DNA of 64,000 nt from Salinisphaera sp. T31B1. GTDB lineage: Bacteria > Pseudomonadota > Gammaproteobacteria > Nevskiales > Salinisphaeraceae. The stretch lies in the NCBI RefSeq assembly GCF_040361275.1, contig NZ_APNH01000001.1, positions 62,001 to 126,000 on the forward strand. The letters are read 5' to 3'. Of the stretch, positions 1-64,000 are shown piece by piece (the first letter of the stretch is position 1; every line of letters begins with the position of its first letter). A model generated the notes under the pieces. It did no database searches and was not told where the DNA came from. It saw nothing but the letters and a program-made list of their open reading frames with translations. A program made the translations under genes and the position numbers.

Positions 1-122
1 GCCAGCGCCATCCCGCCGCGCACCCAGACCCGTCGGCTGCCGGCATCGTTCGGAGTGACCGGGCGCGCCGCCGACGCAGAACGACGATCGGGCAGGTGTC
101 GGGTGTTCAGCTGTTTCGACAT
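1..122 (-). CDS. Partial CDS, left edge; possibly a thiolase N-terminus
   Basis: An ATG at 122 on the minus strand opens a frame that stays open to the window edge (about 40 residues). It overlaps the last 16 nt of the upstream serine hydrolase gene, the tight overlap already seen between that gene and fadE. Residues 30-37 (RRVWVRGG) loosely resemble the first beta strand of FadI-type thiolases, which start with an RVAxVGG-like segment. A thiolase next to fadE would make sense, but too little sequence is present to be sure. Start and reading frame are supported; the function is a guess. Confidence 0.4.
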   Translation of the reverse strand, partial: MSKQLNTRHLPDRRSASAARPVTPNDAGSRRVWVRGGMAL

Positions 123-1372
123 TGCCAGGAGATACTGCTGAGCAGCTGGCCGAGCGCCAGGAGATGGCCGCCGAGAATAGCCTTGCCGGTGACCAGCAGG
201 CCGGCGGTGATCTCGCGGGCCGGGTCGGCCCAGCCGAGAATGTTCATGAACCCGAGGTGGCCGAAGGCCTGCCCGGTCATCGGCCCGTACAGGCCGAATG
301 GGTTGACGCCGAGCATCATGCCCTCGCTGTAGCGCATCGGGATTTTGAGCGTATGGTCATAGCGCAAGCGCACGGCCGGACGCACCGCGCGTGCAACGGT
401 TTCGCGCTCCATCACCCGCCGATCGTTCCATAGGCCGCCATCGAGCAGCATCTGATAGAACCGGGAGAGTTCTTCGGCGGTCGCATACAAGTTGCCGGCC
501 GGCACCACCGCATCCATGAAGAAATCGCGGTTGGACACATCGACGACCTCTTCGAAGCCCGCCGACAGCGCGTTTCGGGCGATGACCGATAGTGGGAACC
601 GCACTGGCTGGCCGGCCGTGTAATTGCGTGCCACACGGCCGCGAGAACGTCCGTCCAGACCGAAAGTGAAATACCGCATGCCCAGCGGTTGGCGGAGCCG
701 GCTATCCAGATAGTGCGTGAACGCCTCGCCGGTAACCCGCCGGATCACCTCCGCCAGAATGAACCCGCCGGTGATCGCGTGGTAGGACAGCCGCTTGCCT
801 GCCTTTTCCGCGGGCGCGGCACAGATCAGCTCGATACAGCGATCCCAATCCATCAACGTCTCCGCTCCCTGCTCGGAGGCATCCACGTTGAACATGGGAA
901 AACCGCCGCGATGGGAGAGCACCTGGGCAATGGTGGTCCGCGACTTGCCGCCGCCGGTGAATTCGGGCACGTAGCGCGATACCGGCGCATCCAGATCGAT
1001 CCCGCCTTCCTCGGCGAGCTTGTGCACCAGCACGGAGGTGATTGCCTTGCTCGCGGAGAACAGACAGATAGGCGTGTCGGGCTCGGCCAGGCGTGCATAC
1101 ACGCCCGGCTGCTCGCCCGGGCCGCCGCCGCGGGCATAACCGATGGAACGATTGAGCACGATCTCGCCACGCCGGCGCAGACAGAAGGTGATCGCCGGGT
1201 AGGCGCCAGTGCGATACATCGCCTCGACGCCGCCCCAGATCGAATCCAGCGCAGACGCCGACAACCCGACCGAGCGCGGCGCGACTTCGCCCCCGGCGTC
1301 CACGCCAGTGAGGTGGGCAAGCCCGCCTTCGTCGACGTCGACCAGGCGGGCACCGAGCAGTGAGCGGGTCAT
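107..1372 (-). CDS. Serine hydrolase, beta-lactamase / esterase EstB family
   Basis: Protein of 421 residues of the class C beta-lactamase-like (Pfam Beta-lactamase) fold. The SxxK nucleophile motif is at residues 106-109 (SASK) and the second-motif tyrosine is in YHA at 197-199. Such proteins are usually esterases, D-aminopeptidases or lipid-active hydrolases rather than resistance enzymes. No clear signal peptide is visible, so a cytoplasmic location is likely. Its ATG overlaps the fadE stop in an ATGA arrangement, so it is probably translated by coupling with fadE. The operon context suggests hydrolysis of an acyl ester or lipid, but the substrate is unknown. Confidence 0.85.
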   Translation of the reverse strand: MTRSLLGARLVDVDEGGLAHLTGVDAGGEVAPRSVGLSASALDSIWGGVEAMYRTGAYPAITFCLRRRGEIVLNRSIGYARGGGPGEQPGVYARLAEPDTPICLFSASKAITSVLVHKLAEEGGIDLDAPVSRYVPEFTGGGKSRTTIAQVLSHRGGFPMFNVDASEQGAETLMDWDRCIELICAAPAEKAGKRLSYHAITGGFILAEVIRRVTGEAFTHYLDSRLRQPLGMRYFTFGLDGRSRGRVARNYTAGQPVRFPLSVIARNALSAGFEEVVDVSNRDFFMDAVVPAGNLYATAEELSRFYQMLLDGGLWNDRRVMERETVARAVRPAVRLRYDHTLKIPMRYSEGMMLGVNPFGLYGPMTGQAFGHLGFMNILGWADPAREITAGLLVTGKAILGGHLLALGQLLSSISWQCRNS

Positions 1373-3867
1373 GAGGCCTTGCGAAGGTCGACGGGCCGGC
1401 CCTCGGCCTCGCGGGCGGACTCGGACATCGGGTTGAGCAGGTACTCCTTGCTGAAGTCGTCGGTCAGCAGGACATCGTAGCGCAGCTTGTCATACTCGGC
1501 GATCGCATCCGCCTGGGCCTGCGTGAGCGTGCCGTTATCGACCGCGCTGGCCAGCTGCTCGGCAACAGTCTCGCCGGTGACCTCCCCGTGCTTGATCGCA
1601 CGCAGAAACGCACTGTACTCGGCATCCACGGCCTGCAGCTTCTCGAACGCGTTGATCAGGCGGCCGGTCGGGTCGTTCTCGCCGCGACCGATATAGATGT
1701 CATAGCTCATGCGCTTGCCGAACGGCGTGTCGAGTTTCATGTTCAGCATCATGTCGCAGAGTGCGCTATTCATGTCGTCGGTCGGACCGGCAAACCGTCG
1801 GCCTGTGGGCAGCGCGACCAGCTTGAGGATCGGGCGGGCCGCCTTGACCGGGAAATTGCGCACGAAGTCGTGGAACGCGTTTTCGATCTCGTGCAGATGG
1901 TACTCCAGCGCCCAGGTCGCATGAACCTTATCCTCGTCGGTGTCCTGGTGCTCGGCGTAACCCTTGAGCGTCGCCGAGGCCATATACAGGTGCGACAACA
2001 CGTCGCCCAGCCGGGCCGAGGTGGATTCCTTGAGCTTGAGCGCACCGCCGAGCGTGCCCATTGACAGGTCGGCACAGAAGGCCAGCGCCGCGGAAAAGCG
2101 CTCCATGTGGCGATAATAGACCCCCATCTCGCCATCTACCGGCGCCTTGGCAATACGTGCGCCGGTCAAACCGAGAGTCAAGGCGCGTACCGCGCGATTG
2201 ACCGAAAAACCGATGTGCGAGAACAGCAGTCGGTCGAACTCGGCCAGGCCGGCGTCGAAGTCGGGATTGTGTGCCGCCTCCATCTCGCTGTAGACGTACG
2301 GATGACAACGAATCGCGCCCTGGCCGAAGACCATCAGGCTGCGAGTCATGATATTGGCGCCCTCGACGGTGATCGCCACCGGCAGCGCCTGATAGGCAGC
2401 CGCCAGGTAGTTGCGCGGGCCCATGATGATGCCGCGTCCGGAATGGATATCCATGGCGTTGTTGATGACCGTACGCATCATCTCGGTGGCGTGGTACTTG
2501 ATCATCGCCGTGACCACGCTGGGCGTGCAGTGATCCACCCCGGAGGCGGTCAGGTTGCGCACGTTCTCCAGAATATAGGCATAGCCGCCGATCACGCCGA
2601 GCTGTTCCTGGACGCCTTCGAAATTGCCGATCTCGGTGCCGAACTGGCGTCGAATCCGGGAATAGGCGGAAGTGATGCCGTACATACCCTTGCCGGTGGC
2701 CGTGGACAGCGCCGGCAGCGAGATACCGCGCCCGGCCGACAGGCATTCCACCAGCATCCGCCAGCCCTTGCCGGCCTGCTCCGGCCCGCCGATGATCGCA
2801 TCGAGGGGCACGAACACGTCTTCGCCCTGGATCGGACCATTCATGAACACGGCGCCCGGATAATGTCGGCGGCCGATATTCACGCCGGGCGTGTCGGTCT
2901 TGAGCAGGGCGCAGGTAATGCCGTAGTCCACGGTATCGGGATCGCCCAACAGCCCGTCCGGATCCTTGAGCTTGAAGGCCAGACCCATCATCGTGGCCAC
3001 CGGTGCGAGGGTGATATAGCGCTTGTTGAAATTCAGGCTCAACCCGAGCACTTGTTCGCCGTCGACCGTGCGCTGACAGACCACTCCCGTGTCGGGCATC
3101 TTCGTGGCATCCGAACCGACTTCCACGCCGGTCAGCGCAAAGCACGGCAGCTCCTTGCCGGAGGCCAGGCCCGGCAGCCATTTGTCCTGCTGCTCCTTGG
3201 TTCCGTAATGAGTGAGCAGTTCGCCCGGGCCGAGCGAGTTGGGCACCATCACCGTGACCGCCGCGGTCAGCGAACGCGTGGCGATCTTGGCCACTACGCA
3301 GGACTGGCCGTAGGCAGAAAAACCGAGACCGCCGTGCTCCTTGGGAATGAGCATGGCGAAAAAACCATTGTTGCGGATATAGTCCCAGACGTCCTCGGGC
3401 AGATCCTTGAGCTCGAAGTGAACCTGCCAGTCGTCGATCATCGCGCAGAGTTGCTCGGTCTCGTGATCGAGAAACGACTGTTCTTCGTCGGTGAGCCGGG
3501 TGAGCTTGAAATCCAGCAGCTGGCTCCAGTCCGGCCGGCCGCGGAACATCTCGGCCTCCCACCAGACATCGCCTGCCTCGAGCGCCTCTTTTTCGGTCGC
3601 CCCCATCTCGGGAAGAATCTTGCGGAACACGCCGTACAGACGGCGGGTCAGCAGCGCCCGGCGCAGCGGTACGATGTTGAATACGACCAGCGGCACGCCG
3701 AACACGATGGCCGCGACCAGAAAGCCGATCGGGCCGATCAGGCCGGTGACGGCCAGCGCGACGACCACCGCGGCCGTGACGCCGGTGAAAACGGCCAGCG
3801 ACACGCCCCGGTAGAGCAGCGCCCAGTAGAGTCCGATGATGACGAGTGCAGCGATCAAAGCTGTCAT
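1369..3867 (-). CDS. fadE: Acyl-CoA dehydrogenase, FadE type
   Basis: Protein of 832 residues, close to E. coli FadE (814), so a large membrane-associated acyl-CoA dehydrogenase for the first step of beta-oxidation (acyl-CoA to trans-2-enoyl-CoA, FAD-dependent). The N-terminus has two to three hydrophobic segments (residues about 5-85). The acyl-CoA dehydrogenase domain follows, with the segment ITVEGANIMTRSLM that carries the family's catalytic glutamate, then the FadE-specific C-terminal domain. It starts an operon with the serine hydrolase. A TetR-family gene is divergent, and a strong inverted repeat lies 36-60 bp upstream of the start. Confidence 0.95.
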   Translation of the reverse strand: MTALIAALVIIGLYWALLYRGVSLAVFTGVTAAVVVALAVTGLIGPIGFLVAAIVFGVPLVVFNIVPLRRALLTRRLYGVFRKILPEMGATEKEALEAGDVWWEAEMFRGRPDWSQLLDFKLTRLTDEEQSFLDHETEQLCAMIDDWQVHFELKDLPEDVWDYIRNNGFFAMLIPKEHGGLGFSAYGQSCVVAKIATRSLTAAVTVMVPNSLGPGELLTHYGTKEQQDKWLPGLASGKELPCFALTGVEVGSDATKMPDTGVVCQRTVDGEQVLGLSLNFNKRYITLAPVATMMGLAFKLKDPDGLLGDPDTVDYGITCALLKTDTPGVNIGRRHYPGAVFMNGPIQGEDVFVPLDAIIGGPEQAGKGWRMLVECLSAGRGISLPALSTATGKGMYGITSAYSRIRRQFGTEIGNFEGVQEQLGVIGGYAYILENVRNLTASGVDHCTPSVVTAMIKYHATEMMRTVINNAMDIHSGRGIIMGPRNYLAAAYQALPVAITVEGANIMTRSLMVFGQGAIRCHPYVYSEMEAAHNPDFDAGLAEFDRLLFSHIGFSVNRAVRALTLGLTGARIAKAPVDGEMGVYYRHMERFSAALAFCADLSMGTLGGALKLKESTSARLGDVLSHLYMASATLKGYAEHQDTDEDKVHATWALEYHLHEIENAFHDFVRNFPVKAARPILKLVALPTGRRFAGPTDDMNSALCDMMLNMKLDTPFGKRMSYDIYIGRGENDPTGRLINAFEKLQAVDAEYSAFLRAIKHGEVTGETVAEQLASAVDNGTLTQAQADAIAEYDKLRYDVLLTDDFSKEYLLNPMSESAREAEGRPVDLRKAS

Positions 3868-3902
3868 GGCGGTCTATCCGTTGTCCTATGGCTTGCCGTT
3901 TG

Positions 3903-3927
3903 GCTGTCCGACCCCATGTCAGACAGC
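3903..3927. promoter_or_regulatory. Inverted repeat, probable TetR operator between fadE and tetR
   Basis: Two 10-bp arms, GCTGTCCGAC (3903-3912) and GTCAGACAGC (3918-3927), are inverted repeats with one mismatch around a 5-bp spacer. The site lies between the divergent fadE and TetR-family genes, where a TetR repressor would be expected to bind. A second, perfect 10-bp palindrome, TTTTCGAAAA, lies at 3945-3954. The repeat is seen directly; the protein that binds it is inferred. Confidence 0.6.
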
Positions 3928-4010
3928 GACGAGATGGCGTACCATTTTCGAAAAAGAATTGTTTTCAGATAATACCAAGCCGTTGTAGGCCGTCAAGCAG
4001 GCATGAACCA

Positions 4011-4730
4011 GTGAAAGACAATCAGAGCACTACCAGCCCCGGTCGCGGCCGCGGCCGCCGCCGCGGTTATCGCGGCCTCTCGGCCGAGGAATTGCGCAAA
4101 CAACGCCACGAGCGGCTGATCGCCGCGGGGACCGAGCTGTTCGGCGAGCGCGGCTACGCTGCGACCCCTATCGAGGCGGTGTGCACCCACGCCAAGGTCT
4201 CGACCCGGCATTTCTATGAACAGTTCGAGGGCCGGGAGTCGATCCTGCACGCCGTCCACGCCGCCCTGGTCGACAACATGGAACAGATCGTGCGCACCTC
4301 GCTGACCGAGTCGCGCACGCCGCTGACCCAGCGCGTGGCCGATACCATCGAATCTGCGGTGTTCTATCTACTCGAAGACCCCAGGCGCGGCCGGATCCTG
4401 TGTATCGAAGCGGTCGGCGTCTCCGAGATCATGGAAAAGAAACGGCGTCAGACCACCCACAATCTGGCCGATATCATCGAACGCTATGCCAGCCTGATGG
4501 CCGATAACGGCGTGCTGCCCGAGCGCGATTACCACCTGCCGGCGATCGCGCTGGTCGGCATGTTCAACGAACTGATCGCCGAGTGGCTGACCGAGGAGAC
4601 CGGACTGTCGGCCATGGAGATGGCCCGCGAGGCCAAGATCCTGTTCCGGGCGATGATCTTCGGCGCCCAGCACTATCAGCCGACCGACGGCAGCGCCGAC
4701 CCGCTCGACGGCGAAATGCCGAGCGAATGA
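4011..4730 (+). CDS. TetR/AcrR-family transcriptional regulator
   Basis: From the GTG at 4011 the protein has 239 residues. A basic, Arg/Gly-rich N-terminal stretch is followed by a TetR helix-turn-helix: LIAAGTELFGERGY, then the recognition helix around HAKVSTRHFYEQFEG. The C-terminal helical domain would bind ligand. The frame stays open further upstream to 3846, but that stretch is low-complexity and would run through the divergent fadE promoter, so the GTG is preferred. Divergence from fadE and convergence with an acyl-CoA synthetase suggest a fatty-acid-responsive repressor. The ligand is unknown. Confidence 0.85.
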   Translation: MKDNQSTTSPGRGRGRRRGYRGLSAEELRKQRHERLIAAGTELFGERGYAATPIEAVCTHAKVSTRHFYEQFEGRESILHAVHAALVDNMEQIVRTSLTESRTPLTQRVADTIESAVFYLLEDPRRGRILCIEAVGVSEIMEKKRRQTTHNLADIIERYASLMADNGVLPERDYHLPAIALVGMFNELIAEWLTEETGLSAMEMAREAKILFRAMIFGAQHYQPTDGSADPLDGEMPSE

Positions 4731-4749
4731 CCCGGCACACCGCCGCGCT

Positions 4750-6588
4750 TCAGACCGATAGCCGTCCCTCGTCGAGAGCAGCACGCCGGCTGTCGTCGAG
4801 CTCGACATACGTATCAGCGCCGTTTTCGAGAATGTAGACCGGCTCGTCGCCTTCCGGTGCATAGCCGGCCTTCTTCAGATCCACCTTGCGGTATTTCATG
4901 GTGCCGGTGACCTCCTGCTCCGGGCGTAGCCGGATGAACACCGGGATCGCGTAGGCCGGCAGGGTATCGCGCAGGTGCGAGACCAGGCCTCGCCAGTCGA
5001 TCGCCTCGAGCGAGTCGTGCGGGGTGATGGCCGCCATGCCCGCCCGGCCGTCGTTATGGGGCACTTCCACGCCGTAGACCACCGACTCGGCGATCGCGTC
5101 GAACGCGTTGAGCGCGTTCTCGACCTGGGTGGTGGCCACGTTCTCGCCCTTCCAGCGGAAAGTGTCGCCGAGCCGGTCCACGAAGGCGATATGTCGCATG
5201 CCCTGATCGCGCACCAGATCGCCGGTGTTGAAATAGCAGTCGTCCTTGGCGAACACGCCGCGATGGAGCTTTTTCTCGCTCGCCTGGCTGTCGGTATAGC
5301 CTTCGAACGGGGCGAAGTCGGTGACCTTGTTCAGCAACAGACCCACTTCGCCTTTATCAACCTGGGTCATGCGGCCATCGGCATCAACGGCCGGCTCTTC
5401 GGTCTCCGGATCGTAGGCAACCACGGCATAGGGCAATGGACAGAAACCGGCGGTGCGATCCATGTTGAAACCGTTGACGAATATCAGGTTCCCTTCGCTG
5501 GCACCATAGAATTCGCAGACGCGTTCGATACCGAACCGGGCCTTGAATTCGTCCCAGATATCCGGACGCAGACCGTTGCCGATCACCGCGCGCACGGCGT
5601 GTCGCCGGTCATCGGCATCCGGTTCGGCGGCCAGTAGATACCGGCACAGCTCGCCGATATAGCAGAACACGGTCGCCTTGTGGTGGCGTATGTCCGGCCA
5701 GAAGCCGGATACGCTGAACTTCGGCGCCAGCGCGAACGTCGCGCCGGCACACAGGACCGACGCCCAGGACACCGTCAACGCGTTGTTGTGATAGAGCGGC
5801 AGCGCGCAGTAGAAGCGATCGCGCGGGGTCAGGCGCAGCCCGGCCATTCCCATGCCGGCGCCGCCGCGCAGCCAGCGGCTGTGACTCATCCGCGAAGCCT
5901 TGGGCATGCCCGTGGTGCCGGAGGTGAATATATAGAAGCAGGTATCGCTGCTGGATACGCGGCTCGAATCGTCCAGGTTGCCGGTCGCCTGGCCGGCAGC
6001 GGCATCCAGAAAGTTGTGCAGGCCCTCAGGTGCGCGGTCCCCCGCCGTGGCGCCGACGAACCAGACCGGGTCCAGCGTGCGGGCTGCGTCACTGTCGCGG
6101 ATTTCCTCGAAGGCCTCCAGCAGCTCCGGGCCGATCAGGATCGCCTTGGGGGCCACCGTGCCCAGGCTGTGGGCCAGTACCTCGCCGCGCTGCTTGGTAT
6201 TGCACATGGCCGCCGCAGCGCCGAGCTTGGCCAGCGCGGCGACCAGAAGCAGCGTCTCGGGCCGGTTGTCCAGCAGGATCGCAACCACATCGCCATGGCC
6301 GATGCCGCCGGCCTTCAGAGTCCGGGCGAACCGATTGGCGGCGGCGTTGAACTGGGCATAGGTATAGCGCTGGTCGAGATACGTCAACGCATCCTGCTGT
6401 GGGCGCTTGCCGGCATGCGCCTCGATGAGCGTGGCGATGGTCATGTTCTCGCGAAAGCGCGACATCAGCAGCAAGCCCACGCCCTTGAGCAGGCGATCGA
6501 CGCCCGACAGCTTGTCCGCCGTCGGCCTGAGCAGTTGCCAGGCGCTGATCGTGTCGTCGGATGGCCGGCGGGCAGTGCGTTCGCTCAT
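4750..6588 (-). CDS. Long/very-long-chain acyl-CoA synthetase, FATP / FadD6-like
   Basis: Protein of 612 residues of the ANL superfamily, resembling the FATP / very-long-chain acyl-CoA synthetase branch. It carries the P-loop motif IFTSGTTGMPKASRMSH, the adenine-binding motif FYGASEGN, and the motif NTGDLVRDQG. Near the C-terminus is GTMKYRKVDLKKAG, with the lysine typical of the thioesterification domain. It would activate fatty acids to acyl-CoA using ATP and CoA. The gene is convergent with the TetR gene (19-bp gap). A perfect 7-bp inverted repeat sits in its upstream region. Confidence 0.92.
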   Translation of the reverse strand: MSERTARRPSDDTISAWQLLRPTADKLSGVDRLLKGVGLLLMSRFRENMTIATLIEAHAGKRPQQDALTYLDQRYTYAQFNAAANRFARTLKAGGIGHGDVVAILLDNRPETLLLVAALAKLGAAAAMCNTKQRGEVLAHSLGTVAPKAILIGPELLEAFEEIRDSDAARTLDPVWFVGATAGDRAPEGLHNFLDAAAGQATGNLDDSSRVSSSDTCFYIFTSGTTGMPKASRMSHSRWLRGGAGMGMAGLRLTPRDRFYCALPLYHNNALTVSWASVLCAGATFALAPKFSVSGFWPDIRHHKATVFCYIGELCRYLLAAEPDADDRRHAVRAVIGNGLRPDIWDEFKARFGIERVCEFYGASEGNLIFVNGFNMDRTAGFCPLPYAVVAYDPETEEPAVDADGRMTQVDKGEVGLLLNKVTDFAPFEGYTDSQASEKKLHRGVFAKDDCYFNTGDLVRDQGMRHIAFVDRLGDTFRWKGENVATTQVENALNAFDAIAESVVYGVEVPHNDGRAGMAAITPHDSLEAIDWRGLVSHLRDTLPAYAIPVFIRLRPEQEVTGTMKYRKVDLKKAGYAPEGDEPVYILENGADTYVELDDSRRAALDEGRLSV

Positions 6589-6636
6589 CGATGGTCTCCT
6601 CGGCGGCCGCGGGCGGCGATCACGCCTCGCAGCGGG

Positions 6637-6654
6637 TGAAAATATTAATTTTCA
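6637..6654. promoter_or_regulatory. Perfect AT-rich palindrome upstream of the acyl-CoA synthetase
   Basis: TGAAAAT (6637-6643) and ATTTTCA (6648-6654) are perfect inverted arms around ATTA. The site lies 49-66 bp upstream of the minus-strand acyl-CoA synthetase start, in a locally AT-rich patch that should contain its promoter. It has the size of an operator for a dimeric repressor. It does not match the GC-rich repeat at 3903-3927, so a different regulator is likely. Confidence 0.45.
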
Positions 6655-6694
6655 TTTGATCGGCAAAGCATAACAGCCCCGCCTCGAGACGCAA

Positions 6695-7453
6695 TCAGGC
6701 GGGCGGCACGCCGCCGGGCGCCTGGCCACCGCCGCCGGAAGCTGGCGCCGGCCGGCAGTCATGCCACAGCGCTTTACCGTATTCGCTCATGTGCACGGAA
6801 AAACGCTGCAGCCGCGGGTAGAGCTTCATCTCGCGACGAATACGATCCATGGTGGTACGCAGCTGGGTATCGGCGAGCAACAGTTCGTACTGATCGGCCA
6901 GACTTTCTTCCTCAGGGCCAGCCTCGAATACGCCGAGAGCCAGCAACTCGGTCATGTACTGCGGCACGTAATCGCGCAACAGGACACCGGCATCGCGTCC
7001 CAGCGAACTGGCATTGGTCAGCACCACGGCCGATACCGGCCCGGCTGGCAACCGCCCCGCGGCGACATGACATAACGGTGCGATGCCCTTGTCCGCCAGC
7101 AGCGCCATCATCGCCACCTGGTCGGGCACCATGCGCGACAACGTCTGACGATAGAGCCTATCGCGTGCCGCGTCCGGGTCGACCCTGCGGGACTCGGCCA
7201 GCAGTCCGGCCAATATTTGAGCCGGTGCGCGCGGCGCCTCACGCGATCGGCGCTGGCGAGCGGCGCCTTCGGCGGCCTCTTCAGCGATCTGATCCAAGCG
7301 CTGTGCGAGTTCGGCCATGGCCCAGCTCTCGGCATCCTGGAAACGACGGACAGCCGAGCCGGCCACCGGCCAGTCCTCGGCAGCGCGTGCCGCACTGCGC
7401 AGAAACTGCACTGCACGCGGGGTGCGCACCGTCAGACTTTTCTTTCTCGCCAT
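6695..7453 (-). CDS. Abi-alpha-like (DUF4393) protein
   Basis: From the ATG at 7453 the protein has 252 residues; the open frame extends upstream to 7522 without a better start. It has a helical N-terminal half. The C-terminal half, from about LADKGIAPLCHVAAG through a segment starting YELLLADTQLRTTM to YGKALWHDC, resembles DUF4393 / Abi-alpha proteins. That family name comes from an abortive-infection-associated protein, but chromosomal members have no proven defence role. The Gly/Pro/Ala-rich tail looks disordered. It lies 58 bp downstream of the DUF445 gene on the same strand. The family assignment is from memory of the pattern and only moderately sure. Confidence 0.6.
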   Translation of the reverse strand: MARKKSLTVRTPRAVQFLRSAARAAEDWPVAGSAVRRFQDAESWAMAELAQRLDQIAEEAAEGAARQRRSREAPRAPAQILAGLLAESRRVDPDAARDRLYRQTLSRMVPDQVAMMALLADKGIAPLCHVAAGRLPAGPVSAVVLTNASSLGRDAGVLLRDYVPQYMTELLALGVFEAGPEEESLADQYELLLADTQLRTTMDRIRREMKLYPRLQRFSVHMSEYGKALWHDCRPAPASGGGGQAPGGVPPA

Positions 7454-7511
7454 CTGCACTACTCCGAAATCCGTACGACCGGTCCGGCCGGCCGTTCCCC
7501 GGCCGGCCAGC

Positions 7512-8765
7512 CTAGCCGCCAAAGCGCTCCATGAATACGCTCGAGAACAGAACGATCAACTGGAACCAGCCGACCGCCAGGCCCAGTGCTGCGCCCACTG
7601 CGATCAGGATCCACTCATCCTCTTCGAACGCCGGGCGCAGCATGCCCTCGAACTGGCGCGGGGTAAGACTCTGGAGACGGCTGACCAGCGTGTCCTGAAT
7701 CGCCATTGCATCATGGGCATAGCCGGTCATGTGCGACAGGGTCTCGGGCATGCGGGCGAGCACCTCGCGTACCGCTTCGGCCTTGATCTGTTCGTAGTCG
7801 TCGCTGCCCAGCGTCCAGGTGACGAACGGACGCGCCACGCTCGCACTGTCGTCGATCGCCTGCTGGACCTCGCGCTGGACCATCGCAAACAGCTTCTCGG
7901 CGTAAGGGCCGGACAGGATCTCTTCGAGTATGTGCTGTGGCGTGAGTATCTGGGTGGCGACCAGGCTGCCGTAGTCGGCGGCGACCTGCTGCTGGCGCTT
8001 GAAGAACAGGCCCTGAAAAGTCAGCCCGCCGATACGAATCGGTTTTTTGGGGTTGAAGATCATCTTCAGAGCGAGCCAGTTGGTCGCCCAGCCGACGAGC
8101 AGCCCGAACAGCGGCAACAGCCACCATTGCTGGAAGAAAGCCCAGATCGCCATCTGCAACAGGCCGAACGCGAACCCGAAATAGGCGCCCGACCGGCCGA
8201 TGAAGACGAATTCGTCGCGTCCGGTCTCCAGAAATATGCGATTGAGCAGGTTCTTTTCGCGGACAAGCACGCGGGTAATCATGCCCTTGAGATCGAACAT
8301 GTAGCGCACGTTCGTGCGCACTTCGTTCATCAATTCGCGCACGATCGCCGGCGCCTGGTTTCGCACCCGCCGCTTGACCTGGGCGCGAACCATCTGCGGC
8401 ATGGCTTCCCAAAGTGCCGGATGATGACGATGCATGACCTGATCGGTGATCTCATCGGTCATCTCGATCATCGGCCGCTCGAGCTCGGCGGCGACCCGGT
8501 CCGGATCCAGCCGGCCGAAGATCTCGTCTTCGGTGATCAGCGATTCGGTGATCGTGTCCACCGAGATGCCGGTCATCTTGGACGCCTTGCGTGGCACGAT
8601 GCCCTGCCAGCCCAGGTAGGGCTTCCAGACGCCGACGAACTCGATCGGATGGAACATCATCTTGATCGCGACGACGTTGGTCACGTAGCCGACGATCGCG
8701 CTGATCACGGGCATGGAAAGATATTTCCATGCCTCGGCGCTCAGATAGAGAAAATGACCGTCCAT
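7512..8765 (-). CDS. DUF445 family membrane protein
   Basis: Protein of 417 residues with an N-terminal membrane segment, a central pair of hydrophobic segments (residues about 195-235) and a C-terminal membrane segment. It carries two copies of the motif typical of DUF445: GYVTNVVAIKMMFHP near the N-terminus and GWATNWLALKMIFNP in the middle, each after a membrane segment, so the protein looks internally duplicated. The long stretches between them are charged and helical. The family has no established biochemical function. Upstream (8766-8927) lies a short region with an inverted repeat, TGACA-N8-TGTCA, at 8870-8887. Confidence 0.85.
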   Translation of the reverse strand: MDGHFLYLSAEAWKYLSMPVISAIVGYVTNVVAIKMMFHPIEFVGVWKPYLGWQGIVPRKASKMTGISVDTITESLITEDEIFGRLDPDRVAAELERPMIEMTDEITDQVMHRHHPALWEAMPQMVRAQVKRRVRNQAPAIVRELMNEVRTNVRYMFDLKGMITRVLVREKNLLNRIFLETGRDEFVFIGRSGAYFGFAFGLLQMAIWAFFQQWWLLPLFGLLVGWATNWLALKMIFNPKKPIRIGGLTFQGLFFKRQQQVAADYGSLVATQILTPQHILEEILSGPYAEKLFAMVQREVQQAIDDSASVARPFVTWTLGSDDYEQIKAEAVREVLARMPETLSHMTGYAHDAMAIQDTLVSRLQSLTPRQFEGMLRPAFEEDEWILIAVGAALGLAVGWFQLIVLFSSVFMERFGG

Positions 8766-8927
8766 CGATAGTGGGGCACGCGGTCTGACGTCCGGCGCCG
8801 GGCTCCTCGAGTCGCTGTTGTTGTAGGCAGACGCCGATCACGCACGCGCGCGACACGCCGCGCCATGTTGACATCGCTCGTTGTCACTATACATGAGCGC
8901 TGTGCCGTCACGGCGATGGTAGCCGAT

Positions 8928-10361
8928 TCACCGGCTGCCCCCCTCGGCTTTCGAGTCGGCGGTCTCGGCGCCGTGCAGATAGGCGTTGATACGCGCCAGC
9001 TCGTCGAAATCGAGCACGCCGGCAGCGCGGTTGAGCTGGAGCCGGGCCAGCGCGTGGTCGTACCAGGCGCGCTTGCGATCGGCCCGCCGGTCGACCAGCG
9101 TGATTTCCGCGGCGATCACATCCAGCACCGTGCGGTTACCCAGCTGATAGCCCGCCCGGGCAGCGTCCAGCGCGGTCGCGCCCGATGCGATCGCGCGGTC
9201 CAGCGCGGCCACCCGCCGGCGCGTGGCCCGAACATCGCGATAGGCGTTGTTGATATCGATCAGCAGTTGTCGACGGGCATCGATCAGATCCAAGCGCGAC
9301 TGCTCCGCGTTGTACTGGGCTTCGGCCACTGCGGCGGTGGTCGCCCCGCCGGAAAACAGCGGCATCTGCAGCTGCACTCCGATCGACTGGGTCTCGTCGA
9401 TGAGGTTGGCCTGGCCGCCGTTGGCACCGAAGGGGAACAGCTGTTCCTGGCGACCAATGCTGCCGACCAGGTCCACGGTCGGGAAATGGCCGCCACGCTG
9501 CGCGGAGACCTCCTGGCGCGCGGCCCGCCATTCGGCATCCGCGGCGGCCACCGAGGGCGAGCGCAGCATGGCCAGATCCAGCCAGTCCCGACGATCGCGC
9601 GTGGCCGTGTCGGCGGCCGGAAGCGACGTATCGGTGGCAATGCCCGACAGCGGCGACGGCGCACGACCGGTCAGGCCGATCAGCGCATCGCGCGCGGTGG
9701 CGAGTTCGTTTTCAGCGTCTATGGCATCGATCTCGGCGCTGTCCAGGCTCGATTGGGCCTCCTGCTGATCGGTGATCGGCTCGAGACCAGCATCGAATGC
9801 GGCATTGGCACGGTCGAGCTGGCGGCGGATCTGATCCTGCTGCTCGCGGGCGGCCTCAAGCGCATCGCGCGCGGCCAACACATCGAAATACGCCTGGCTC
9901 ACACGCACGATCAGCTCCTGTTCGGCGACCGACAGCGACAGCCGTGCGGCCTGGTGACGCGCAGCTGCGGCGTCCTTGTTCTGCCAGGCCGTCCAGTTGA
10001 ACAGCGGCTGGTTGAGATCCAGCGAATAGGAGTTCTGGGTCGAGGAGGTAGGCCCGCCATCGCCGGCGCCGAACAGCCCGCCCCCAAGCGCATCGCCGCC
10101 GTCCGGGCTTTCGAAGGTCTGATCCTGCCTCACCTCGGTATAACCGGCGCTGGCCGACAGCGATGGCAGTAGCTGCCCGCGTGCCTGACGATAACGCGCC
10201 CCTGCGGCGCCCGCCTCGGCTTTCGCGCTCAGCAGGTCGGTATCGTTGCGCAGTGCCTGGTCATAGGTGTCCAGCAGGTTCTGACCAGCGCCGGCCGGAA
10301 GCGCTGCCACCGTCAGGCACAGCCCGAGCGTCCACCAGAGCCGGATACCGATGACTCTCAC
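8928..10361 (-). CDS. TolC-family outer-membrane efflux channel
   Basis: The chosen start is the GTG at 10361, which overlaps the stop of the RND pump gene (GTGA), giving 477 residues. A signal peptide (IRLWWTLGLCLTVAALPAGA) precedes a TolC/OprM-type protein with two repeats of long amphipathic helices, for example EQELIVRVSQAYFDVLAARD and RRQLLIDINNAYRDVRATRR. It would form the outer-membrane exit duct for the RND pump. No lipobox cysteine is seen, so it is TolC-like rather than an OprM-type lipoprotein. It is the last gene of the four-gene operon. Confidence 0.9.
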   Translation of the reverse strand: MRVIGIRLWWTLGLCLTVAALPAGAGQNLLDTYDQALRNDTDLLSAKAEAGAAGARYRQARGQLLPSLSASAGYTEVRQDQTFESPDGGDALGGGLFGAGDGGPTSSTQNSYSLDLNQPLFNWTAWQNKDAAAARHQAARLSLSVAEQELIVRVSQAYFDVLAARDALEAAREQQDQIRRQLDRANAAFDAGLEPITDQQEAQSSLDSAEIDAIDAENELATARDALIGLTGRAPSPLSGIATDTSLPAADTATRDRRDWLDLAMLRSPSVAAADAEWRAARQEVSAQRGGHFPTVDLVGSIGRQEQLFPFGANGGQANLIDETQSIGVQLQMPLFSGGATTAAVAEAQYNAEQSRLDLIDARRQLLIDINNAYRDVRATRRRVAALDRAIASGATALDAARAGYQLGNRTVLDVIAAEITLVDRRADRKRAWYDHALARLQLNRAAGVLDFDELARINAYLHGAETADSKAEGGSR

Positions 10362-13300
10362 CTTGCGCCCCGCATGCGCGAGCGCCCGGCCCAGGCCTGG
10401 CTGGCGCGCGCCCCCAGGATGAGCAGACAGGGCGTGAGAATCAGCGTCAGCAGTGTCGAGAACAGCAGCCCACCCACGATCGCGGTCGCCAGCTGTGTCC
10501 ACCACTGCGTGGACGGGGCCCCGAAGGTGATCGAACGGCCGATGATATCCACGTTCATCTGCAGCACCATGGGCAACAGCCCCAGAATAGTCGTGACCGT
10601 GGTCAGCACCACCGGGCGCAGTCGTTCGGCGCCGGTCTGGCGCACCGCGTTCCAGGCATCCAGGCCGGCGGCGCGGTTCACGTTGTAGGTATCGATGAGC
10701 ACGATATTGTTGTTGACCACGATACCGGCGAGTGCGATCACGCCGATACCGCTCATCACCACGCCAAAGGGCTGGCCGGCGATGAGCAGTCCCAGCAACA
10801 CGCCGATGGTCGAGAACATCACCGCCGACAGGATCAAAAACGACTGGTAGAAACTGTTGAACTGGGTCAGTAGGATCACGCCGATCAGCGCCACGGCCAC
10901 CCCGAACGCGCGCGAAAGAAACGCCTCTGCCTCGGCTAGGTCCTCGCTTTCGCCCTTGAACGTCAGGCTCGCTCGCGGATCCAGCTGTGCGGCCTCGACG
11001 TTGGCCTCGATCCAGTGCCGGAGCGATACGAGCTGATCGGCGACCAGGCGGTCGGCGGCCACTCCGGCGTCCACGGTGACCGTGCGCTGGCCGTCGGTAC
11101 GCTCGATGTTCTCAACCTTGGGCGCCGGCTCTCGCTCGACGAAGTTGCTCATGGGTACCAGCCCGCGCTCGGTCTGGACCCGTAACGCGTCCAGCGCGGC
11201 CAGACTGCGATCGCGTTCAGGGTAGCGGACACGGATATCCAGCTCGTCGGCGGCATCGTCCGGGCGGTATTCACCGACCTTGATACCCTGCGTGACCAGC
11301 TGGATGGCCTGGCCGATGGTCGCGACATCGGCCCCGAACCGGCTCGCCTGGGCCCGGTCGACGTTCATGCGCCATTCCAGGCCCTGGGTCGAGCGGCTGT
11401 CCTGAATATCGGTGAAGCCCCCGACCTCGGCCATGCCGCGGCGCACGAAGGCGGTCGCGGTCTCGAGTGCGGCCATGTCCGGTCCGGCGATCTGAATCTC
11501 GATCGGCTTGGCCTGGGTCGGCCCCTGGCTCTGTTGCTGCACATCCGTGCGCACCCCGGGAATGTCGGCCACGGCGCGCCGCAGTTCCGAGAGCACCTCG
11601 GCGGCCGGACGGCGCACGTCCCAGGGCTTGAACTCCAGCTGCACCTGGCCGATCACGTCATCGCCCGTACCCTGGCGGAACGCATTGCCGCTCGTGCCGA
11701 CCCGCGTGTAGACCGACTCGAAAGCGTGCATGGCCAGCGCCCTGGCCTCCACCTGGCGTACCAGTCGATCGGCCTCGTCGACCGACAGCTGGCCGCGTGC
11801 ATGGACCTGGATGACCGCGTTGTCGGGCGCGATGTCCGGAAAGAACTCCACGCCGCGACCGAAACTGGTATAGGCGATGATCGCTGCGAAGAACAGAAAC
11901 ACTGCGCCGAACACCGTCTTGCCGGCATGACGGGCGAACATCTCCAGCAGCCGCACGTAGACGCCGGTCGCCCCTCGTAGCGGCTGGCCCGGCTGCCAGA
12001 TCGCCGCGGCACCGCCCGGCGCGGCTCCGCCGATCACAGCACCCAACGTGGGCACGAAGATCATGGCCATGAACAAAGACGCCGTCAGCACCGCGATCAG
12101 GGTGATCGGCATATAGCGCATGAACTCGCCGACCATGCCCGGCCAGAAAAGCAGCGGCGCGAAGGCGGCCAGCGTGGTGGCGGTGGACGACACGATCGGC
12201 CAGGCCATGCGCTGGGCGGCGTGCATATAGGCCGAGCTGCGCGATTCGCCCTCGGCCAGAAACCGATCGGCCAGTTCGACCACCACGATCGCGCCGTCGA
12301 CCAGCAGCCCGAGCGCGAGAATCAACGAGAACAGCACCACGATGTTGACCGACAGGCCCAGCATCGCCAGTACCAGGATACCCAGCAGAAACGAGCCGGG
12401 GATCGAGACGCCGACCAGCGTGCCGGCCCGCAGTCCCAGTATGCCCACGATCACGATCATCACCAGCAGGATTCCGCTGACGACGTTGTTCTGCAGATCG
12501 CCCAGCAGATCGACCACGTCCTCGGAGGCGTCCTGCGAGAAGTTCACGCGCACGGCGTTCGGCCAGGTACTGGCCATGCGCTCGACCGCCGTGCGCACCG
12601 CCGCGTTCGTATCGATGATGTTCGCGCCGATACGTTTGGTGATCTCCAGCGCCAGGGTAGGCTGACCGTTGAGTCGGGCAAAGCCTTCGCGATCGGCAAA
12701 CGCGCGCCGCACGGTCGCCACATCGGCGACCGTGACCACGCGCCCGTCGACCCGCTTGATCGCGGTATTGCGCAGCGCATCCAGATTGTCGATGACGCCC
12801 GGCACCTTGATCGAGAACTCGCCGGCCCCCGAGCTCAGCGACCCGGCAGGGACCAGCTGGTTGTTCTGCTGGACCGAATTGAACACCTGATCCAGCGACA
12901 GTCGATAGGTTTCGAGCTTGAGCGGATCGATATTGATCTCGATCTGTTCATCGCGGTCGCCGGCGATATCGGCCTCGAGTACGCCAGGAATCGCCTCGAC
13001 CGTATCCTGGACATTCTCGGCCAGACTCACCAGCACACGCTCGGAGACATCGCCGTACAGGTTGACCACCAAGACCGGAAACAACGCGACGTTGACCTGC
13101 TCGACGACGGGCTCGTCGGTCTCGTCCGGCAGATCGGCCTTGGCGATATCGACCTGGTTGCGCACGTCGTCCAGCGCATCGTCGGGATCGAACCCGGCCT
13201 CGAACTCCAGGATCACGCTGGCATGCCCCTCGGATGCGGTGGCACTCAACTCCTTGAGGCCCTCGATCGAACGCAACTCCTGTTCCATCGGCTTGACCAG

Positions 13301-13489
13301 CAGGCGCTCGGCGTCCTCCGGCGAGATGCCCTGATGGGTCATCGAGACATAGATCGTCGGAATCGTGATGTCCGGCGACGATTCCTTGGGGATATCGCGA
13401 TAAGCCATGGCGCCGGCGACGAGAATCACCACCAGCCCCAGCACGACGGTTCGCGGCCGTGAAAAGGCCGCGGCGATCAGGGCGTTCAT
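10358..13489 (-). CDS. RND-family efflux pump inner-membrane subunit
   Basis: Protein of 1043 residues, the usual length for an AcrB-type proton-driven exporter. It has an N-terminal transmembrane helix, a large periplasmic loop (FEAGFDPDDALDDVRNQVDIA), TM2-6, a second loop and TM7-12 (GIGVIALAGIVVNNNIVLID). In TM4, near residue 397, the motif is LLVDGAIVVVEL, so the Asp-Asp pair known from AcrB is Asp-Gly here. This is seen in some other RND branches and may mean a different proton relay. It overlaps both neighbours by 4 nt. The substrate is unknown. Confidence 0.93.
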   Translation of the reverse strand: MNALIAAAFSRPRTVVLGLVVILVAGAMAYRDIPKESSPDITIPTIYVSMTHQGISPEDAERLLVKPMEQELRSIEGLKELSATASEGHASVILEFEAGFDPDDALDDVRNQVDIAKADLPDETDEPVVEQVNVALFPVLVVNLYGDVSERVLVSLAENVQDTVEAIPGVLEADIAGDRDEQIEINIDPLKLETYRLSLDQVFNSVQQNNQLVPAGSLSSGAGEFSIKVPGVIDNLDALRNTAIKRVDGRVVTVADVATVRRAFADREGFARLNGQPTLALEITKRIGANIIDTNAAVRTAVERMASTWPNAVRVNFSQDASEDVVDLLGDLQNNVVSGILLVMIVIVGILGLRAGTLVGVSIPGSFLLGILVLAMLGLSVNIVVLFSLILALGLLVDGAIVVVELADRFLAEGESRSSAYMHAAQRMAWPIVSSTATTLAAFAPLLFWPGMVGEFMRYMPITLIAVLTASLFMAMIFVPTLGAVIGGAAPGGAAAIWQPGQPLRGATGVYVRLLEMFARHAGKTVFGAVFLFFAAIIAYTSFGRGVEFFPDIAPDNAVIQVHARGQLSVDEADRLVRQVEARALAMHAFESVYTRVGTSGNAFRQGTGDDVIGQVQLEFKPWDVRRPAAEVLSELRRAVADIPGVRTDVQQQSQGPTQAKPIEIQIAGPDMAALETATAFVRRGMAEVGGFTDIQDSRSTQGLEWRMNVDRAQASRFGADVATIGQAIQLVTQGIKVGEYRPDDAADELDIRVRYPERDRSLAALDALRVQTERGLVPMSNFVEREPAPKVENIERTDGQRTVTVDAGVAADRLVADQLVSLRHWIEANVEAAQLDPRASLTFKGESEDLAEAEAFLSRAFGVAVALIGVILLTQFNSFYQSFLILSAVMFSTIGVLLGLLIAGQPFGVVMSGIGVIALAGIVVNNNIVLIDTYNVNRAAGLDAWNAVRQTGAERLRPVVLTTVTTILGLLPMVLQMNVDIIGRSITFGAPSTQWWTQLATAIVGGLLFSTLLTLILTPCLLILGARASQAWAGRSRMRGAR

Positions 13490-14619
13490 GCGCCGGGCAC
13501 GGCGTCCACGCCTTCGCGCTCGCCTACCGCGCCGGCTCGCGCGGCAGTCGGCGCATCGACCACCCGCACGGCATCGCCGGCACGCACGAAGCCCTGGCCG
13601 GCGGTAATCAACTCGACCGTCGGCGGCAGCCCGGCCAGCCAGAGCGACCCACCGTCGGACTTGACGATATCGGCGGGGTAGAACACGACCGTGCCGTCCT
13701 CGCCGACCGTCTTGATACCCATATTGCCGGACTCGTCGAGCGTGAGCAGGTCGGCGGCCACCGCGTGCGCACGGACCTGTTCAAGCGGCAGCATCAGCTT
13801 GGCGGATGCACCGGCGACCAATCGCCCCTCGGGGTTGTCGATCTCCAGTTCCACGGGGTAAGTCCGGGTTTCTGGATCGGCCTCGGTAGCGACATAACGG
13901 ACCCGCCCTTCGACCAGCCGCCCGTCGATCAGCCGGGCCCGCCCGGGCTGGCCCGGCTCGACGAAGGCGACATCGGCCTCGGACAAATCCCCGGCAACCA
14001 CGAATGGATCCTGCTGGATGACCCGGGCGACCTCGTCGCCGACGCCCAGATAGTCGCCGACCTCGACCGGACGTGTTTCCAGCACGCCGGCGAACGGCGC
14101 GCGTACGACCGTATTGTCGATATCCTGCTGGACCTCGGCCAGCCGCGCGCTGGCGGCCTCCAGATCGGACTTGGCCTGGGCGAGATCGGTGCGGGTCTGG
14201 TAGCCCCTTTCCGACATGCGTCGCACTGCCTCGTACTGCAGACGACGCTGTTCCACCACGGCCCGGGCTTCGCTACGAGCCGCGGCCCGATCGTCGATGG
14301 CGATACGGACGAGCAGGTCGCCGCTGGCTACGCGGCTGCCGCGCTCGGCGCCGATCGACTGCACCCGGCCCGCGGTACGGGCACGAAGGGTCACGGCCCG
14401 GTCCGGAGCGGTCACCCCGTTGAGTTCGGCTTCCCGCCAGACGGTCTCGGCATCGGACTTACGCGTGGATACGCCGACGGCCTGCGGCGCGTTCGTTTCG
14501 GCCGGCTCGGACGGGCTGCCGGTTCGATCGCCGAGCATGCCGGAGGCCAGCCAGCCCGCCAGTACGGCGACGATCAGCGCAACGATCCAGATCGGCCGGA
14601 TACCGCCCGACTTAGCCAC
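13486..14619 (-). CDS. RND periplasmic adaptor (membrane fusion protein)
   Basis: Protein of 377 residues from a GTG start at 14619; no closer ATG fits. A single N-terminal membrane anchor (residues about 10-28) is followed by the lipoyl / hairpin / beta-barrel order of HlyD-AcrA adaptors: TLRARTAGRVQSIGAERGSR, a coiled-coil hairpin (about 110-165), then APFAGVLETRPVEVGDYLGV. It connects the RND pump with the TolC-like channel. Its start lies inside the end of the regulator gene (8-nt overlap) and its end overlaps the pump gene (ATGA), so translation is probably coupled. Confidence 0.92.
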   Translation of the reverse strand: MAKSGGIRPIWIVALIVAVLAGWLASGMLGDRTGSPSEPAETNAPQAVGVSTRKSDAETVWREAELNGVTAPDRAVTLRARTAGRVQSIGAERGSRVASGDLLVRIAIDDRAAARSEARAVVEQRRLQYEAVRRMSERGYQTRTDLAQAKSDLEAASARLAEVQQDIDNTVVRAPFAGVLETRPVEVGDYLGVGDEVARVIQQDPFVVAGDLSEADVAFVEPGQPGRARLIDGRLVEGRVRYVATEADPETRTYPVELEIDNPEGRLVAGASAKLMLPLEQVRAHAVAADLLTLDESGNMGIKTVGEDGTVVFYPADIVKSDGGSLWLAGLPPTVELITAGQGFVRAGDAVRVVDAPTAARAGAVGEREGVDAVPGA

Positions 14620-15100
14620 GATCTGGGTCTGAGTCGCTGACGGCGTGATCGGACGACAGCCGCTCGATCAGGTCGCGGGTATGGTCGCGGGCGACATCCA
14701 CGAAACGGTGCATGTCGGCCAGTCGCTCGCGCGCGCCCGGCCAGCTGTCGGGCAGGTCACGCTCGGTCGCGGCCAGCGATTCGCTGAGCGTGCCCATGCG
14801 CGTGACATAGCCTTCAAGCATGCGCAAATAGTGCCGTTCGGCCAGTCGGTAGTAGTCCTGCCGATCGCCGGGCACGGCGGTGGCTTCGAGCACGCCCAAA
14901 CCGTGCAGAATTCGTGCATTGGTGCTGATGCTGGCCTTGGAGACCTGTAGATCCACCGCCAGCCGGTTCAGGCTGGCCGGCCCGCCGTGAATGATGAAAT
15001 AGCCGAGCATGCGGCCGGCGATACGGGGCAGGCCGTCGGCTTGCGCCGACAGGCCCATGCGTTCGATAAAGTCGGCGACAGCCGCAGGCGTTTCGTTCAT
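14612..15100 (-). CDS. GbsR/MarR-type transcriptional regulator of the efflux operon
   Basis: From the ATG at 15100 the protein has 162 residues. It has a winged-helix core (MLGYFIIHGGPASLNRLAVD, then LQVSKASISTNARILHGLGV) and a helical C-terminus that probably dimerises. The pattern fits GbsR-type (MarR superfamily) regulators. The frame is open for another 28 codons upstream, but this would cover the palindromic promoter region. It is the first gene of the efflux operon, which suggests autoregulation through the palindromes at 15128-15157. Confidence 0.82.
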   Translation of the reverse strand: MNETPAAVADFIERMGLSAQADGLPRIAGRMLGYFIIHGGPASLNRLAVDLQVSKASISTNARILHGLGVLEATAVPGDRQDYYRLAERHYLRMLEGYVTRMGTLSESLAATERDLPDSWPGARERLADMHRFVDVARDHTRDLIERLSSDHAVSDSDPDRG

Positions 15101-15127
15101 GGCGGCGACATTAGCCAGCGCCGAAAT

Positions 15128-15157
15128 TTCAGTCAATACTGAATGTTCTGAATCAGA
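15128..15157. promoter_or_regulatory. Two adjacent palindromes, probable operator of the efflux operon
   Basis: TTCAGTCAATACTGAA (15128-15143) is a perfect 6-4-6 inverted repeat. Three bases later, TCTGAATCAGA (15147-15157) is a perfect 5-1-5 palindrome. They sit 28-57 bp upstream of the regulator's ATG, in an AT-rich patch where the minus-strand promoter should be. A tandem site of this size suits binding by two dimers of the MarR-type regulator encoded just downstream. Binding is inferred. Confidence 0.6.
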
Positions 15158-15251
15158 CTCGACGACGGATCGAGAGTGGCTCAACCGCCCGGCTTGGCCG
15201 CCGGGGCTCTATACTCGGGGCATGGCCCCGCTCGGCAACCGGCGACCTCTC

Positions 15252-15554
15252 ATGCGCAAGCGATCGCACTATCCCCGCATGGATCCGGATACGCTCATTA
15301 CACGCGACTGGCTGGCACTCAGCCGCACACGCCTGGCCAACGAGCGGACGCTGCTGGCCTATCTGCGAACCAGCGTATCGCTGATCGGGCTGGGTCTGAT
15401 CATGGCCAAATGGTTCGATCATCGACTGGTGGTCTACACCGGTATCGCGCTGGCCGGTCTGGGCATTCTGGTGGTACTCATCGGCGGCTGGCGTTTTGTC
15501 CAGGAGAGCCGGCGCTGTCGCGTGACCGCAGCCGAAGACCCCGGTCACGATTGA
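15252..15554 (+). CDS. DUF202 family small membrane protein
   Basis: About 100 residues from the ATG at 15252. Other in-frame ATGs lie at 15222 and 15279, and the choice is not certain. A TATACT box at 15210-15215 would make 15222 nearly leaderless. The DUF202 signature is clear: LALSRTRLANERTLLAYLRTS followed by two transmembrane helices (SVSLIGLGLIMAKWF and VVYTGIALAGLGILVVLIGG). The function is not established; related domains occur in YidH-like and vacuolar transporter chaperone proteins. The gene stands alone between the efflux regulator (divergent) and the HAD phosphatase. Confidence 0.75.
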   Translation: MRKRSHYPRMDPDTLITRDWLALSRTRLANERTLLAYLRTSVSLIGLGLIMAKWFDHRLVVYTGIALAGLGILVVLIGGWRFVQESRRCRVTAAEDPGHD

Positions 15555-15653
15555 CAGGGCGGGCGTTCGCCGCCGGTCGGCTGGACACGCCCGGCTTGTG
15601 TTGGGCCCAGGCGCCCCCACACCCGGCTGTCTGAGCCTTCGACCACTCCGGCC

Positions 15654-16331
15654 ATGCCCCGAACCGATGCATCATCCGCACGTCTGCCGATCGCTGGCGT
15701 GATCTTCGACTGCGACGGCACGCTCGTCGATAGCGAGCCCCTGAACGCGCGCGGCGTGGCGGACCTGTTCGCGACCGATCACGGCGTGACGCTCGATGCA
15801 CGAGCGATCGAGGCCGAGTTCCGGGGCGGGCGCTTCGAAACCATGACCCGCACGCTCGCCGAACGTCACGACGTGCAGCTCGCCAACGATTTCACCGAGC
15901 GCTATCGCCAGCACATGTATGACCTGTTCGAGCGCGAACTGAAGGCCATGCCGGGCGTGCATGACGCCATCCAAGCGATCGACCTGCCGAAATGTGTCGC
16001 CTCCAGCGGCCCGGAGAAGAAACTCGGCGTGGCCCTGAACTCGACGGGGCTGGCAGACTACTTCGGCGAGCTGGTATTCAGCGCCTATACCATCGGCGCC
16101 TGGAAGCCGGAGCCCGATCTGTTCCTGCTGGCCGCAGCGGCAATGGATGTCGAACCGTCTGCCTGTGCGGTGATCGAGGACAGCGATGCCGGCGTAGAGG
16201 CCGGCCGCCGCGCCGGCATGCGCGTGTTCGGCTACGACCCCGGTGGCGCGATCGGCCATCACCCGGCCGCGAGACTGACCCGTTTCACCGATTTCAACGA
16301 CCTGCCGGGTCTGATCACGGCCGCGCGCTAG
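15654..16331 (+). CDS. HAD-superfamily hydrolase, subfamily IA (phosphoglycolate/beta-PGM-like)
   Basis: Protein of 225 residues. Motif I is FDCDGTLVDSE (residues 18-28) with the nucleophilic aspartate. A four-helix cap follows, then motif II in CVASSGPEKK, a motif III lysine in AWKPEPDLFL, and motif IV VIEDSDAGVEAG. It is a Mg-dependent phosphatase or phosphomutase acting on a small phosphorylated metabolite, closest in pattern to YqaB/YfdR or beta-phosphoglucomutase-like enzymes. The substrate cannot be told from sequence. It is unlikely to belong to the ars operon, since a promoter region separates them. Confidence 0.88.
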   Translation: MPRTDASSARLPIAGVIFDCDGTLVDSEPLNARGVADLFATDHGVTLDARAIEAEFRGGRFETMTRTLAERHDVQLANDFTERYRQHMYDLFERELKAMPGVHDAIQAIDLPKCVASSGPEKKLGVALNSTGLADYFGELVFSAYTIGAWKPEPDLFLLAAAAMDVEPSACAVIEDSDAGVEAGRRAGMRVFGYDPGGAIGHHPAARLTRFTDFNDLPGLITAAR

Positions 16332-16418
16332 GACTTACGACGCCGCCGACGCCCGGCGCACGGGACCACGGCATCCGATCCGGCTTGCAATATGCGGTGC
16401 GCGGTATATTCTGCCGTC

Positions 16419-16442
16419 CGTATATATGGAAACCCATATACG
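16419..16442. promoter_or_regulatory. Inverted repeat in the ars promoter, probable ArsR operator
   Basis: CGTATAT (16419-16425) and ATATACG (16436-16442) are perfect inverted arms with a 10-bp spacer; the pairing nearly continues inward (ATGG/CCAT offset by two bases). It lies 87-110 bp upstream of arsR in an AT-rich island inside GC-rich DNA. ArsR repressors bind AT-rich imperfect palindromes of this kind upstream of their own gene. The operator role is inferred. Confidence 0.55.
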
Positions 16443-16528
16443 ACAATGAACGATCGCCAAAGCCCTGAATCGTGGCGCATCGGAGCGCCTGTGCCTGAGC
16501 CTACCGACGACTTGTCCCGCCTTGAGCC

Positions 16529-16915
16529 ATGAGCGCACCCGCCACCACGCCGCGTTGGGCGCTTGCCTCGTCAACCGAGACGCTTTTTCAGGCCCTGGCC
16601 GACGACACACGTCTGCGCTGTCTGGCACTGATCGTCATCCACGGCGAGCTGTGTGTCTGCGAGCTGGTTCATGCGCTTCAACTCTCGCAGCCCAAGATTT
16701 CGCGCCATCTCAAGCGGCTGCGCGAGGCCGGCCTGGTCGCCGATCGGCGCGAACGTATCTGGGTGTATTACCGGCTGGCCGACACGTTGCCTTCATGGGC
16801 GCGCACGACGCTGGATGCCGTGATCGCCGAACACGGCAACCGCCCGCCGTTCGTCGACGACGCCCGCCGACTGGCGCATATGCCCGACCGCCCGGACGGC
16901 CGCTGCAGCAACTGA
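16529..16915 (+). CDS. arsR: ArsR-family arsenic-responsive repressor
   Basis: Protein of 128 residues with the ArsR/SmtB winged helix. The metal-site helix reads ELCVCELVHAL, followed by the recognition helix SQPKISRHLKRLREAGLV. In E. coli ArsR three cysteines (CVCDLC) bind As(III); here only the CVC pair is present and the third is replaced by valine, so the protein would need two-cysteine binding or another third ligand. It is the first gene of arsRCBH, 26 bp before arsC. Confidence 0.92.
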   Translation: MSAPATTPRWALASSTETLFQALADDTRLRCLALIVIHGELCVCELVHALQLSQPKISRHLKRLREAGLVADRRERIWVYYRLADTLPSWARTTLDAVIAEHGNRPPFVDDARRLAHMPDRPDGRCSN

Positions 16916-16941
16916 TTCGCCCCGCTGTTCAAGGACTTTCG

Positions 16942-17364
16942 ATGAATATTCTCTACCTGTGCACCGGCAACAGCTGCCGCTCGCAAATGGCCGAAGGCTG
17001 GACCCGGCATCTGGGCGGGGACGCGATCGCCGTGCGCTCGGCGGGCCTGGAGGCCCACGGGCTGAACCCGAACGCGGTCGCGACCATGGCTGCGGCCGGC
17101 GTAGATATCTCTGGCCAGCAGTCGGCGATCCTGGCCGACGCCGATCTCGACTGGGCCGATCGGGTGATCACGGTCTGTGGCCACGCCGACGCGCACTGCC
17201 CGCTACTGCCGGGCGGCACGAACAAGCAGCACTGGCCGATCGACGATCCGGCCGGGGCGACTGGCAGCGACGCCGAAATCGCCGCCATATTCGCCGATAC
17301 GCGCGATCGTATTCGCGAGCACGTTCGCGCCCTGCTCGCCGAGCAAGGGGCTACGTCCCGCTAG
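16942..17364 (+). CDS. arsC: Arsenate reductase, thioredoxin-coupled (low-MW phosphatase fold)
   Basis: Protein of 140 residues beginning [19 protein letters not shown]. This is the phosphatase P-loop with nucleophile Cys7 and also Cys12. The redox pair Cys79 and Cys86 lies in [17 protein letters not shown], as in the S. aureus pI258-type enzymes, followed by HWPIDDPAG. It reduces As(V) to As(III), with the resulting disulfide reduced by thioredoxin, and supplies the substrate for ArsB. It is separated from arsB by 28 bp. Confidence 0.95.
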
Positions 17365-17392
17365 CCCGGCCTATCGCTGCCCAGGATCGTTC

Positions 17393-18688
17393 ATGACCGT
17401 CATCGCCATTCTGATCTTCGTCGCCACGCTGACGCTGGTGATCGCCCAGCCGCGCGGGCTGGGCATCGGCTGGAGTGCCGCGGCCGGTGCGATCGTCGCA
17501 CTCGCCACCGGCGTGGTGGGCGTCGGCGATGTCGCCACGGTCTGGGGCATCGTCTGGAATGCGACTTTCACCTTCGTGGCGATCATCCTGATCAGCCTGA
17601 CGCTCGATGAAGCCGGGTTCTTCGAATGGGCGGCTCTGCATGTCGCCCGCTACGGCGGCGGGCGCGGCCCGCGCCTGCTGGTGCTGGTCATGCTGCTGGG
17701 CGCGCTGGTCTCGGCGGTATTCGCCAACGACGGGGCGGCGCTCATCCTCACGCCGATCGTGTTCGAAATGCTGCTCGCGCTCGGGTTTTCGGCCGGGGCC
17801 ACGCTGGCGTTCGTGATGGCCGCCGGCTTCATCGCCGATACCGCCAGCCTGCCGCTGGTGATCTCGAACCTGGTCAATATCGTCTCGGCGGATTTCTTCG
17901 ATCTGGGCTTCGGCCGCTATGCCGCGGTAATGACGCCGGTCTATATCGTCTCGGTGCTCGCCTCGATCGGCATGGTCTATGCCTATTTCCGGCGCGATAT
18001 CCCGGCGCGATTCGACCCGAGCGACCTACGCGAGCCGCAGTCCGCGATCCGCGACCCGGCCGTGTTCGCCGCCGGCTGGTGGGTACTGGGCCTGCTGCTG
18101 GTCGGCCTGTTCGTCGCCGAGCCGCTGGGCGTGCCGGTGAGCGCGGTCGCGGCCATCGGCGCGGCCGTGCTGCTGGCGGTCGCCGCCCGCGGGCATGTGG
18201 TCGACAACGTCAAGGTCATCCGCGGCGCGCCCTGGGATATCGTGGTCTTCTCGCTGGGCATGTATCTGGTGGTCTACGGCCTGCAGAACGTGGGCCTGAC
18301 CACCCAGCTCGCTGCCCTGCTGGACCTGCTGTCCAACCAGTCGCTATGGGTGGCGACCATCGGCACCGGCTTTATCGCCGCGTTCCTTTCGTCGATCATG
18401 AACAACATGCCCACGGTGCTGGTGGTGGCCCTGTCGATCGATGCCAGCCAGGTCTCCGATCTCACCCAGCAGGCGATGATCTATGCCAACGTGGTCGGCT
18501 CGGATCTCGGGCCCAAGATCACGCCGATCGGCAGTCTCGCCACCCTGCTCTGGCTGCACGTGCTCGCCCGCAAGGGCCTGACCATCGGCTGGGGCCAGTA
18601 TTTCAGGATCGGCCTCGTGCTGACGGTGCCCGTGCTGCTCGTCACCCTGACCGCGCTGGCCGGCTGGCTGGTGGTGCTGGGCCGGTGA
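17393..18688 (+). CDS. arsB: Arsenite efflux transporter ArsB
   Basis: Protein of 431 residues with about 12 transmembrane segments, matching E. coli ArsB over its length: [57 protein letters not shown] and [20 protein letters not shown]. It exports As(III) or antimonite as a secondary transporter; no arsA ATPase gene is present. The start at 17393 places the first membrane segment at the N-terminus; longer frames run back into arsC. Confidence 0.96.
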
Positions 18689-18716
18689 CTGTCCTCGACC
18701 GCGAACCGATACCGAC

Positions 18717-19424
18717 ATGCCCATGAACGACCTGCCGAATCTCGAGCCGCAACACCTGACCGTGCGCGCCGACGCCACGCCCAGCGCCCGCGATCACGCC
18801 CCGCGTATCCTGCTGCTCTACGGATCGCTGCGCGAACGCTCCTACAGTCGGCTGCTTACTGAAGAGGCCGCGCGGCTGCTTGAGGCGTTCGGGGCCGAGC
18901 CACGTATCTTCGACCCGCACGGTCTGCCGCTACCCGACGAGACCGAGGCCGAGCATCCGAAGGTCGCCGAACTGCGCGAGCTGTCGCTCTGGTCGGAAGG
19001 CCAGGTCTGGTGCAGCCCCGAGCGCCACGGGAGCGTGACCGGCGTATTCAAGTCGCAGATCGACTGGTTGCCGCTGTCGCTCGGCGGCATGCGCCCGACC
19101 CAGGGCCGCACGCTGGCGGTGATGCAGGTCTGCGGCGGCTCGCAGTCGTTCAACGTAGTCAACACGCTGCGCCTGCTCGGGCGCTGGATGCGCATGTTCA
19201 CCATTCCGAACCAATCGTCGGTGCCCAAGGCGTTCAACGAGTTCGACGAAGCCGGGCGCATGCACCCCTCGCCCTACTACGACCGCGTGGTGGACGTGAT
19301 GGAAGAACTGGTGAAATTCACCCGCCTACTACGCGACCATACCGATTATCTGACCGATCGCTACTCCGAGCGCCGGGAGGCACCCGAAGCGTTGTCGAAG
19401 CGGGTCAACCAGAAGACGATCTGA
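18717..19424 (+). CDS. arsH: ArsH, NADPH-dependent FMN oxidoreductase of organoarsenical resistance
   Basis: Protein of 235 residues with the ArsH signature: [20 protein letters not shown] (FMN phosphate-binding loop), [20 protein letters not shown] and [17 protein letters not shown]. ArsH oxidises trivalent methyl- and aryl-arsenicals to the less toxic pentavalent forms. A second ATG two codons in (18723) is an alternative start. It is the last gene of the ars operon and ends 19 bp before the convergent DUF190 gene. Confidence 0.95.
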
Positions 19425-19443
19425 AGCCCACGCCGGGCGGCGA

Positions 19444-19761
19444 TCAATCCTCGCCGAAGGCCCAGTACTCGATCGAACGACGGATGCACAACGTGTCGGC
19501 GCCGCTGCCTTCGACCTCACGGATCAGCCGGTCGGCGTCGCCACCGTCGAGGACGAACATCAGCTCTTCGGGCTGGTCCGCCTGTTCGAAGAAGTGCGCG
19601 GAGTGGACATGGCCGCTGGCCCCTTTACCCATCGCATCGACTCGCCGAGTCATGCGCTTGATGCCCATGCGTTGTGCCATGTCGGCGATCGCGTCGAGTA
19701 CCGGCTTGCCATCATGGCGGCGTGCGCTCGGAGCGATGAAGATGACCTCGAAACCTTTCAT
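19444..19761 (-). CDS. DUF190 family protein, linked to crcB
   Basis: Protein of 105 residues. The pattern FEVIFIAPSARRHDGKPVLD, GKGASGHVHSAHFF and ELMFVLDGGDADRLI fits the DUF190 family, which has a PII-like ferredoxin fold. DUF190 genes are commonly found beside crcB fluoride channel genes, as here, where crcB lies 59 bp upstream on the same strand. A regulatory or accessory role in fluoride export has been suggested from such linkage, but the function is not proven. Confidence 0.8.
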   Translation of the reverse strand: MKGFEVIFIAPSARRHDGKPVLDAIADMAQRMGIKRMTRRVDAMGKGASGHVHSAHFFEQADQPEELMFVLDGGDADRLIREVEGSGADTLCIRRSIEYWAFGED

Positions 19762-19820
19762 GCAGAGCCTCTCTGTCGATCGGGCAACGGTTTAGACGAC
19801 CATAACCGATCTCCAGCGTA

Positions 19821-20222
19821 TCAGTGGCCACCCATCAGGCGTCGGCACAGGGCGAATGCCCCCAGCCCCAGCCCGGTCATCGCAAGCGAACCGATCACGT
19901 GTACGGCGATGCCGGCAAACGCCCAGCCCAGCCGTCCGGCCTGGATCTGGGTGAACACTTCCGCCGAGAAGGTAGAGAAAGTGGTCAGCGCCCCCAGGAA
20001 GCCGGTGACGACCATCAGGCGCCAGAACGACGACAGCTCCGGCAACGCCGAGAACGCAGCGACTGCCACGCCGATCAGGAATGCTCCGAGCAGGTTGGCC
20101 ACCAGCGTGCCGGGCGGCATCTGTGGCAGCAGCGTGTTAAGCCCGAGACCAAGTGCCCAGCGGATGTTGGCACCCACGGCCGCGCCGAGGGCAATCGCGA
20201 CGATGGAATAGATCAAGGGCAT
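19821..20222 (-). CDS. crcB: Fluoride channel CrcB (Fluc)
   Basis: From the ATG at 20222 the protein has 133 residues with four transmembrane helices. It shows the Fluc motifs [11 protein letters not shown] and [17 protein letters not shown], the latter with the conserved TTFSTF segment. Fluc channels work as antiparallel dimers and let fluoride leave the cell. The frame is open upstream to an ATG at 20354, but that 44-residue extension is hydrophilic and Glu/Arg-rich, unlike the family, so I treat it as 5' leader. A promoter-like pair lies at 20366-20393. Confidence 0.93.
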
Positions 20223-20365
20223 GGTCCGGTCCTCGGCGTATTCGGCGCCGCTCGCCGACTCACTCGTCTGGCCTTCTGGATGAGGTTCACGCGGATCGTA
20301 GCGCTCTGGCGCAGCCTCGTAACGTCGATCATGCATGGACTTGGTCTGGCTCATCCCCTTTATCG

Positions 20366-20393
20366 ACTATACCGGCTTACCGGCGGGCCTCAA
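20366..20393 (-). promoter_or_regulatory. Probable sigma-70 promoter of crcB-DUF190
   Basis: On the minus strand TTGAGG (20393-20388) and TATAGT (20371-20366) are separated by 16 bp, a good match to a vegetative promoter. It would give a leader of about 135 nt before the crcB ATG. I looked for the fluoride riboswitch consensus (a GGNGATG start and a CTGATG-like end) and did not find a convincing match. Confidence 0.45.
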
Positions 20394-20450
20394 CAGCGCT
20401 CGCCGCAGATCACGTCCACGCGGCGGGGCAACGCCTGGCCCGTGTCCGGC

Positions 20451-20470
20451 CGGGTGCCGGCGGGCACCCG
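20451..20470. terminator. GC-rich hairpin downstream of cyoD
   Basis: CGGGTGCC (20451-20458) and GGCACCCG (20463-20470) form a perfect 8-bp stem with a 4-nt loop, about 30 bp after the cyoD stop. No T tract follows on the minus strand, so intrinsic termination would be weak. It may instead protect the mRNA 3' end. Confidence 0.4.
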
Positions 20471-20501
20471 CCCGCGGCGACTTATCCCACTCGCTCGATG
20501 G

Positions 20502-20837
20502 CTAGTGGCCAACCATCATGTGGCGCACGTACAGGCTGTAGAACAGCCACATCGTGCCGCCGACCATCACCACCATGATCAGCAGCGAGAACAGAATGGA
20601 AATCGTGTTCCAACGCTGCTCGGTCGACATGTCCAGGTGCAGGAAGAATCGCAGGTGCACGGCCAGCTGAAGAATCGCTGCGATTGCAATCACGATCAGC
20701 GCCATCCCCTGCGACAACAGGCCGAAGGCCACCACGCCGAAAGGAATGAGGGTCAGAACCAGCGCCAGCACGAACCCGATGAGATAGCCGCGAGCGGTCG
20801 GCGCGTGCCCGGGGGTAGCGTCGGTCGAATGGCTCAT
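20502..20837 (-). CDS. cyoD: Cytochrome bo3 quinol oxidase subunit IV
   Basis: Protein of 111 residues with three transmembrane helices (GYLIGFVLALVLTLIPFGVV, then GMALIVIAIAAILQLAVHLR, then ISILFSLLIMVVMVGGTMWL) and the conserved QLAVHLRFFLHLD segment of CyoD. It is a small accessory subunit that helps assemble the oxidase. Its ATG overlaps the cyoC stop by 4 nt. The haem O synthase gene cyoE, which often follows, is absent downstream. Confidence 0.94.
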   Translation of the reverse strand: MSHSTDATPGHAPTARGYLIGFVLALVLTLIPFGVVAFGLLSQGMALIVIAIAAILQLAVHLRFFLHLDMSTEQRWNTISILFSLLIMVVMVGGTMWLFYSLYVRHMMVGH

Positions 20838-21439
20838 TGCATCACTCCGGGAAGATAGACGGTCGAGAACACGCAGATCCAGACGAGATCCAGGAAATGC
20901 CAGAACAGGCTCAGGCGCGCCAGCCGGGAGGCGATCGGCGCGGTCAGCCCGTGCAGCTGGATCTGGACGACCATGACGACCACCCAGATCAGGCCGAAGA
21001 AGACGTGCGTCCCGTGGGTGCCCACCAGGCCGAAATAGGCCGATAGAAACCCGCTGCGCGTGAAGGAGGCCCCTTCGTGCACGAGCTTGATGAACTCGCT
21101 GAGCTCATGGCCCAGGAAGAACGCGCCCAGCACGAACGTTGCCCCCAGCCAGGCCATGACCCGACTCTTGTGCCCCTGATGCAGACTGACCATCGCCATG
21201 CCGAACGTCAGGCTCGAGAACAGCAGCGCCATCGTCTCCAGAAAGACGCCTCTGAGTTCGAAGACTTCCGATGCGGTGGGCCCGCCCGCGTAGCGTTGCG
21301 ACAGATCCACATAAACGAGAAAGAGCATCGAGAAGATGATCACATCGCTCATGAGATAGACCCAGAAACCGAAGTTGACTTCGGTATCCGCACGGGCCGC
21401 TGCCAGAACGGTTTTCAAACTGGTATCGCTAGACGCCAT
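20834..21439 (-). CDS. cyoC: Cytochrome bo3 quinol oxidase subunit III
   Basis: Protein of 201 residues with five transmembrane segments: TEVNFGFWVYLMSDVIIFSM, the helices around ALLFSSLTFGMAMVSLHQG, VLGAFFLGHELSEF with the conserved glutamate, GLVGTHGTHVFFGLIW, and SLFWHFLDLVWICVFSTVYL. This matches the CyoC/COX3 family. The ATG at 21439 follows GAGG at a suitable distance; a GTG one codon earlier is less likely. Confidence 0.95.
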   Translation of the reverse strand: MASSDTSLKTVLAAARADTEVNFGFWVYLMSDVIIFSMLFLVYVDLSQRYAGGPTASEVFELRGVFLETMALLFSSLTFGMAMVSLHQGHKSRVMAWLGATFVLGAFFLGHELSEFIKLVHEGASFTRSGFLSAYFGLVGTHGTHVFFGLIWVVVMVVQIQLHGLTAPIASRLARLSLFWHFLDLVWICVFSTVYLPGVMQ

Positions 21440-21472
21440 CACAAATGCCTCGAGGATGCGTGCAGTGGAACA

Positions 21473-23545
21473 TCATGCCGGCGTACCTCGCTCGACCGGC
21501 TCGGCCAGATGCGCATGCGGCGAGCGCTCGTCGCCATAGTGCTTGAGGCCCTTGACCCGTTCGAACGCGCCGTCGGCTTCCAGCTGGCGATGGAACGCAT
21601 CCTCGGTGCGCTCGACCTCCTCGGCCGGAATCACGAACTCGGTGTCGGTGTTGAAGCTTCGCGCGATCACCGACCCCACGATGCCCGCCAGGCACAGCCC
21701 GGCCAGCCACCAGATATGCCAGACAAAGGCAAATCCGAAGAAGAACGCCAGGCCGGCGATGACGATCGCGATCGGCGTGGAGCGAGGCATGTGGATGTCC
21801 TCGTAGCGTTCCGGACGCAGGTAGGCGGTATCGTTGACCTTCATTTCCATGAAGGCATCGCGATCGCGGACTTCCGGAATCACGGCGAAGTTGTATTCCG
21901 GCGGCGGCGAGGCGATCGACCATTCGAGCGTACGCCCGCCCCACGGATCGCCGGACAGGTCTCGATTCTTCTCTCGATCCCGCACGCTGACGTATATCTG
22001 CATGAACATCGAAAAGATGCCGTAGGCAACGATGATCGCGCCAATGGCGGCGATGATCAGCCAGATCTGCCAGGCCGGGTTGTCATAGGTGACCATGCGA
22101 CGCGGCATGCCCATGATGCCGAGCATGTACAGCGGCACGAAAGCCACATAGAACCCGATCAACCAGCCCCAGAACGAACGCCGGCCCCATTTTTCGTCCA
22201 GCGTGAAGCCGAATGACTTGGGAAACCAGTAGTAGAAACCGGCAAGCAGCCCGAACATGGTTCCGGGAATCAGCACGTTATGGAAATGCGCGACCAGGAA
22301 GAGGCTGTTGTGCATCTTGAAGTCGGCGCCGGGAATAGCCAGCAGCACGCCGCTCATTCCGCCCATGGTGAAGGTGATCAGAAACCCGATCAGCCATAGC
22401 ATCGGCAGCTTGAATTCGATGCGTCCACGGAACATCGTCCACATCCAGTCGTAGATCTTCACGCCGGTCGGAATGGCGATGATCATCGTGGCGATGCCGA
22501 AGGCGGCATTGCGCAGCGGATCCTGACCCATGGTGAAGAAGTGATGCACCCACACCGTGAATGACAGGAACGCAATCGCCATGGTCGCCCAGACCATCGA
22601 CGTATAACCGAACAGGCGCTTGTTGCAGTAGGTGGCGGTGACTTCAGAGAACACACCGAAGGCCGGCAGAACCAGGATATAGACTTCCGGGTGACCCCAG
22701 ACCCAGAACATGTTGATATACATCATCTGGTCGCCGCCCATCGTACCCGTGAAGAAATGGGTTCCGACGGAACGATCGAGTGCGAGCAGGGCGAGCGCGG
22801 CGGTGAGCGCCGGGAAGGCCAGCACCATCAGGATATTGGTGCACAGCGCCGTCCAGGTGAACATGGGCATGCGCATGAAGCCCATGCCCGGCGCGCGTTT
22901 TTTCAGAATGGTGACAAGGAAATTGATCCCGGTCAGCGTTGTACTGATACCGGATATCTGTAACGCCCAGATCCAGTAGTCCACCCCGCTGCTCGGACTG
23001 GCCTCAAGTCCGGAGAACGGCGTGTAACCGGACCAGCCCGCCTCGGAGAACTGACCGATCAGCAGCGAGATCATGACCAGCGCGCCGGCCGCGGCGGTCA
23101 GCCAGAGGCTGATGGCATTCAGCAGCGGATAGGACACATCACGCGCGCCGATCTGCAGCGGGATCGCGATATTCATCAGGCCGACCAGAAACGGCATCGC
23201 CATGAAGAAGATCATCATGGTGCCGTGGCCGGTGAACAGCTCGGCGAAATGACCGGCATGCAGATAGCCGTCCATGCCGGGGCCGGCGGTGGCCTGCTGC
23301 GCACGGACCATGGAGGCATCGATGAATCCGCGCAGCAGGAAAATCAGCGCGATGATGATGTACATCACGCCGATCTTCTTGTGATCCACGGTCGTGAACC
23401 ATTCGCGGTACAGATAACCCCATTGACGGTAGTAGGTGACCAGACCAACCACCAAGAGCCCGGCACCGATCATCACCACGTTGGCGAATACGATGATCAG
23501 GCTATCGTGGGAAAAGGCTTCGAGCGTGAGTTTTCCGAACATCAT
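21473..23545 (-). CDS. cyoB: Cytochrome bo3 quinol oxidase subunit I
   Basis: Protein of 690 residues, the catalytic subunit of a haem-copper oxidase. Family ligands are visible: the haem histidine in FTGHGTMMIFFMAMPF; CuB ligands in WVWGHPEVYILVLPAFGVFS, with the His-Tyr motif of A-type oxidases, and in VWVHHFFTMG; and the haem-ligand histidines in VAHFHNVLIPG. It reduces O2 to water with electrons from quinol and pumps protons. It lies 19 bp downstream of cyoA. Confidence 0.97.
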   Translation of the reverse strand: MMFGKLTLEAFSHDSLIIVFANVVMIGAGLLVVGLVTYYRQWGYLYREWFTTVDHKKIGVMYIIIALIFLLRGFIDASMVRAQQATAGPGMDGYLHAGHFAELFTGHGTMMIFFMAMPFLVGLMNIAIPLQIGARDVSYPLLNAISLWLTAAAGALVMISLLIGQFSEAGWSGYTPFSGLEASPSSGVDYWIWALQISGISTTLTGINFLVTILKKRAPGMGFMRMPMFTWTALCTNILMVLAFPALTAALALLALDRSVGTHFFTGTMGGDQMMYINMFWVWGHPEVYILVLPAFGVFSEVTATYCNKRLFGYTSMVWATMAIAFLSFTVWVHHFFTMGQDPLRNAAFGIATMIIAIPTGVKIYDWMWTMFRGRIEFKLPMLWLIGFLITFTMGGMSGVLLAIPGADFKMHNSLFLVAHFHNVLIPGTMFGLLAGFYYWFPKSFGFTLDEKWGRRSFWGWLIGFYVAFVPLYMLGIMGMPRRMVTYDNPAWQIWLIIAAIGAIIVAYGIFSMFMQIYVSVRDREKNRDLSGDPWGGRTLEWSIASPPPEYNFAVIPEVRDRDAFMEMKVNDTAYLRPERYEDIHMPRSTPIAIVIAGLAFFFGFAFVWHIWWLAGLCLAGIVGSVIARSFNTDTEFVIPAEEVERTEDAFHRQLEADGAFERVKGLKHYGDERSPHAHLAEPVERGTPA

Positions 23546-23564
23546 GTCCTCGCGGCGCTAGAGA

Positions 23565-24509
23565 TCAGCGATCGGTCAGTCGATCCGGCGGCGGCACCTT
23601 GCCATCGCCGGTCTGAAACCGCTGAATGACGTAGTCGAACAGGCCGTCCCGGATCGAGGAATAGAGGATCGGTTCGACTTTCTTGCTGGGTTCGACCAGT
23701 TGGCGATAGGCCGCCAGATCGAGCGGACGGGATGCAGCCCGCGCCTTGGCGACCCACTGATCGAAGTCCTGCTGGCTCATCGAATGAGCCTCGAAGTTCA
23801 TGCCGGCGAATCCGTCACCGCTGTACTGGTAGTTCTTGCCGAAGAAGGTGCCCTTCTTGTCGGCCATCAGATGCAGGCGGGTACGCATGCCCGACATGGC
23901 CATAATCTGGCTGCCCAACCGCGGAATCATGAACGCGTTCATGACGGTTGCCGAGGTCAGGTCGATCTGCAGCGGTGCATCCACGGGCATGGCCAGTTCG
24001 TTGACGGCCGCGACGTTGTAGTCGGGATAGATGAACAGCCATTTCCAGTCCATCGCGATCGCCTGAACCCGGACGGTCGGGTGCTCCGACTCGAGCGGCT
24101 TGTAAGGGTCCAGATCGAAGGTGGTCACCCAGGTCATCACCGCAAGGACCACGATGATCACGACCGGGCCACCCCAGAGAAAGCCCTCCAGAAGCCCGGA
24201 ATGGTGCCAGTTGGGCGTATAGGTGTTGTGCCTGTTGCCCGAGCGATAGTGCCAGGCGAACCACAACGTGAAACCGACCACCGGCACAAGCACGAACAGC
24301 ATGACGGTGAAGGTGAACAGCATGACGTTGCGTTCATAGGCGGCCACCGGGCCGGCCGTGAAAAACGTCACCAGCGTGTCCAGCCGGAACACCTGAATCC
24401 AGTCGTCGACACCGCAGCCGCTGAGCAGCAGCACCATCGACAGGCTCGAACACAACAGCAGCCATCGGCGCACGGAGTGCTTCCCTTGTCTCGACATTTT
24501 CACGAACAT
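23565..24509 (-). CDS. cyoA: Cytochrome bo3 quinol oxidase subunit II
   Basis: From the ATG at 24509 (AAGG upstream) the protein has 314 residues. It begins with a lipoprotein signal peptide ending in the lipobox LLLSGC, followed by two transmembrane helices and a periplasmic cupredoxin domain (AIAMDWKWLFIYPDYNVAAV and NAFMIPRLGSQIMAMSG). The CuA-binding cysteines are missing, as expected for a quinol rather than cytochrome c oxidase. It is the first gene of cyoABCD; an open frame further upstream is not needed. Confidence 0.95.
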   Translation of the reverse strand: MFVKMSRQGKHSVRRWLLLCSSLSMVLLLSGCGVDDWIQVFRLDTLVTFFTAGPVAAYERNVMLFTFTVMLFVLVPVVGFTLWFAWHYRSGNRHNTYTPNWHHSGLLEGFLWGGPVVIIVVLAVMTWVTTFDLDPYKPLESEHPTVRVQAIAMDWKWLFIYPDYNVAAVNELAMPVDAPLQIDLTSATVMNAFMIPRLGSQIMAMSGMRTRLHLMADKKGTFFGKNYQYSGDGFAGMNFEAHSMSQQDFDQWVAKARAASRPLDLAAYRQLVEPSKKVEPILYSSIRDGLFDYVIQRFQTGDGKVPPPDRLTDR

Positions 24510-24974
24510 CACCTTGCCTTGAGCCCGGTCCACCAGTGATCGCCGAGCCCACCGGACGACCCTGGGTCGGGCGGCTGCGCGGCTCTTCGCTGGCACAACT
24601 GACCGCTGTTCCATCTCGTGCCGTACCGCGACATGCGGTCTGCTGGAACGGTCATTGTGCAGTGCAACTAATATTACGCCCCTGTGCGATCACGCGAAAG
24701 GGTCGAACGATCATCGTCGGCATTGTCGCAGACTATGACCGCCTCACAAGTTACAACGAATTACGCGGGCCCGGGACAAACCGATGCGCCCGCGCCGTCC
24801 GCCTGCTCGGCCGGGTCGGAGCCGCTAGCGCGTAGATATCGCAGCCCGAGTGCCGCCGATAGGGGCGTAGCGGCACTACTTGGGACAACGATGCGCACCG
24901 GCGTCGTGTTCATGCCGGCGCGCATGCATGTGCGGACGGGCCGCGGGCGGGCGCCCGCGGCGACAGACCGACGA
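24510..24974. other. 465-bp intergenic region between cyoA and the YeiH-like gene
   Basis: No convincing coding frame is present. It should hold the cyo promoter, read leftward. A TAATAT (minus strand, 24676-24671) could be a -10 box, but the -35 is poor, suggesting an activated promoter. AGTGCCGC (24849-24856) and GCGGCACT (24870-24877) are perfect 8-bp inverted arms with a 13-bp loop. CCGCGGGC / GCCCGCGG (24941-24960) forms a hairpin just after the stop of the YeiH-like gene. Confidence 0.6.
24941..24960. terminator. GC-rich hairpin downstream of the YeiH-like gene
   Basis: CCGCGGGC (24941-24948) and GCCCGCGG (24953-24960) pair perfectly around a 4-nt loop, 15 bp past the stop codon at 24975. 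No T tract is present on the minus strand. Its surroundings resemble the hairpin after cyoD (both share a CCGCGGCGAC-like flank). Confidence 0.4.
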
Positions 24975-26042
24975 CTAGCCGTGAAGCAGTAGACCGCCGC
25001 TCAAGGCGAGCGCGCTGATCCAGAGCGTGATCGCCGCGCCCAGGAAAAGCGGGCGCCAGCCCAGCCGAGCGACCGACACCAGCCGGGTCTGCAGACCCAT
25101 GGCTACCATTGCGGCGGCCAGCAGGGCCGAATCGATCGTGGTCAGGGTCGTGCGCGTGGTTTCGTGCATGGGCACGAATGAATTCACGCCGACCATGACC
25201 ACGAACAACAGCACGAAAAGAGGAAACGGCGCGCTCGAACGCCCGGCCGCGTCGCCGTCGCCATCCTGGCGCGCGCGCCGCCGCCACCACACCGCCAGTA
25301 CCGCGCATACCGGCGCCAGCATGGCCACGCGCGAGAGCTTGAACAGGCTGGCATCGAGGCCCGCGTTCTGATCGAAGGCAAAACCGGCAGCCACCGCCTG
25401 CGCGACCTCGTGGATGGAACTGCCCGCCCAGGTCGCATACACCGCTTCCGACAGGCCGATCGCGTGGGCGATGGCCGGGTAGGCGAACATCGAAATGGTG
25501 CCGAAGACCGTCACCATGGCGATCGCACAGGCGACATCCTGCTCGCGCCCCTTGATGACGCCGTCGACCGCGACCACCGCCGAGGCACCGCAGATCCCCG
25601 TGCCACAGCCGACCAGCAGGCTCAGCGTATCCGGCAGCTTGAGCGCACGACCGAGAACCACGGCGAGCAGGATCGTGGTCGTCACGGCCACCACCACCAG
25701 CGCGAGTCCGCCGAACCCGACCGACAGCATGTCCTGCAACACGATCCGGAAACCTAGCAGAATGATGCCGGCTCGCAGCAGATAGTGAAGGGTCCAGCGA
25801 ATGCCCGGCTCGACCCGGGCCGGCAACGGCACGCAAAGGCGTAGCAGCACGCCCACGAGAATGCCCACGGTCAACGCCGACAACGGCACGACTTCGTTGA
25901 GCGCCGGCCAGGAGGCGATCGCGTATGACACGCCCGCGAGCGCGATACACAAAAGCAGACCAGGCAGAATGCCCGGCACACGTGCCAACACCCCGGGCGA
26001 ATCTTTGAATTGGGGGGTGGTGGTCGCCTGTTCAGCACTCAT
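24975..26042 (-). CDS. YeiH / UPF0324 family putative sulfate exporter
   Basis: From the ATG at 26042 (GGGAGA ribosome site) the protein has 355 residues with about 10 membrane segments. Family features are LLRAGIILLGFRIVLQD, LLVGCGTGICGASAVVAVD with the conserved GCGTGICGASA, and YATWAGSSIHEVAQAVAAG. YeiH-type proteins are proposed anion exporters; sulfate or a sulfonate breakdown product has been suggested, but no substrate is firmly known. The divergent LysR gene matches the yeiH-yeiE arrangement known from enterics. Confidence 0.88.
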   Translation of the reverse strand: MSAEQATTTPQFKDSPGVLARVPGILPGLLLCIALAGVSYAIASWPALNEVVPLSALTVGILVGVLLRLCVPLPARVEPGIRWTLHYLLRAGIILLGFRIVLQDMLSVGFGGLALVVVAVTTTILLAVVLGRALKLPDTLSLLVGCGTGICGASAVVAVDGVIKGREQDVACAIAMVTVFGTISMFAYPAIAHAIGLSEAVYATWAGSSIHEVAQAVAAGFAFDQNAGLDASLFKLSRVAMLAPVCAVLAVWWRRRARQDGDGDAAGRSSAPFPLFVLLFVVMVGVNSFVPMHETTRTTLTTIDSALLAAAMVAMGLQTRLVSVARLGWRPLFLGAAITLWISALALSGGLLLHG

Positions 26043-26098
26043 AACTATCTCCCGGAGTCGGTAGACAGCCAAGCTAGGCCGAACGACGATTACTTAAA

Positions 26099-26114
26099 AT
26101 CGAATTATATCGAT
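26099..26114. promoter_or_regulatory. Inverted repeat between yeiH-like and lysR genes
   Basis: ATCGA (26099-26103) and TCGAT (26110-26114) are perfect inverted arms around ATTATA. The site sits in an AT-rich patch of the 103-bp divergent intergenic region, a typical place and form for a LysR-type regulator to bind and control both genes. Confidence 0.5.
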
Positions 26115-26145
26115 CCAACCGTTCGGTTTTGCTTATCATTGAGTA

Positions 26146-27054
26146 ATGACCGCGCCGCGTTTCACACTTCGCCAACTCGATATCTTCGCGACCGTCGTGC
26201 GCACCGGCCAGGTGCGGCGTGCGGCCGAGGTGCTGCATCTGAGCCAGGCGGCGGTCAGCCAGGCGCTGCGCGAGCTGGCCCTGGCGTTGGATGTGACGCT
26301 TTTCGAACGGCACGGCCGGGCGCTGATCCCGACCGCAGACGCCCGTCAGCTGCTCGAACTGGCCGCCCCCTCGATGGCCGCACTGGGCGCGATCGATACG
26401 CGGCTGTCGCCGGAACGCGCCGACCAGCCGATCGTCGGCCGTGTGGTACTAGCCGCATCGAGCACAATCACCCGCTATATCCTGCCGCAGGCCCTGGCAC
26501 GTCTTCGTCGCGAGCATCCGGGGCTGGCCGTGACCGTGGTCTCCGGCAACAGTGCGACCGCCGAACGCCGCGTCGCCGATTTCGAGGCCGATCTGGGCTT
26601 TATCGAGGGACCGTCACAGCGCGACGACCTGGACGCCCACGCCTGGGCCACCGATACGCTGCAGATCATCGCCCCACCCGATTATCCGACCGAAACCGTA
26701 GCCGCGGACAATCTGGCCCGCCATGCCTGGGTCGCCCGAGAGCCCGGTTCGGGCACCCGCGCAGTGTTCGAACACAGCCTCGCACTGGCCGGCCTGGCTG
26801 CGCCGCACGCAGCGCTGGTCATCGACGACAGCGGCTCGATCGTGCGCGCCGTTGCTGCCGGAGCGGGCCTGGCCTGCGTGAGCCGGCACGCCGCCACCCA
26901 GGCCAGTGCGCTGTCGCGGGTGCAGTTCATCGATCTGCCCAGCCTGGCCCTGAGGCGTCCGCTCTGGCGTGTCGAACGACGCAACAGCCAACGATCAGCC
27001 TTGATCGCGCGGCTGATTGCGGCATTGACTGCCGCCCTCCCCAGCTCTGAATAA
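26146..27054 (+). CDS. LysR-family regulator, YeiE-like
   Basis: Protein of 302 residues. The N-terminal helix-turn-helix is clear (LRQLDIFATVVRTGQVRRAA, then LHLSQAAVSQALRELALAL), followed by the periplasmic-binding-like effector domain (residues about 95-290, with VVLAASSTITRYILP and REPGSGTRAVFE). It is divergent from the YeiH-like gene, which it presumably controls. The length and the absence of other genes in the pair fit a YeiE-type regulator. The effector is not known. Confidence 0.92.
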   Translation: MTAPRFTLRQLDIFATVVRTGQVRRAAEVLHLSQAAVSQALRELALALDVTLFERHGRALIPTADARQLLELAAPSMAALGAIDTRLSPERADQPIVGRVVLAASSTITRYILPQALARLRREHPGLAVTVVSGNSATAERRVADFEADLGFIEGPSQRDDLDAHAWATDTLQIIAPPDYPTETVAADNLARHAWVAREPGSGTRAVFEHSLALAGLAAPHAALVIDDSGSIVRAVAAGAGLACVSRHAATQASALSRVQFIDLPSLALRRPLWRVERRNSQRSALIARLIAALTAALPSSE

Positions 27055-27134
27055 GCCACGTCCTTTCAGCCGGCGTTCAGTTGGCGAATCTAGGATACGA
27101 CGCGAATTATCTTTTATTCAGAGGGACCTGGATC

Positions 27135-27719
27135 ATGAGCATTCGTAAAACCACCACCACCGGCCTGATCGGCATCGCGCTCGCCGCCTCGACCAGCATG
27201 GCATTCGCCGCACAACCCGAAGGAGTCTATTCGGCCGACCGACTGATGGACGCCGATGTCTACGTCAGCGGTTCGAACGATGCGGTCGGCGAGGTCGAGG
27301 ATGTGATCCTGGACAACAACATGCAGATCAAGTCGTTCATCGTCGAGACCGAGGGCAAGTTCGGACTCGGCGGCAAATCGTATGTGGTGTCGCCCGATCA
27401 GCTGTCGGTCGAAACCTTGAGTGGCGACAAGCCGACCGAGCCGAACTATCGCGTGACGCTCAACGCCGACGCGAGCCAGCTCAGCGGCTACCCGGTTTAC
27501 AACGACGCGTGGTGGAACAACACCCAGTCGCAGGCCAGCGACGCGTGGCAGCAGACCAAGGAATCCGCGAGCGACGCCTGGACTCGGATCAAGAAGGGCA
27601 CCAACGACCTCATCGATCGGGCTCAGGGTGAAACCAGCGACGCCGCGGACGCCACCGGCGACGCGGTCGACAATGCAGCCGACAACACCCAGGACGCCGC
27701 CGACGACGCAACGCACTGA
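27135..27719 (+). CDS. Secreted PRC-barrel domain protein with a repetitive acidic tail
   Basis: Protein of 194 residues. A signal peptide with cleavage after AFA (residues about 1-25) precedes a PRC-barrel-like domain (LMDADVYVSGSNDAVGEVED to LGGKSYVVSPDQLSV). The C-terminal third is built of near-repeats: SDAWQQTKESASDAWTRIKK, then alternating D-A-A-D, D-A-V-D, N-A-A-D-N stretches. That tail looks like an amphipathic helix or LEA-like segment and suggests a periplasmic stress protein. Start ATG at 27135 follows GAGGGA. A strong terminator follows. Confidence 0.8.
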   Translation: MSIRKTTTTGLIGIALAASTSMAFAAQPEGVYSADRLMDADVYVSGSNDAVGEVEDVILDNNMQIKSFIVETEGKFGLGGKSYVVSPDQLSVETLSGDKPTEPNYRVTLNADASQLSGYPVYNDAWWNNTQSQASDAWQQTKESASDAWTRIKKGTNDLIDRAQGETSDAADATGDAVDNAADNTQDAADDATH

Positions 27720-27753
27720 TCGCGCGTTTTCTGCCGGGGCAACGGCATGATCT

Positions 27754-27780
27754 GAAAGGGGCCGTCCGGCCCCTTTCTTG
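27754..27780 (+). terminator. Rho-independent terminator after the PRC-barrel gene
   Basis: GAAAGGGGCCG (27754-27764) and CGGCCCCTTTC (27767-27777) form a perfect stem followed by TTG, about 35 bp after the stop codon. The A-rich left side and T-rich right side give the usual intrinsic-terminator shape. Confidence 0.8.
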
Positions 27781-27954
27781 TATTCGGGGCCTGCCCAGCC
27801 TGGTCTCCCAGACGACACAGTCTCAGCGACCCGGTATGGCGAGGTGTGCGCGTTCCGGGCTGGTGCAAGATCGCGGGCCGGCCTGCCTGACCCAGGCCCG
27901 GCAAAAGGCTATGATGCGCGCTGGTTTTTTCCTGTCGGCACAAGGAGCCACCGC

Positions 27955-28674
27955 ATGAGCCAGAACAACGCCCGGTCGAGCCTGTTTGGTGCTCTGTTCA
28001 TGCCCGCCCTCATCCTGGGTGTGCTGATCATCCTCGCCATTCTGGTCATCAGTTTCCGTTCGTCGCCCTCGGCGCCATCTGCCGGCAACGACAATACGCG
28101 CACGCTGGATGCGAGCCTGATCAGCCAGTTCGAGGACACCTACGACGCGCTGGGCGAATCCGTCGGCAAGCCAGACGCGCCGATCACGATTCGCGAATTC
28201 GCCGATTATCAGTGCCCGGCCTGCGGATCGTTCGCGCCCACGGCCAAACGGATTCGTGAGGAGATGGTGGAATCCGGCAAGGCACGTTTCGTGTTCTTCG
28301 ACTTCCCGCTGCCGATGCATGCCCATGCCAAGCAGGCGGCTGTCGCCGCGCGCTGTGCAGCCCGCCAGGGCAGGTTTTGGGATTACCACGACCGGCTGTT
28401 CGAAACCCAGCGCGACTGGTCCCAGCGCGACGATCCGACCTCCATGTTTCTCGATATGGCCGTCGAATCGGGCGTCGACGCCGATCGACTGGAACAATGC
28501 ATGACCCAGGGTGGCCCGGACGAGGTGATCAGCCAGAATCAGGAGGCCGGCAAAGCCATCGGCCTGCGCGCCACGCCGACGATCATCGTCGGCGATACGC
28601 TGTTCTCGGGCGCGGTCAGCTATGAGCGTATCCAGCAGGCGGTCGAGCGCCAGAGCGGCGGCGGCAACGGCTGA
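27955..28674 (+). CDS. DsbA-like thioredoxin-fold disulfide oxidoreductase, membrane-anchored
   Basis: Protein of 239 residues, ATG at 27955 preceded by AAGGAG. One N-terminal membrane anchor (residues about 11-34) is followed by a thioredoxin_4/DsbA domain with the redox motif C87-P-A-C90 in FADYQCPACGSF and the cis-proline loop RATPTIIVGDTLFSGA. The helical insertion contains two extra cysteines (ARCAAR and EQCMTQ). It would act in the periplasm on disulfide formation or isomerisation. It is not in an operon with an obvious partner. Confidence 0.88.
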   Translation: MSQNNARSSLFGALFMPALILGVLIILAILVISFRSSPSAPSAGNDNTRTLDASLISQFEDTYDALGESVGKPDAPITIREFADYQCPACGSFAPTAKRIREEMVESGKARFVFFDFPLPMHAHAKQAAVAARCAARQGRFWDYHDRLFETQRDWSQRDDPTSMFLDMAVESGVDADRLEQCMTQGGPDEVISQNQEAGKAIGLRATPTIIVGDTLFSGAVSYERIQQAVERQSGGGNG

Positions 28675-28703
28675 ATCCACCGGGGCGCCGCCGCCATCCC
28701 CAG

Positions 28704-30209
28704 CTAGGAGGTAGCGGCGCCTTCGCTCTGCTCGACGACACGCCGGGCCAGCGTCTTGCGATCAACCTTGCCGACGGCGTTCTCAGGCAAGCTGTCGACG
28801 AACCAGACCGCTGCCGGGCGATGGGCGCGTGAAAGCTGTGTCTCCACCCGGTCGATGAGATCCTGCGCACTGGGGCTTTGATCGCCGGCGGCGACCACGA
28901 ACATCACCGGGACCTCGCCCAGGTCCTCGTCCGGCTGACCGACGACACAGCAGGCTTCGACGCCGGCGTGTGCGGTCACCACGTCCTCGATCATCCCGGG
29001 CGGAATATTCTCGCCACCGCGGATGATCACATCCTTGATCCGCCCGGTAATGAACAGATAGCCATCGTCGTCGAAACGACCGAGATCGCCGGTACGCAGC
29101 CAGCCGCTGGCGATGACCGAGGCATCCGGACGCCCGTTTTCATCCAGATAGCCGGTCATCAGGTTGTCTCCGGCGATTGCGATCTCGCCCTGCTGGCCTG
29201 CACCCACGCGCTCGTCCGCGTCAGTCTTGAGCAAAGCCACCGTCTGATTGACCAGCGTGGTGCCGACCGACCCGATGCGTCGATCATCAGGCGGATTCAT
29301 GGTCGAGGTGCAGGTCGCCTCCGACAGCCCGTAGGACACCACCACCGGCGCGCCCAGCGCGGCTTCGATACGGCGGTGCAGGTCGGGCGTGATGGGCGCC
29401 GATCCGCAGCGGATCATGCGCAGGTGGGCGGTGGCCCGGTCATCGAAGCTGTAGGCGAGCATGCGCGAATACATGGTGGGCACGCCCGAGACCAGCGTCG
29501 GCTGGTAGCGCGCCATCAATTCCGGCATATCGGCAGCACGGAAACGCGGCGCGAACGCGATGCGCGCACCGGCAGCCAGCGGCGCGAGAATCTGATTGTT
29601 GATGCCGTTGGTGTGATAGATCGGCATCACATGCAGCAGCCGGTCGGAACGGGTCAGACCGGTATGGCGAATCAGACCGAACGCATTGTTGGCCAGCGCC
29701 CGGTGGGTGAGCTGTACGGCCTTCGGCGTACCGGTGCTACCCGAGGTAAAAAGCGTCAGCGCCGGCGTATCCGGTCCGACGCGATCCTCGGGCGCGCCCG
29801 GTCCGTCGGTGCCGTTGAGCTTGATTCGATCCACGACGTCGATATCCGTCATGTGAGCGAACTGATGCACGAGCGTCGTGTCGGTAACCGCCCGCCGACA
29901 GCCTATACGGGTCAGACGCGCGCCCACCTCCTCGGCCGACAACCGCGGCTCCAAAGGGCAGACCGACCCACCGGCGAACAGGATGGCCAGCAGCACGCAG
30001 ACGCTGTCACCGGTGCGCGCCATCGACAGCGCCACGACCTCGCCGGGTTGCAGTCCCGCGGCCACCAACGCGCCGGCCAATGTATGCACCCGATGTTGCA
30101 GTTCGGCATAACTGAGCGTCAGGTCGTCGCTGGCCAGGGCCTCGCGATCGCGCCAGTCGTCACTTGTCCAGAGATGACGATAGGCGGCAATAAGAGTCGA
30201 TTCGGGCAT
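28704..30209 (-). CDS. Acyl-CoA synthetase, ANL superfamily (operon A)
   Basis: From the ATG at 30209 the protein has 501 residues. It shows the ANL motifs LFTSGSTGTPKAVQLTH (P-loop), SYGLSEATCTS, ITGRIKDVIIRGGENIPPG, and the C-terminal lysine in ENAVGKVDRKTLARR. It would activate a carboxylic acid to its CoA thioester with ATP. It is the last gene of operon A, directly after a two-subunit CoA-transferase homologue. The sequence pattern is general and does not reveal chain length. An upstream in-frame extension to 30329 lacks family features. Confidence 0.9.
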   Translation of the reverse strand: MPESTLIAAYRHLWTSDDWRDREALASDDLTLSYAELQHRVHTLAGALVAAGLQPGEVVALSMARTGDSVCVLLAILFAGGSVCPLEPRLSAEEVGARLTRIGCRRAVTDTTLVHQFAHMTDIDVVDRIKLNGTDGPGAPEDRVGPDTPALTLFTSGSTGTPKAVQLTHRALANNAFGLIRHTGLTRSDRLLHVMPIYHTNGINNQILAPLAAGARIAFAPRFRAADMPELMARYQPTLVSGVPTMYSRMLAYSFDDRATAHLRMIRCGSAPITPDLHRRIEAALGAPVVVSYGLSEATCTSTMNPPDDRRIGSVGTTLVNQTVALLKTDADERVGAGQQGEIAIAGDNLMTGYLDENGRPDASVIASGWLRTGDLGRFDDDGYLFITGRIKDVIIRGGENIPPGMIEDVVTAHAGVEACCVVGQPDEDLGEVPVMFVVAAGDQSPSAQDLIDRVETQLSRAHRPAAVWFVDSLPENAVGKVDRKTLARRVVEQSEGAATS

Positions 30210-30216
30210 GGTGTCC

Positions 30217-30951
30217 TCAGTGAAGCTTGATGGCAGCGTCTTGCTCGAAACGACCATCCGGGTCGATCGCGGCGAGCGCGGCCCGCTCGGCCTCGGTCGG
30301 CGGTGCCGTGGGGGCGGCCTGGCTGGCATCGAAGCTGAAGCCCGTCCGCTCGCGCACTTCCTCGAGCTCGACCTCCGGATGCCAGGATTCGAGCGCCAGC
30401 CGCCCGTCCCGCTTGACGAACACCGCGATCGGCGTCACCACGCCGCTCATTCCGCCCCAGGAGGTCAGAAAGTGCAGCTTGTCGACCAGCGTGCGGGTGG
30501 AGTGCTCGGTACGCCAGGTACAGGCGCGGCGTGCGGTAGGCAGCATGACCGCCCCGCCCCCACCGCCGGGCAGACGCACCTTGGGCTTGTGCCAGTCGCC
30601 GATCGCGGAATTGTTGACGTTGCCCTCGCCGTCGATCTGGGCCGCGCCCAGGAACGTCAGATCCATACGTCCACGGGTGCACAGATCGTAGAAATCCTCA
30701 TTGGAGAAGATCGATGCCGAACCGTTCGCCAGCGCCGGGTCGGAGCTCGACAGCGGCACCTTCTCGACCGTCGGATCGACGCCGCCAGCTACGTTGATAT
30801 AGATGAAGTCCCAGTCGTAGGCGCGTTTGGCCAGCAGACAGGCCAGCATGGGCGGCGTCGAATTCACGCCGGAGAAGGTGATCTCCTCCGGCCGAATGAA
30901 ACGCGCCAGATTGGTCACGACATAGGAAAAACCGCTCCACTGCTCAGCCAT
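30217..30951 (-). CDS. Class I CoA-transferase beta-subunit homologue (GctB/IpdB-like)
   Basis: Protein of 244 residues. The segments LTFLGAAQIDGEGNVNNSAIGDWHKP, LPGGGGGAVMLPTA and VDKLHFLTSWGG match GctB, the beta subunit of glutaconate CoA-transferase, and the related steroid ring-opening hydrolase subunit IpdB. In GctB the catalytic glutamate lies in a VESG-like segment; the corresponding stretch here is IYINVAGGVDP with Asn53 in that place. Classic CoA transfer may therefore be lost, leaving a hydrolase-type activity as in IpdAB. It overlaps the alpha-subunit gene by 8 nt. Confidence 0.85.
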   Translation of the reverse strand: MAEQWSGFSYVVTNLARFIRPEEITFSGVNSTPPMLACLLAKRAYDWDFIYINVAGGVDPTVEKVPLSSSDPALANGSASIFSNEDFYDLCTRGRMDLTFLGAAQIDGEGNVNNSAIGDWHKPKVRLPGGGGGAVMLPTARRACTWRTEHSTRTLVDKLHFLTSWGGMSGVVTPIAVFVKRDGRLALESWHPEVELEEVRERTGFSFDASQAAPTAPPTEAERAALAAIDPDGRFEQDAAIKLH

Positions 30952-31795
30952 GCGCCATACTCCGCTGTGTGTCGGCGTCGACTTCCGGTGCGCTGTCCAG
31001 ATGGCGCTGGAGCACGTCGTCGCCCTGTTCCAGATAGGCCTCGACGGCCGGGTAATCGATGTCGTAGTCGGGATGATTCGACCCAGGCCACGCGCCCCGC
31101 GGGCAAATGCTGACCGCTTCGACCATGAAATAAGGGATCAGCGTCGTTTCGGGCGCGTCGACGAAGGTCTGGGTATCGACACAGCGTTCGGCCACGACCA
31201 GTACCTTGTCCGCGGCACGGCTCATGATGCGGTCCCAGTGTGCGGTGCCGTAGACACGGACGTTACCGGCGGCATCCACCTCGCTGGCATGGATCACTGC
31301 GTAGTCGGGACGGATCGCCGGAATCACGAACACCGACTGGCCGCTGCCGTAGGGGTCGTCGATCTGCTGCCATTCGTTGAGCTTGGGAAAGGCGCTGCCC
31401 TGCAGACCGCCGCACGGCTGGAACGGCACACCGAAGGCGGCCGCGCGCAAGCCGGCGGTCAGACTCGCACAGGCATGCTCTTCGAGTGTGAGCGCGCCGT
31501 CCTGCACCGCCTTGCGGTAATACGGCGCGAGTCCGAAGTTGCCTTCCATCGCCACGATGCCGGCCCGCGCTTTCGAGGCCACCCCGGCACGACAGAGGAT
31601 ATCGATATCGTAGCCGGGCGACTGTTTGACGATCTCCAGATCGCGCCGCCCCTGGCGAATGAGCTCGCGTACCAGCGCGAACGGCCCGCGATGCAGAAAA
31701 CTACCGCCCAACGCAACCGAAGCGCCGTCGGTGATCTTGGCGGCGAGATCGGCCAGTGGAATACGCTTGTCTTTACTGATGTATCCGGAGGACAT
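30944..31795 (-). CDS. Class I CoA-transferase alpha-subunit homologue (GctA/IpdA-like)
   Basis: Protein of 283 residues from the ATG at 31795, which has AGGAG seven bases upstream; the ATG six bases earlier is too close to it. Features of the family are ITDGASVALGGSFLHRGPFA near the N-terminus and PDYAVIHASEVDAAGNVRVYG. It pairs with the overlapping beta subunit. Known members either move CoA between acids (glutaconate) or open a ring CoA-thioester (IpdAB in steroid C/D ring degradation). The choice cannot be made from sequence alone. Confidence 0.85.
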   Translation of the reverse strand: MSSGYISKDKRIPLADLAAKITDGASVALGGSFLHRGPFALVRELIRQGRRDLEIVKQSPGYDIDILCRAGVASKARAGIVAMEGNFGLAPYYRKAVQDGALTLEEHACASLTAGLRAAAFGVPFQPCGGLQGSAFPKLNEWQQIDDPYGSGQSVFVIPAIRPDYAVIHASEVDAAGNVRVYGTAHWDRIMSRAADKVLVVAERCVDTQTFVDAPETTLIPYFMVEAVSICPRGAWPGSNHPDYDIDYPAVEAYLEQGDDVLQRHLDSAPEVDADTQRSMAHG

Positions 31796-31819
31796 GATCA
31801 TGCTCCTGTCTAAGAGGGC

Positions 31820-32542
31820 TCACGCCTTGTCGGCGGGCGCCAGGTAAGCGGCAATACGCGATTTGAGACCAGGCGCGGCCGCCGAACGCACGAGCCGGGC
31901 CAGATCCCGGTCCGGTTGCGCATCGTCCAGCGCGCCGTGCAGCAGCGCACGGGCGGGATCCGGCGAGCGAGCGAACTCGTCGTCTACCAGCGCCGACCAT
32001 GCGTCGACGGCGGCCGTCTCGGTGACGAAGCCGATCCGATGCGCTTCCTCGGCGTCGAAAGTACGCGTCGACGACTGGATCTCGCGCGCAGTATCCGCGC
32101 CCACGCAGGCGGCAAAGCGGCGCGTGCCCAGCACCAGCCCGAAGTTAAGCCCCGGCATGCGAAAACTCGCTTCATCGGTCGCGATACGACGTCGACAGGC
32201 ACCGAACAGGTCGACTCCGGCACCGAAATTGCGGCCATGGGCCAGGCCGATGGTCACCGCAGGTGACCAGGCCAGCTTCTGGAGCAGCGTCTCGATCCGA
32301 ATGAAGCGCAGCACGAGATCGCCTTCGCTGGCGTCCTGCCACCCCGAGAAATCGAAGCCGGCGCTGAAATTCTTTCCTCGTCCGGCGAGCACGATGACCT
32401 CGGCGGCTTCGGCATGTGCGGCATCTACCGCGTCGATCAATGCCTCGACCAATTCGGCCGACAAAGCGTTGCGTTTGTCAGGCCGGTTCAGCGTCAGCGT
32501 GACGCCACCGGCGGTGCGATCGACGGTCAACAGCTCGCTCAT
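31820..32542 (-). CDS. Enoyl-CoA hydratase/isomerase family protein
   Basis: From the ATG at 32542, overlapping the upstream stop as ATGA, the protein has 240 residues. Crotonase-fold motifs: LNRPDKRNALSAELVEAL, the oxyanion-hole region AGRGKNFSAGFDFSGW and GLAHGRNFGAGVDLFGACRR. The two catalytic glutamates of standard hydratases are not in place: GGGxEL is GAGVDL and the later PE is PG (FRMPGLNFGLVLG). It may be an isomerase, a C-C hydrolase or another crotonase-fold enzyme. Confidence 0.87.
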   Translation of the reverse strand: MSELLTVDRTAGGVTLTLNRPDKRNALSAELVEALIDAVDAAHAEAAEVIVLAGRGKNFSAGFDFSGWQDASEGDLVLRFIRIETLLQKLAWSPAVTIGLAHGRNFGAGVDLFGACRRRIATDEASFRMPGLNFGLVLGTRRFAACVGADTAREIQSSTRTFDAEEAHRIGFVTETAAVDAWSALVDDEFARSPDPARALLHGALDDAQPDRDLARLVRSAAAPGLKSRIAAYLAPADKA

Positions 32543-33693
32543 GCCGTGGCCCGCCCATTCATCTCGGCCAGTACCTCGGCAGTATGCTCGCCGAGCTCGG
32601 GGGGCCGACGGCGCACGCCCTGGCCGACCCCTGAAAAACGTACCGGCGAGCCGAACGTCTTGGTCGCCACACCGTTGGGAAGCTCCAGCGGCTGGACCCA
32701 GCCCATGTGCTCGACCTGAGGATCGGCCAGCACCTCGGAATACCGGTTGATCGGCGCACACGGCACGCCGGCTTCTCGGAAGCGCGCCAGCCAGGTTTCG
32801 CTATCGGCCTCGGCAAAGATCGCCTCCAGCATCTCGCGCAGTTCGGTCTGGTGGGCTGCCCGGTCGGTGGGTGATGCGAACCTTGGATCGGTCAGCCACG
32901 CCGGTCGGTCGACCACCGAGCACACTTTCTTCCAGAGGGCATCGTTGCCTGCCGCCATACCGAAATAGCCGTCGCGCGCGGCGAACGCCTGGTAGGGCGC
33001 ATTTCGCGGATGCGCGCTGCCGAGCTTTTCCGGGTCGCGGCCGCTGCCGAAATACTCGGAGGTCTGCAGTGCGGCGATCCCGAGCGTCGCGCCCAGCATG
33101 GGCACATCGATATGGGCGCCCTGGCCGGTCTTCTCGGCCGAGCGAAGCGCCGAGGCGACCGAATAGGCCGCATACAGCCCCGCCGAGAAATCGGCCAGCG
33201 GCACGCCACATTTGACCGGTGCCCCGCCGGGTTCGCCGGTGATGCTCATGATGCCGCTCATCGCCTGCACCGTCAGATCGAATCCACCTTCCTGGGCGCG
33301 CGGTCCGGTCTGCCCGTACGCCGATATCGAAGCATAGATCAACGCCGGATTCACCCGGCTGAGTTCCTCGTAGCCCAGACCCAGCCGGGCCATCACGCCC
33401 GGGCGGTTGTTCTCGATGACGACCTGCGCGCTCTCACACAGCCGCCGGGCATTGTCACGATCCGTCTCGTTCTTGAGATCCAGTGCCACCGATCGCTTGT
33501 TGCGGTTCAGCGAAGCAAAGTTCTCGCTATAGCCATCGGTGATCGGCGGCCAGGCACGGAGGCTGTCACCCCCGTTGGGGTTCTCGACCTTGATCACGTC
33601 GGCCCCCATGTCGGCCAGCAACATGCCGCAGAACGGGCCGGCAGCCACGTTGCAGAACTCGATGACGGTGACGCCGCCTAACGGGCTGTCCAT
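32539..33693 (-). CDS. Class III CoA-transferase (CaiB/BaiF family)
   Basis: Protein of 384 residues with the family pattern: GVTVIEFCNVAAGPFCGMLL, ADVIKVENPNGGDSLRAW, ALDLKNETDRDNARRL and, in the middle, GVPLADFSAGLYAAYS, which carries the catalytic aspartate of the family. Such enzymes move CoA between an acyl-CoA and a free acid, for example succinyl-CoA to a dicarboxylic or carnitine-like acid. Here it could activate the imported acid without ATP. It lies 62 bp downstream of the TAXI binding-protein gene. Confidence 0.92.
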   Translation of the reverse strand: MDSPLGGVTVIEFCNVAAGPFCGMLLADMGADVIKVENPNGGDSLRAWPPITDGYSENFASLNRNKRSVALDLKNETDRDNARRLCESAQVVIENNRPGVMARLGLGYEELSRVNPALIYASISAYGQTGPRAQEGGFDLTVQAMSGIMSITGEPGGAPVKCGVPLADFSAGLYAAYSVASALRSAEKTGQGAHIDVPMLGATLGIAALQTSEYFGSGRDPEKLGSAHPRNAPYQAFAARDGYFGMAAGNDALWKKVCSVVDRPAWLTDPRFASPTDRAAHQTELREMLEAIFAEADSETWLARFREAGVPCAPINRYSEVLADPQVEHMGWVQPLELPNGVATKTFGSPVRFSGVGQGVRRRPPELGEHTAEVLAEMNGRATA

Positions 33694-33755
33694 GGTGTCT
33701 CCTTGATTTAAGCAATAGAAATACGGGCCGTGCCGGGCGGCGAACCTGGTTCGAC

Positions 33756-34781
33756 CTATGCCTCGGGCGGCTGCAAGGCGTCCGGAATCTCGACGCCCTG
33801 TTCGCGGAAGTAGCGCGCCGCGCCCGGATGCAGCGGCATGGGCAGACCGGCCAGCGCATGCTCCAGACTCATGACCTTGGTCGCCGAATGCACGCTGTTG
33901 AGAAACGGCAGGTTCTCGTAGATCGCCTGGGTGATCTTATAGACATCGTCCTCGGAAACATCGGCATTGACCACAAGGAAGTTGGGCTGGGCGACGGTGT
34001 GGATGGCCTTGTCCTGATTCGGATACGTGCCGGCCGGAATGTCGTAGCGTGTCCACAGCGAATACTTGCCGTTGGCCTTGGCCATTTCCTCGTCGGTGAA
34101 GTCCAGCACCTGGACATCGTCGCCCATCGCAGCGTAAGCCCGGGTCACCGCCGAGACCGGCACCCCGCCGGGCGTGTTCATGCCGCCGATCACGCCGTTC
34201 TGCAATGCGTTGGCCGAGCCTTCGTAGCCCTGATGCATTAGGTTGAAGTCGGCGTTCACGTCATAGCCGAGATTGGTCAACAGCGTGGTGCCGGAGCCTT
34301 CCGTTCCCGAGTTGCGACGGCCGATGGAAAACCGTCCCCCGACCAGGTTATCCATATCGGCCATCGTACCGGTATCGACGAATTTCTTGCGGACCACGAA
34401 ATGCTCGACGTTGGACCACAGCATCGTGATAGAGCGCAGCTGTTGCTGTTTGCCGGCATCGGCCAGCCGGCCCTCGCCTTCCCACGCCCAGGCGCCGAAC
34501 ACGCCCTGAAGAATCGCGAACTGAGCCTGATCCTCTCTCAGCAGCTTGATGTTCTCTCCCGAGCCGGCTGTGCTGATCGCCGATAGCGAGATACCGGTCT
34601 TGGGTTCGAGTTTGACCTTGGTCAGGGAGGCCAGCCCGACGCCGACCGGGTAGAACGTGCCGCCGGGTGTCGCCGTAGCCAGGATATAGGACTGGCCGGC
34701 CGCCCCAGCCGTCTGGGCCGCCCCGAGCACGAGCATCGCTCCCACCGCGGCGCAGGCCACTAATCGCTTGATTGATTTCAT
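33756..34781 (-). CDS. TAXI-family TRAP transporter solute-binding protein
   Basis: Protein of 341 residues. A signal peptide (residues about 1-27, ending in AGA) is followed by the TAXI pattern YILATATPGGTFYPVGVGLA, GENIKLLREDQAQFAILQGV and the C-terminal PLHPGAARYFREQGVEIP. It captures an organic acid in the periplasm for the divergent TRAP permease. It is the first gene of operon A, with a strong GAGGGAG ribosome site. TAXI proteins bind acids such as glutamate or oxoglutarate in the few known cases. Confidence 0.93.
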   Translation of the reverse strand: MKSIKRLVACAAVGAMLVLGAAQTAGAAGQSYILATATPGGTFYPVGVGLASLTKVKLEPKTGISLSAISTAGSGENIKLLREDQAQFAILQGVFGAWAWEGEGRLADAGKQQQLRSITMLWSNVEHFVVRKKFVDTGTMADMDNLVGGRFSIGRRNSGTEGSGTTLLTNLGYDVNADFNLMHQGYEGSANALQNGVIGGMNTPGGVPVSAVTRAYAAMGDDVQVLDFTDEEMAKANGKYSLWTRYDIPAGTYPNQDKAIHTVAQPNFLVVNADVSEDDVYKITQAIYENLPFLNSVHSATKVMSLEHALAGLPMPLHPGAARYFREQGVEIPDALQPPEA

Positions 34782-34836
34782 TGTTTTCTCCCTCGCATGA
34801 TCGGCCGTCAGCCGTTGTTCTGAATATTGATAGTGC

Positions 34837-34853
34837 GTTCCATATTCAAGCTA
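34837..34853. promoter_or_regulatory. IclR-type operator candidate A (operon A side)
   Basis: GTTCCATATTCAAGCTA, 56-72 bp upstream of the TAXI gene start. The left arm is a perfect match to the consensus GTTCCATATTATGGAAC; the right arm is degenerate, so this is the weakest of four sites. Confidence 0.45.
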
Positions 34854-35002
34854 GCCGTGTTCCGCCCGGCTTGTCAACGACGTGAGCCCCAGCTGCCGGA
34901 TAGCGGCACCAGCCCCACGCCCTCCGACGTGCGCGGGTTTTCAGGCACGGGGTCATGCAATTGACAAACGCGCTCACGCATAGATACATTTTGTGGAACG
35001 AC

Positions 35003-35019
35003 GATCCATATATTAGAAC
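35003..35019. promoter_or_regulatory. IclR-type operator candidate B (TRAP permease side)
   Basis: GATCCATATATTAGAAC, 136-152 bp upstream of the TRAP permease start. Both arms match the shared palindrome with few changes. An extra half-site, TGGAAC, lies just upstream at 34994-34999, an arrangement seen at some IclR-family sites. Confidence 0.55.
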
Positions 35020-35154
35020 AGACACAAAGACGACTGACCACCCGCCGTAGGCACTTCACCAGCCGCGGCGGCCCGTGTCTGTCGAACCGTACGATCGATT
35101 GGCCGAACGCCCGCTAGAGACGCGTCGCCCATATCGCGAACCTGGAGGAGATCC

Positions 35155-37299
35155 ATGGCTGACCCGAACCCGACGCCCGTGGCGACGCCGCCTGCCGGCA
35201 GCCAGCCCGATCGCAACGGCTACGTCATGACCGCGATCGCCGCGGCAATCGCCGCCTTGCATCTGTATCTGGTGACGTTCACGCCCATCTCGGATCTGCG
35301 CATCGGCGCACTGCACTTTGCCTCGTTCGGTTTCCTGTGCGCCTTGCATTATTCGCTGGCGCCCCGCCACGCCCGTCATCCGCTGATCGTGGCGCTGGAC
35401 TACGCGGCCGCGCTACTGGCCGTGGCCTGTGTGGTCTATCTGTTCGTCATGGAAAACGCGCTGTATGCGCGCAGCGTCAACTTCATTGCCAGCGATTGGC
35501 TGTTCTCGATCGCCTGCGTGGTGCTTGCCCTGGAGTTCGTACGCCGCTCGGTCGGCTGGGCGATTCCCCTGATGGTGCTGGCCGCGCTCGGCTACGCCGG
35601 CGGACTGGGTCAGTACCTGCCGGGCGTATTCCATTTCCCCGGGCTGTCGGCCGAGGTGATCCTCTACCGCAGTTATTTCGGCCCCGACGGACTGTTCGGC
35701 TCGCTGGCGCGCATTTCCTATGCCTACGTATTCCTGTTCGTGATCTTCGGCGCCTTTCTGGCCAGTTCCGGGGCGAGCGACTTCATCGTCAACCTGGCAC
35801 GGTCGGCGACCGGTCGTCTGCGCGGCGGACCCGGCTTCGTGGCGGTGGCCGCCTCGGGCATGATGGGATCGATCTCGGGATCGGCAGCCGCCAACGTCGC
35901 CTCGACCGGCACCGTGACCATTCCGATGATGAAACGGGCGGGTTTTCGACCGGAATTTGCCGGCGGGCTGGAAACCGCGGCCTCGACGGGCGGCCAGATG
36001 ATGCCGCCGATCATGGGCGCCGGCGCGTTCGTGATGGCCAACTACACCCAGATCCCCTATGCCACGATCATCGGCGTCGCCCTGCTGCCGGCGCTGTTGT
36101 ATCTGCTCTCGGTGGCCTGCTGGATTCGTATCAACCTTCAGAAATACGATATCGCCGACATCGAGGACGATACGCCACGTTTTCTGCAGGTTCTGGCCCA
36201 GGGCTGGATGCATCTGCTGCCGCTGATCGTGCTGGTGGGCATGCTCGCCGCGGACTACACGCCGGAGATGGCCGCGGTCGCCGGCATCGCCTCGATCGTG
36301 GTCGTGTCCTGGTTCACCGCCCAGCCGATCGGCCCGGTGCGCGCCATCCGCACCCTGGCGGAAGCCTCACGCACGATGATCCCGACTGCCGTACTGCTGA
36401 TCAGCATCGGCATCGTCGTGAACATGCTCGGCACGACAGGCATCGGCAACACATTCGGCCTGATGATCGACAGCTGGTCGCATGGCAACGTGCTGATCGC
36501 CATCGGCCTCATCGGCCTGGTCTCGCTGGTGCTGGGCATGGGGCTGCCGGTGACCGCGTCGTATATCATCCTGGCCACCATGGCCGCACCGGCGCTGTCC
36601 GAGATGATCGTGCACGGCCACCTGGTGTCGGCCATCGCTGGCGGAGACGTCCCGCAACAGCTGGTCACCATGCTGCAGGCCCTGGGCGTGGCCGGCGCCG
36701 ACGGGCTGGGCCAGCCGATGGGACATGCCGCCGCCGCGACGCTGGTCGATCAGGTGCCGGCCCCGATGATGGGCCAGGTTTCGGATCAGGTGCTCTCGGC
36801 CGGCGTGGTAACGACTGCGCTGCTGTCGGCTCACATGATCATCTTCTGGTTGTCCCAGGACAGCAACGTCACACCGCCGGTGTGCATCGCCGCGTTTGCC
36901 GCAGCCGCCATCGCCGGCAGCCGCCCGTTCCGAACCGGGTTCGAGGCCTGGAAGATGGCCAAGGGACTTTATATCATCCCGCTGCTGTTCGCCTTCACGC
37001 CGTTCTTATCCGGCGATGTGGGCACCGCCCTGGCCATATTCGGCTGGGCGGCGGTCGGGCTGTATGCGCTGGCCGGCGGCATGTCCGGCTATCTGGAAAG
37101 CCGGCTCAATATCGTCGAGCGAGTCCTCGTTCTGGCCTGTGGCATCGGGCTGCTCTGGCCCATGCCCTGGTACGGGCACGCAGTGGCGCTTGTACTGTTC
37201 GCGATCGTTTTCTGGCGCTCGCGCCGCCGTGTGCAACCTGGCGCACGCGCCGCCGACCAGCCGCAGGCCGGTGCGCCGGCAGGCAGGCGGCCAGTGTGA
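35155..37299 (+). CDS. TRAP transporter fused permease (4TM/12TM)
   Basis: Protein of 714 residues with about 16-18 transmembrane segments. A small-subunit-like region (DctQ type, residues about 20-160) is fused to the large DctM-type permease, with signatures VAASGMMGSISGSAAANVAS and GFRPEFAGGLETAASTGGQM and, later, GMGLPVTASYIILATMAAP. Fusions of this kind work with TAXI binding proteins, as encoded divergently here. Transport is Na+-coupled and imports organic acids. GAGGAG precedes the start. Confidence 0.94.
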   Translation: MADPNPTPVATPPAGSQPDRNGYVMTAIAAAIAALHLYLVTFTPISDLRIGALHFASFGFLCALHYSLAPRHARHPLIVALDYAAALLAVACVVYLFVMENALYARSVNFIASDWLFSIACVVLALEFVRRSVGWAIPLMVLAALGYAGGLGQYLPGVFHFPGLSAEVILYRSYFGPDGLFGSLARISYAYVFLFVIFGAFLASSGASDFIVNLARSATGRLRGGPGFVAVAASGMMGSISGSAAANVASTGTVTIPMMKRAGFRPEFAGGLETAASTGGQMMPPIMGAGAFVMANYTQIPYATIIGVALLPALLYLLSVACWIRINLQKYDIADIEDDTPRFLQVLAQGWMHLLPLIVLVGMLAADYTPEMAAVAGIASIVVVSWFTAQPIGPVRAIRTLAEASRTMIPTAVLLISIGIVVNMLGTTGIGNTFGLMIDSWSHGNVLIAIGLIGLVSLVLGMGLPVTASYIILATMAAPALSEMIVHGHLVSAIAGGDVPQQLVTMLQALGVAGADGLGQPMGHAAAATLVDQVPAPMMGQVSDQVLSAGVVTTALLSAHMIIFWLSQDSNVTPPVCIAAFAAAAIAGSRPFRTGFEAWKMAKGLYIIPLLFAFTPFLSGDVGTALAIFGWAAVGLYALAGGMSGYLESRLNIVERVLVLACGIGLLWPMPWYGHAVALVLFAIVFWRSRRRVQPGARAADQPQAGAPAGRRPV

Positions 37300-37433
37300 G
37301 TCCGGTCAGGCCGAACCCATCGCCACCACCGTTGCTGGGTCGGCGGACAACCTGAAATCCGGCTGCCGCGCTGCCGGTCGCCCGACATCGCCAAGTTCAC
37401 GGACCGATCGTTCCACCGCTGCGCCTTCTGTTT

Positions 37434-38198
37434 ATGGATAAAACACTCATAAAGGGCATGAAGGTCCTGGAGACGCTCGCCGACTTCGATGAGCCTGCAT
37501 CGGTGAGCGAACTGGCCGAAGCCTGCGGGCTGACGCGCAGCAACGCCCATCGCGTACTGGCCACCTTCCAGACCTTGGGCTATGTCGCCCAGGATTCGCG
37601 AAGTCGGCGCTACCACATGACCCTTCGCGTATGGTCTCTGGGGTCCAAGGCCGTGGAACGGCTGGATTTCAAGCAGGAAGCCCGCCCGTTCCTGGATCGA
37701 TTGAACGAAATGACCGGCGAAACCACGCATCTGTCGATCCTGGACGATATCGACGTGATTTATATCGACAAGCTTGAAGCCCGCCATGCGGTACGCACCT
37801 TCACCCGTATCGGCGGGCGCGCGCCGGCCATCTGTGTGGCCACCGGAAAGGCCGCGCTGGCATTCAGCCGCCCCGAGCGCATCGACCGGGCGATCGCAGG
37901 GATCGAGAAATTCACCGACAGCACCGTCACCGATCCCAGCGCACTGCGCGCCGAGCTCGACGCGGTCCGCGAACAGACGTTCGCCGTGAACCGCGGCGAA
38001 TGGCGCGGCGGCGCCTATGGCCTGGCCGTGCCCATTTTTTCGGCCCTGGACGAGGTCGTTGCCGCGATCGGCATCTCGGCGCCCCGTGACCGGATGGCCG
38101 AAGACCGTATCGAAGCGCTCACCGATGAGATCAAGACGATCGGCCGCCAGCTGTCGGTGCGGCTCGGCGCCAGTGCGCGCCACGGCGGCCCAACCTGA
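37434..38198 (+). CDS. IclR-family transcriptional regulator
   Basis: Protein of 254 residues. The N-terminal winged helix (IKGMKVLETLADFDEPASVS, then LAEACGLTRSNAHRVLATFQ) is followed by the IclR effector domain (residues about 75-245, with GETTHLSILDDIDVIYIDKL and GEWRGGAYGLAVPIFSALDE). It follows the TRAP permease by 134 bp and could be transcribed with it. Four copies of one palindrome in the promoters of operons A and B make it the likely controller of the whole island. The inducer is probably the imported acid or an early pathway product. Confidence 0.92.
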   Translation: MDKTLIKGMKVLETLADFDEPASVSELAEACGLTRSNAHRVLATFQTLGYVAQDSRSRRYHMTLRVWSLGSKAVERLDFKQEARPFLDRLNEMTGETTHLSILDDIDVIYIDKLEARHAVRTFTRIGGRAPAICVATGKAALAFSRPERIDRAIAGIEKFTDSTVTDPSALRAELDAVREQTFAVNRGEWRGGAYGLAVPIFSALDEVVAAIGISAPRDRMAEDRIEALTDEIKTIGRQLSVRLGASARHGGPT

Positions 38199-38249
38199 AC
38201 CGCCGGACGGCAACCCACCTTCGTTGCGATCGCGCGCTCGAGCGCACGG

Positions 38250-38270
38250 CCGACCCGGTTGGGGTCGGCT
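38250..38270. terminator. Hairpin between convergent iclR and GMC genes
   Basis: GCCGACCC (38250-38257) and GGGTCGGC (38263-38270) form a perfect 8-bp stem with a 5-nt loop between the two convergent stop codons (38198 and 38308). It could end transcription from both sides, although no T tract is visible. Confidence 0.5.
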
Positions 38271-38307
38271 CGGCCCTATTCATCGCGAACGTTTGGCCGC
38301 GGCCCGC

Positions 38308-39921
38308 TCAGGCGGCGACCGCTGTCTGCCGGTGCAATATGTAGTCGGCGGCCTTTTCGGCAATCATGGCCGTGGGCGCATTCGTGTTGCCGGAAATCAA
38401 CGTCGGCATTATCGAACAATCGACCACTCGCAGGCGCTCGACGCCATGAACCCTGAGCTGCGGGTCCACGACGGCCTGTGCATCGGTGCCCATCTTGCAG
38501 GTCCCCGACGGATGATAGATGGTCGCGCCCTTTTCACGCGCATGTTCGAGCAGGGCCTCGTCATCGCGATGCGCCGTGCCGGGTAGCACCTCGCAGTCGA
38601 TATAGGCACGTAGCGCCTCGGTCGCGGCCAGCGCGCGGGCGAGCTTAATGCCACCCACCGCGCAATCCCGATCGGTCGCCGTGCTCAGATAGTTCGCCTG
38701 AATTTTCGGCTGCATGCGGGGATCCCGGCTTTGTATCGACAGCTCGCCGCGCGATTCGGGTCGCAGCTGGCAGACCGAGAACGTCGCCCCCGACCATTTG
38801 TGTGGCCGGTAGCGTACGGTTTCGGCGGTCACCTTGGAAAAATGGAACTGCACGTCCGCACGATCCGACGACGGCAACACCTTGGCGAACAGGCCGGCGG
38901 TCGCGGCCGGCATCGATAACGGTCCGGATTTGAACAGCGCGTACTTCATGCCCAGTCCCAGCTTGCGCCAGAGGCTGTTGAGATCATCGTTGAGCGTGAT
39001 CTTCTTCTTGATCCGGTAGGTCACCGGGATCTGGAGATGATCCTGCAGATTCTGTCCGACCCCTTCGAGCGCAGATACCCCGGGAATAGCGTGTTCGCGT
39101 ATCAGCGCCGAGGGCCCGATTCCGGACAGCTGCAACAGCTGCGGGCTCTGCAGCGCGCCGGCAGCCAGAATCACTTCCGCCTCGGCGCGTATCTGTTGCG
39201 TCTGCCCGTCGTGTTGAATCTCCACGCCGACGGCAATCTGGCCTTCGAAGATCACGCGTGTGACGAAAGCCTCGGTCTTGACGGTCAGATTCTCCCGCGC
39301 CCGGGCTGGCTTGAGATAGGCCACCGCCGCGCTGCACCGGCGCGCCTGGCGGATGAAGAATTGGTAGTAGCCGGCCCCCAGCTGGCTGGCGCCGTTGAAA
39401 TCGGTGTTCTTCGGCAGGCCGAGTTCTTGGGCGCCGTCGAATATCGCCTCCATGAGTTCGTCCTTGACCGGCATGTCGGAAGCCCACAGCAGGCCGTCGC
39501 CCCCATGCAACGCCGACTCGCCGCGGGTGTTCTTCTCCAGCTTGCGAAAATACGGCAATACCCGGTCCCAGGACCAGTCGGCGTTGCCCTGATCAGCCCA
39601 GTGATCGTAGTCCTCGGCCTGACCGCGGATCACGACCATGCCGTTGATCGAACTGGAGCCGCCGATACAGACACCGCGGGGCCAGACCATCTTGCGACCG
39701 TTCATCTGCGGCCCGGCGTCCGTCTCGAACTGGCGTGCGATGCGTTCGTCGTAGATCGTCTTGCCGTAGCCCAGCGGTACGTGGATCCAGGGGTTGCGAT
39801 CCTCCGGCCCGGCTTCGAGCAGCAGCACCTTATTGCGGCCACAGGCGCTTAAGCGATTGGCCAGCACGCAGCCGGCGGTACCCGCGCCGACGATGACATA
39901 GTCGTAGGTCTGATTATCCAT
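38308..39921 (-). CDS. GMC-family FAD-dependent alcohol dehydrogenase/oxidase
   Basis: Protein of 537 residues. The dinucleotide-binding motif VGAGTAGCVLANRLS is at the N-terminus. GMC signature 1 is WPRGVCIGGSSSINGMVV, and the second is the AAGALQSPQLLQLSGIGPSA segment. The C-terminal catalytic histidine region is YHPSGTCKMGTDAQA. It oxidises a primary or secondary alcohol, as in choline or polyethylene-glycol dehydrogenases. It is the last gene of operon B, 84 bp after the Baeyer-Villiger-type gene. The substrate is unknown. Confidence 0.93.
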   Translation of the reverse strand: MDNQTYDYVIVGAGTAGCVLANRLSACGRNKVLLLEAGPEDRNPWIHVPLGYGKTIYDERIARQFETDAGPQMNGRKMVWPRGVCIGGSSSINGMVVIRGQAEDYDHWADQGNADWSWDRVLPYFRKLEKNTRGESALHGGDGLLWASDMPVKDELMEAIFDGAQELGLPKNTDFNGASQLGAGYYQFFIRQARRCSAAVAYLKPARARENLTVKTEAFVTRVIFEGQIAVGVEIQHDGQTQQIRAEAEVILAAGALQSPQLLQLSGIGPSALIREHAIPGVSALEGVGQNLQDHLQIPVTYRIKKKITLNDDLNSLWRKLGLGMKYALFKSGPLSMPAATAGLFAKVLPSSDRADVQFHFSKVTAETVRYRPHKWSGATFSVCQLRPESRGELSIQSRDPRMQPKIQANYLSTATDRDCAVGGIKLARALAATEALRAYIDCEVLPGTAHRDDEALLEHAREKGATIYHPSGTCKMGTDAQAVVDPQLRVHGVERLRVVDCSIMPTLISGNTNAPTAMIAEKAADYILHRQTAVAA

Positions 39922-40005
39922 GAGATTTCCGATTGATAAACACCGAACACCGAACGGGCGGCTCGTCGCGGATAGCGCGCCGCGGCCGCTGCCATCGGCG
40001 CTGAA

Positions 40006-41613
40006 CTAGCGAAATACGAAACCTTCCATATCGTTCGTCGTGCGCTGCTTGAGAATGCGGGCATAGACGGCCGAACCGCCGATATAAGGCATGAATACCT
40101 GCGGTTTGCCTTCGACGTTGGCTCCCAGATACCAGGAGTTGGCCTCGCGCATGAGCGTACGCCGCGACACGGCGTCGACTTCGGCCATCCAGTCTTCCTG
40201 GGCGTCGCGGGTGGGTTCGACGGTCTGGTCCTGACGACGCTCCAGGTCGGCGACGGTCTCGGTGATCCAGTCCACGTGCTCCTCGATCGAGGGGACCATG
40301 TTCGAGAACACCGACGGGCTGCCCGGACCGGTCACCAGGAACAGGTTGGGGAAGTCGGCGACCATCAGGCCCAGATAGGTTTTCGGCCCGGCCGCCCATT
40401 CCTGCGACAGCGGCAGATCGTCGCGGCCGCGGATGTCGATCCGGCTGAGCGCGCCGGTCATGGCGTCGAACCCGGTGGCCAGCACCAGCGTATCGAGTTC
40501 GAACTCGCGACCGCTGTTCAGCCGCACGCCGGTCTCGGTCACGCCGGCCACTGGATCGGCCTTGATATCCACGACGTCCACATGGTCGTGGTTGAATATC
40601 TCGTAGTACCCGGTATCCACACAGATGCGTTTGGCGCCGATCGGATAGTCACTGGGCGCCAGAACGGCCGCGGTATCCGGGTCGTCCACGATCTCGCCGA
40701 TCTTCTTGCGCACGAAACGCGCCACCGCTTCGTTGACTTCGCGGTCTCGGGTCACATCGTTGAACGCATAGAGAAAGCCGATACCGCCGATCTGCCATTC
40801 CGCCTCGAGCAGCGTGTCGAGCTGCTGTTCGGTCAGCTCGTGTCCGGAGCGCTGGCCCGGGTTGTTGTAGAGCGTGTAGTTGCGGGTCTGGCGCACCTGC
40901 TCGCGGCGATTCGCGTAATCGCTCTTCCATGCCTTGATATACCCCTGGCTCATGGGGCGATTGTTGGCGGGCACCGAATAGTTCGGCGTGCGCTGAAACA
41001 CCGTCAGCTGCCGACAATCGGCGGCGATCGTCGTCGCCGTCTGGATCCCCGACGAACCGGTGCCGATCAGACCGACGCGGTCGGCGCTGAAATCCGGGCG
41101 TTCGGACGGCCATTCGGAGGTCTTGAGCAGCCGCCCCTGGAAGTGTTCCAGCCCTTCAATATCCGGCACCTTCGGCACCGACAGGCAGCCGGTGGCCATC
41201 ACGCAGTAGGTTGCCTCGACCTGACGGCCATCGTCGAACGCCGCGCGCCACAACGCAGTCTCGGCGTCGTAGCGCAGCGAGCTGAGGCATGTATTGAAGT
41301 CGATATGATCCCGTAGCGCCAGACGGTCCACCACGAAATTGATGTAGGCGAGAATCTCCGGCTGTGCCGCATACAGTTCGGACCAGTCCCATTCCTGCTG
41401 GATCTCGTCCGAGAACGAATAGGAGTACTGCATGCTCTCGGTATCGCAACGCGCACCCGGGTAGCGATTCCAATACCAGGTGCCACCCACGTCGGCGCCC
41501 GCCTCCACCGCACGCGCATTCAGGCCCAGCGTACGCAAACGGTGCAGGGCATAGACGCCGGCAAAACCGGCACCCACCACCAGCGCGTCATGGCGCTCTA
41601 TCGGGTCGGACAT
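40006..41613 (-). CDS. Baeyer-Villiger-type flavin monooxygenase
   Basis: Protein of 535 residues with two Rossmann motifs (VVGAGFAGVYALHRL for FAD, near residue 12, and LIGTGSSGIQTATT for NADPH). GGTWYWNRYPGARCDTES is typical of cyclohexanone-monooxygenase-like enzymes. The family fingerprint FxGxxxHxxxWP is present as FQGRLLKTSEWP at residues 158-169, with lysine (164) in the place of the histidine. It would insert oxygen next to a carbonyl, turning a ketone into an ester or lactone. It lies 14 bp downstream of the hydrolase gene in operon B. Confidence 0.9.
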   Translation of the reverse strand: MSDPIERHDALVVGAGFAGVYALHRLRTLGLNARAVEAGADVGGTWYWNRYPGARCDTESMQYSYSFSDEIQQEWDWSELYAAQPEILAYINFVVDRLALRDHIDFNTCLSSLRYDAETALWRAAFDDGRQVEATYCVMATGCLSVPKVPDIEGLEHFQGRLLKTSEWPSERPDFSADRVGLIGTGSSGIQTATTIAADCRQLTVFQRTPNYSVPANNRPMSQGYIKAWKSDYANRREQVRQTRNYTLYNNPGQRSGHELTEQQLDTLLEAEWQIGGIGFLYAFNDVTRDREVNEAVARFVRKKIGEIVDDPDTAAVLAPSDYPIGAKRICVDTGYYEIFNHDHVDVVDIKADPVAGVTETGVRLNSGREFELDTLVLATGFDAMTGALSRIDIRGRDDLPLSQEWAAGPKTYLGLMVADFPNLFLVTGPGSPSVFSNMVPSIEEHVDWITETVADLERRQDQTVEPTRDAQEDWMAEVDAVSRRTLMREANSWYLGANVEGKPQVFMPYIGGSAVYARILKQRTTNDMEGFVFR

Positions 41614-41627
41614 GAATGGATCTCCTT

Positions 41628-42560
41628 TCAGTCTGTGATTCGGGATAGAAAGCCGGTCATCGCAGCCAACGCATGGCCGGATGCCGCAAAATCGGGCCCC
41701 ACGGTCAGGAAACCGTGAAGCTCGCCGGGATAGTGTTCATGGGTGCATGCACCCGCCCGGCGTGCCTGGCAGCGCGCAGCGTGCTCGACAGCCTCGTCGC
41801 GCAGCGGGTCATAGCCAGCACTGATGATCAGCGTCGGCGCGGCGGCGGCGTCCGGGCCCGGGGTCAGCGGCGAGGCCCGTGCCCCCGCCCGGTCGGCCGC
41901 CGCGGGAAAATACAGAGAGCGGAACCACGCCATCGTGCGGCCGGTGACCGCCATGCCCGGTACGTCGATACTGTCCGACGGGTAGACCGTGCACTGGTCG
42001 AGCGAGGGATAGATCAGAATCCGGCCCGACAGGCCGATACCGGCCTCGGCGGCGTGCTCGGCCACGGCCGCGGCGAGCGTCCCGCCGGCGCTGTCCCCGG
42101 CCAGCACCACGCGCTGGCTGTCCAGGGCAAGCGAACCCGCATTCGCCCGCAGCCAGCCCAGCGCCGCGATACAGTCTTCATAGGCCGCGGGAAACGGGTG
42201 CTCGGGTGCCAGCCGATAATCGACCGACGCCACCACCCAGCCGCTGCGCGCGGCCAGGCGCGCACACAGCAACCGGTGGGCTTCCAGCTCACCGAACACC
42301 CAGCCGCCCCCGTGCATATAGATCACCACTGGGCGCGGCACGATCGAGTCCGATTCGGGTTCGAACACCGTCAGCGCAGCGTGGCACGTGACCGCCGTAC
42401 GCCAGCATCGCCCGGTACGGCCTTCGAGCAGCGGATGCCGGGCCGGGGTCTGGGCGGCGGCGATCAGCGCCCGGGCCTCATCGACACGGTAGTGCTCGTA
42501 GGCCAGCCGGCCCTCGGCCAGGCGCTGTTCGAGCAGATCGCGACTGTCGCGGCTGAGCAT
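41628..42560 (-). CDS. Alpha/beta hydrolase, hormone-sensitive-lipase family esterase
   Basis: From the ATG at 42560 the protein has 310 residues. HSL-family features are HGGGWVFGE (oxyanion hole), the nucleophile elbow GDSAGG, the acid residue in GYDPLRDEAVEHA and the histidine in GELHGFL. A natural role beside the Baeyer-Villiger enzyme is to open the ester or lactone it forms. The longer open frame upstream runs into the neighbouring dehydrogenase gene and lacks family sequence. Confidence 0.92.
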   Translation of the reverse strand: MLSRDSRDLLEQRLAEGRLAYEHYRVDEARALIAAAQTPARHPLLEGRTGRCWRTAVTCHAALTVFEPESDSIVPRPVVIYMHGGGWVFGELEAHRLLCARLAARSGWVVASVDYRLAPEHPFPAAYEDCIAALGWLRANAGSLALDSQRVVLAGDSAGGTLAAAVAEHAAEAGIGLSGRILIYPSLDQCTVYPSDSIDVPGMAVTGRTMAWFRSLYFPAAADRAGARASPLTPGPDAAAAPTLIISAGYDPLRDEAVEHAARCQARRAGACTHEHYPGELHGFLTVGPDFAASGHALAAMTGFLSRITD

Positions 42561-42567
42561 GACTCTG

Positions 42568-43302
42568 CTAGACCGACAGGCCGCCGTCGACCGCGATTTC
42601 CGCGCCGTTGACATAACGGCTGGCCGGCGACAGCAGAAACAGCACGACGTCGACCACCTCGTCCTCGGAGCCACGGCGCTGCATCGGAATCTGTGCGGTA
42701 CGCCGAGCCAGCCGGTCCGGGTCGATGGCCTCGATCATCTTCGTGTCGATCAGCCCGGGGTGCACCGAATTCACGCGAATGCCGTGCTCGGCCAGTTCGG
42801 CCGCGGCCATCTTGGTCATGCCTCGCACTGCCCACTTGGTGCTCGTATACGCCGCCCCGCCGGTGCCGCGCAGCCCCGAGATCGACGAAATGTTGACCAC
42901 GGACAGATCCGCCCCGTCGGCCAGCTCGGCAGCGAACTTCAAGCCGAGAAACGTGCCCAGCTGGTTGACCGCCACATGACGCTGGAACAGCGCCACATCG
43001 GTATCGAGAATCGGCCGCGGATCGAAGATGCCGGCGTTGTTGACCAACCCGTCCAGACGACCGGTACGGGCGACCACCGTCTTGAGTGCCTGCCAGCTGT
43101 CCGGGTCGGCCACATCCAGCACGACGAATTCACATTGCGCACCGAGGCGCTCCGCCAGAGCCCGGCCTTCGTCCTCACGGACATCACCGACCACCACCCG
43201 GCAACCGCGAGCCACGAGCTTGGCCGCCAGTGCCGCGCCCTGCCCGCGCGCCCCGCCGGTCACGACAACGGTGCGATCGGGCCAGTTATTTTCATCAACC
43301 AT
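42568..43302 (-). CDS. Short-chain dehydrogenase/reductase (second of two)
   Basis: From the ATG at 43302 (AAGGAG upstream) the protein has 244 residues: cofactor motif TGGARGQGAA, NNAG, catalytic SSIS and YTSTK, and the C-terminal NGAEIAVDGGLSV common in cyclohexanol- and hydroxysteroid-dehydrogenase-like members. Acidic Asp in VVVGDVRED after strand 2 suggests NAD+. It probably interconverts an alcohol and a ketone in the pathway. Confidence 0.92.
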   Translation of the reverse strand: MVDENNWPDRTVVVTGGARGQGAALAAKLVARGCRVVVGDVREDEGRALAERLGAQCEFVVLDVADPDSWQALKTVVARTGRLDGLVNNAGIFDPRPILDTDVALFQRHVAVNQLGTFLGLKFAAELADGADLSVVNISSISGLRGTGGAAYTSTKWAVRGMTKMAAAELAEHGIRVNSVHPGLIDTKMIEAIDPDRLARRTAQIPMQRRGSEDEVVDVVLFLLSPASRYVNGAEIAVDGGLSV

Positions 43303-44161
43303 GCATGTCTCCTTGTGCCCAGCCAGCAGCCAGCACGCGCACGTCGTCCTGTCGGCCATCGCCTCGCTCGGCGCTGGTCAGCGCTTGCTCGATCTGGCGA
43401 TGACGGCTACGCACCACCGCCGCATATTCGGGATGGCTCATCAGATAGAATTGCTCGTTCTCGATGCCGCGGACGGCCATCGCGGCGAGCGCGGCCGGAT
43501 CCATACCGTTGTCGATCGCCGCATGGTTGGTCCTGGGCACCGGCTCGCCGCATTCGTTACCGCGCGGCGCCTGGGTCGCCAGGCCGGTCTTCACGAATCC
43601 CGGACACAGCACCGATACCGACACCTCGGAATCGAGCGTGTCGAAATACAGCGCCTCGCTGAGCCCGAGCGCACCGAATTTCGAGGCGATGTACGCACCG
43701 CTGCCCGAACCGGTCACCACCCCGCAGATCGAGACGGTATTCAGAATGTGGCCCGGGCCATGCCCTCGATAGAGATCGGACAGGAACAGCCGGCTGCCGT
43801 ACAGCACACCCGACAGGTTGGTCGAGATCAGCCGATCCCAGTCGGCGAACGCGATCTCGCCGACGCCCGACTTGCCACAGGTCGTACCGGCGTTGTTGCA
43901 GATGATGTCGACCCAGCCGATGGTCGAACGGATATGCCCACAGGCAGTCGTCCAGCTATCCAGGCAAGAGACATCCAGCGCGATCGCCTCCGCGCGCCCT
44001 GAACGCGCGCGGATCGCACCTGCCGTCTGCTCGCCCCGGGCGGCGGTCAGGTCTGCACAGATCACCCGCGCGCCGCGGTCGGCCAGGGCCAGGGCCAGGG
44101 CGCGACCGATACCACTGCCCGCGCCGGTCACCAGCGCCGTCGTATCGTTTTGAATATGCAT
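43295..44161 (-). CDS. Short-chain dehydrogenase/reductase (first of two)
   Basis: From the ATG at 44161 the protein has 288 residues: TGAGSGIGRALALALADRGA, NNAGT and YIASKFGALGLSEAL, with C-terminal charged helices. The Asp in VICADLTAA suggests NAD+. The tail (LMSHPEYAAVVRSRHRQIEQ) is longer than in its neighbour and resembles SDRs often found next to Baeyer-Villiger enzymes. It starts 5 bp after the AtoE-like gene and overlaps the next SDR by 8 nt. Confidence 0.91.
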   Translation of the reverse strand: MHIQNDTTALVTGAGSGIGRALALALADRGARVICADLTAARGEQTAGAIRARSGRAEAIALDVSCLDSWTTACGHIRSTIGWVDIICNNAGTTCGKSGVGEIAFADWDRLISTNLSGVLYGSRLFLSDLYRGHGPGHILNTVSICGVVTGSGSGAYIASKFGALGLSEALYFDTLDSEVSVSVLCPGFVKTGLATQAPRGNECGEPVPRTNHAAIDNGMDPAALAAMAVRGIENEQFYLMSHPEYAAVVRSRHRQIEQALTSAERGDGRQDDVRVLAAGWAQGDMHG

Positions 44162-44166
44162 TCGAT

Positions 44167-45594
44167 TCAGTAGAACAACGGAGCGATAAACAGCAGACTG
44201 ACGGTGAAGATCGCCGTGGAGACGATCATCATCAGCGCGGTATAGCCCAGGATGTCTCGTGCCTTGAGCGCGGTGACGCCGAGCAGGGGCAGCATCCACA
44301 TTGGCTGCACGCCGTTGGTCAGCTCGTCACCGTAGGAAAACGCCAGCACGGTGGTCGGAATATCAGCCCCCACCGAACGCGCCGCTTCGATGAGCATCGG
44401 CCCCTGGACCGCCCACTGGCCGCCGTTCGACGGCACCATCAGGTTGACGAACGCTGCGCTCAGCGTGGTCATCAGCGGGAAGGTATGCACCGTCGAAATA
44501 TTGACCAGGCCCTGGGCGAACAGGGTGATCAGCCCCGAACCGGCCATCATGCCCATGATCCCGGCATAGAAGGGAAACTGGAGCACGATCTGGCCGCAGG
44601 TCTTGATACCGCGGTCGATGGCGCGGACATAGGCGATCGGCCGGCCGTAGGCGATCAGCCCGAGAGTCAGGAACGTGAAGTTCACGATATTTAGGTTCAG
44701 ATCGAACCCGTTGGTGATAAAGAACTTGATGATGTAGCCCAGCGCCAGCGCCACGATACATAGCGTCAGCAGGCGGGAGTTCTCGACCCGCTCGGCGAAT
44801 GTGTGTCGAGCCGGCGGTACTTCCGTGCTGACCGCGGCCGCGCCGACGCTCCGGGCCCCGCCGTCCACCGGTGCATCGGCCACGTCGACACGCCCGCTGT
44901 CGCTCGCCGCCCGCATGACGCCGATTTCCTTATCACTGACCGCCCGGATGCCGTCGCCGGTCGGGTGCATGCGTCGACAGACCCACGGCAGCAGTATCAG
45001 CAGGGCGGCCGAAACGATCAGGTTCAACGGCGAAAGCACGGTCTGGGTCAGCGGTATCAGTCCGATCTGATCGGAGAGGAAATGATCGGGAGTATTGACC
45101 AGCAACGACGTGGTCGACGACAGCCCGCCCTGCGATGTGGTGGCACCGGCAAACCCGGCGGCGACTGCCAGCGGATAGTGCACGCGAATGCCCCGGAGCT
45201 TGGCCTGAAGACAGATTTCCCGGGCGGATACGGCACCGATGATCAGGCCCAGCCCCCAGTTGATGAACGACACGCCGACCGAAAGCAGGCAGACGAGCAT
45301 GACCGCCGTACCGGCCGAATTGGGCAGCTTGGCCAGCCGGATGATCACCCGTTGTACCGGCGGCGACTCGGCCAGCACATAGCCGAAAAGCAGAATGGCC
45401 ACCATCTGCATGGAGAACTTGAGCAGTCCCCAGAAGCCGTCGTACCAGTAATCGACCATCTCCAGCGGGCCCGCGCCGGCGAGCACGATTCCGAAAACGA
45501 ATACCAGCACCGTCAGCATGATGGCGAAGGCAAACGGCGTCGGGATGAACTGCCGGGAAAAGGCTGAAAAAAAGGCGGCCAGTCGTTTCAACAT
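44167..45594 (-). CDS. Short-chain fatty acid transporter, AtoE family (operon B)
   Basis: From the ATG at 45594 (GAGGAGC upstream) the protein has 475 residues with about 12 membrane segments. AtoE-family sequences are visible: FINWGLGLIIGAVSAREICL, TTSQGGLSSTTSLLVNTP, LMVPSNGGQWAVQGPMLIEA and NGVQPMWMLPLLGVTALKAR. AtoE imports acetoacetate and butyrate-like acids in E. coli. A hydrophilic insert (about 225-275) lies in the middle. It heads operon B and is divergent from a paralogue. Confidence 0.9.
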   Translation of the reverse strand: MLKRLAAFFSAFSRQFIPTPFAFAIMLTVLVFVFGIVLAGAGPLEMVDYWYDGFWGLLKFSMQMVAILLFGYVLAESPPVQRVIIRLAKLPNSAGTAVMLVCLLSVGVSFINWGLGLIIGAVSAREICLQAKLRGIRVHYPLAVAAGFAGATTSQGGLSSTTSLLVNTPDHFLSDQIGLIPLTQTVLSPLNLIVSAALLILLPWVCRRMHPTGDGIRAVSDKEIGVMRAASDSGRVDVADAPVDGGARSVGAAAVSTEVPPARHTFAERVENSRLLTLCIVALALGYIIKFFITNGFDLNLNIVNFTFLTLGLIAYGRPIAYVRAIDRGIKTCGQIVLQFPFYAGIMGMMAGSGLITLFAQGLVNISTVHTFPLMTTLSAAFVNLMVPSNGGQWAVQGPMLIEAARSVGADIPTTVLAFSYGDELTNGVQPMWMLPLLGVTALKARDILGYTALMMIVSTAIFTVSLLFIAPLFY

Positions 45595-45652
45595 GGCTTG
45601 CTCCTCGTTCACACGGTCGATACTGGCCAACCATCAGCCAGCGCTTATAATT

Positions 45653-45669
45653 GTTCTATTATTTGGAAC
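45653..45669. promoter_or_regulatory. IclR-type operator candidate C (operon B side)
   Basis: GTTCTATTATTTGGAAC, 59-75 bp upstream of the AtoE-type gene of operon B. Both arms fit the shared palindrome with one change (GTTCT/GGAAC), one of the two best copies. Confidence 0.6.
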
Positions 45670-46072
45670 GCTATTTTGCTATTCAGATTATTGTCGCGTT
45701 CCGGTGATGTCAAGACATGGCCGACCTGGCGGCCCATGCCGCGATCCGCTACCCACCCAGGCGAGGCGGATTCTGATGGTCACGTGCCTGAGCCGAACAG
45801 CCGATCGCGCGTCAGGCGCCATCGGCACGCGCTGACCTCGACACAATCGATCGATTGAATAATTTTCGATATCAGATACTTGCAGTAGCCAGACGACTTA
45901 GCCGCCGCCCGCCTGCCGGGGCCGGCCCGTGACGATCCGGCTCTAGTTACGATCGTGCCGTCGCCATAGCTCGGGAAGTGGAGCGCATTGACACGCCCCG
46001 ATCGCCTGGCCCGGGCCTCGTCGGCCCCGGCTCTGGACTACGACTAAAGTCTAGATTAAATTATAGAACTGC

Positions 46073-46089
46073 GGTCCATATTATGGGAC
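46073..46089. promoter_or_regulatory. IclR-type operator candidate D (rightward AtoE side)
   Basis: GGTCCATATTATGGGAC, 111-127 bp upstream of the rightward AtoE gene; centre identical to the consensus, one change in each arm. A half-site AGAAC lies just upstream, similar to the extra half-site beside candidate B. Confidence 0.6.
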
Positions 46090-46199
46090 GCTCGACGCTG
46101 CCAAGTGTGGTTGCGCTCGTTCGGCGCCGGCCGAGCAAAACTCGAACCGTTATATCGGTCGGCATACAGGCATAGCCAGTTCCCTATAAGGAAAAACAT

Positions 46200-47684
46200 A
46201 TGGCGATCGATGAACGCGAACTCGGCCGCACGCGCGGTTACGACAGCAGCGACGACGCTCCGCCGGGCAGCCGCCTGGAGCGCATCGCTTTGGCAGTCAC
46301 GACCTGGACAGAGCGCTGGTTCCCCGATGCCTATGTGATCGCATTGCTGGCACTGGTGATCGTCTCCGGTGCCGCTCTGCTGATCGGCGCACGGCCGACC
46401 GATATCGTTTCGGCCGTCGGTGACAACTACTGGAACCTGACTCGTTTCACCTACCAGATGGCCATGGTGATCCTGACCGGCTTCGCACTTGCGGCCGCCC
46501 CGCCGATCCGTCGGATGATCGAAGCCCTGGCTGCCGTGCCTCGCAGCGGACCGGGCGCGATCGCGTTCATTGCTCTGATGAGCATGATCGCTGGGCTGCT
46601 GAACTGGGGCTTTGGCATGATGTTCAGCGCATTTCTGGTCATGGCGCTCGCTGCGCGCCCCAGCCTGAACATGGATCTGCGTGCGGCCGCAGCAGCGGGT
46701 CTGCTGGGTACCGGCAGCACGAACATGGTCGGGCTGTCCTCCACCGCTGCCCTACTGCATGCCACACCGGCCAGCGTGCCCCCAGAGCTGCTCGCGATCT
46801 CCGGCTATATTCCGCTGACCGAGACCGTCTTCCTCTGGCAGAACGCCGTGCTGATCGCTGCCATGGCCACGGTCGGCCTGTTCGTGGCCTATTGCACCGC
46901 CCCGCGCGGGGCAGCGGTACACACCGCCGAGAGCATGGGGATCAATGCCGCGGCCCTGTTCGCCGACAGCGATGCCGACGACCAGGCATCGGCTGAACGC
47001 CGACCGGGGGATTTTCTGTCAGACCACCCGGCGCTGGCCTTGATCACCGGCGCGGTCATGGCGTGCTGGATCTCCATGCAGATATGGGACAACGGGTTTG
47101 CGGCCACCATCTCCAATCTGAACAACTACATCTTCATCACGCTGACCCTCGCCATACTGCTGAACTTTCGTATACGCCGATTTCTCAAGGCAGTCGCCGA
47201 AGCCGTGCCCTCGATCGGGGCGGTACTGATCCAGTTTCCGATCTATGCGGCGGTCGCGGCCGTGCTGATGACCGCCGAGAATCCGGCCGGCCAGACCGTG
47301 GCCGATTATCTGGGCGACATGTTCGCCAGCCTGGCGAGCCCACAGCTGCTGCCGCCGGTGGTCGCGATCTATTCCTACGTCGTTGGCGTATTCATCCCCT
47401 CGGCCGGGGCGAAATGGGTGCTGGAGGCACCTTATATTCTTCAGGCCGGCAACGAGTTGCACAGCCATCTGGGCTGGCTGATCAATATCTATGGGGCGGC
47501 CGAGTCGGTCGCGAACCTGCTCAACCCGTTCTGGATGCTGCCGATCCTCGGTCTGCTGTCTCTTCAGGCGCGAAGCGTGGTGGGATTCACCTTCATCTAC
47601 TTCGTGTTTCTCGCACCGACCGTGCTGATTGTCGGCTGGCTACTCGGCTATACCCTGCCCTATCACCCGCCGGTCATGCCGTAA
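46200..47684 (+). CDS. Short-chain fatty acid transporter, AtoE family (paralogue)
   Basis: Protein of 494 residues with about 12 membrane segments. It is related to the divergent AtoE gene: LLNWGFGMMFSAFLVMALAA, TNMVGLSSTAALLHATP, IPSAGAKWVLEAPYILQAG and NPFWMLPILGLLSLQARSV match the corresponding parts of its neighbour, but overall they differ strongly, so this is an old split rather than a recent duplication. AAGGA precedes the start. It would import a short-chain or oxo acid. Confidence 0.88.
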   Translation: MAIDERELGRTRGYDSSDDAPPGSRLERIALAVTTWTERWFPDAYVIALLALVIVSGAALLIGARPTDIVSAVGDNYWNLTRFTYQMAMVILTGFALAAAPPIRRMIEALAAVPRSGPGAIAFIALMSMIAGLLNWGFGMMFSAFLVMALAARPSLNMDLRAAAAAGLLGTGSTNMVGLSSTAALLHATPASVPPELLAISGYIPLTETVFLWQNAVLIAAMATVGLFVAYCTAPRGAAVHTAESMGINAAALFADSDADDQASAERRPGDFLSDHPALALITGAVMACWISMQIWDNGFAATISNLNNYIFITLTLAILLNFRIRRFLKAVAEAVPSIGAVLIQFPIYAAVAAVLMTAENPAGQTVADYLGDMFASLASPQLLPPVVAIYSYVVGVFIPSAGAKWVLEAPYILQAGNELHSHLGWLINIYGAAESVANLLNPFWMLPILGLLSLQARSVVGFTFIYFVFLAPTVLIVGWLLGYTLPYHPPVMP

Positions 47685-47747
47685 CAGCGACCCGGCCCGC
47701 GCGCCGGTCGTGCCCGCTTCGCCAAGCGGTCGTGATCGGTGCGCGGT

Positions 47748-49232
47748 CTAGAGATCGTTTTCGAGATCGACGAGCGTATCGACGATCGCCGCGAAGGCCT
47801 CGGCGGTACGGGTTTCGTCGTGCTGGTCACGGATGACCTGTCGAAACCATTTCGCCAACGTCTTCTGTCGGGCGGTGGGCATATCCCGCGCGATGCTGTG
47901 CTCGGGCTCGGCGAGCGCGTCGAGCTCGCCGTCCCCGCGGCGCGCATGGGCCCTCGACAGAATCTGGCGATAACGGATGAGAATGGAATCCAGCAGCACC
48001 CAGGCGAAATTGGGGTTGCGCGGCGGGCCGAGCGTGATCTGACGGCCACCCAACGCGCCCAGCGGTCCCAGGTCCGCCTTGAGCGTGGGCAGGGCATCGC
48101 CCTTGAAGAAAGCCAGCGCGCCGCCGCCGATACCGCCGATGATCGCTCCGAGTCCCATGGAATGGCCGAACGTGGCGGCATCGATGCTCAGACCGGCGGT
48201 TGCGCCGGCCGCTGCACTGGCGACCGTGAGTTGCTGGCGGTTCAATCCCAGCCGGCGCCAGGTCTCGTCGCTGGTCAGATCCAGATCGTCGCCGAACCCG
48301 TCGCGCGGCTTGGCCCGGACCGCCGTATGCCGATAGATGGCCAGCAGCGCATCGGCTGTTTCGCGCTCGAGCACGCTCATGCGCTCGAAGTAGCGCGCGG
48401 CCGCCGTCTTTTCGGCCTCGCGCCTTGCCGTGGCCGGCGCCGGGCCATCTTCGTCATAGGTCCGCCGTTCTCTGAGCCGCAGCGCGTCTTGCAGGAACGA
48501 CTGGATATGTTCGGCGGCGGTCTCCCGGCGCTGGGCCCATTCGGCATCCAGTAGCGCCAGGGTCGCATCCAGATGATCGCGGTCGCGCTCGTCGATCTGG
48601 TTGAGCGCGGCCAGCAGCTCCCGCCGTGCGGTAAACCGAGCCTGATGGGCATCGAAGCCGCGCACGAGATTGAACGCCTGCCCCAGATGCGCACGCCAGT
48701 CGGCTTCGAAGGCGCCTTCGGACGCGCCGCGTCGATTGAGCACCGCCAGCCGAGCCCGTCCGGAAAACCGAAGAATCTCGATTTCGGCCAGGAAGCTGTC
48801 CTGGACAGGTACACCCGGGTCGACGACATACAGGATGCCGGCCCCTTCAAGCAGCGGTTCCAGCAGGCGGCACTCGTCCTGGAACTCCCCGCCGCTGCGA
48901 TAGCGCTCGACGAAACGGCGCAGCACATCGAGCCCGGGCGTGGTCTGGTCATTGCCATGCAGCCCGCGGATGGCACGCAGGGCATCCACCGGTCGCTGAA
49001 AGCCAGGGGTATCGATGAACCGCAATCGTTCCACGCCGTCGAGCACCAGCGACAGCCGCTGGCACCGGGTGGTCTCGCCCGGCTCGGGCGAGATGCGGAT
49101 GATGCGGTCGTCGTCCTCTTCGAGCAGCGTGGCCAGCACCGCCGACTTGCCCATATTGACCTTGCCCACGACGGCGAAACAGGGCACCTCGTCAGTCACC
49201 CACTGGCCGGGTGTTGGTTCGACCGGATTCAT
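47748..49232 (-). CDS. GTPase with DUF3482 domain
   Basis: From the ATG at 49232 the protein has 494 residues. An N-terminal GTPase domain has a P-loop (VVGKVNMGKSAVLATLLEED) and G3 motif (IDTPGFQ). The G4 motif NKxD is degenerate: VLNRRGASEG. A long helical region and Gly/Ala-rich hydrophobic hairpin (TVASAAAGATAGLSIDAATF, then AIIGGIGGGALAFF) follow, as in DUF3482 proteins, suggesting membrane association. It is found next to DUF2868 proteins in many gammaproteobacteria. The cellular role is not known. Confidence 0.82.
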   Translation of the reverse strand: MNPVEPTPGQWVTDEVPCFAVVGKVNMGKSAVLATLLEEDDDRIIRISPEPGETTRCQRLSLVLDGVERLRFIDTPGFQRPVDALRAIRGLHGNDQTTPGLDVLRRFVERYRSGGEFQDECRLLEPLLEGAGILYVVDPGVPVQDSFLAEIEILRFSGRARLAVLNRRGASEGAFEADWRAHLGQAFNLVRGFDAHQARFTARRELLAALNQIDERDRDHLDATLALLDAEWAQRRETAAEHIQSFLQDALRLRERRTYDEDGPAPATARREAEKTAAARYFERMSVLERETADALLAIYRHTAVRAKPRDGFGDDLDLTSDETWRRLGLNRQQLTVASAAAGATAGLSIDAATFGHSMGLGAIIGGIGGGALAFFKGDALPTLKADLGPLGALGGRQITLGPPRNPNFAWVLLDSILIRYRQILSRAHARRGDGELDALAEPEHSIARDMPTARQKTLAKWFRQVIRDQHDETRTAEAFAAIVDTLVDLENDL

Positions 49233-49233
49233 G

Positions 49234-50661
49234 TCAGGCTCCCGGGTCAAACGCGGCCACCTCGGTGGCCGGATCGCGCAGGCCATCCACGAAACGGGTC
49301 CAGCGGGCCATATGCTCGTCCGCCGGCGCGCTCCAGCGGCCCTCGCCCTGCCCGATCACCACCCAGGTCACCGGTGTATCCGCGCCGGCGGCGTTTCGCA
49401 CCCGTGCCTGCAGCGCCGCCGCCTGACGCGGCGACAGACTCCAGTCTGCCACCGCGAGCAGGACATGAGCCGGGGCGTCGGCCAGCGCCGAATCGGCCGC
49501 AGCCTGCTCGGCCTCGTCGAGCACGTCGATACGGTGCACCGCCTGAGGATTCAATCGCAGCGCTCGCAGACAGAACCCGCGCAGTTCGTCGCCGCTCACC
49601 CCGTTGCCACCGACATCGAGCACCAGCGCACCATCGGCTGCCGCGGCTGCGACCGCACCGCGTTCGACTGCGGTCAGCCCACGCCACAACGCCCGGTGCC
49701 GCGGAGCCTGAAAATCCAGCCTGGCCAGCGCTCGGTGTTCGCGCCAACCGAAGTAGCCGATCAGCAGCAGGCGCGGGAGCACGCCCCAGACCAACAGCGA
49801 CATCAACAGAAAACGCCACCAAGCGCCGGCACTGGCCGGCGTGTCGGGCACGCGCTTGACCCCGTCGACGAAACGCGCACGGCTGGATTCGATAGCCGCA
49901 GTGCTCGGCACCGCAGCCGGCCAGGCCCATTGCCAGGGGGTGGCAATGGCCTGGACCGATGACTGCATCAGTCCGCCCGTCTCGGGCGTGGCTTCCCAGT
50001 AGAAACGCACATCGAAGATCATCAGACAGCCGATGAAGGCCGCGACCAGGCCGACGCTGAAACCCAGCCCGCCACGCTGGAGCGTGCCGCCCAGGGCCGC
50101 CGCCAGCGCTCGTCTGGGCTGTCGGCCTTCGAGCAGACGTTCGCGCCAGTCCGCGGCAACGCCATCTGGCTCGGCTCCGGTCACACCCGCGCCCAGACGC
50201 AGACCAAGATCCAACAGCCGCTCGAGGGCCTGGCCGCTACCCTGCCCTGCGATGCGCACGATCGCCCAGAGCACGAACACCGCCCACGGCACGATCAACG
50301 TCAGCGCGAAGAACACGATGACGTGCACGCTTTGCGATACACCGGCACACAGGCCCGCGACGAGAATGAATCCGGCGAGGGCCATGCCCAGCGACAGACC
50401 CAGCTCGGCCACGCTGCGCCCGCGGCGCCACAGACGCCCCGGCACGGGCGGCGTGTGCTGGGCGCGCATGGCCAACCACAATCGCAGGCCGCGTCGCCGC
50501 CGCGCGATCTCGCTGCCGGCGCCGAGTTGCGGACGGATATCCCGGGCGAAATAGAGCCGATCACCGGCGATATCGTCTTCGGACATGCCAGCGAGCAGCG
50601 CCTCGAAATCGATCAGGTCGGCCAGCGTCCAGCCGACAGGCGTTCGTCGGACAGCGTTCAT
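49234..50661 (-). CDS. DUF2868 membrane protein, partner of the DUF3482 GTPase
   Basis: Protein of 475 residues. The N-terminal RRTPVGWTLADLIDFEALLA segment is followed by paired membrane helices (GLSLGMALAGFILVAGLCAG, HVIVFFALTLIVPWAVFVLW), then GFSVGLVAAFIGCLMIFDVR, another helix near residue 285, and a soluble C-terminal domain of mixed alpha/beta type. The pairing of DUF2868 with a DUF3482 GTPase, separated here by 1 bp, suggests they form a membrane-bound pair. No function is established. Confidence 0.8.
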   Translation of the reverse strand: MNAVRRTPVGWTLADLIDFEALLAGMSEDDIAGDRLYFARDIRPQLGAGSEIARRRRGLRLWLAMRAQHTPPVPGRLWRRGRSVAELGLSLGMALAGFILVAGLCAGVSQSVHVIVFFALTLIVPWAVFVLWAIVRIAGQGSGQALERLLDLGLRLGAGVTGAEPDGVAADWRERLLEGRQPRRALAAALGGTLQRGGLGFSVGLVAAFIGCLMIFDVRFYWEATPETGGLMQSSVQAIATPWQWAWPAAVPSTAAIESSRARFVDGVKRVPDTPASAGAWWRFLLMSLLVWGVLPRLLLIGYFGWREHRALARLDFQAPRHRALWRGLTAVERGAVAAAAADGALVLDVGGNGVSGDELRGFCLRALRLNPQAVHRIDVLDEAEQAAADSALADAPAHVLLAVADWSLSPRQAAALQARVRNAAGADTPVTWVVIGQGEGRWSAPADEHMARWTRFVDGLRDPATEVAAFDPGA

Positions 50662-50917
50662 GTGCCTGGGAGAACCTCAGATTGAGTAATGACAGGCGCA
50701 CCCGAGGTCGATACACGTGGCCGCCAGGAAAACGCGAGCGTAGCGTGCTCATGACAGGCTAGCGAACGCGCGTGGCGCCCCGAGCCGCGCAAAGCCGCGG
50801 TTTTCCTCGCGATTCGAGAGCAATCCGGCGTCCCAGTCGAGCCGTGAGGATCCCGTGAGCGCGTCGCGATCGAACCACGCCGGCCCCACGGCGCGATCGC
50901 ACCCGCTCGCCGCGGCG

Positions 50918-51088
50918 CTAGTGCTCCAGCACGAAGAAGATGACTTCGCGGAACACCAGTGCCGCCGTGGCGCACACGATCAGGCTCGCCGCGGCCAATC
51001 CGACGAACCACAGCAGACGGCGCGCGCTGTCCCCCAGGCGCATCCGGTTGCGGCGCTTGCCGTGTTCGACGTTAGCCTGGCGCGGCAT
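50918..51088 (-). CDS. Small membrane peptide gene downstream of cydB (CydX/DUF2474-like)
   Basis: A 56-codon frame whose ATG (51088) overlaps the cydB stop as TGATG, so it is likely translated by coupling. After a basic N-terminus with many Arg residues comes RRLLWFVGLAAASLIVCATA and a further hydrophobic stretch to FFVLEH. Small single-helix peptides of this kind (CydX, CydZ or DUF2474) stabilise bd oxidases and lie directly after cydB. The length and position fit; sequence similarity to a named family is only moderate. Confidence 0.72.
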   Translation of the reverse strand: MPRQANVEHGKRRNRMRLGDSARRLLWFVGLAAASLIVCATAALVFREVIFFVLEH

Positions 51089-52095
51089 CAGTGGTAACCC
51101 ATGTCACGGGTGACCTTGCCGCGGAAGATCCAGTACGACCAGCCGGTATAGAACAGGATGAACGGCAGCAGAAAACCCAGTCCGACGATCAGAAACCCCT
51201 GGGTCTCCGGCGGCGAGGCCGCGTTCCAGATAGTCAGATGCGGCGGGATGATATGCGGCCAGAAACTCGCGGCCAGACCGGCATAGCCGACCACGAACAT
51301 CGCCAGCGACAACAGAAACGGCAGATGCTCGTGGCGATGAGCCACACTCCAGTACAGCCCGTAGGAGACCGCGATCGCGGCCAGCGGGAAGGGCACCATC
51401 AACAGCGCGTGCGGAAAACCGAACCAGCGCTCGGCATAGTTGCCGTCGAGAAACGGCACATACAGGCTGACCAGCGCCATGAACACGATCACCGATGTCA
51501 GCAGCATGCGGCTCCAGCCGTAGGCCTTGGCCTGCAACACGCCGGAGGTCTTCATCACCACCCAGGTCGCGCCCAGCAGCGCGTAGCCGGCCACCAGCGC
51601 ACAGCCGGTGAGCAGCGTGAAGGCCGACAGCCAGTCGAAGGCACCCCCCACATACTGTGCGCCCTCAGCGTCGATGCCCTGCACGATCGCGCCCAACGTC
51701 ACGCCCTGGCAGAAGGTCGCCACGATCGAACCCAGGTTGAACGCCATGTTCCAGCCCAGCGGGCGATTGGCCTTGAACCGGAATTCGAAGGCGACACCGC
51801 GAAATATCAGCGCGATCAGCATCAGCGACAGCGGTAGATAAAGCGCCGGCAACAGCACCGTGTAGGCCGGCGGAAAGGCGGCCAGCAGACCGACACCGCC
51901 CAGCACCAGCCAGGTCTCGTTACCGTCCCAGATAGGGGCGACCGAGTTCATCATGATGTCGCGTTCGTGTTCGCCGTGAGCAAAGCCCGACAGGATGCCG
52001 ATGCCCAGCACGAAGCCGTCGAGCAACACATACATGATCACGCCGAAGCCGATGATGCCGAACCACACCAGCGGCAGCAGTTCCATCGTGGTCAT
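51088..52095 (-). CDS. cydB: Cytochrome bd-type quinol oxidase subunit II
   Basis: From the ATG at 52095 the protein has 335 residues with eight membrane helices. CydB features: GVIMYVLLDGFVLGIGILSG, SVAPIWDGNETWLVLGGVGL and AFPPAYTVLLPALYLPLSLM, ending FYTGWSYWIFRGKVTRD. It works with CydA as a quinol oxidase that reduces O2 without pumping protons. It overlaps the cydA stop in ATGA form. The longer upstream frame is not plausible, as it runs through cydA. Confidence 0.95.
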   Translation of the reverse strand: MTTMELLPLVWFGIIGFGVIMYVLLDGFVLGIGILSGFAHGEHERDIMMNSVAPIWDGNETWLVLGGVGLLAAFPPAYTVLLPALYLPLSLMLIALIFRGVAFEFRFKANRPLGWNMAFNLGSIVATFCQGVTLGAIVQGIDAEGAQYVGGAFDWLSAFTLLTGCALVAGYALLGATWVVMKTSGVLQAKAYGWSRMLLTSVIVFMALVSLYVPFLDGNYAERWFGFPHALLMVPFPLAAIAVSYGLYWSVAHRHEHLPFLLSLAMFVVGYAGLAASFWPHIIPPHLTIWNAASPPETQGFLIVGLGFLLPFILFYTGWSYWIFRGKVTRDMGYH

Positions 52096-53486
52096 GAGCG
52101 TTCCCCTACGGATTCGTTCGGATACGACAACGGCCGGGCCGGCGTGGCATAGGGATCCGGCTTGGGATCGACCGGCGGCCGCTCCGGCCCGGTGCGCACC
52201 ACGCGCAGGATGTAGTACAACCCGGCGCCGAAGACGATGCCGTAGACGACCACGAATGTGACCAGCGTGGCGAGCACACTCGGCGCGCCGACCGGCGAGA
52301 CGGAGTCCGATGTGCGCAACAGGCCATAGACGGTATAAGGCTGGCGGCCGATCTCGGTGGTGATCCAGCCGGCGAGCACGGCGATGAAACCCGATGGCGT
52401 CATTGCGACCAGATAACGGTGATACCAGGGCGTATCGAACAACCGGCGCCGCCAGGCCAGCCACAGCCCGCTCATGCCGGCGATCAGCATGAGAATCCCC
52501 AGCCCCACCATGATCCGGAACGAAAAGAAGATCGGCGCGACCGGCGGTCGCTCGCTGCGCGGGAAATCCTTGAGTCCGACCAGTTCGCCGTTCCATTCGT
52601 GGGTAAGGATCAGACTGGCCAGATTCGGGATCGCGATCTCGAAATGATTGGTTTCAGCTGCGCTATCGGGCCAGGCGAAAAGGGCCAGAGCCGCACCCCG
52701 CTCGGTGTCCCAGTGGGCTTCCATGGCCGCGATCTTGGCGGGCTGGTATTCCAGCGTCTTCAGGCCGTGGAAGTCGCCGGCCACGATCTGCAGCGGCGTG
52801 ACGATGGACACGAAACCGACGCCCATCATGAGCATCACCCGCGCGGACTCGTGGGCGGTGTCGCGCAGGCGATACCACGCCCCGACGCCCAGGATCACGA
52901 AGGCGGTGGTCAGGTAGGCCGCCAGCACCATGTGCACCAGCCGATAGGGGAACGACGGGTTGAATACGATCTTGAACCAGTCGACCGGATAGAAGATGCC
53001 GTCGCGCAGCTCGAAGCCGTCGGGCGTATGCATCCAGGAGTTGGCGGACAAAATCCAGAACGCCGACAGCATGGTGCCGATGGCGACCATGGCGGTGGCG
53101 AAGAAATGCAGCCTCGGACCCACCTTGTTCCAGCCGAACAGCATGATGCCGAGGAAGGTCGCCTCCAGGAAGAACGCGGTCAGCACTTCGTATGAGAACA
53201 ACGGTCCGAGCACCGGCGCGGTGGCCTCGGCGAACACCGACCAGTTCGTGCCGAACTGAAAACTCATCACGATGCCCGACACCACGCCCATGCCGAAGGA
53301 CACGGCGAAGATCTTCACCCAGAACTGGTACAGCCGACGGAATACATCTCTCGATGTCGCCAGATACAGTCCTTCACACATGGCCAGCCAGCTGGCCAGG
53401 CCGATCGTGAATGCCGGGAACAGGATATGAAAGGAAACAACGAACGCGAACTGGATTCGCGACAGGATTTCCGGATCCAATGACAT
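52092..53486 (-). CDS. cydA: Cytochrome bd-type quinol oxidase subunit I (cyanide-insensitive type)
   Basis: From the ATG at 53486 the protein has 464 residues, shorter than E. coli CydA (about 520). Haem ligand regions are seen: RIQFAFVVSFHILFPAFTIG (His), ANSWMHTPDGFELRDG and LVHMVLAAYLTTAF. The quinol loop (GDFHGLKTLEYQPAK onward) is short, as in the CioA branch. It would work at low oxygen or when the bo3 enzyme is inhibited. Its promoter region is shared with moaA. Confidence 0.94.
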   Translation of the reverse strand: MSLDPEILSRIQFAFVVSFHILFPAFTIGLASWLAMCEGLYLATSRDVFRRLYQFWVKIFAVSFGMGVVSGIVMSFQFGTNWSVFAEATAPVLGPLFSYEVLTAFFLEATFLGIMLFGWNKVGPRLHFFATAMVAIGTMLSAFWILSANSWMHTPDGFELRDGIFYPVDWFKIVFNPSFPYRLVHMVLAAYLTTAFVILGVGAWYRLRDTAHESARVMLMMGVGFVSIVTPLQIVAGDFHGLKTLEYQPAKIAAMEAHWDTERGAALALFAWPDSAAETNHFEIAIPNLASLILTHEWNGELVGLKDFPRSERPPVAPIFFSFRIMVGLGILMLIAGMSGLWLAWRRRLFDTPWYHRYLVAMTPSGFIAVLAGWITTEIGRQPYTVYGLLRTSDSVSPVGAPSVLATLVTFVVVYGIVFGAGLYYILRVVRTGPERPPVDPKPDPYATPARPLSYPNESVGERS

Positions 53487-53572
53487 CGACGATACTCCGG
53501 GTGGTTTCCCTGGCGTGGCGGGGCCAGCTCGAGGCGAGCTCGAACCGGTCGCGACGGCCTCCAGCAATATAC

Positions 53573-53585
53573 TACGAAAGTCGTA
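53573..53585. promoter_or_regulatory. Inverted repeat between cydA and moaA
   Basis: TACGA (53573-53577) and TCGTA (53581-53585) are perfect arms around AAG. On the minus strand a TATATT follows, which could be the cydA -10 with the repeat in place of a good -35, as for activator- or repressor-controlled promoters. The binding protein is unknown. Confidence 0.4.
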
Positions 53586-53751
53586 TAACGATAGAGGCAC
53601 GATGTCGCACCCGGAGACCGGGTACGCGTGCGCTAATCTTCGCACCCGGACCCCGGTACAAGCGAATCTGGCTGGCAGGCGAAACGATTGTCCAGCGACA
53701 GCCATCGGCCCGAGGCTTGAGAGTCGCAGCGAAAGCCCCGATCATAGAGCC

Positions 53752-54792
53752 ATGACCTCGACCGCTGCCGTTACCGATACGCGCGCACGCGCTCTGCGGG
53801 ATCTGCGGATTTCGCTGACCGACCGCTGCAACTTTCGCTGCACCTACTGCATGCCGCGGCATCTGTTCGGGTCCGAGCACCTGTTCCTGCCGCGCGCCGA
53901 ATTGCTGGACTTCGACGAGATCGAGCGGCTGTCCCGCCTGGCCGCGGGTCTGGGTGTGACCAAGCTCCGGCTGACCGGCGGCGAACCGTTGTTGCGCCGG
54001 GACCTGGACGTACTGGTCGCCCGGCTGGCCGCGATCGAGGGTATCGAGGATATCTGCCTGACCACCAACGGCTCTTTGCTCACCGAACAGCGCGCCCGCG
54101 AACTCAGGGCCGCCGGTATCAATCGCGTGACGCTCAGCCTGGATGCGATCGACGACGAGCTGTTCAAGTCGATCAACGACGTGGGCTATCCGGCCTCCAA
54201 AGTGCTTGCGGCCGTCGACAATGCGCGTGCCGCCGGGCTCGGGCCGGTCAAGGTCAACTGCGTACTCCAGCGCGGCGTCAACGAACACCAGATCCTGCCG
54301 ATGGCCGAACACTTTCGCCATACCGGCGTGGTCCTGCGTTTCATCGAGTTCATGGACGTGGGCACATCCAATGGTTGGCGCATGGAACAGGTCGTCACCG
54401 CCCGCGAAATCGTGGATACGATCCGTGCGGTACATCCGATCACGCGGGCGGCGGCGAATACACCGGGCGAAACAGCCAATCGTTGGCACTACGACGACGG
54501 CGCCGGCGAGATCGGCATCATTGCGTCGGTATCGCAGCCGTTCTGTGGCGGCTGCACGCGCGCCCGGCTGTCGGCAATCGGTGAGCTGTATACCTGTCTG
54601 TTCGGCGTTCACGGGCGCGATATCCGCGGCCCGATGCGCGCCGGTGCCACCGACGCGGAACTGACCGATCTGCTGGCCGGAATCTGGCGTGCGCGTGACG
54701 ATCGCTACTCCGAGATCCGCGGCGAGCAGACGGCCAGCCGTCGCGGCAAGGATGCCGACGGCCGGGTCGAGATGTCATATATCGGCGGGTGA
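53752..54792 (+). CDS. moaA: GTP 3',8-cyclase MoaA (molybdenum cofactor step 1)
   Basis: Protein of 346 residues. The radical-SAM cluster motif C26-N-F-R-C30-T-Y-C33 is present, then LTGGEPLLRRDLDVLVARL, and the C-terminal 4Fe-4S site in FCGGCTRARLSAIGELYTCL. It ends in the MoaA double glycine (SYIGG). It converts GTP to 3',8-cyclo-7,8-dihydro-GTP in molybdopterin synthesis. No other moa genes are in the window. The start at 53752 is the last ATG before the conserved SLTDRCNFRC. Confidence 0.96.
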   Translation: MTSTAAVTDTRARALRDLRISLTDRCNFRCTYCMPRHLFGSEHLFLPRAELLDFDEIERLSRLAAGLGVTKLRLTGGEPLLRRDLDVLVARLAAIEGIEDICLTTNGSLLTEQRARELRAAGINRVTLSLDAIDDELFKSINDVGYPASKVLAAVDNARAAGLGPVKVNCVLQRGVNEHQILPMAEHFRHTGVVLRFIEFMDVGTSNGWRMEQVVTAREIVDTIRAVHPITRAAANTPGETANRWHYDDGAGEIGIIASVSQPFCGGCTRARLSAIGELYTCLFGVHGRDIRGPMRAGATDAELTDLLAGIWRARDDRYSEIRGEQTASRRGKDADGRVEMSYIGG

Positions 54793-54847
54793 TCGGCACG
54801 CCCGGCTGTTCCGTGCGCCTGCCCCCTGCAACCCGTTCGCACATGCA

Positions 54848-55315
54848 ATGACCCCTGCCACCCGACTGCTGGATGCTCACCGGACGGAATACCGCCTGCA
54901 CACCTACGAGCCGTCCACAGCGCACAGTGATTATGGTATCGACGCCTCCAACCAGCTGGGCGTCGCCGCGGCGCGGGTATTCAAGACGCTCGTGGTCGAA
55001 CTCGACAGCCACGAACTCGTGGTGGCGGCCGTGCCGGTGGCTGCGCGCCTGGATATGAAGCGTCTGGCTGCAGCCGCCGGTGCAAAGAAGGCCTTCATGG
55101 CCGACCGGGTACGCGTGGAAAAGACCACCGGCTACGTCCTCGGCGGCGTCAGCCCACTCGGCCAGAAGAAGCCGCTACGCAGTTTCATCGATGTGTCCGC
55201 AGGCGATTTCCCGACGATCTACGTCAGCGGCGGCAGGCGCGGTCTGGAGATCGAGATCGACGCATGTCTACTTGGCGACCTCCTCGAAGCGCGCTTCTGT
55301 GTCCTGGCACGCTAG
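54848..55315 (+). CDS. ybaK: Cys-tRNA(Pro)/Cys-tRNA(Cys) deacylase YbaK
   Basis: Protein of 155 residues of the YbaK/ProX editing family: a conserved lysine region FKTLVVELDSHELVVAAVPV, then AAGAKKAFMADRVRVEKTTG and YVLGGVSPLGQKKPLRSFID. It removes cysteine wrongly attached to tRNA-Pro. It follows moaA by 55 bp. Its stop overlaps that of the convergent thioesterase gene (CTAG). Confidence 0.94.
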   Translation: MTPATRLLDAHRTEYRLHTYEPSTAHSDYGIDASNQLGVAAARVFKTLVVELDSHELVVAAVPVAARLDMKRLAAAAGAKKAFMADRVRVEKTTGYVLGGVSPLGQKKPLRSFIDVSAGDFPTIYVSGGRRGLEIEIDACLLGDLLEARFCVLAR

Positions 55316-55794
55316 CCATTTCCACCTGTCGGCGGCCGAGCCGGCTCGACCCTACCGTGGTCTTTCATCCGTTTCCACAGCCCGCGGGCGGTCATAACCA
55401 GACGCTCGTCGACGCTCACCGTGGCCTCGACGAATACCAGCGACCGCGTCAACCGAATCAGCGTCGCTCGCGCCTGCAGGAACTCGCCGATCTCGGCAGC
55501 CGAGACGAAGTGGGTATCGAGCTGCACGGTGGCCACCGGCCCGCCGTCGATCGCCAGCCGCGCCCGGCGTCCCATGGCCCGGTCGGCGAGCGTGACCAGC
55601 ATCCCGCCCTGGACCACGCCACGCGTGTTGCGATGCTTGGCCTCGGTGGCCACGCCGAGAACGAGCGCATCGCCGTCGCGTCTTTCGAGGACCGGCCCCA
55701 CAAGCGCGAGAAATCCTTCATCGGCGTGGGTCGCCCATTCGGACGAAACCGGGTATTCACTGCTCATCAGAGGGTCATCCTTTAGCGCGGCCAT
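55312..55794 (-). CDS. Hotdog-fold thioesterase, PaaI / acyl-CoA thioesterase family
   Basis: Protein of 160 residues from the ATG at 55794 with GAGG upstream; an ATG nine codons in (55767) is an alternative. Hotdog features: HRNTRGVVQGGMLVTLADRA with the conserved GG, then VATVQLDTHFVSAAEIGEFL. It would release free acid from an acyl-CoA. It is convergent with ybaK and its substrate cannot be told. Confidence 0.85.
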   Translation of the reverse strand: MAALKDDPLMSSEYPVSSEWATHADEGFLALVGPVLERRDGDALVLGVATEAKHRNTRGVVQGGMLVTLADRAMGRRARLAIDGGPVATVQLDTHFVSAAEIGEFLQARATLIRLTRSLVFVEATVSVDERLVMTARGLWKRMKDHGRVEPARPPTGGNG

Positions 55795-56276
55795 GCCGCC
55801 TCGTGTCCTGTGTCGTAGTCGAGTCGCTCATCGTCGCGCAGAACCCGTTCCGGGCTCGACGATCGCCCTGCCGTCTGGCCCACAACCCGGCGAACTCCGG
55901 TCGGGACCGCCGATCGAAGCCCGAACCCAGCCGCTTTGAAACCATTGCCCATGCGAAGTGGGCCGGCCAGGCTAACGGTGACGCCGGCACGAAGCATATA
56001 CCGACGACCCGTTGCTTGGCCGGGCGAACAGCCACGCGTGCGTTGGGCCAGGTCCGCCGGCGTCATCTCATTGCGAGCCCGCCGCATTGCCCCCCGGGCC
56101 CACAAACCGCCGTATCGGCGCTGCGTAACGACGGCGATCGCCTGGATTGCATAGCCGAATCGACCGATGGTCTCGTCGTGTGACCCGCCGGGTCCCGCCC
56201 GTTTAACGATCGTGGTGCCGTCGATCGGGCTCGGCGCGGATTCATGATCCGCGTGCAGGATACAACGGCCCGAGGC
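55795..56276. other. 482-bp region without a recognisable gene
   Basis: Open frames exist on both strands (up to about 125 codons), but they overlap each other and show no recognisable protein, so I regard them as chance frames in GC-rich DNA. In particular I see no remnant of an ATP-dependent ligase domain or of Ku next to the LigD-like genes. Confidence 0.5.
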
Positions 56277-57155
56277 TCAGGGCGCTGCGTCGAGTGCCTC
56301 GATGGCCTGATCCAGGCTCTGCGCACGGCGCTGGATGTCCGACCAGGGACATTCGCGCTGCCCCAGCCGCCGGAAGATATTGCCGATATGAAACCGCTGC
56401 GCATGCAGCCGGCGATCACCCAGTTCGCCCCAGGCAAGCGGGGTGGCGATCGGCGCGCCCGGCTTCGGCCGTACCGAATACGGCGCTACACCCGTCTGGG
56501 CATAGGCATTGCGGCCGATATCCAGATACAGCCGGTCGCCGCGTCGGGCCTTGGCATGGGCGGTGGTCAACGTATCCGGCGCATCCGCAACGAGCGATTC
56601 GGCGACACGCGCGGCAAAGGCGCGGACCCGATCGAAATCGGCCCTCCGATCCAACGGCACGCTCACGTGCAACCCCGACGAGCCGGTCGTCATCACGAAC
56701 GACACGAGGCCGAGCGCCTTCAGCCTATCGCGTACCGCCCGCGCGGCCGATGCTACCGCGGCGAAGTCGTCGTCGGGCGGGTCGAGATCGAAGATCAGAC
56801 GGTCCGGATGGTGCGGGCGGTCGTGACGCGACAACCACACATGAAAGGCAACCGCGCCCTGGCCGACGAAATATGCAAGTGCGCTTGCGTTGTCGATCAG
56901 CGGCTGGGTGATATGCCCGTCTTCCTTGGACACCGTGACCGAATCGATCCAGTTCGGGTAATGGTCCGAGACGCTTTTCTGGATGAAATAAGTGCCGTCG
57001 ATCCCGTCGGGAAACCGGTTGAGGGTGATTGGGCGACCGGCCAGGTGTGGACACATGACCGGCGCGATACGGCGGTAGTACGCCGCCAGATCGCCTTTGG
57101 TCAGCCCCGTATCCGGAAAGAAAATCTTGTCGGCGTTGGCGATCCGGTCGGTCAT
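56277..57155 (-). CDS. Stand-alone LigD polymerase (primase-like) domain protein
   Basis: From the ATG at 57155 the protein has 292 residues; a TTG at 57200 is an alternative start. It matches the LigD Pol domain: KIFFPDTGLTKGDLAAYYRR, PDGIDGTYFIQKSV, LIFDLDPPDDDF with the two catalytic aspartates, TGSSGLHVSVPLDR and YSVRPKPGAPIATPLAW. Such domains add nucleotides at DNA ends in non-homologous end joining, usually fused to a ligase. Here it is a separate gene, 171 bp downstream of the phosphoesterase-domain gene on the same strand. Confidence 0.9.
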   Translation of the reverse strand: MTDRIANADKIFFPDTGLTKGDLAAYYRRIAPVMCPHLAGRPITLNRFPDGIDGTYFIQKSVSDHYPNWIDSVTVSKEDGHITQPLIDNASALAYFVGQGAVAFHVWLSRHDRPHHPDRLIFDLDPPDDDFAAVASAARAVRDRLKALGLVSFVMTTGSSGLHVSVPLDRRADFDRVRAFAARVAESLVADAPDTLTTAHAKARRGDRLYLDIGRNAYAQTGVAPYSVRPKPGAPIATPLAWGELGDRRLHAQRFHIGNIFRRLGQRECPWSDIQRRAQSLDQAIEALDAAP

Positions 57156-57326
57156 CGTCCGGCTACCGAGCGCGCGGCGACGGCGCCGTGGCGTCGCCAA
57201 CGGCCATGAAACGCCCGAGCGCGGGGCACGAGCGGCGCTACATTCGACGTGGCGGGCCGCCGCGCGCGTCTTCCCGTTCGTGGCCGAGCCGAACCCCGGC
57301 GTGACACCGCGCGGTGGTGATATTGC

Positions 57327-57914
57327 TCAGGCATGATCGTCATCCGCGCGCTGGATATCGGCCATGCTGCGGCCGGTCAGTGCCGACCGGTTTTCGGTAC
57401 GGACCGGCTTACGGCGGGCATCCGCCTCGGCATCATCGGTCTTGATCAGCAACCACTGCCGTGTGCGGCCCTCGGTGCGGAAATGCGTCAGCGCATAGCC
57501 GCCGCGGATCTTGTCGCCGTGGAGCAGCACATGCAGGTGCCCGTCGGCCCAGCACTCGGCCAACGACCGCTCGCTGTCGCCGGCTGCGCGATCGTAGGCG
57601 CCGATGTCCCAGACCATCACCGTTCCGCTGCCGTACTGCCCTGCCGGGATGACGCCTTCGAAGTCGGCATAACCCAGCGCATGATCGCCGGTTTCGATAG
57701 CAAGCCGTTTATCCCGTGGATCGGTCGACGGGCCCTTGGGCACGGCCCAGGATTTGAGCACGCCGTCGATCTCGAGCCGGAAATCATAGTGCACCGTCGA
57801 GGCACGGTGTTTCTGGATCACGAAGATCGGCCGATGCGCGGCCCGGCCACACGGTGGCGAACCGATACGAGCGGTCTGCTTGTCGCGATAACCTTTGAGC
57901 GGATCGGCGGTCAT
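57327..57914 (-). CDS. Stand-alone LigD 3'-phosphoesterase (PE) domain protein
   Basis: From the ATG at 57914 the protein has 195 residues; a GTG at 57923 is also possible. PE-domain features: FVIQKHRASTVHYDFRLEID (with the catalytic His and Asp), SWAVPKGPSTDPRDKRLAIE, DFEGVIPAGQYGSGTVMVWD and RQWLLIKTDDAEAD. The domain trims 3' ends before ligation. It normally forms one end of LigD; here it stands alone, upstream of the polymerase-domain gene. Confidence 0.9.
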   Translation of the reverse strand: MTADPLKGYRDKQTARIGSPPCGRAAHRPIFVIQKHRASTVHYDFRLEIDGVLKSWAVPKGPSTDPRDKRLAIETGDHALGYADFEGVIPAGQYGSGTVMVWDIGAYDRAAGDSERSLAECWADGHLHVLLHGDKIRGGYALTHFRTEGRTRQWLLIKTDDAEADARRKPVRTENRSALTGRSMADIQRADDDHA

Positions 57915-58059
57915 ACCCGACACCCATACAATCCGGTGACAACCTATTCAACGCCGTCGGGCGTTGAGGTGCCATCCGCACAAATGCCGAGCAGTGCTGT
58001 CGTCATCCGCTGCGGATGCTTAGACTTCACCGGCCTCTATTCCACCAGGACCACGAAAC

Positions 58060-58503
58060 ATGGACCACGCCCCATTCATCCAGGCTGCCCTGGCCGAAGC
58101 ACGTGCCGGCTACGACGAAGGAGGCGTGCCGATCGGCTGCGTATTGGTCAGGGACGGAGATATCGTCGGCGCCGGCCACAACCGCCGCGTCCAGCGCGAC
58201 AGTGCGATCCTGCACGGCGAGATGGACGCATTCGAATCGACCGGGCGGCGCCCCGGCGCCTGGTACAAGGACGTCACCCTCTACACGACGCTGTCGCCGT
58301 GTGCGATGTGCAGCGGCGCGATTCTGCTCTACGGCATTCGGCACGTGGTCGTCGGCGAAAACCAGACGTTCATGGGCGAGGAAGCCCACCTGCGCGATCG
58401 CGGCGTGACAGTCACCGTGCTCGACGACACCGACTGTCGCCGGTTGATGACGGAGTTCATCGCCGCCCAACCCGAGCTCTGGAACGAGGACATCGGCAAA
58501 TAG
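58060..58503 (+). CDS. Cytosine deaminase, yeast FCY1-like (CDA fold)
   Basis: Protein of 147 residues with the zinc-site motifs H52-G-E54 and C81-A-M-C84. It resembles yeast cytosine deaminase along its whole length: YDEGGVPIGCVLV, HNRRVQRDSAILHGE, YKDVTLYTTLSPCAMCSGAI, YGIRHVVVGEN and the ending WNEDIGK (yeast WFEDIGE). It would turn cytosine into uracil in pyrimidine salvage. This differs from E. coli CodA, which has an unrelated amidohydrolase fold. It stands alone. Confidence 0.9.
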   Translation: MDHAPFIQAALAEARAGYDEGGVPIGCVLVRDGDIVGAGHNRRVQRDSAILHGEMDAFESTGRRPGAWYKDVTLYTTLSPCAMCSGAILLYGIRHVVVGENQTFMGEEAHLRDRGVTVTVLDDTDCRRLMTEFIAAQPELWNEDIGK

Positions 58504-58591
58504 CAATTGGCTGCGCGGACCGTCCCGGGCGACGTCAGGCCAGGCGCAGACCGAGTCCGCCAGCCGTTCGATCTGTCGGTGTGCTGACAAG

Positions 58592-58627
58592 CGAGACCGC
58601 CCGGCCGTTCCCGGCCGGGCGGTCTCA
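58592..58627. terminator. Long perfect hairpin between convergent deaminase and mcp genes
   Basis: GAGACCGCCCGGCC (58593-58606) and GGCCGGGCGGTCTC (58613-58626) form a perfect 14-bp stem, which extends by one more pair around a TTCC loop. It lies about 90 bp after the deaminase stop and 100 bp before the mcp stop, so it may stop transcription from both sides. No T tract follows. Confidence 0.65.
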
Positions 58628-58725
58628 CCGCTTGGCGTGATCAAACAACTCCGGGTCGCGTACGCGCGGCGACGCAGGGCCCACCGGCGCCAAGGCGCCC
58701 ATGGCCCAACCGCGTTGCCTGCCGA

Positions 58726-60468
58726 TCAGAACGAAGCCCACTCACCCTCGTCGGCCACGTTCATGGCCACGCTCGCCCGCGACGATGGCGCCGGCCTTGA
58801 TACCGGTACAGCCCCGGCTTTATCAGCCGAGCGTTCCGAGGACGGAGCCGGCAGGCGGCTGTCCCGGTCGGCTTCGTCGGTCTCGGTTTCTGCAGCCGTT
58901 TCGGCGTCGATCGCCTGCAAGCGCTCCGCCTTGAAGAACGCCACCTGGGCCCGAAGCGCATTGGCCTGTTCTTCCAGCGATCGGCTGGCGGCCGCGGATT
59001 CCTCGACCAGCGACGCGTTCTGCTGAGTCATGCTGTCCATCTCCGAGACCGCCAGATTCACCTGTTCGATACCGCTGGACTGCTCCTTGCTGGCTGCGGC
59101 GATCTCGGCCACGAGATCGCTGACCTTGTTGATGTTCTCGACGATCTCGTCAAGCGTCTTGCCCGACTGCGAGACCTGCGCCGAGCCATCCCGCACCTTG
59201 GCGGCACTGTCTTCGACCAGCCCCTTGATGTCCTTGGCCGCCGCCGCACTCCGGCTGGCCAGGTTACGCACTTCCGAGGCGACCACCGCGAACCCGCGGC
59301 CTTGCTCGCCGGCACGTGCGGCCTCGACCGAAGCGTTCAAGGCCAGCAGGTTGGTCTGGAAGGCGATATCGTCGATCAGGCTGATGATATCGACGATCCG
59401 GCGACTGGCCTCTTCGATTTTCTGCATGGATTCGACGGCGCGGCCGACCACCTCCCCGCCTTCGTGGGCCTGGGCCCGGACCCCGCGCGCCAGCTGATCG
59501 GCTTGTGCAGCGTTGTCGGCGTTCTGCTTGACCGTCGAGGTCATCTGCTCCATCGAAGCCGCCGTCTGTTCGAGGTTGGCGGCCTGCTGCTGGGTACGGC
59601 TGCTGAGTTCGTCGTTGCCCGAGGCGATCTGACTGGTCCCCGTACTGACTGCTTCAGAGCCGGCGCGCACTTTCTGTACCATTTCAGCCAGACGGGCCTG
59701 CATCGCGCCCAGAGCGTTGAGCACGACGCCGAACTCATCCCCGCGATCGGTGCGCACGTCGTTGTCGAGATGGCCGTCGGCGATGGATTCGGCCAGATGG
59801 CGCGCGCCGAGCAACGGCCGAGTGATCATGCGGGTGAGCAGCCAGGTGATGACCAGCGTCAGCAATACGGCCGCGATGATCGCGGCCACGATGAGCATCT
59901 GATCACGCTGGCCGATCTGGGCCGTGTTGTTGTAGAAGCCTTCTGCGCGTTCGACCTGGTAGTCCTCCAGGTTGTTCAACTGGCCGCGCAGCGCATCGAA
60001 ACTGGCCTGAACATTGTCCGTATAGAACACGCTGGCAGCATAGGTGCCGCCGCTGTTGAGCTCGGCCACGAATGCGTCGAGCCGCTCGGTGACGGCCTGA
60101 TATTCGGCCCAGACCTTGTCTGCGGCGGTGCGCTCTTCTGCCGAGGTCAGCTTGTCCGGATAGTAGGCCGCCCAGCGCTGTCCGATTTCGCGACGTTCGG
60201 CCTGCATGGCCTCGACGAACGCCTGGATGCCGGCCGAAGACTGCCCCAGCATCTCCTCGGTGATGTCGCTGCGCAGCCCTGCGATCAGGCTGTCGACCTT
60301 GGCGATATCGCGCAGGCCGCTGAGATTCTTGTTGTACATGACATCGACGGTCTGGTTACTGTGATCCAGCGCATACAACGCATAGCCGCCCAGTCCGCAC
60401 AGAAGGGCCAGAATCAGCCCGAATCCGAGGCCGAGCTTGGCCTTCACACTTTTATTGATATTCAGCAT
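58726..60468 (-). CDS. Methyl-accepting chemotaxis protein
   Basis: Protein of 580 residues. TM1 ([20 protein letters not shown]), a periplasmic four-helix sensor (about 35-190), TM2 ([20 protein letters not shown]), a HAMP domain ([20 protein letters not shown]) and the signalling domain with the conserved tip [21 protein letters not shown]-like segment (here [20 protein letters not shown]) are seen. The C-terminal EWASF resembles the CheR/CheB docking pentapeptide (NWETF type). It reports a chemical signal to CheA/CheW. A sigma-28 promoter lies upstream. Confidence 0.95.
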
Positions 60469-60622
60469 CGAGGGTTTTCCAGGTATTGAGCCAGCGGTCG
60501 ATCGTCAACACCGTCGATGTGCGTGAAATGCCCGCGATCACTACCCGGCATACCGGGTCCGCTCGGCGCCGGGTCGGCGTCAGTCGTTCCCACAGCATCC
60601 AGCAACGGTGGTGTTGCGCCGA

Positions 60623-60649
60623 CTATCGGCCGCCGTCGGATGGACTTTA
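60623..60649 (-). promoter_or_regulatory. Sigma-28 (FliA) promoter of the mcp gene
   Basis: On the minus strand TAAA (60649-60646), a 15-bp spacer, then GCCGATAG (60630-60623): seven of eight bases of the sigma-28 -10 consensus GCCGATAA with exact spacing. It lies about 155 bp upstream of the mcp start. The leader also has a small hairpin, ACCCGG-CATA-CCGGGT, near 60544-60559. Confidence 0.75.
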
Positions 60650-60737
60650 AGACCCGCGGCGATTCGCTCCGAGCGCGGGTTCGCAGCGGCGCGTGTCGGC
60701 CCCATCAGCCCTCGGGCGGGCGCGACCGCGGCCCGGC

Positions 60738-61451
60738 TCAGGCGGTGGCGGCCAGCGTGGCGCGCAGCCGGGACACGGCCTGGCTGTGCAGCTGACATAC
60801 GCGGGACTCTCCGACCCCGAGTACCGCCCCGACCTCTTTCAGGTTGAGGTCTTCCTGGTAATACAGCGCGAGCAGCAGCTTTTCGCGCTCGGGCAATTCT
60901 TCGATGGCCGCGGCCAGTGCCTCTCGTTCGCCGAAGGCCAGCAGGGCCTCCACGGGGCCGGCGGTCATGGTCACCTCGTCCGATACCACCGTGGCACTGG
61001 TCTCATCGGTGCCGTTTTCCTCGTAGGCTTCGATAAATCCGTTGTTCACGTCGTAGAGCAGTCGGTGATATTCGTCCAGCGGTATATCGAGCTCGCCGGC
61101 GATCTCTCTTTCGCTCGGGGCTCGGCCGAGACGGTGCTGGAGACGCTGGATCGCACGGTTGAGCTCACGGCTGGCGCGGCGCACGCTGCGCGGCAGCCAG
61201 TCGCGGCTGCGTAACTCGTCGATCATCGCCCCACGCACCCGCTGCGATGCATAGGTCGAGAACAAGGCCCCCTGGCCGGCGTCGAATCGATCCAGCGCAT
61301 CGAGCAGGCCCACGATGCCGGCCTGAATGAGATCGTCCAGATCCACGCTCGACGGCAGACGCACCCGCAGCGCAAGCGCTTGGCGCCGCACCATGGGCAG
61401 GTACTGCTCTATGACCTGCGATCGATCGATCGTTCCCTGCGCCGTGTACAT
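60738..61451 (-). CDS. fliA: Flagellar sigma factor FliA (sigma-28)
   Basis: From the ATG at 61451 the protein has 237 residues, the usual FliA length. Region 2 (YLPMVRRQALALRVRLPSSV, then DLDDLIQAGIVGLLDALDRF and FSTYASQRVRGAMIDELRSR), region 3, and region 4 (LKEVGAVLGVGESRVCQLHS) are all present. It directs transcription of late flagellar and chemotaxis genes, here apparently fliC and mcp. The frame extends upstream to 61700 but without family sequence. Confidence 0.96.
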   Translation of the reverse strand: MYTAQGTIDRSQVIEQYLPMVRRQALALRVRLPSSVDLDDLIQAGIVGLLDALDRFDAGQGALFSTYASQRVRGAMIDELRSRDWLPRSVRRASRELNRAIQRLQHRLGRAPSEREIAGELDIPLDEYHRLLYDVNNGFIEAYEENGTDETSATVVSDEVTMTAGPVEALLAFGEREALAAAIEELPEREKLLLALYYQEDLNLKEVGAVLGVGESRVCQLHSQAVSRLRATLAATA

Positions 61452-61639
61452 GCAGTCGTCCTTCGAAAACCCGGGGCATGCCTCGCCCCAACCGGCCTGA
61501 CCCAGGGCCTGCCGCGTATCGACCCGTCGATTATTGGCGCCCGGCGGGCCAGGCCATGCCGCGAACAGGCCCGGGTTTCGGCGGCTGCTCGCCGGATTGC
61601 ACGCGAACACGGGAGAAAATCCGGCCGCGACCGGACGAT

Positions 61640-61666
61640 TAAAGAAGCGGGCGACGGTGACGATAG
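61640..61666 (+). promoter_or_regulatory. Sigma-28 (FliA) promoter of fliC
   Basis: TAAA (61640-61643), a 15-bp spacer, then GACGATAG (61659-61666): six of eight bases of GCCGATAA with the exact sigma-28 spacing. It gives a leader of about 70 nt with AGGGGA before the fliC start. It lies between fliA and fliC, which are divergent. Confidence 0.7.
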
Positions 61667-61744
61667 AACCGCCAGCGGCGGCCATGACCCGTCGCAACAA
61701 GGCGACACCGCCAACGCTTTCATACCTAACCAGGGGACTCGATC

Positions 61745-63076
61745 ATGTCTTTCACCATCAACACAAACACGCTGTCGCTGGTTGCCCAGAACAACCTCAG
61801 CCAATCCCAGAAATCCCTCAACAGCGCCATCGAGCGACTGTCGTCGGGCAGCCAGATCAACAGCGCCAAGGACGATGCCGCTGGCCAGGCCATCGCCAAC
61901 CGCATGACCTCCCAGATCAAGGGTCTCGAACAGGCTTCGTCGAACGCCAACGACGGCATCTCGCTGGCCCAGACCACCGAAGGCGCGCTCGATCAGGTCA
62001 ACGACAACCTCCAGCGCGTGCGCGAGCTGACCGTACAGGCTGCCAACGGCACCAACTCCGCATCGGACCTGGAGTCCATCCAGAACGAAATCGATCAGCG
62101 TCTGGGCGAGATCAACCGTATATCCGAGCAGACGTCGTTTAACGGCACCAACGTTCTCGACGGCTCCAAGACCGAGATCAAGATCCAGGTCGGCGACAAG
62201 GACGACCAGACCATCTCGATCAATCTGTCGAAGATGGACTCCTCCACGCTGGGTCTAGATCGATTCAACGTGAACGGCGGCGGCAAGGCCGTCACCGTGG
62301 ACACGAGCGCTCTGACCGCCGACGACGGTGGCGCTGGCACCGATGCCGACCCCAATGTCACCGAGCAGCTTGTCTCGTATCAGGACGACGCCGGCACCAC
62401 GCAGTACGCGGTGAAGACGGTGACCACCAACGACACCGACGGAGCCGTCACCACTTTCACGGCGGCCACGATCGACCAGGATGGAACCGTTGCCGACACG
62501 GGTACGGACGTCACCGGCAAGGTCAGCGATGCGAAGGACGTCCAGAGTGATGCGACGGTTACCAGCACGGGCGTGACGCTCGACACCAGCGGCGTTGCAG
62601 CTGATTCCTCGGTCGTTTCCTATGAAGACGACAACGGCAACACCCAGTACGCTATCCAGTCGGGCACGGCGGGCGACTACAGCTATACCAAGGCCGACAT
62701 CAGCGAAGACGGCGTAGTCAGCGACAGCGGTCGCAAGGTCGACGTCGGGGCCGGTGGCACCACCGCCGTGAACGACGGCGATTTCGCTACCAACGCCAAG
62801 ACCAGCGATCCGCTGGCTGCACTCGACGCCGCTCTCAAGCAAGTCGACGATCTGCGTTCCGACCTCGGTGCGGTACAGAACCGGATGGACTCGGCCATCA
62901 GCAATATCAGCACCACCACCATCAACATCAGCTCGGCCCGTTCGCGTATCGAAGACACCGACTACGCCACCGAGGTCTCGAACATGTCCAAGGCCCAGAT
63001 CCTGCAGCAGGCCGGCACCTCCGTGCTCGCTCAGGCCAACCAGACCGGCCAGGGCGTGCTTTCCCTGCTGGGCTAG
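61745..63076 (+). CDS. fliC: Flagellin
   Basis: Protein of 443 residues. The conserved N-terminal D0/D1 region starts MSFTINTNTLSLVAQNNLSQ with LSSGSQINSAKDDAAGQAIA and continues to FNGTNVLDG. The C-terminal D1/D0 region runs from DPLAALDAALKQVDDLRSDL to the ending NQTGQGVLSLLG. The variable middle (about 165-355) is rich in Asp, Thr and Val and contains a duplicated segment: VSYQDDAGTTQYAV from residue 210 and VSYEDDNGNTQYAI from residue 291. It builds the flagellar filament. A clear terminator follows. Confidence 0.96.
   Translation: MSFTINTNTLSLVAQNNLSQSQKSLNSAIERLSSGSQINSAKDDAAGQAIANRMTSQIKGLEQASSNANDGISLAQTTEGALDQVNDNLQRVRELTVQAANGTNSASDLESIQNEIDQRLGEINRISEQTSFNGTNVLDGSKTEIKIQVGDKDDQTISINLSKMDSSTLGLDRFNVNGGGKAVTVDTSALTADDGGAGTDADPNVTEQLVSYQDDAGTTQYAVKTVTTNDTDGAVTTFTAATIDQDGTVADTGTDVTGKVSDAKDVQSDATVTSTGVTLDTSGVAADSSVVSYEDDNGNTQYAIQSGTAGDYSYTKADISEDGVVSDSGRKVDVGAGGTTAVNDGDFATNAKTSDPLAALDAALKQVDDLRSDLGAVQNRMDSAISNISTTTINISSARSRIEDTDYATEVSNMSKAQILQQAGTSVLAQANQTGQGVLSLLG
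62372..62755 (+). repeat. Degenerate internal duplication in the flagellin middle domain
   Basis: Two related segments start at residues 210 and 291 (81 residues apart). Each reads VSY[QE]DDxGxTQYA[VI] and is followed by a stretch with an A-T/D-I-D/S-Q/E-D-G-x-V-x-D-x-G pattern. Part of the unit also precedes the first copy (VTVDTSALTADD beside VTLDTSGVAADS). The copies differ at most other positions, so the duplication is old. Confidence 0.65.
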
Positions 63077-63110
63077 AACCGGCCACCGCTTGAACGCGGA
63101 ACCACAGGAC

Positions 63111-63135
63111 GGGGGCGCTTCGGCGCCCCCTTCTT
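63111..63135 (+). terminator. Rho-independent terminator of fliC
   Basis: GGGGGCGC (63111-63118), TTCG loop, GCGCCCCC (63123-63130), then TTCTT. It lies about 35 bp after the fliC stop. A UUCG tetraloop closing a GC stem followed by T-rich DNA is a textbook intrinsic terminator. Confidence 0.88.
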
Positions 63136-63284
63136 CGTTGTAGCGCATACGCACATGATGGCCTGTGCCAACGACCGAGAGCCGGCCGCGCGCAGGCGGA
63201 CCCTCTGCCGTCGTGTCGCTGCGCCGGGGGCCGCCGACGGCTCGCCTGTGCAGCCGAGCCGACCTACCGGTTCGGCATGATCGC

Positions 63285-63617
63285 CTAGACCTGCATGTTC
63301 ATGATGTCTTTGTAGGCGTTGACCACGCGGTTGCGGACCTGAACGCTCATTTCGAAGGCCACGCCGGCCTTTTCCATATCGACCATGACATCGTTGATAC
63401 CGATGCCGGGCTCGCCCCGTTCGAAGGCGTGCCCCTGGGCGACGGCCGTCTGCTTGAGAGCATCGACCCGATCGATCGAATGCATCAGAGCAGCGGCGAA
63501 GCTGTCCGGTGCGTAACCAGCCTCGTGGGCGATCGGATCGCGGTTCGTAGTCGCCTGTGCCGCTGTAGCCTGCAGCTGCTGGACGACGTTCTGTAGTAAT
63601 GGGCCGACAGCGCTCAT
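63285..63617 (-). CDS. fliE: Flagellar hook-basal body protein FliE
   Basis: From the ATG at 63617 the protein has 110 residues. The C-terminal FliE signature is clear: GEPGIGINDVMVDMEKAGVA followed by FEMSVQVRNRVVNAYKDIMN, the conserved coiled helix. FliE links the MS ring to the rod. It is a single gene divergent from fliF, as in E. coli. The region between holds the promoters. Confidence 0.93.
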   Translation of the reverse strand: MSAVGPLLQNVVQQLQATAAQATTNRDPIAHEAGYAPDSFAAALMHSIDRVDALKQTAVAQGHAFERGEPGIGINDVMVDMEKAGVAFEMSVQVRNRVVNAYKDIMNMQV

Positions 63618-63900
63618 GATCGTTCGACGACTCCCTAATGCATGACGAGCGAGCACGGCGAAGCAACGCCCGCCGCGTGGACGCCTGGCAGGGTAGCTCA
63701 GGTCCCGGATGGCCAAACAGCGCAAATGGCGCCCAAAAAGCGGGCTTTTCATGTCTTTGAAAAGACAGGGCTAGGCAATAATGGCCGCCGAGCCCGCTGG
63801 CGTGGTCAAGGGTGTCCGTCACGGACATCGACGGCCCCAGCCGGCATATCTTTGGATTGGGCCCCGTCGGCAAGACGGCCGGTCTTCACGGGGGGAATGA
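63618..63900. promoter_or_regulatory. fliE-fliF divergent promoter region
   Basis: A perfect 6-bp inverted repeat, TGTCTT-TGAA-AAGACA, lies at 63752-63767. On the plus strand TGGCGCCCAAAAAGCG (63727-63742) has GG and GC at the sigma-54 spacing of -24/-12, but the -12 part is weak. It would suit fliF, since flagellar class II genes in many gammaproteobacteria use sigma-54. I would not rely on it without an experiment. Confidence 0.3.
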
Positions 63901-64000
63901 ATGGCCAGCGCCGAATCGCCGCCGGGCGCGGCCGGGCAGGTCAAGCCCGGGCTGCTCGAACAGTTGCGCGCCAACCCGCGACTACCGCTGGTGGTCGGCG
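63901..64000 (+). CDS. fliF: Flagellar MS-ring protein FliF, N-terminus (cut by window end)
   Basis: The first 33 residues only, from the ATG at 63901 with GGGGG five bases before it. After a short Gly/Ala-rich start comes LLEQLRANPRLPLVVG, which fits the region just before the first transmembrane helix of FliF. Position divergent from fliE supports this. The rest of the gene lies outside the window. Confidence 0.8.
   Translation, partial: MASAESPPGAAGQVKPGLLEQLRANPRLPLVVG

Follow-up and report, generated by a model that had tools for sequence, protein, structure and literature searches.

The Baeyer-Villiger monooxygenase (BVMO) operon described here lies within the window, i.e., the 64,000-nucleotide stretch of Salinisphaera sp. 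T31B1 DNA that was analysed. It consists of six closely spaced minus-strand genes, running from 45594 to 38308 in the order AtoE1, SDR_A, SDR_B, hydrolase, BVMO, GMC (Table 1). Gene coordinates and families agree with an earlier note on this DNA, which had described six minus-strand genes with gaps of 5–84 bp or short overlaps, and no minus-strand terminator-like sites were reported within the run by a scan that yielded no more sites than shuffled sequences. The note had also placed paired AtoE-type transporters in the operon. This holds for AtoE1, whereas AtoE2 falls outside the six-gene unit because its gene lies on the plus strand and is separated from AtoE1 by a divergent gap of 605 bp. 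The two transporters are approximately 26–27% identical along their whole length. Among plasmids, a single close relative of AtoE1 (55%) was observed, in Sulfitobacter dubius, near genes for an acetoacetate-CoA ligase and thiolases.

Table 1. Genes and candidate operators of the island (window coordinates).
Feature	Position	Strand	Evidence and remarks
Acyl-CoA synthetase, AMP-forming (ACS)	28704–30209	−	PF00501, E 3.6e-78
CoA-transferase-fold beta subunit (CoAT_b)	30217–30951	−	PF01144
CoA-transferase-fold alpha subunit (CoAT_a)	30944–31801	−	PF01144
Enoyl-CoA hydratase family, crotonase (ECH)	31820–32542	−	family match
CaiB-type class III CoA-transferase	32539–33693	−	PF02515, E 8.5e-129
TAXI solute-binding protein	33756–34781	−	TIGR02122, above cut-off
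Candidate IclR operator, TAXI/TRAP divergent gap	35003–35019		1 mismatch
TRAP fused permease	35155–37299	+	TIGR02123, 584.7 bits, above cut-off
IclR-family regulator	37434–38198	+	PF01614, PF09339
GMC enzyme, choline-dehydrogenase-like	38308–39921	−	PF00732, PF05199; last gene of the operon
PAMO-type BVMO-like flavoprotein	40006–41613	−	best solved match 1w4x; gap of 84 before GMC
HSL-type alpha/beta hydrolase (esterase or lactonase)	41628–42560	−	PF07859, E 9.6e-60; gap of 14 before BVMO
SDR_B, probable NAD-dependent alcohol dehydrogenase	42568–43302	−	PF13561; gap of 7 before hydrolase
SDR_A, second SDR	43295–44161	−	PF00106; overlap of 8 with SDR_B
AtoE1, PF02667 transporter	44167–45594	−	PF02667, E 7.8e-125; first gene of the operon; gap of 5 before SDR_A
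Candidate IclR operator, 59 bp upstream of AtoE1	45653–45669		GTTCTATTATTTGGAAC; 0 mismatches
Candidate IclR operator, 111 bp upstream of AtoE2	46073–46089		1 mismatch
AtoE2, PF02667 transporter	46200–47684	+	PF02667, E 7.7e-68; divergent from AtoE1

The gene set fits the proposed series of SDR, BVMO, hydrolase, and alcohol oxidation. Both SDRs match PF00106/PF13561, and the best solved matches of SDR_B include hydroxysteroid and alcohol dehydrogenases. The hydrolase translation contains HGGGW, GDSAGG, and LHGF. The sixth gene had been called a GMC oxidase; the GMC family is upheld, and a choline-dehydrogenase-like GMC enzyme is the better description, with a PRK02106 score (593.9 bits) slightly below the cut-off of 605.

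The central flavoprotein matches PF07992 and PF00743, and among solved structures it is most similar to phenylacetone monooxygenase (PAMO, 1w4x), along the full length (E 1.1e-172). Its bit scores against phenylacetone and steroid monooxygenases (578.6 and 550.6) exceed that against cyclohexanone monooxygenases (443.2). Both GxGxxG Rossmann motifs are present (GAGFAG and GTGSSG), as is the long motif [A/G]GxWxxxx[F/Y]P[G/M]xxxD (GGTWYWNRYPGARCD), given as a type I BVMO motif in PMC4498894. The fingerprint FxGxxxHxxxW[P/D], whose His was required of the sequences in the same survey, is not found in the protein; the corresponding segment is FQGRLLKTSEWP, where Lys164 replaces the His, in contrast to 1w4x. 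By the fingerprint, the protein is not a strict type I BVMO, yet its sequence is PAMO-like. The Lys could signal altered BVMO chemistry; the His is also absent from 16 of the 33 closest aligned relatives (44–52% identity). The closest relatives of all are approximately 53% identical.

The BVMO operon belongs to a 15-gene, 19-kb island (28704–47684). Its other half holds the gene for the TAXI protein, followed by operon A (CaiB-ECH-CoAT_a-CoAT_b-ACS). The flanking genes, at 27778 and 47748, adjoin directly at all 8 congener sites read (13 congeners). A 20-kb DNA comparison, which scored ~21 of 166–417 first-look candidates per genome, matched the right flank (from ~47.8–48.0 kb) in 13/13 congeners; operon A was matched only in G005, elsewhere in that genome, and matches to the BVMO operon were all short or paralogous. 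The GC content of the island (0.643) is no different from that of its flanks (0.646 and 0.652), and a general family-profile scan recognised no mobile-element genes among the island and nearest flank genes. Since one congener retains a synthetase fragment at the site, recent gain and loss elsewhere are equally likely.

Both divergent promoter gaps of the island contain the palindrome GTYCYA-W5-TRGRAC. With at most one mismatch, it occurs at four places in the 4.36-Mb genome, three of them in these two gaps, while the reversed pattern occurs at none. Just before the site in the TAXI/TRAP gap there is a promoter-like match (34961–34990), from a scan that found fewer such matches than shuffled sequences did. 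The pattern was drawn up by eye, starting from two of the window sites, and was broadened once the first four other carriers had been examined. Among the 16 other genomes or records that carry operon A, 15 have it ahead of operon A, its transporter gene, or the IclR gene; the IclR proteins near operon A are 39–46% identical to that of the island. When 319 kb from 17 loci in 16 genomes or records were scanned with up to two mismatches, 26 of 27 sites had a matched gene no more than 450 bp downstream; for 16 of these sites, spread over 11 of 12 loci, the reading came after the pattern had been fixed. Many carriers are close relatives, and L107 is almost identical to NK8 around the symporter. Local shuffles of the operon A loci gave 0–3 sites in 20 trials, and 28 control regions (BVMO or plasmid neighbourhoods, 514 kb) gave none. 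Conserved before both regulator and putative target genes, as in an IclR regulon, the palindrome is a candidate operator.

Operon A together with this palindrome recurs in a congener, another family of the class, another class of the phylum, and a Caballeronia plasmid. The five-gene block is conserved in 15 of 16 carriers, the sixteenth ending at a contig end. A limited literature search found no publication on such a CaiB/glutaconate-CoA-transferase/IclR cluster, and nothing on point in the sulfosuccinate literature. The CoAT_a/CoAT_b pair shares its fold family with IpdAB, AibAB, and glutaconate CoA-transferase (GCT). Where the IpdAB alpha subunit has its catalytic Glu (Ala in 6coj), operon A has a Cys111 that is invariant in 10/10 aligned sequences; because that Glu is missing, IpdAB-type steroid ring cleavage is not supported. 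A carnitine-type role for CaiB, ECH, and the ligase was another reading considered for operon A. The beta-subunit Cys of the AibAB decarboxylase, which itself differs among the solved AibB variants, is likewise absent from operon A, where the aligned position is Val53 (invariant, 10/10 aligned sequences). In GCT the catalytic Glu of the beta subunit is Glu54 (PMC5380842); in the comparison with class I CoA-transferases, Val53 was placed by its alignment with the AibB Cys position. The pair is a divergent CoA-transferase-fold enzyme.

Taking the gene content, the island borders, and the palindrome with its conservation as directly established, we infer reactions, co-transcription, IclR binding, and substrate. 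The whole is probably an accessory catabolic island with one IclR regulator and two divergent promoter pairs, encoding a ketone/alcohol-to-acyl-CoA pathway. One promoter pair would drive AtoE1-SDR_A-SDR_B-hydrolase-BVMO-GMC and, divergently, AtoE2; the other would drive TAXI-CaiB-ECH-CoAT_a-CoAT_b-ACS and, divergently, TRAP-IclR. The route would lead from an alcohol through a ketone, an ester or lactone, and a hydroxy acid or alcohol to an acid and its acyl-CoA. An SDR would oxidise a secondary alcohol to the ketone, the BVMO would insert oxygen to give the ester or lactone, and the HSL-type hydrolase would open it. The GMC enzyme, perhaps with the second SDR, would carry the freed hydroxyl towards the acid; family scans found no aldehyde dehydrogenase among the island genes. 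CaiB or the synthetase would then make a CoA ester, to be cleaved by the crotonase and the CoA-transferase-fold pair.

That the acid product of the BVMO operon enters operon A had been suggested in the earlier note, and two lines of evidence now point that way. Given the common island and the common candidate operator, the two gene sets most likely form one IclR regulon and one pathway. In G686, a GMC relative (58% identity) neighbours operon A; it shares its strand with an operator-headed sulfatase gene and a TctC gene but lies past a 1.1-kb gap. The two sets were found together at no other locus read, so the case for their joint use rests on one genome. A strict BVMO search of two operon A genomes, G686 and G576, gave no protein that passed, and the congener BVMO searches took in G005, an operon A carrier.

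It is very unlikely that the two gene sets are unrelated and were joined by chance at a variable site. This would suit the occurrence of operon A without the BVMO operon at 16/16 other loci read, and the fact that the whole BVMO operon set, or an AtoE-type gene, is found in none of 24 BVMO neighbourhoods; yet one rare palindrome stands before both parts and is absent from BVMO neighbourhoods elsewhere. Somewhat more weight can be given to subterminal breakdown of an acyclic ketone, a possible but doubtful alternative, where SDR, BVMO, and esterase yield an alcohol and an acid, GMC oxidises the alcohol, and operon A takes an unrelated acid, only the switch being common. It draws on the choline/alcohol-dehydrogenase type of the GMC enzyme and on the nearness of the BVMO to phenylacetone and steroid rather than cyclohexanone monooxygenases. 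Nearness to PAMO is, however, a weak guide to substrate, as the survey PMC4498894 found no further support for clustering of BVMOs by like catalytic properties, and the common operator and island favour one pathway.

A third reading, which we regard as improbable, holds that the flavoprotein acts chiefly as an S- or N-oxygenase, or that the His-to-Lys change has cost it normal BVMO activity. Lys164 speaks for it, but the Rossmann motifs and the long motif are intact, many relatives also lack the His, and the gene is clustered with a hydrolase gene.

In the cyclohexanol (chn) and similar alicyclic pathways, an SDR alcohol dehydrogenase, a BVMO, and a hydrolase are likewise encoded in one cluster, and the chn pathway adds the hydroxyacid and oxoacid dehydrogenases ChnD and ChnE. 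The island differs in having a GMC enzyme, in a BVMO nearer PAMO than CHMO, and in the absence of ChnD/ChnE-like dehydrogenases from its genes, according to family scans; GMC, or genes elsewhere in the genome, could take their place. Another known arrangement is the mymA operon (BVMO-lipase-SDR). Comamonas testosteroni KF-1 carries adjacent genes for a 4-sulfoacetophenone BVMO and a carboxylester hydrolase on an acquired segment (PMC3746432). By that description, the locus resembles the island in having BVMO and hydrolase genes, there for degradation of a sulfonated compound; it differs in being framed by IS1071, and GMC, the SDR pair, and operon A go unmentioned in the part of the source that treats it.

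Among the 24 BVMO neighbourhoods, a hydrolase and an SDR lie on the BVMO strand within 8 kb in 4, and a hydrolase lies within 3 kb in 5. A hydrolase also adjoins the BVMO in two of three plasmid regions. The look-alikes with BVMO, HSL-type hydrolase, and SDR on one strand within 8 kb are L037 and L038 (actinobacterial MAGs, with a GMC match close by on the opposite strand), L076 (G050), and L077 (congener G012), and L083, a Marinibacterium anthonyi plasmid, has BVMO, hydrolase, GMC (alkJ), and an IclR gene. All five differ from the operon by identities of only ~29–47% and by lacking an AtoE-type gene and the operator. Since no neighbourhood keeps the whole set, conserved BVMO neighbours are of little use as a guide to operon function.

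The substrate cannot be read from the sequence. The earlier argument that AtoE-type transporters imply a small oxo acid or a short branched or cyclic compound does not stand: the genome has three further AtoE-type genes outside the island, and operon A elsewhere is mostly accompanied by citrate/tricarballylate-type symporters (13/16). Scattered clues elsewhere, namely these symporters together with YeiH and TauD genes and a sulfatase, would be compatible with an acid that is polyanionic and perhaps sulfonated. YeiH confers sulfite resistance in Salmonella (PMC12880088). Genes of its family come after the symporter in L115 and in L116, and in L114 one is preceded by a candidate operator. Sulfoacetate-type genes adjoin operon A in L112, without the operator; TauD-family genes occur in NK8, its near twin G918, and G686, the last also having the operator-headed sulfatase. 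With the queries used, none of these YeiH, sulfoacetate-type, TauD, or sulfatase clues was found at 9/16 operon A loci. We offer only as a speculation, and a rather unlikely one, that operon A is an undescribed sulfite-releasing route for a polyanionic acid (e.g., a sulfo-dicarboxylate) with a new CoA-transferase-fold active site, and that the BVMO operon, controlled by the same IclR protein, supplies this acid from a ketone or alcohol that is sulfonated or sulfated.

The natural substrate is known for only a few BVMOs (PMC4498894). The one described here belongs to a complete candidate pathway and has an associated regulator, with three candidate operator sites mapped; a simple reporter screen could thus be used to look for both inducer and substrate. 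Lying on one 19-kb piece, apparently under one switch, the two gene sets can be tested together as one food pathway.

The earlier note linked the BVMO operon to operon A (CaiB-ECH-CoAT_a-CoAT_b-ACS), and this link is now supported by a common 15-gene island and a common candidate operator. Two similar palindromes found by eye in the AtoE1/AtoE2 gap yielded a first pattern, which has one more match in the window, within the divergent TAXI/TRAP gap (0.42 matches expected in the window). The same palindrome occurs ahead of the IclR gene or CaiB with operon A in other genomes, and after it had been met there the operator pattern was fixed as GTYCYAWWWWWTRGRAC. Allowing up to one mismatch, it matches four places in the window's genome, three of them inside the island.

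Once the pattern was fixed, 12 more operon A loci were read: 11 of them contain sites, and the remaining one (L109) is cut by a contig end. Each of these 16 later sites lies no more than 450 bp ahead of an IclR, CaiB, symporter or, once, YeiH-family gene. Many operon A carriers are related to one another, and hence the loci amount to fewer than 16 independent cases. Over all 17 operon A loci, 26 of the 27 sites (at most two mismatches) precede IclR, CaiB, symporter or YeiH-type genes, the sole exception being a site in L100. Local shuffles of these loci gave 0–3 sites in 20 trials, and a control search of 514 kb around 28 BVMO or plasmid loci, at the same limit, gave none. We infer that IclR binds the candidate operators. 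Weaker half-sites are seen 20 bp off two operators in the window, and a similar 20-bp pair is present in the locus L097.

To assess the island, 20 kb of DNA were compared with 13 congeners, and approximately 21 first-look candidates were scored per genome. Its right flank is matched in all 13, whereas the BVMO operon has short or paralogous matches only, and operon A is matched solely in G005, at a different place (L090). At each of the eight congener sites read, the lipoprotein and GTPase genes that bound the island are adjacent, with 9–464 bp between the matches. One such empty site, in G004, retains an acyl-CoA synthetase fragment of 74 codons inside this gap. The place of the remnant, a better argument than its identity to the window copy (62% vs. 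49–60% to ten others, a small margin), suggests that operon A, or the left end of the island, was formerly present there; thus, loss in some lineages is possible, not solely fresh gain.

The operon A family is rare. Among 85 genomes of the order it is present in the window's genome and G005, and in a phylum sample in 3 of 398 genomes, the window's own included; in two families, both picked because they already held a carrier, the counts are 8/249 and 6/328. Of the 16 other genomes or records, 15 have all five genes, including one (L108) where the CaiB match is split in two pieces; the remaining copy is cut off. A TcuC-type (citrate/tricarballylate) symporter is located nearby in 13 of the 16 (three scored against NCBIfam, all above cut-off, the others identified by similarity), and its place is occupied in the window by TRAP/TAXI. 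In the CoA-transferase-fold pair, the IpdA Glu and the AibB Cys are both missing; at these positions Cys111 (alpha) and Val53 (beta) are invariant in ten of ten aligned sequences, i.e., the window's and nine of the 16 others.

Several operon A loci contain genes that hint at sulfur chemistry. YeiH-family genes, above the Pfam and below the NCBIfam cut-off, were observed in three of six genomes of one genus that belongs to a different class within the phylum (L114, L115, L116). Operon A of L112 adjoins sulfoacetate-type genes, namely, SauS (above cut-off), a succinate-CoA-ligase-like pair and an MFS gene, all without an operator. TauD-family genes occur at three loci, of which two are near twins, and in the comparison genome G686 a sulfatase gene lies downstream of an operator. 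With the queries used, 9 of the 16 loci have no YeiH, sulfoacetate-type, TauD or sulfatase gene. Just left of the island, the window itself contains a YeiH-family gene and a YeiE-like LysR gene, both scoring under the NCBIfam cut-off; every one of the eight congener sites read has a match to one or both. In Salmonella, YeiH and YeiE form a sulfite-response pair.

The six minus-strand genes described in the earlier note are tightly packed as it claimed (gaps of 5, −8, 7, 14, and 84 bp), and family searches returned the assignments it gave. AtoE2 is divergent, 605 bp from this unit, and the genome contains three further AtoE-type genes beyond the island. The closest plasmid relative of AtoE1 (55%), from Sulfitobacter dubius, adjoins acetoacetate-CoA ligase and thiolase genes. 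The translations contain the usual catalytic signatures. The SDRs have Ser-Tyr-Lys, and an Asp following their first beta-alpha-beta unit favours NAD; the hydrolase has HGGGW, GDSAGG and a His near its end, and the GMC enzyme has a late His and an Asn.

Coordinates of features (window positions unless a locus or contig is given)
Feature	Position	Remark
YeiH-family and YeiE-like LysR genes	24975-27054	
Lipoprotein gene	27778	left neighbour
CoA-transferase-fold pair	30217-31801	operon A
Weaker half-site	34983-34999	
Weaker half-site	46053-46069	
GTPase gene	47748	right neighbour
Start of right-flank match	47817-47988	13 congeners
Synthetase remnant	L087:13346-13567	G004
Exceptional operator site	L100:35635	
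20-bp pair	L097:7205, 7225	
SDR, hydrolase, BVMO trio	L077:4987-10192	G012
Sulfoacetate-type genes	L112:9383-14347	
AtoE1 relative	L081:12001-13389	S. dubius plasmid
Further AtoE-type gene	C2:559910	own genome
Further AtoE-type gene	C1:584957	own genome
Further AtoE-type gene	C3:311636	own genome

Among solved proteins, the BVMO is closest to phenylacetone monooxygenase (578.6 bits), followed by steroid monooxygenase (550.6 bits) and cyclohexanone monooxygenase (443.2 bits). Its relatives are at most 53% identical among the matches listed, both in the 85 genomes of the order and in 398 of the phylum, and a strict-limit search of 369 genomes of the class passed its own sequence alone. A scan of the named genome collection for close relatives gave five loci at 44–48%. 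On plasmids, 51% is the best among the matches listed, and one further record has a match in the 60–80% band, its length not given. The only full-length relative in the 13 congeners is that of G012 (45%). The fingerprint His position is Lys164; 33 aligned relatives of 44–52% identity, not independent of one another, have His (17), Tyr (9), Ser (2), Phe (2), Arg (2) or Val (1). According to a survey (PMC4498894), both fingerprints were verified in every sequence included, and proteins without the fingerprint His would therefore fall outside it.

The most economical reading is that the BVMO operon and operon A constitute one pathway. The former would yield an acid, with the GMC enzyme as a possible hinge between the two. 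In G686, a related GMC gene (58%) adjoins operon A on the same strand as the sulfatase and a TctC gene, after a 1.1-kb gap; by analogy, the sulfatase might free the hydroxyl that the BVMO and hydrolase would free in the window. The small oxo acid or short branched or cyclic substrate guessed earlier is not supported.

Look-alike clusters exist elsewhere. In 4 of 24 neighbourhoods (L037, L038, L076, L077), a hydrolase and an SDR lie within 8 kb on the same strand as the BVMO, and two of these neighbourhoods have a GMC match on the opposite strand. The congener G012 has its own trio (L077) of SDR, HSL-type hydrolase and BVMO (37%, 33%, and 44% identical), with an IclR gene farther away and no operator. 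The hydrolase adjoins the BVMO in two of three plasmid regions, one with a GMC gene (alkJ) and an IclR gene nearby. Hence this type of chemistry is already known; the novelty lies in the AtoE genes, the operator and the link with operon A.
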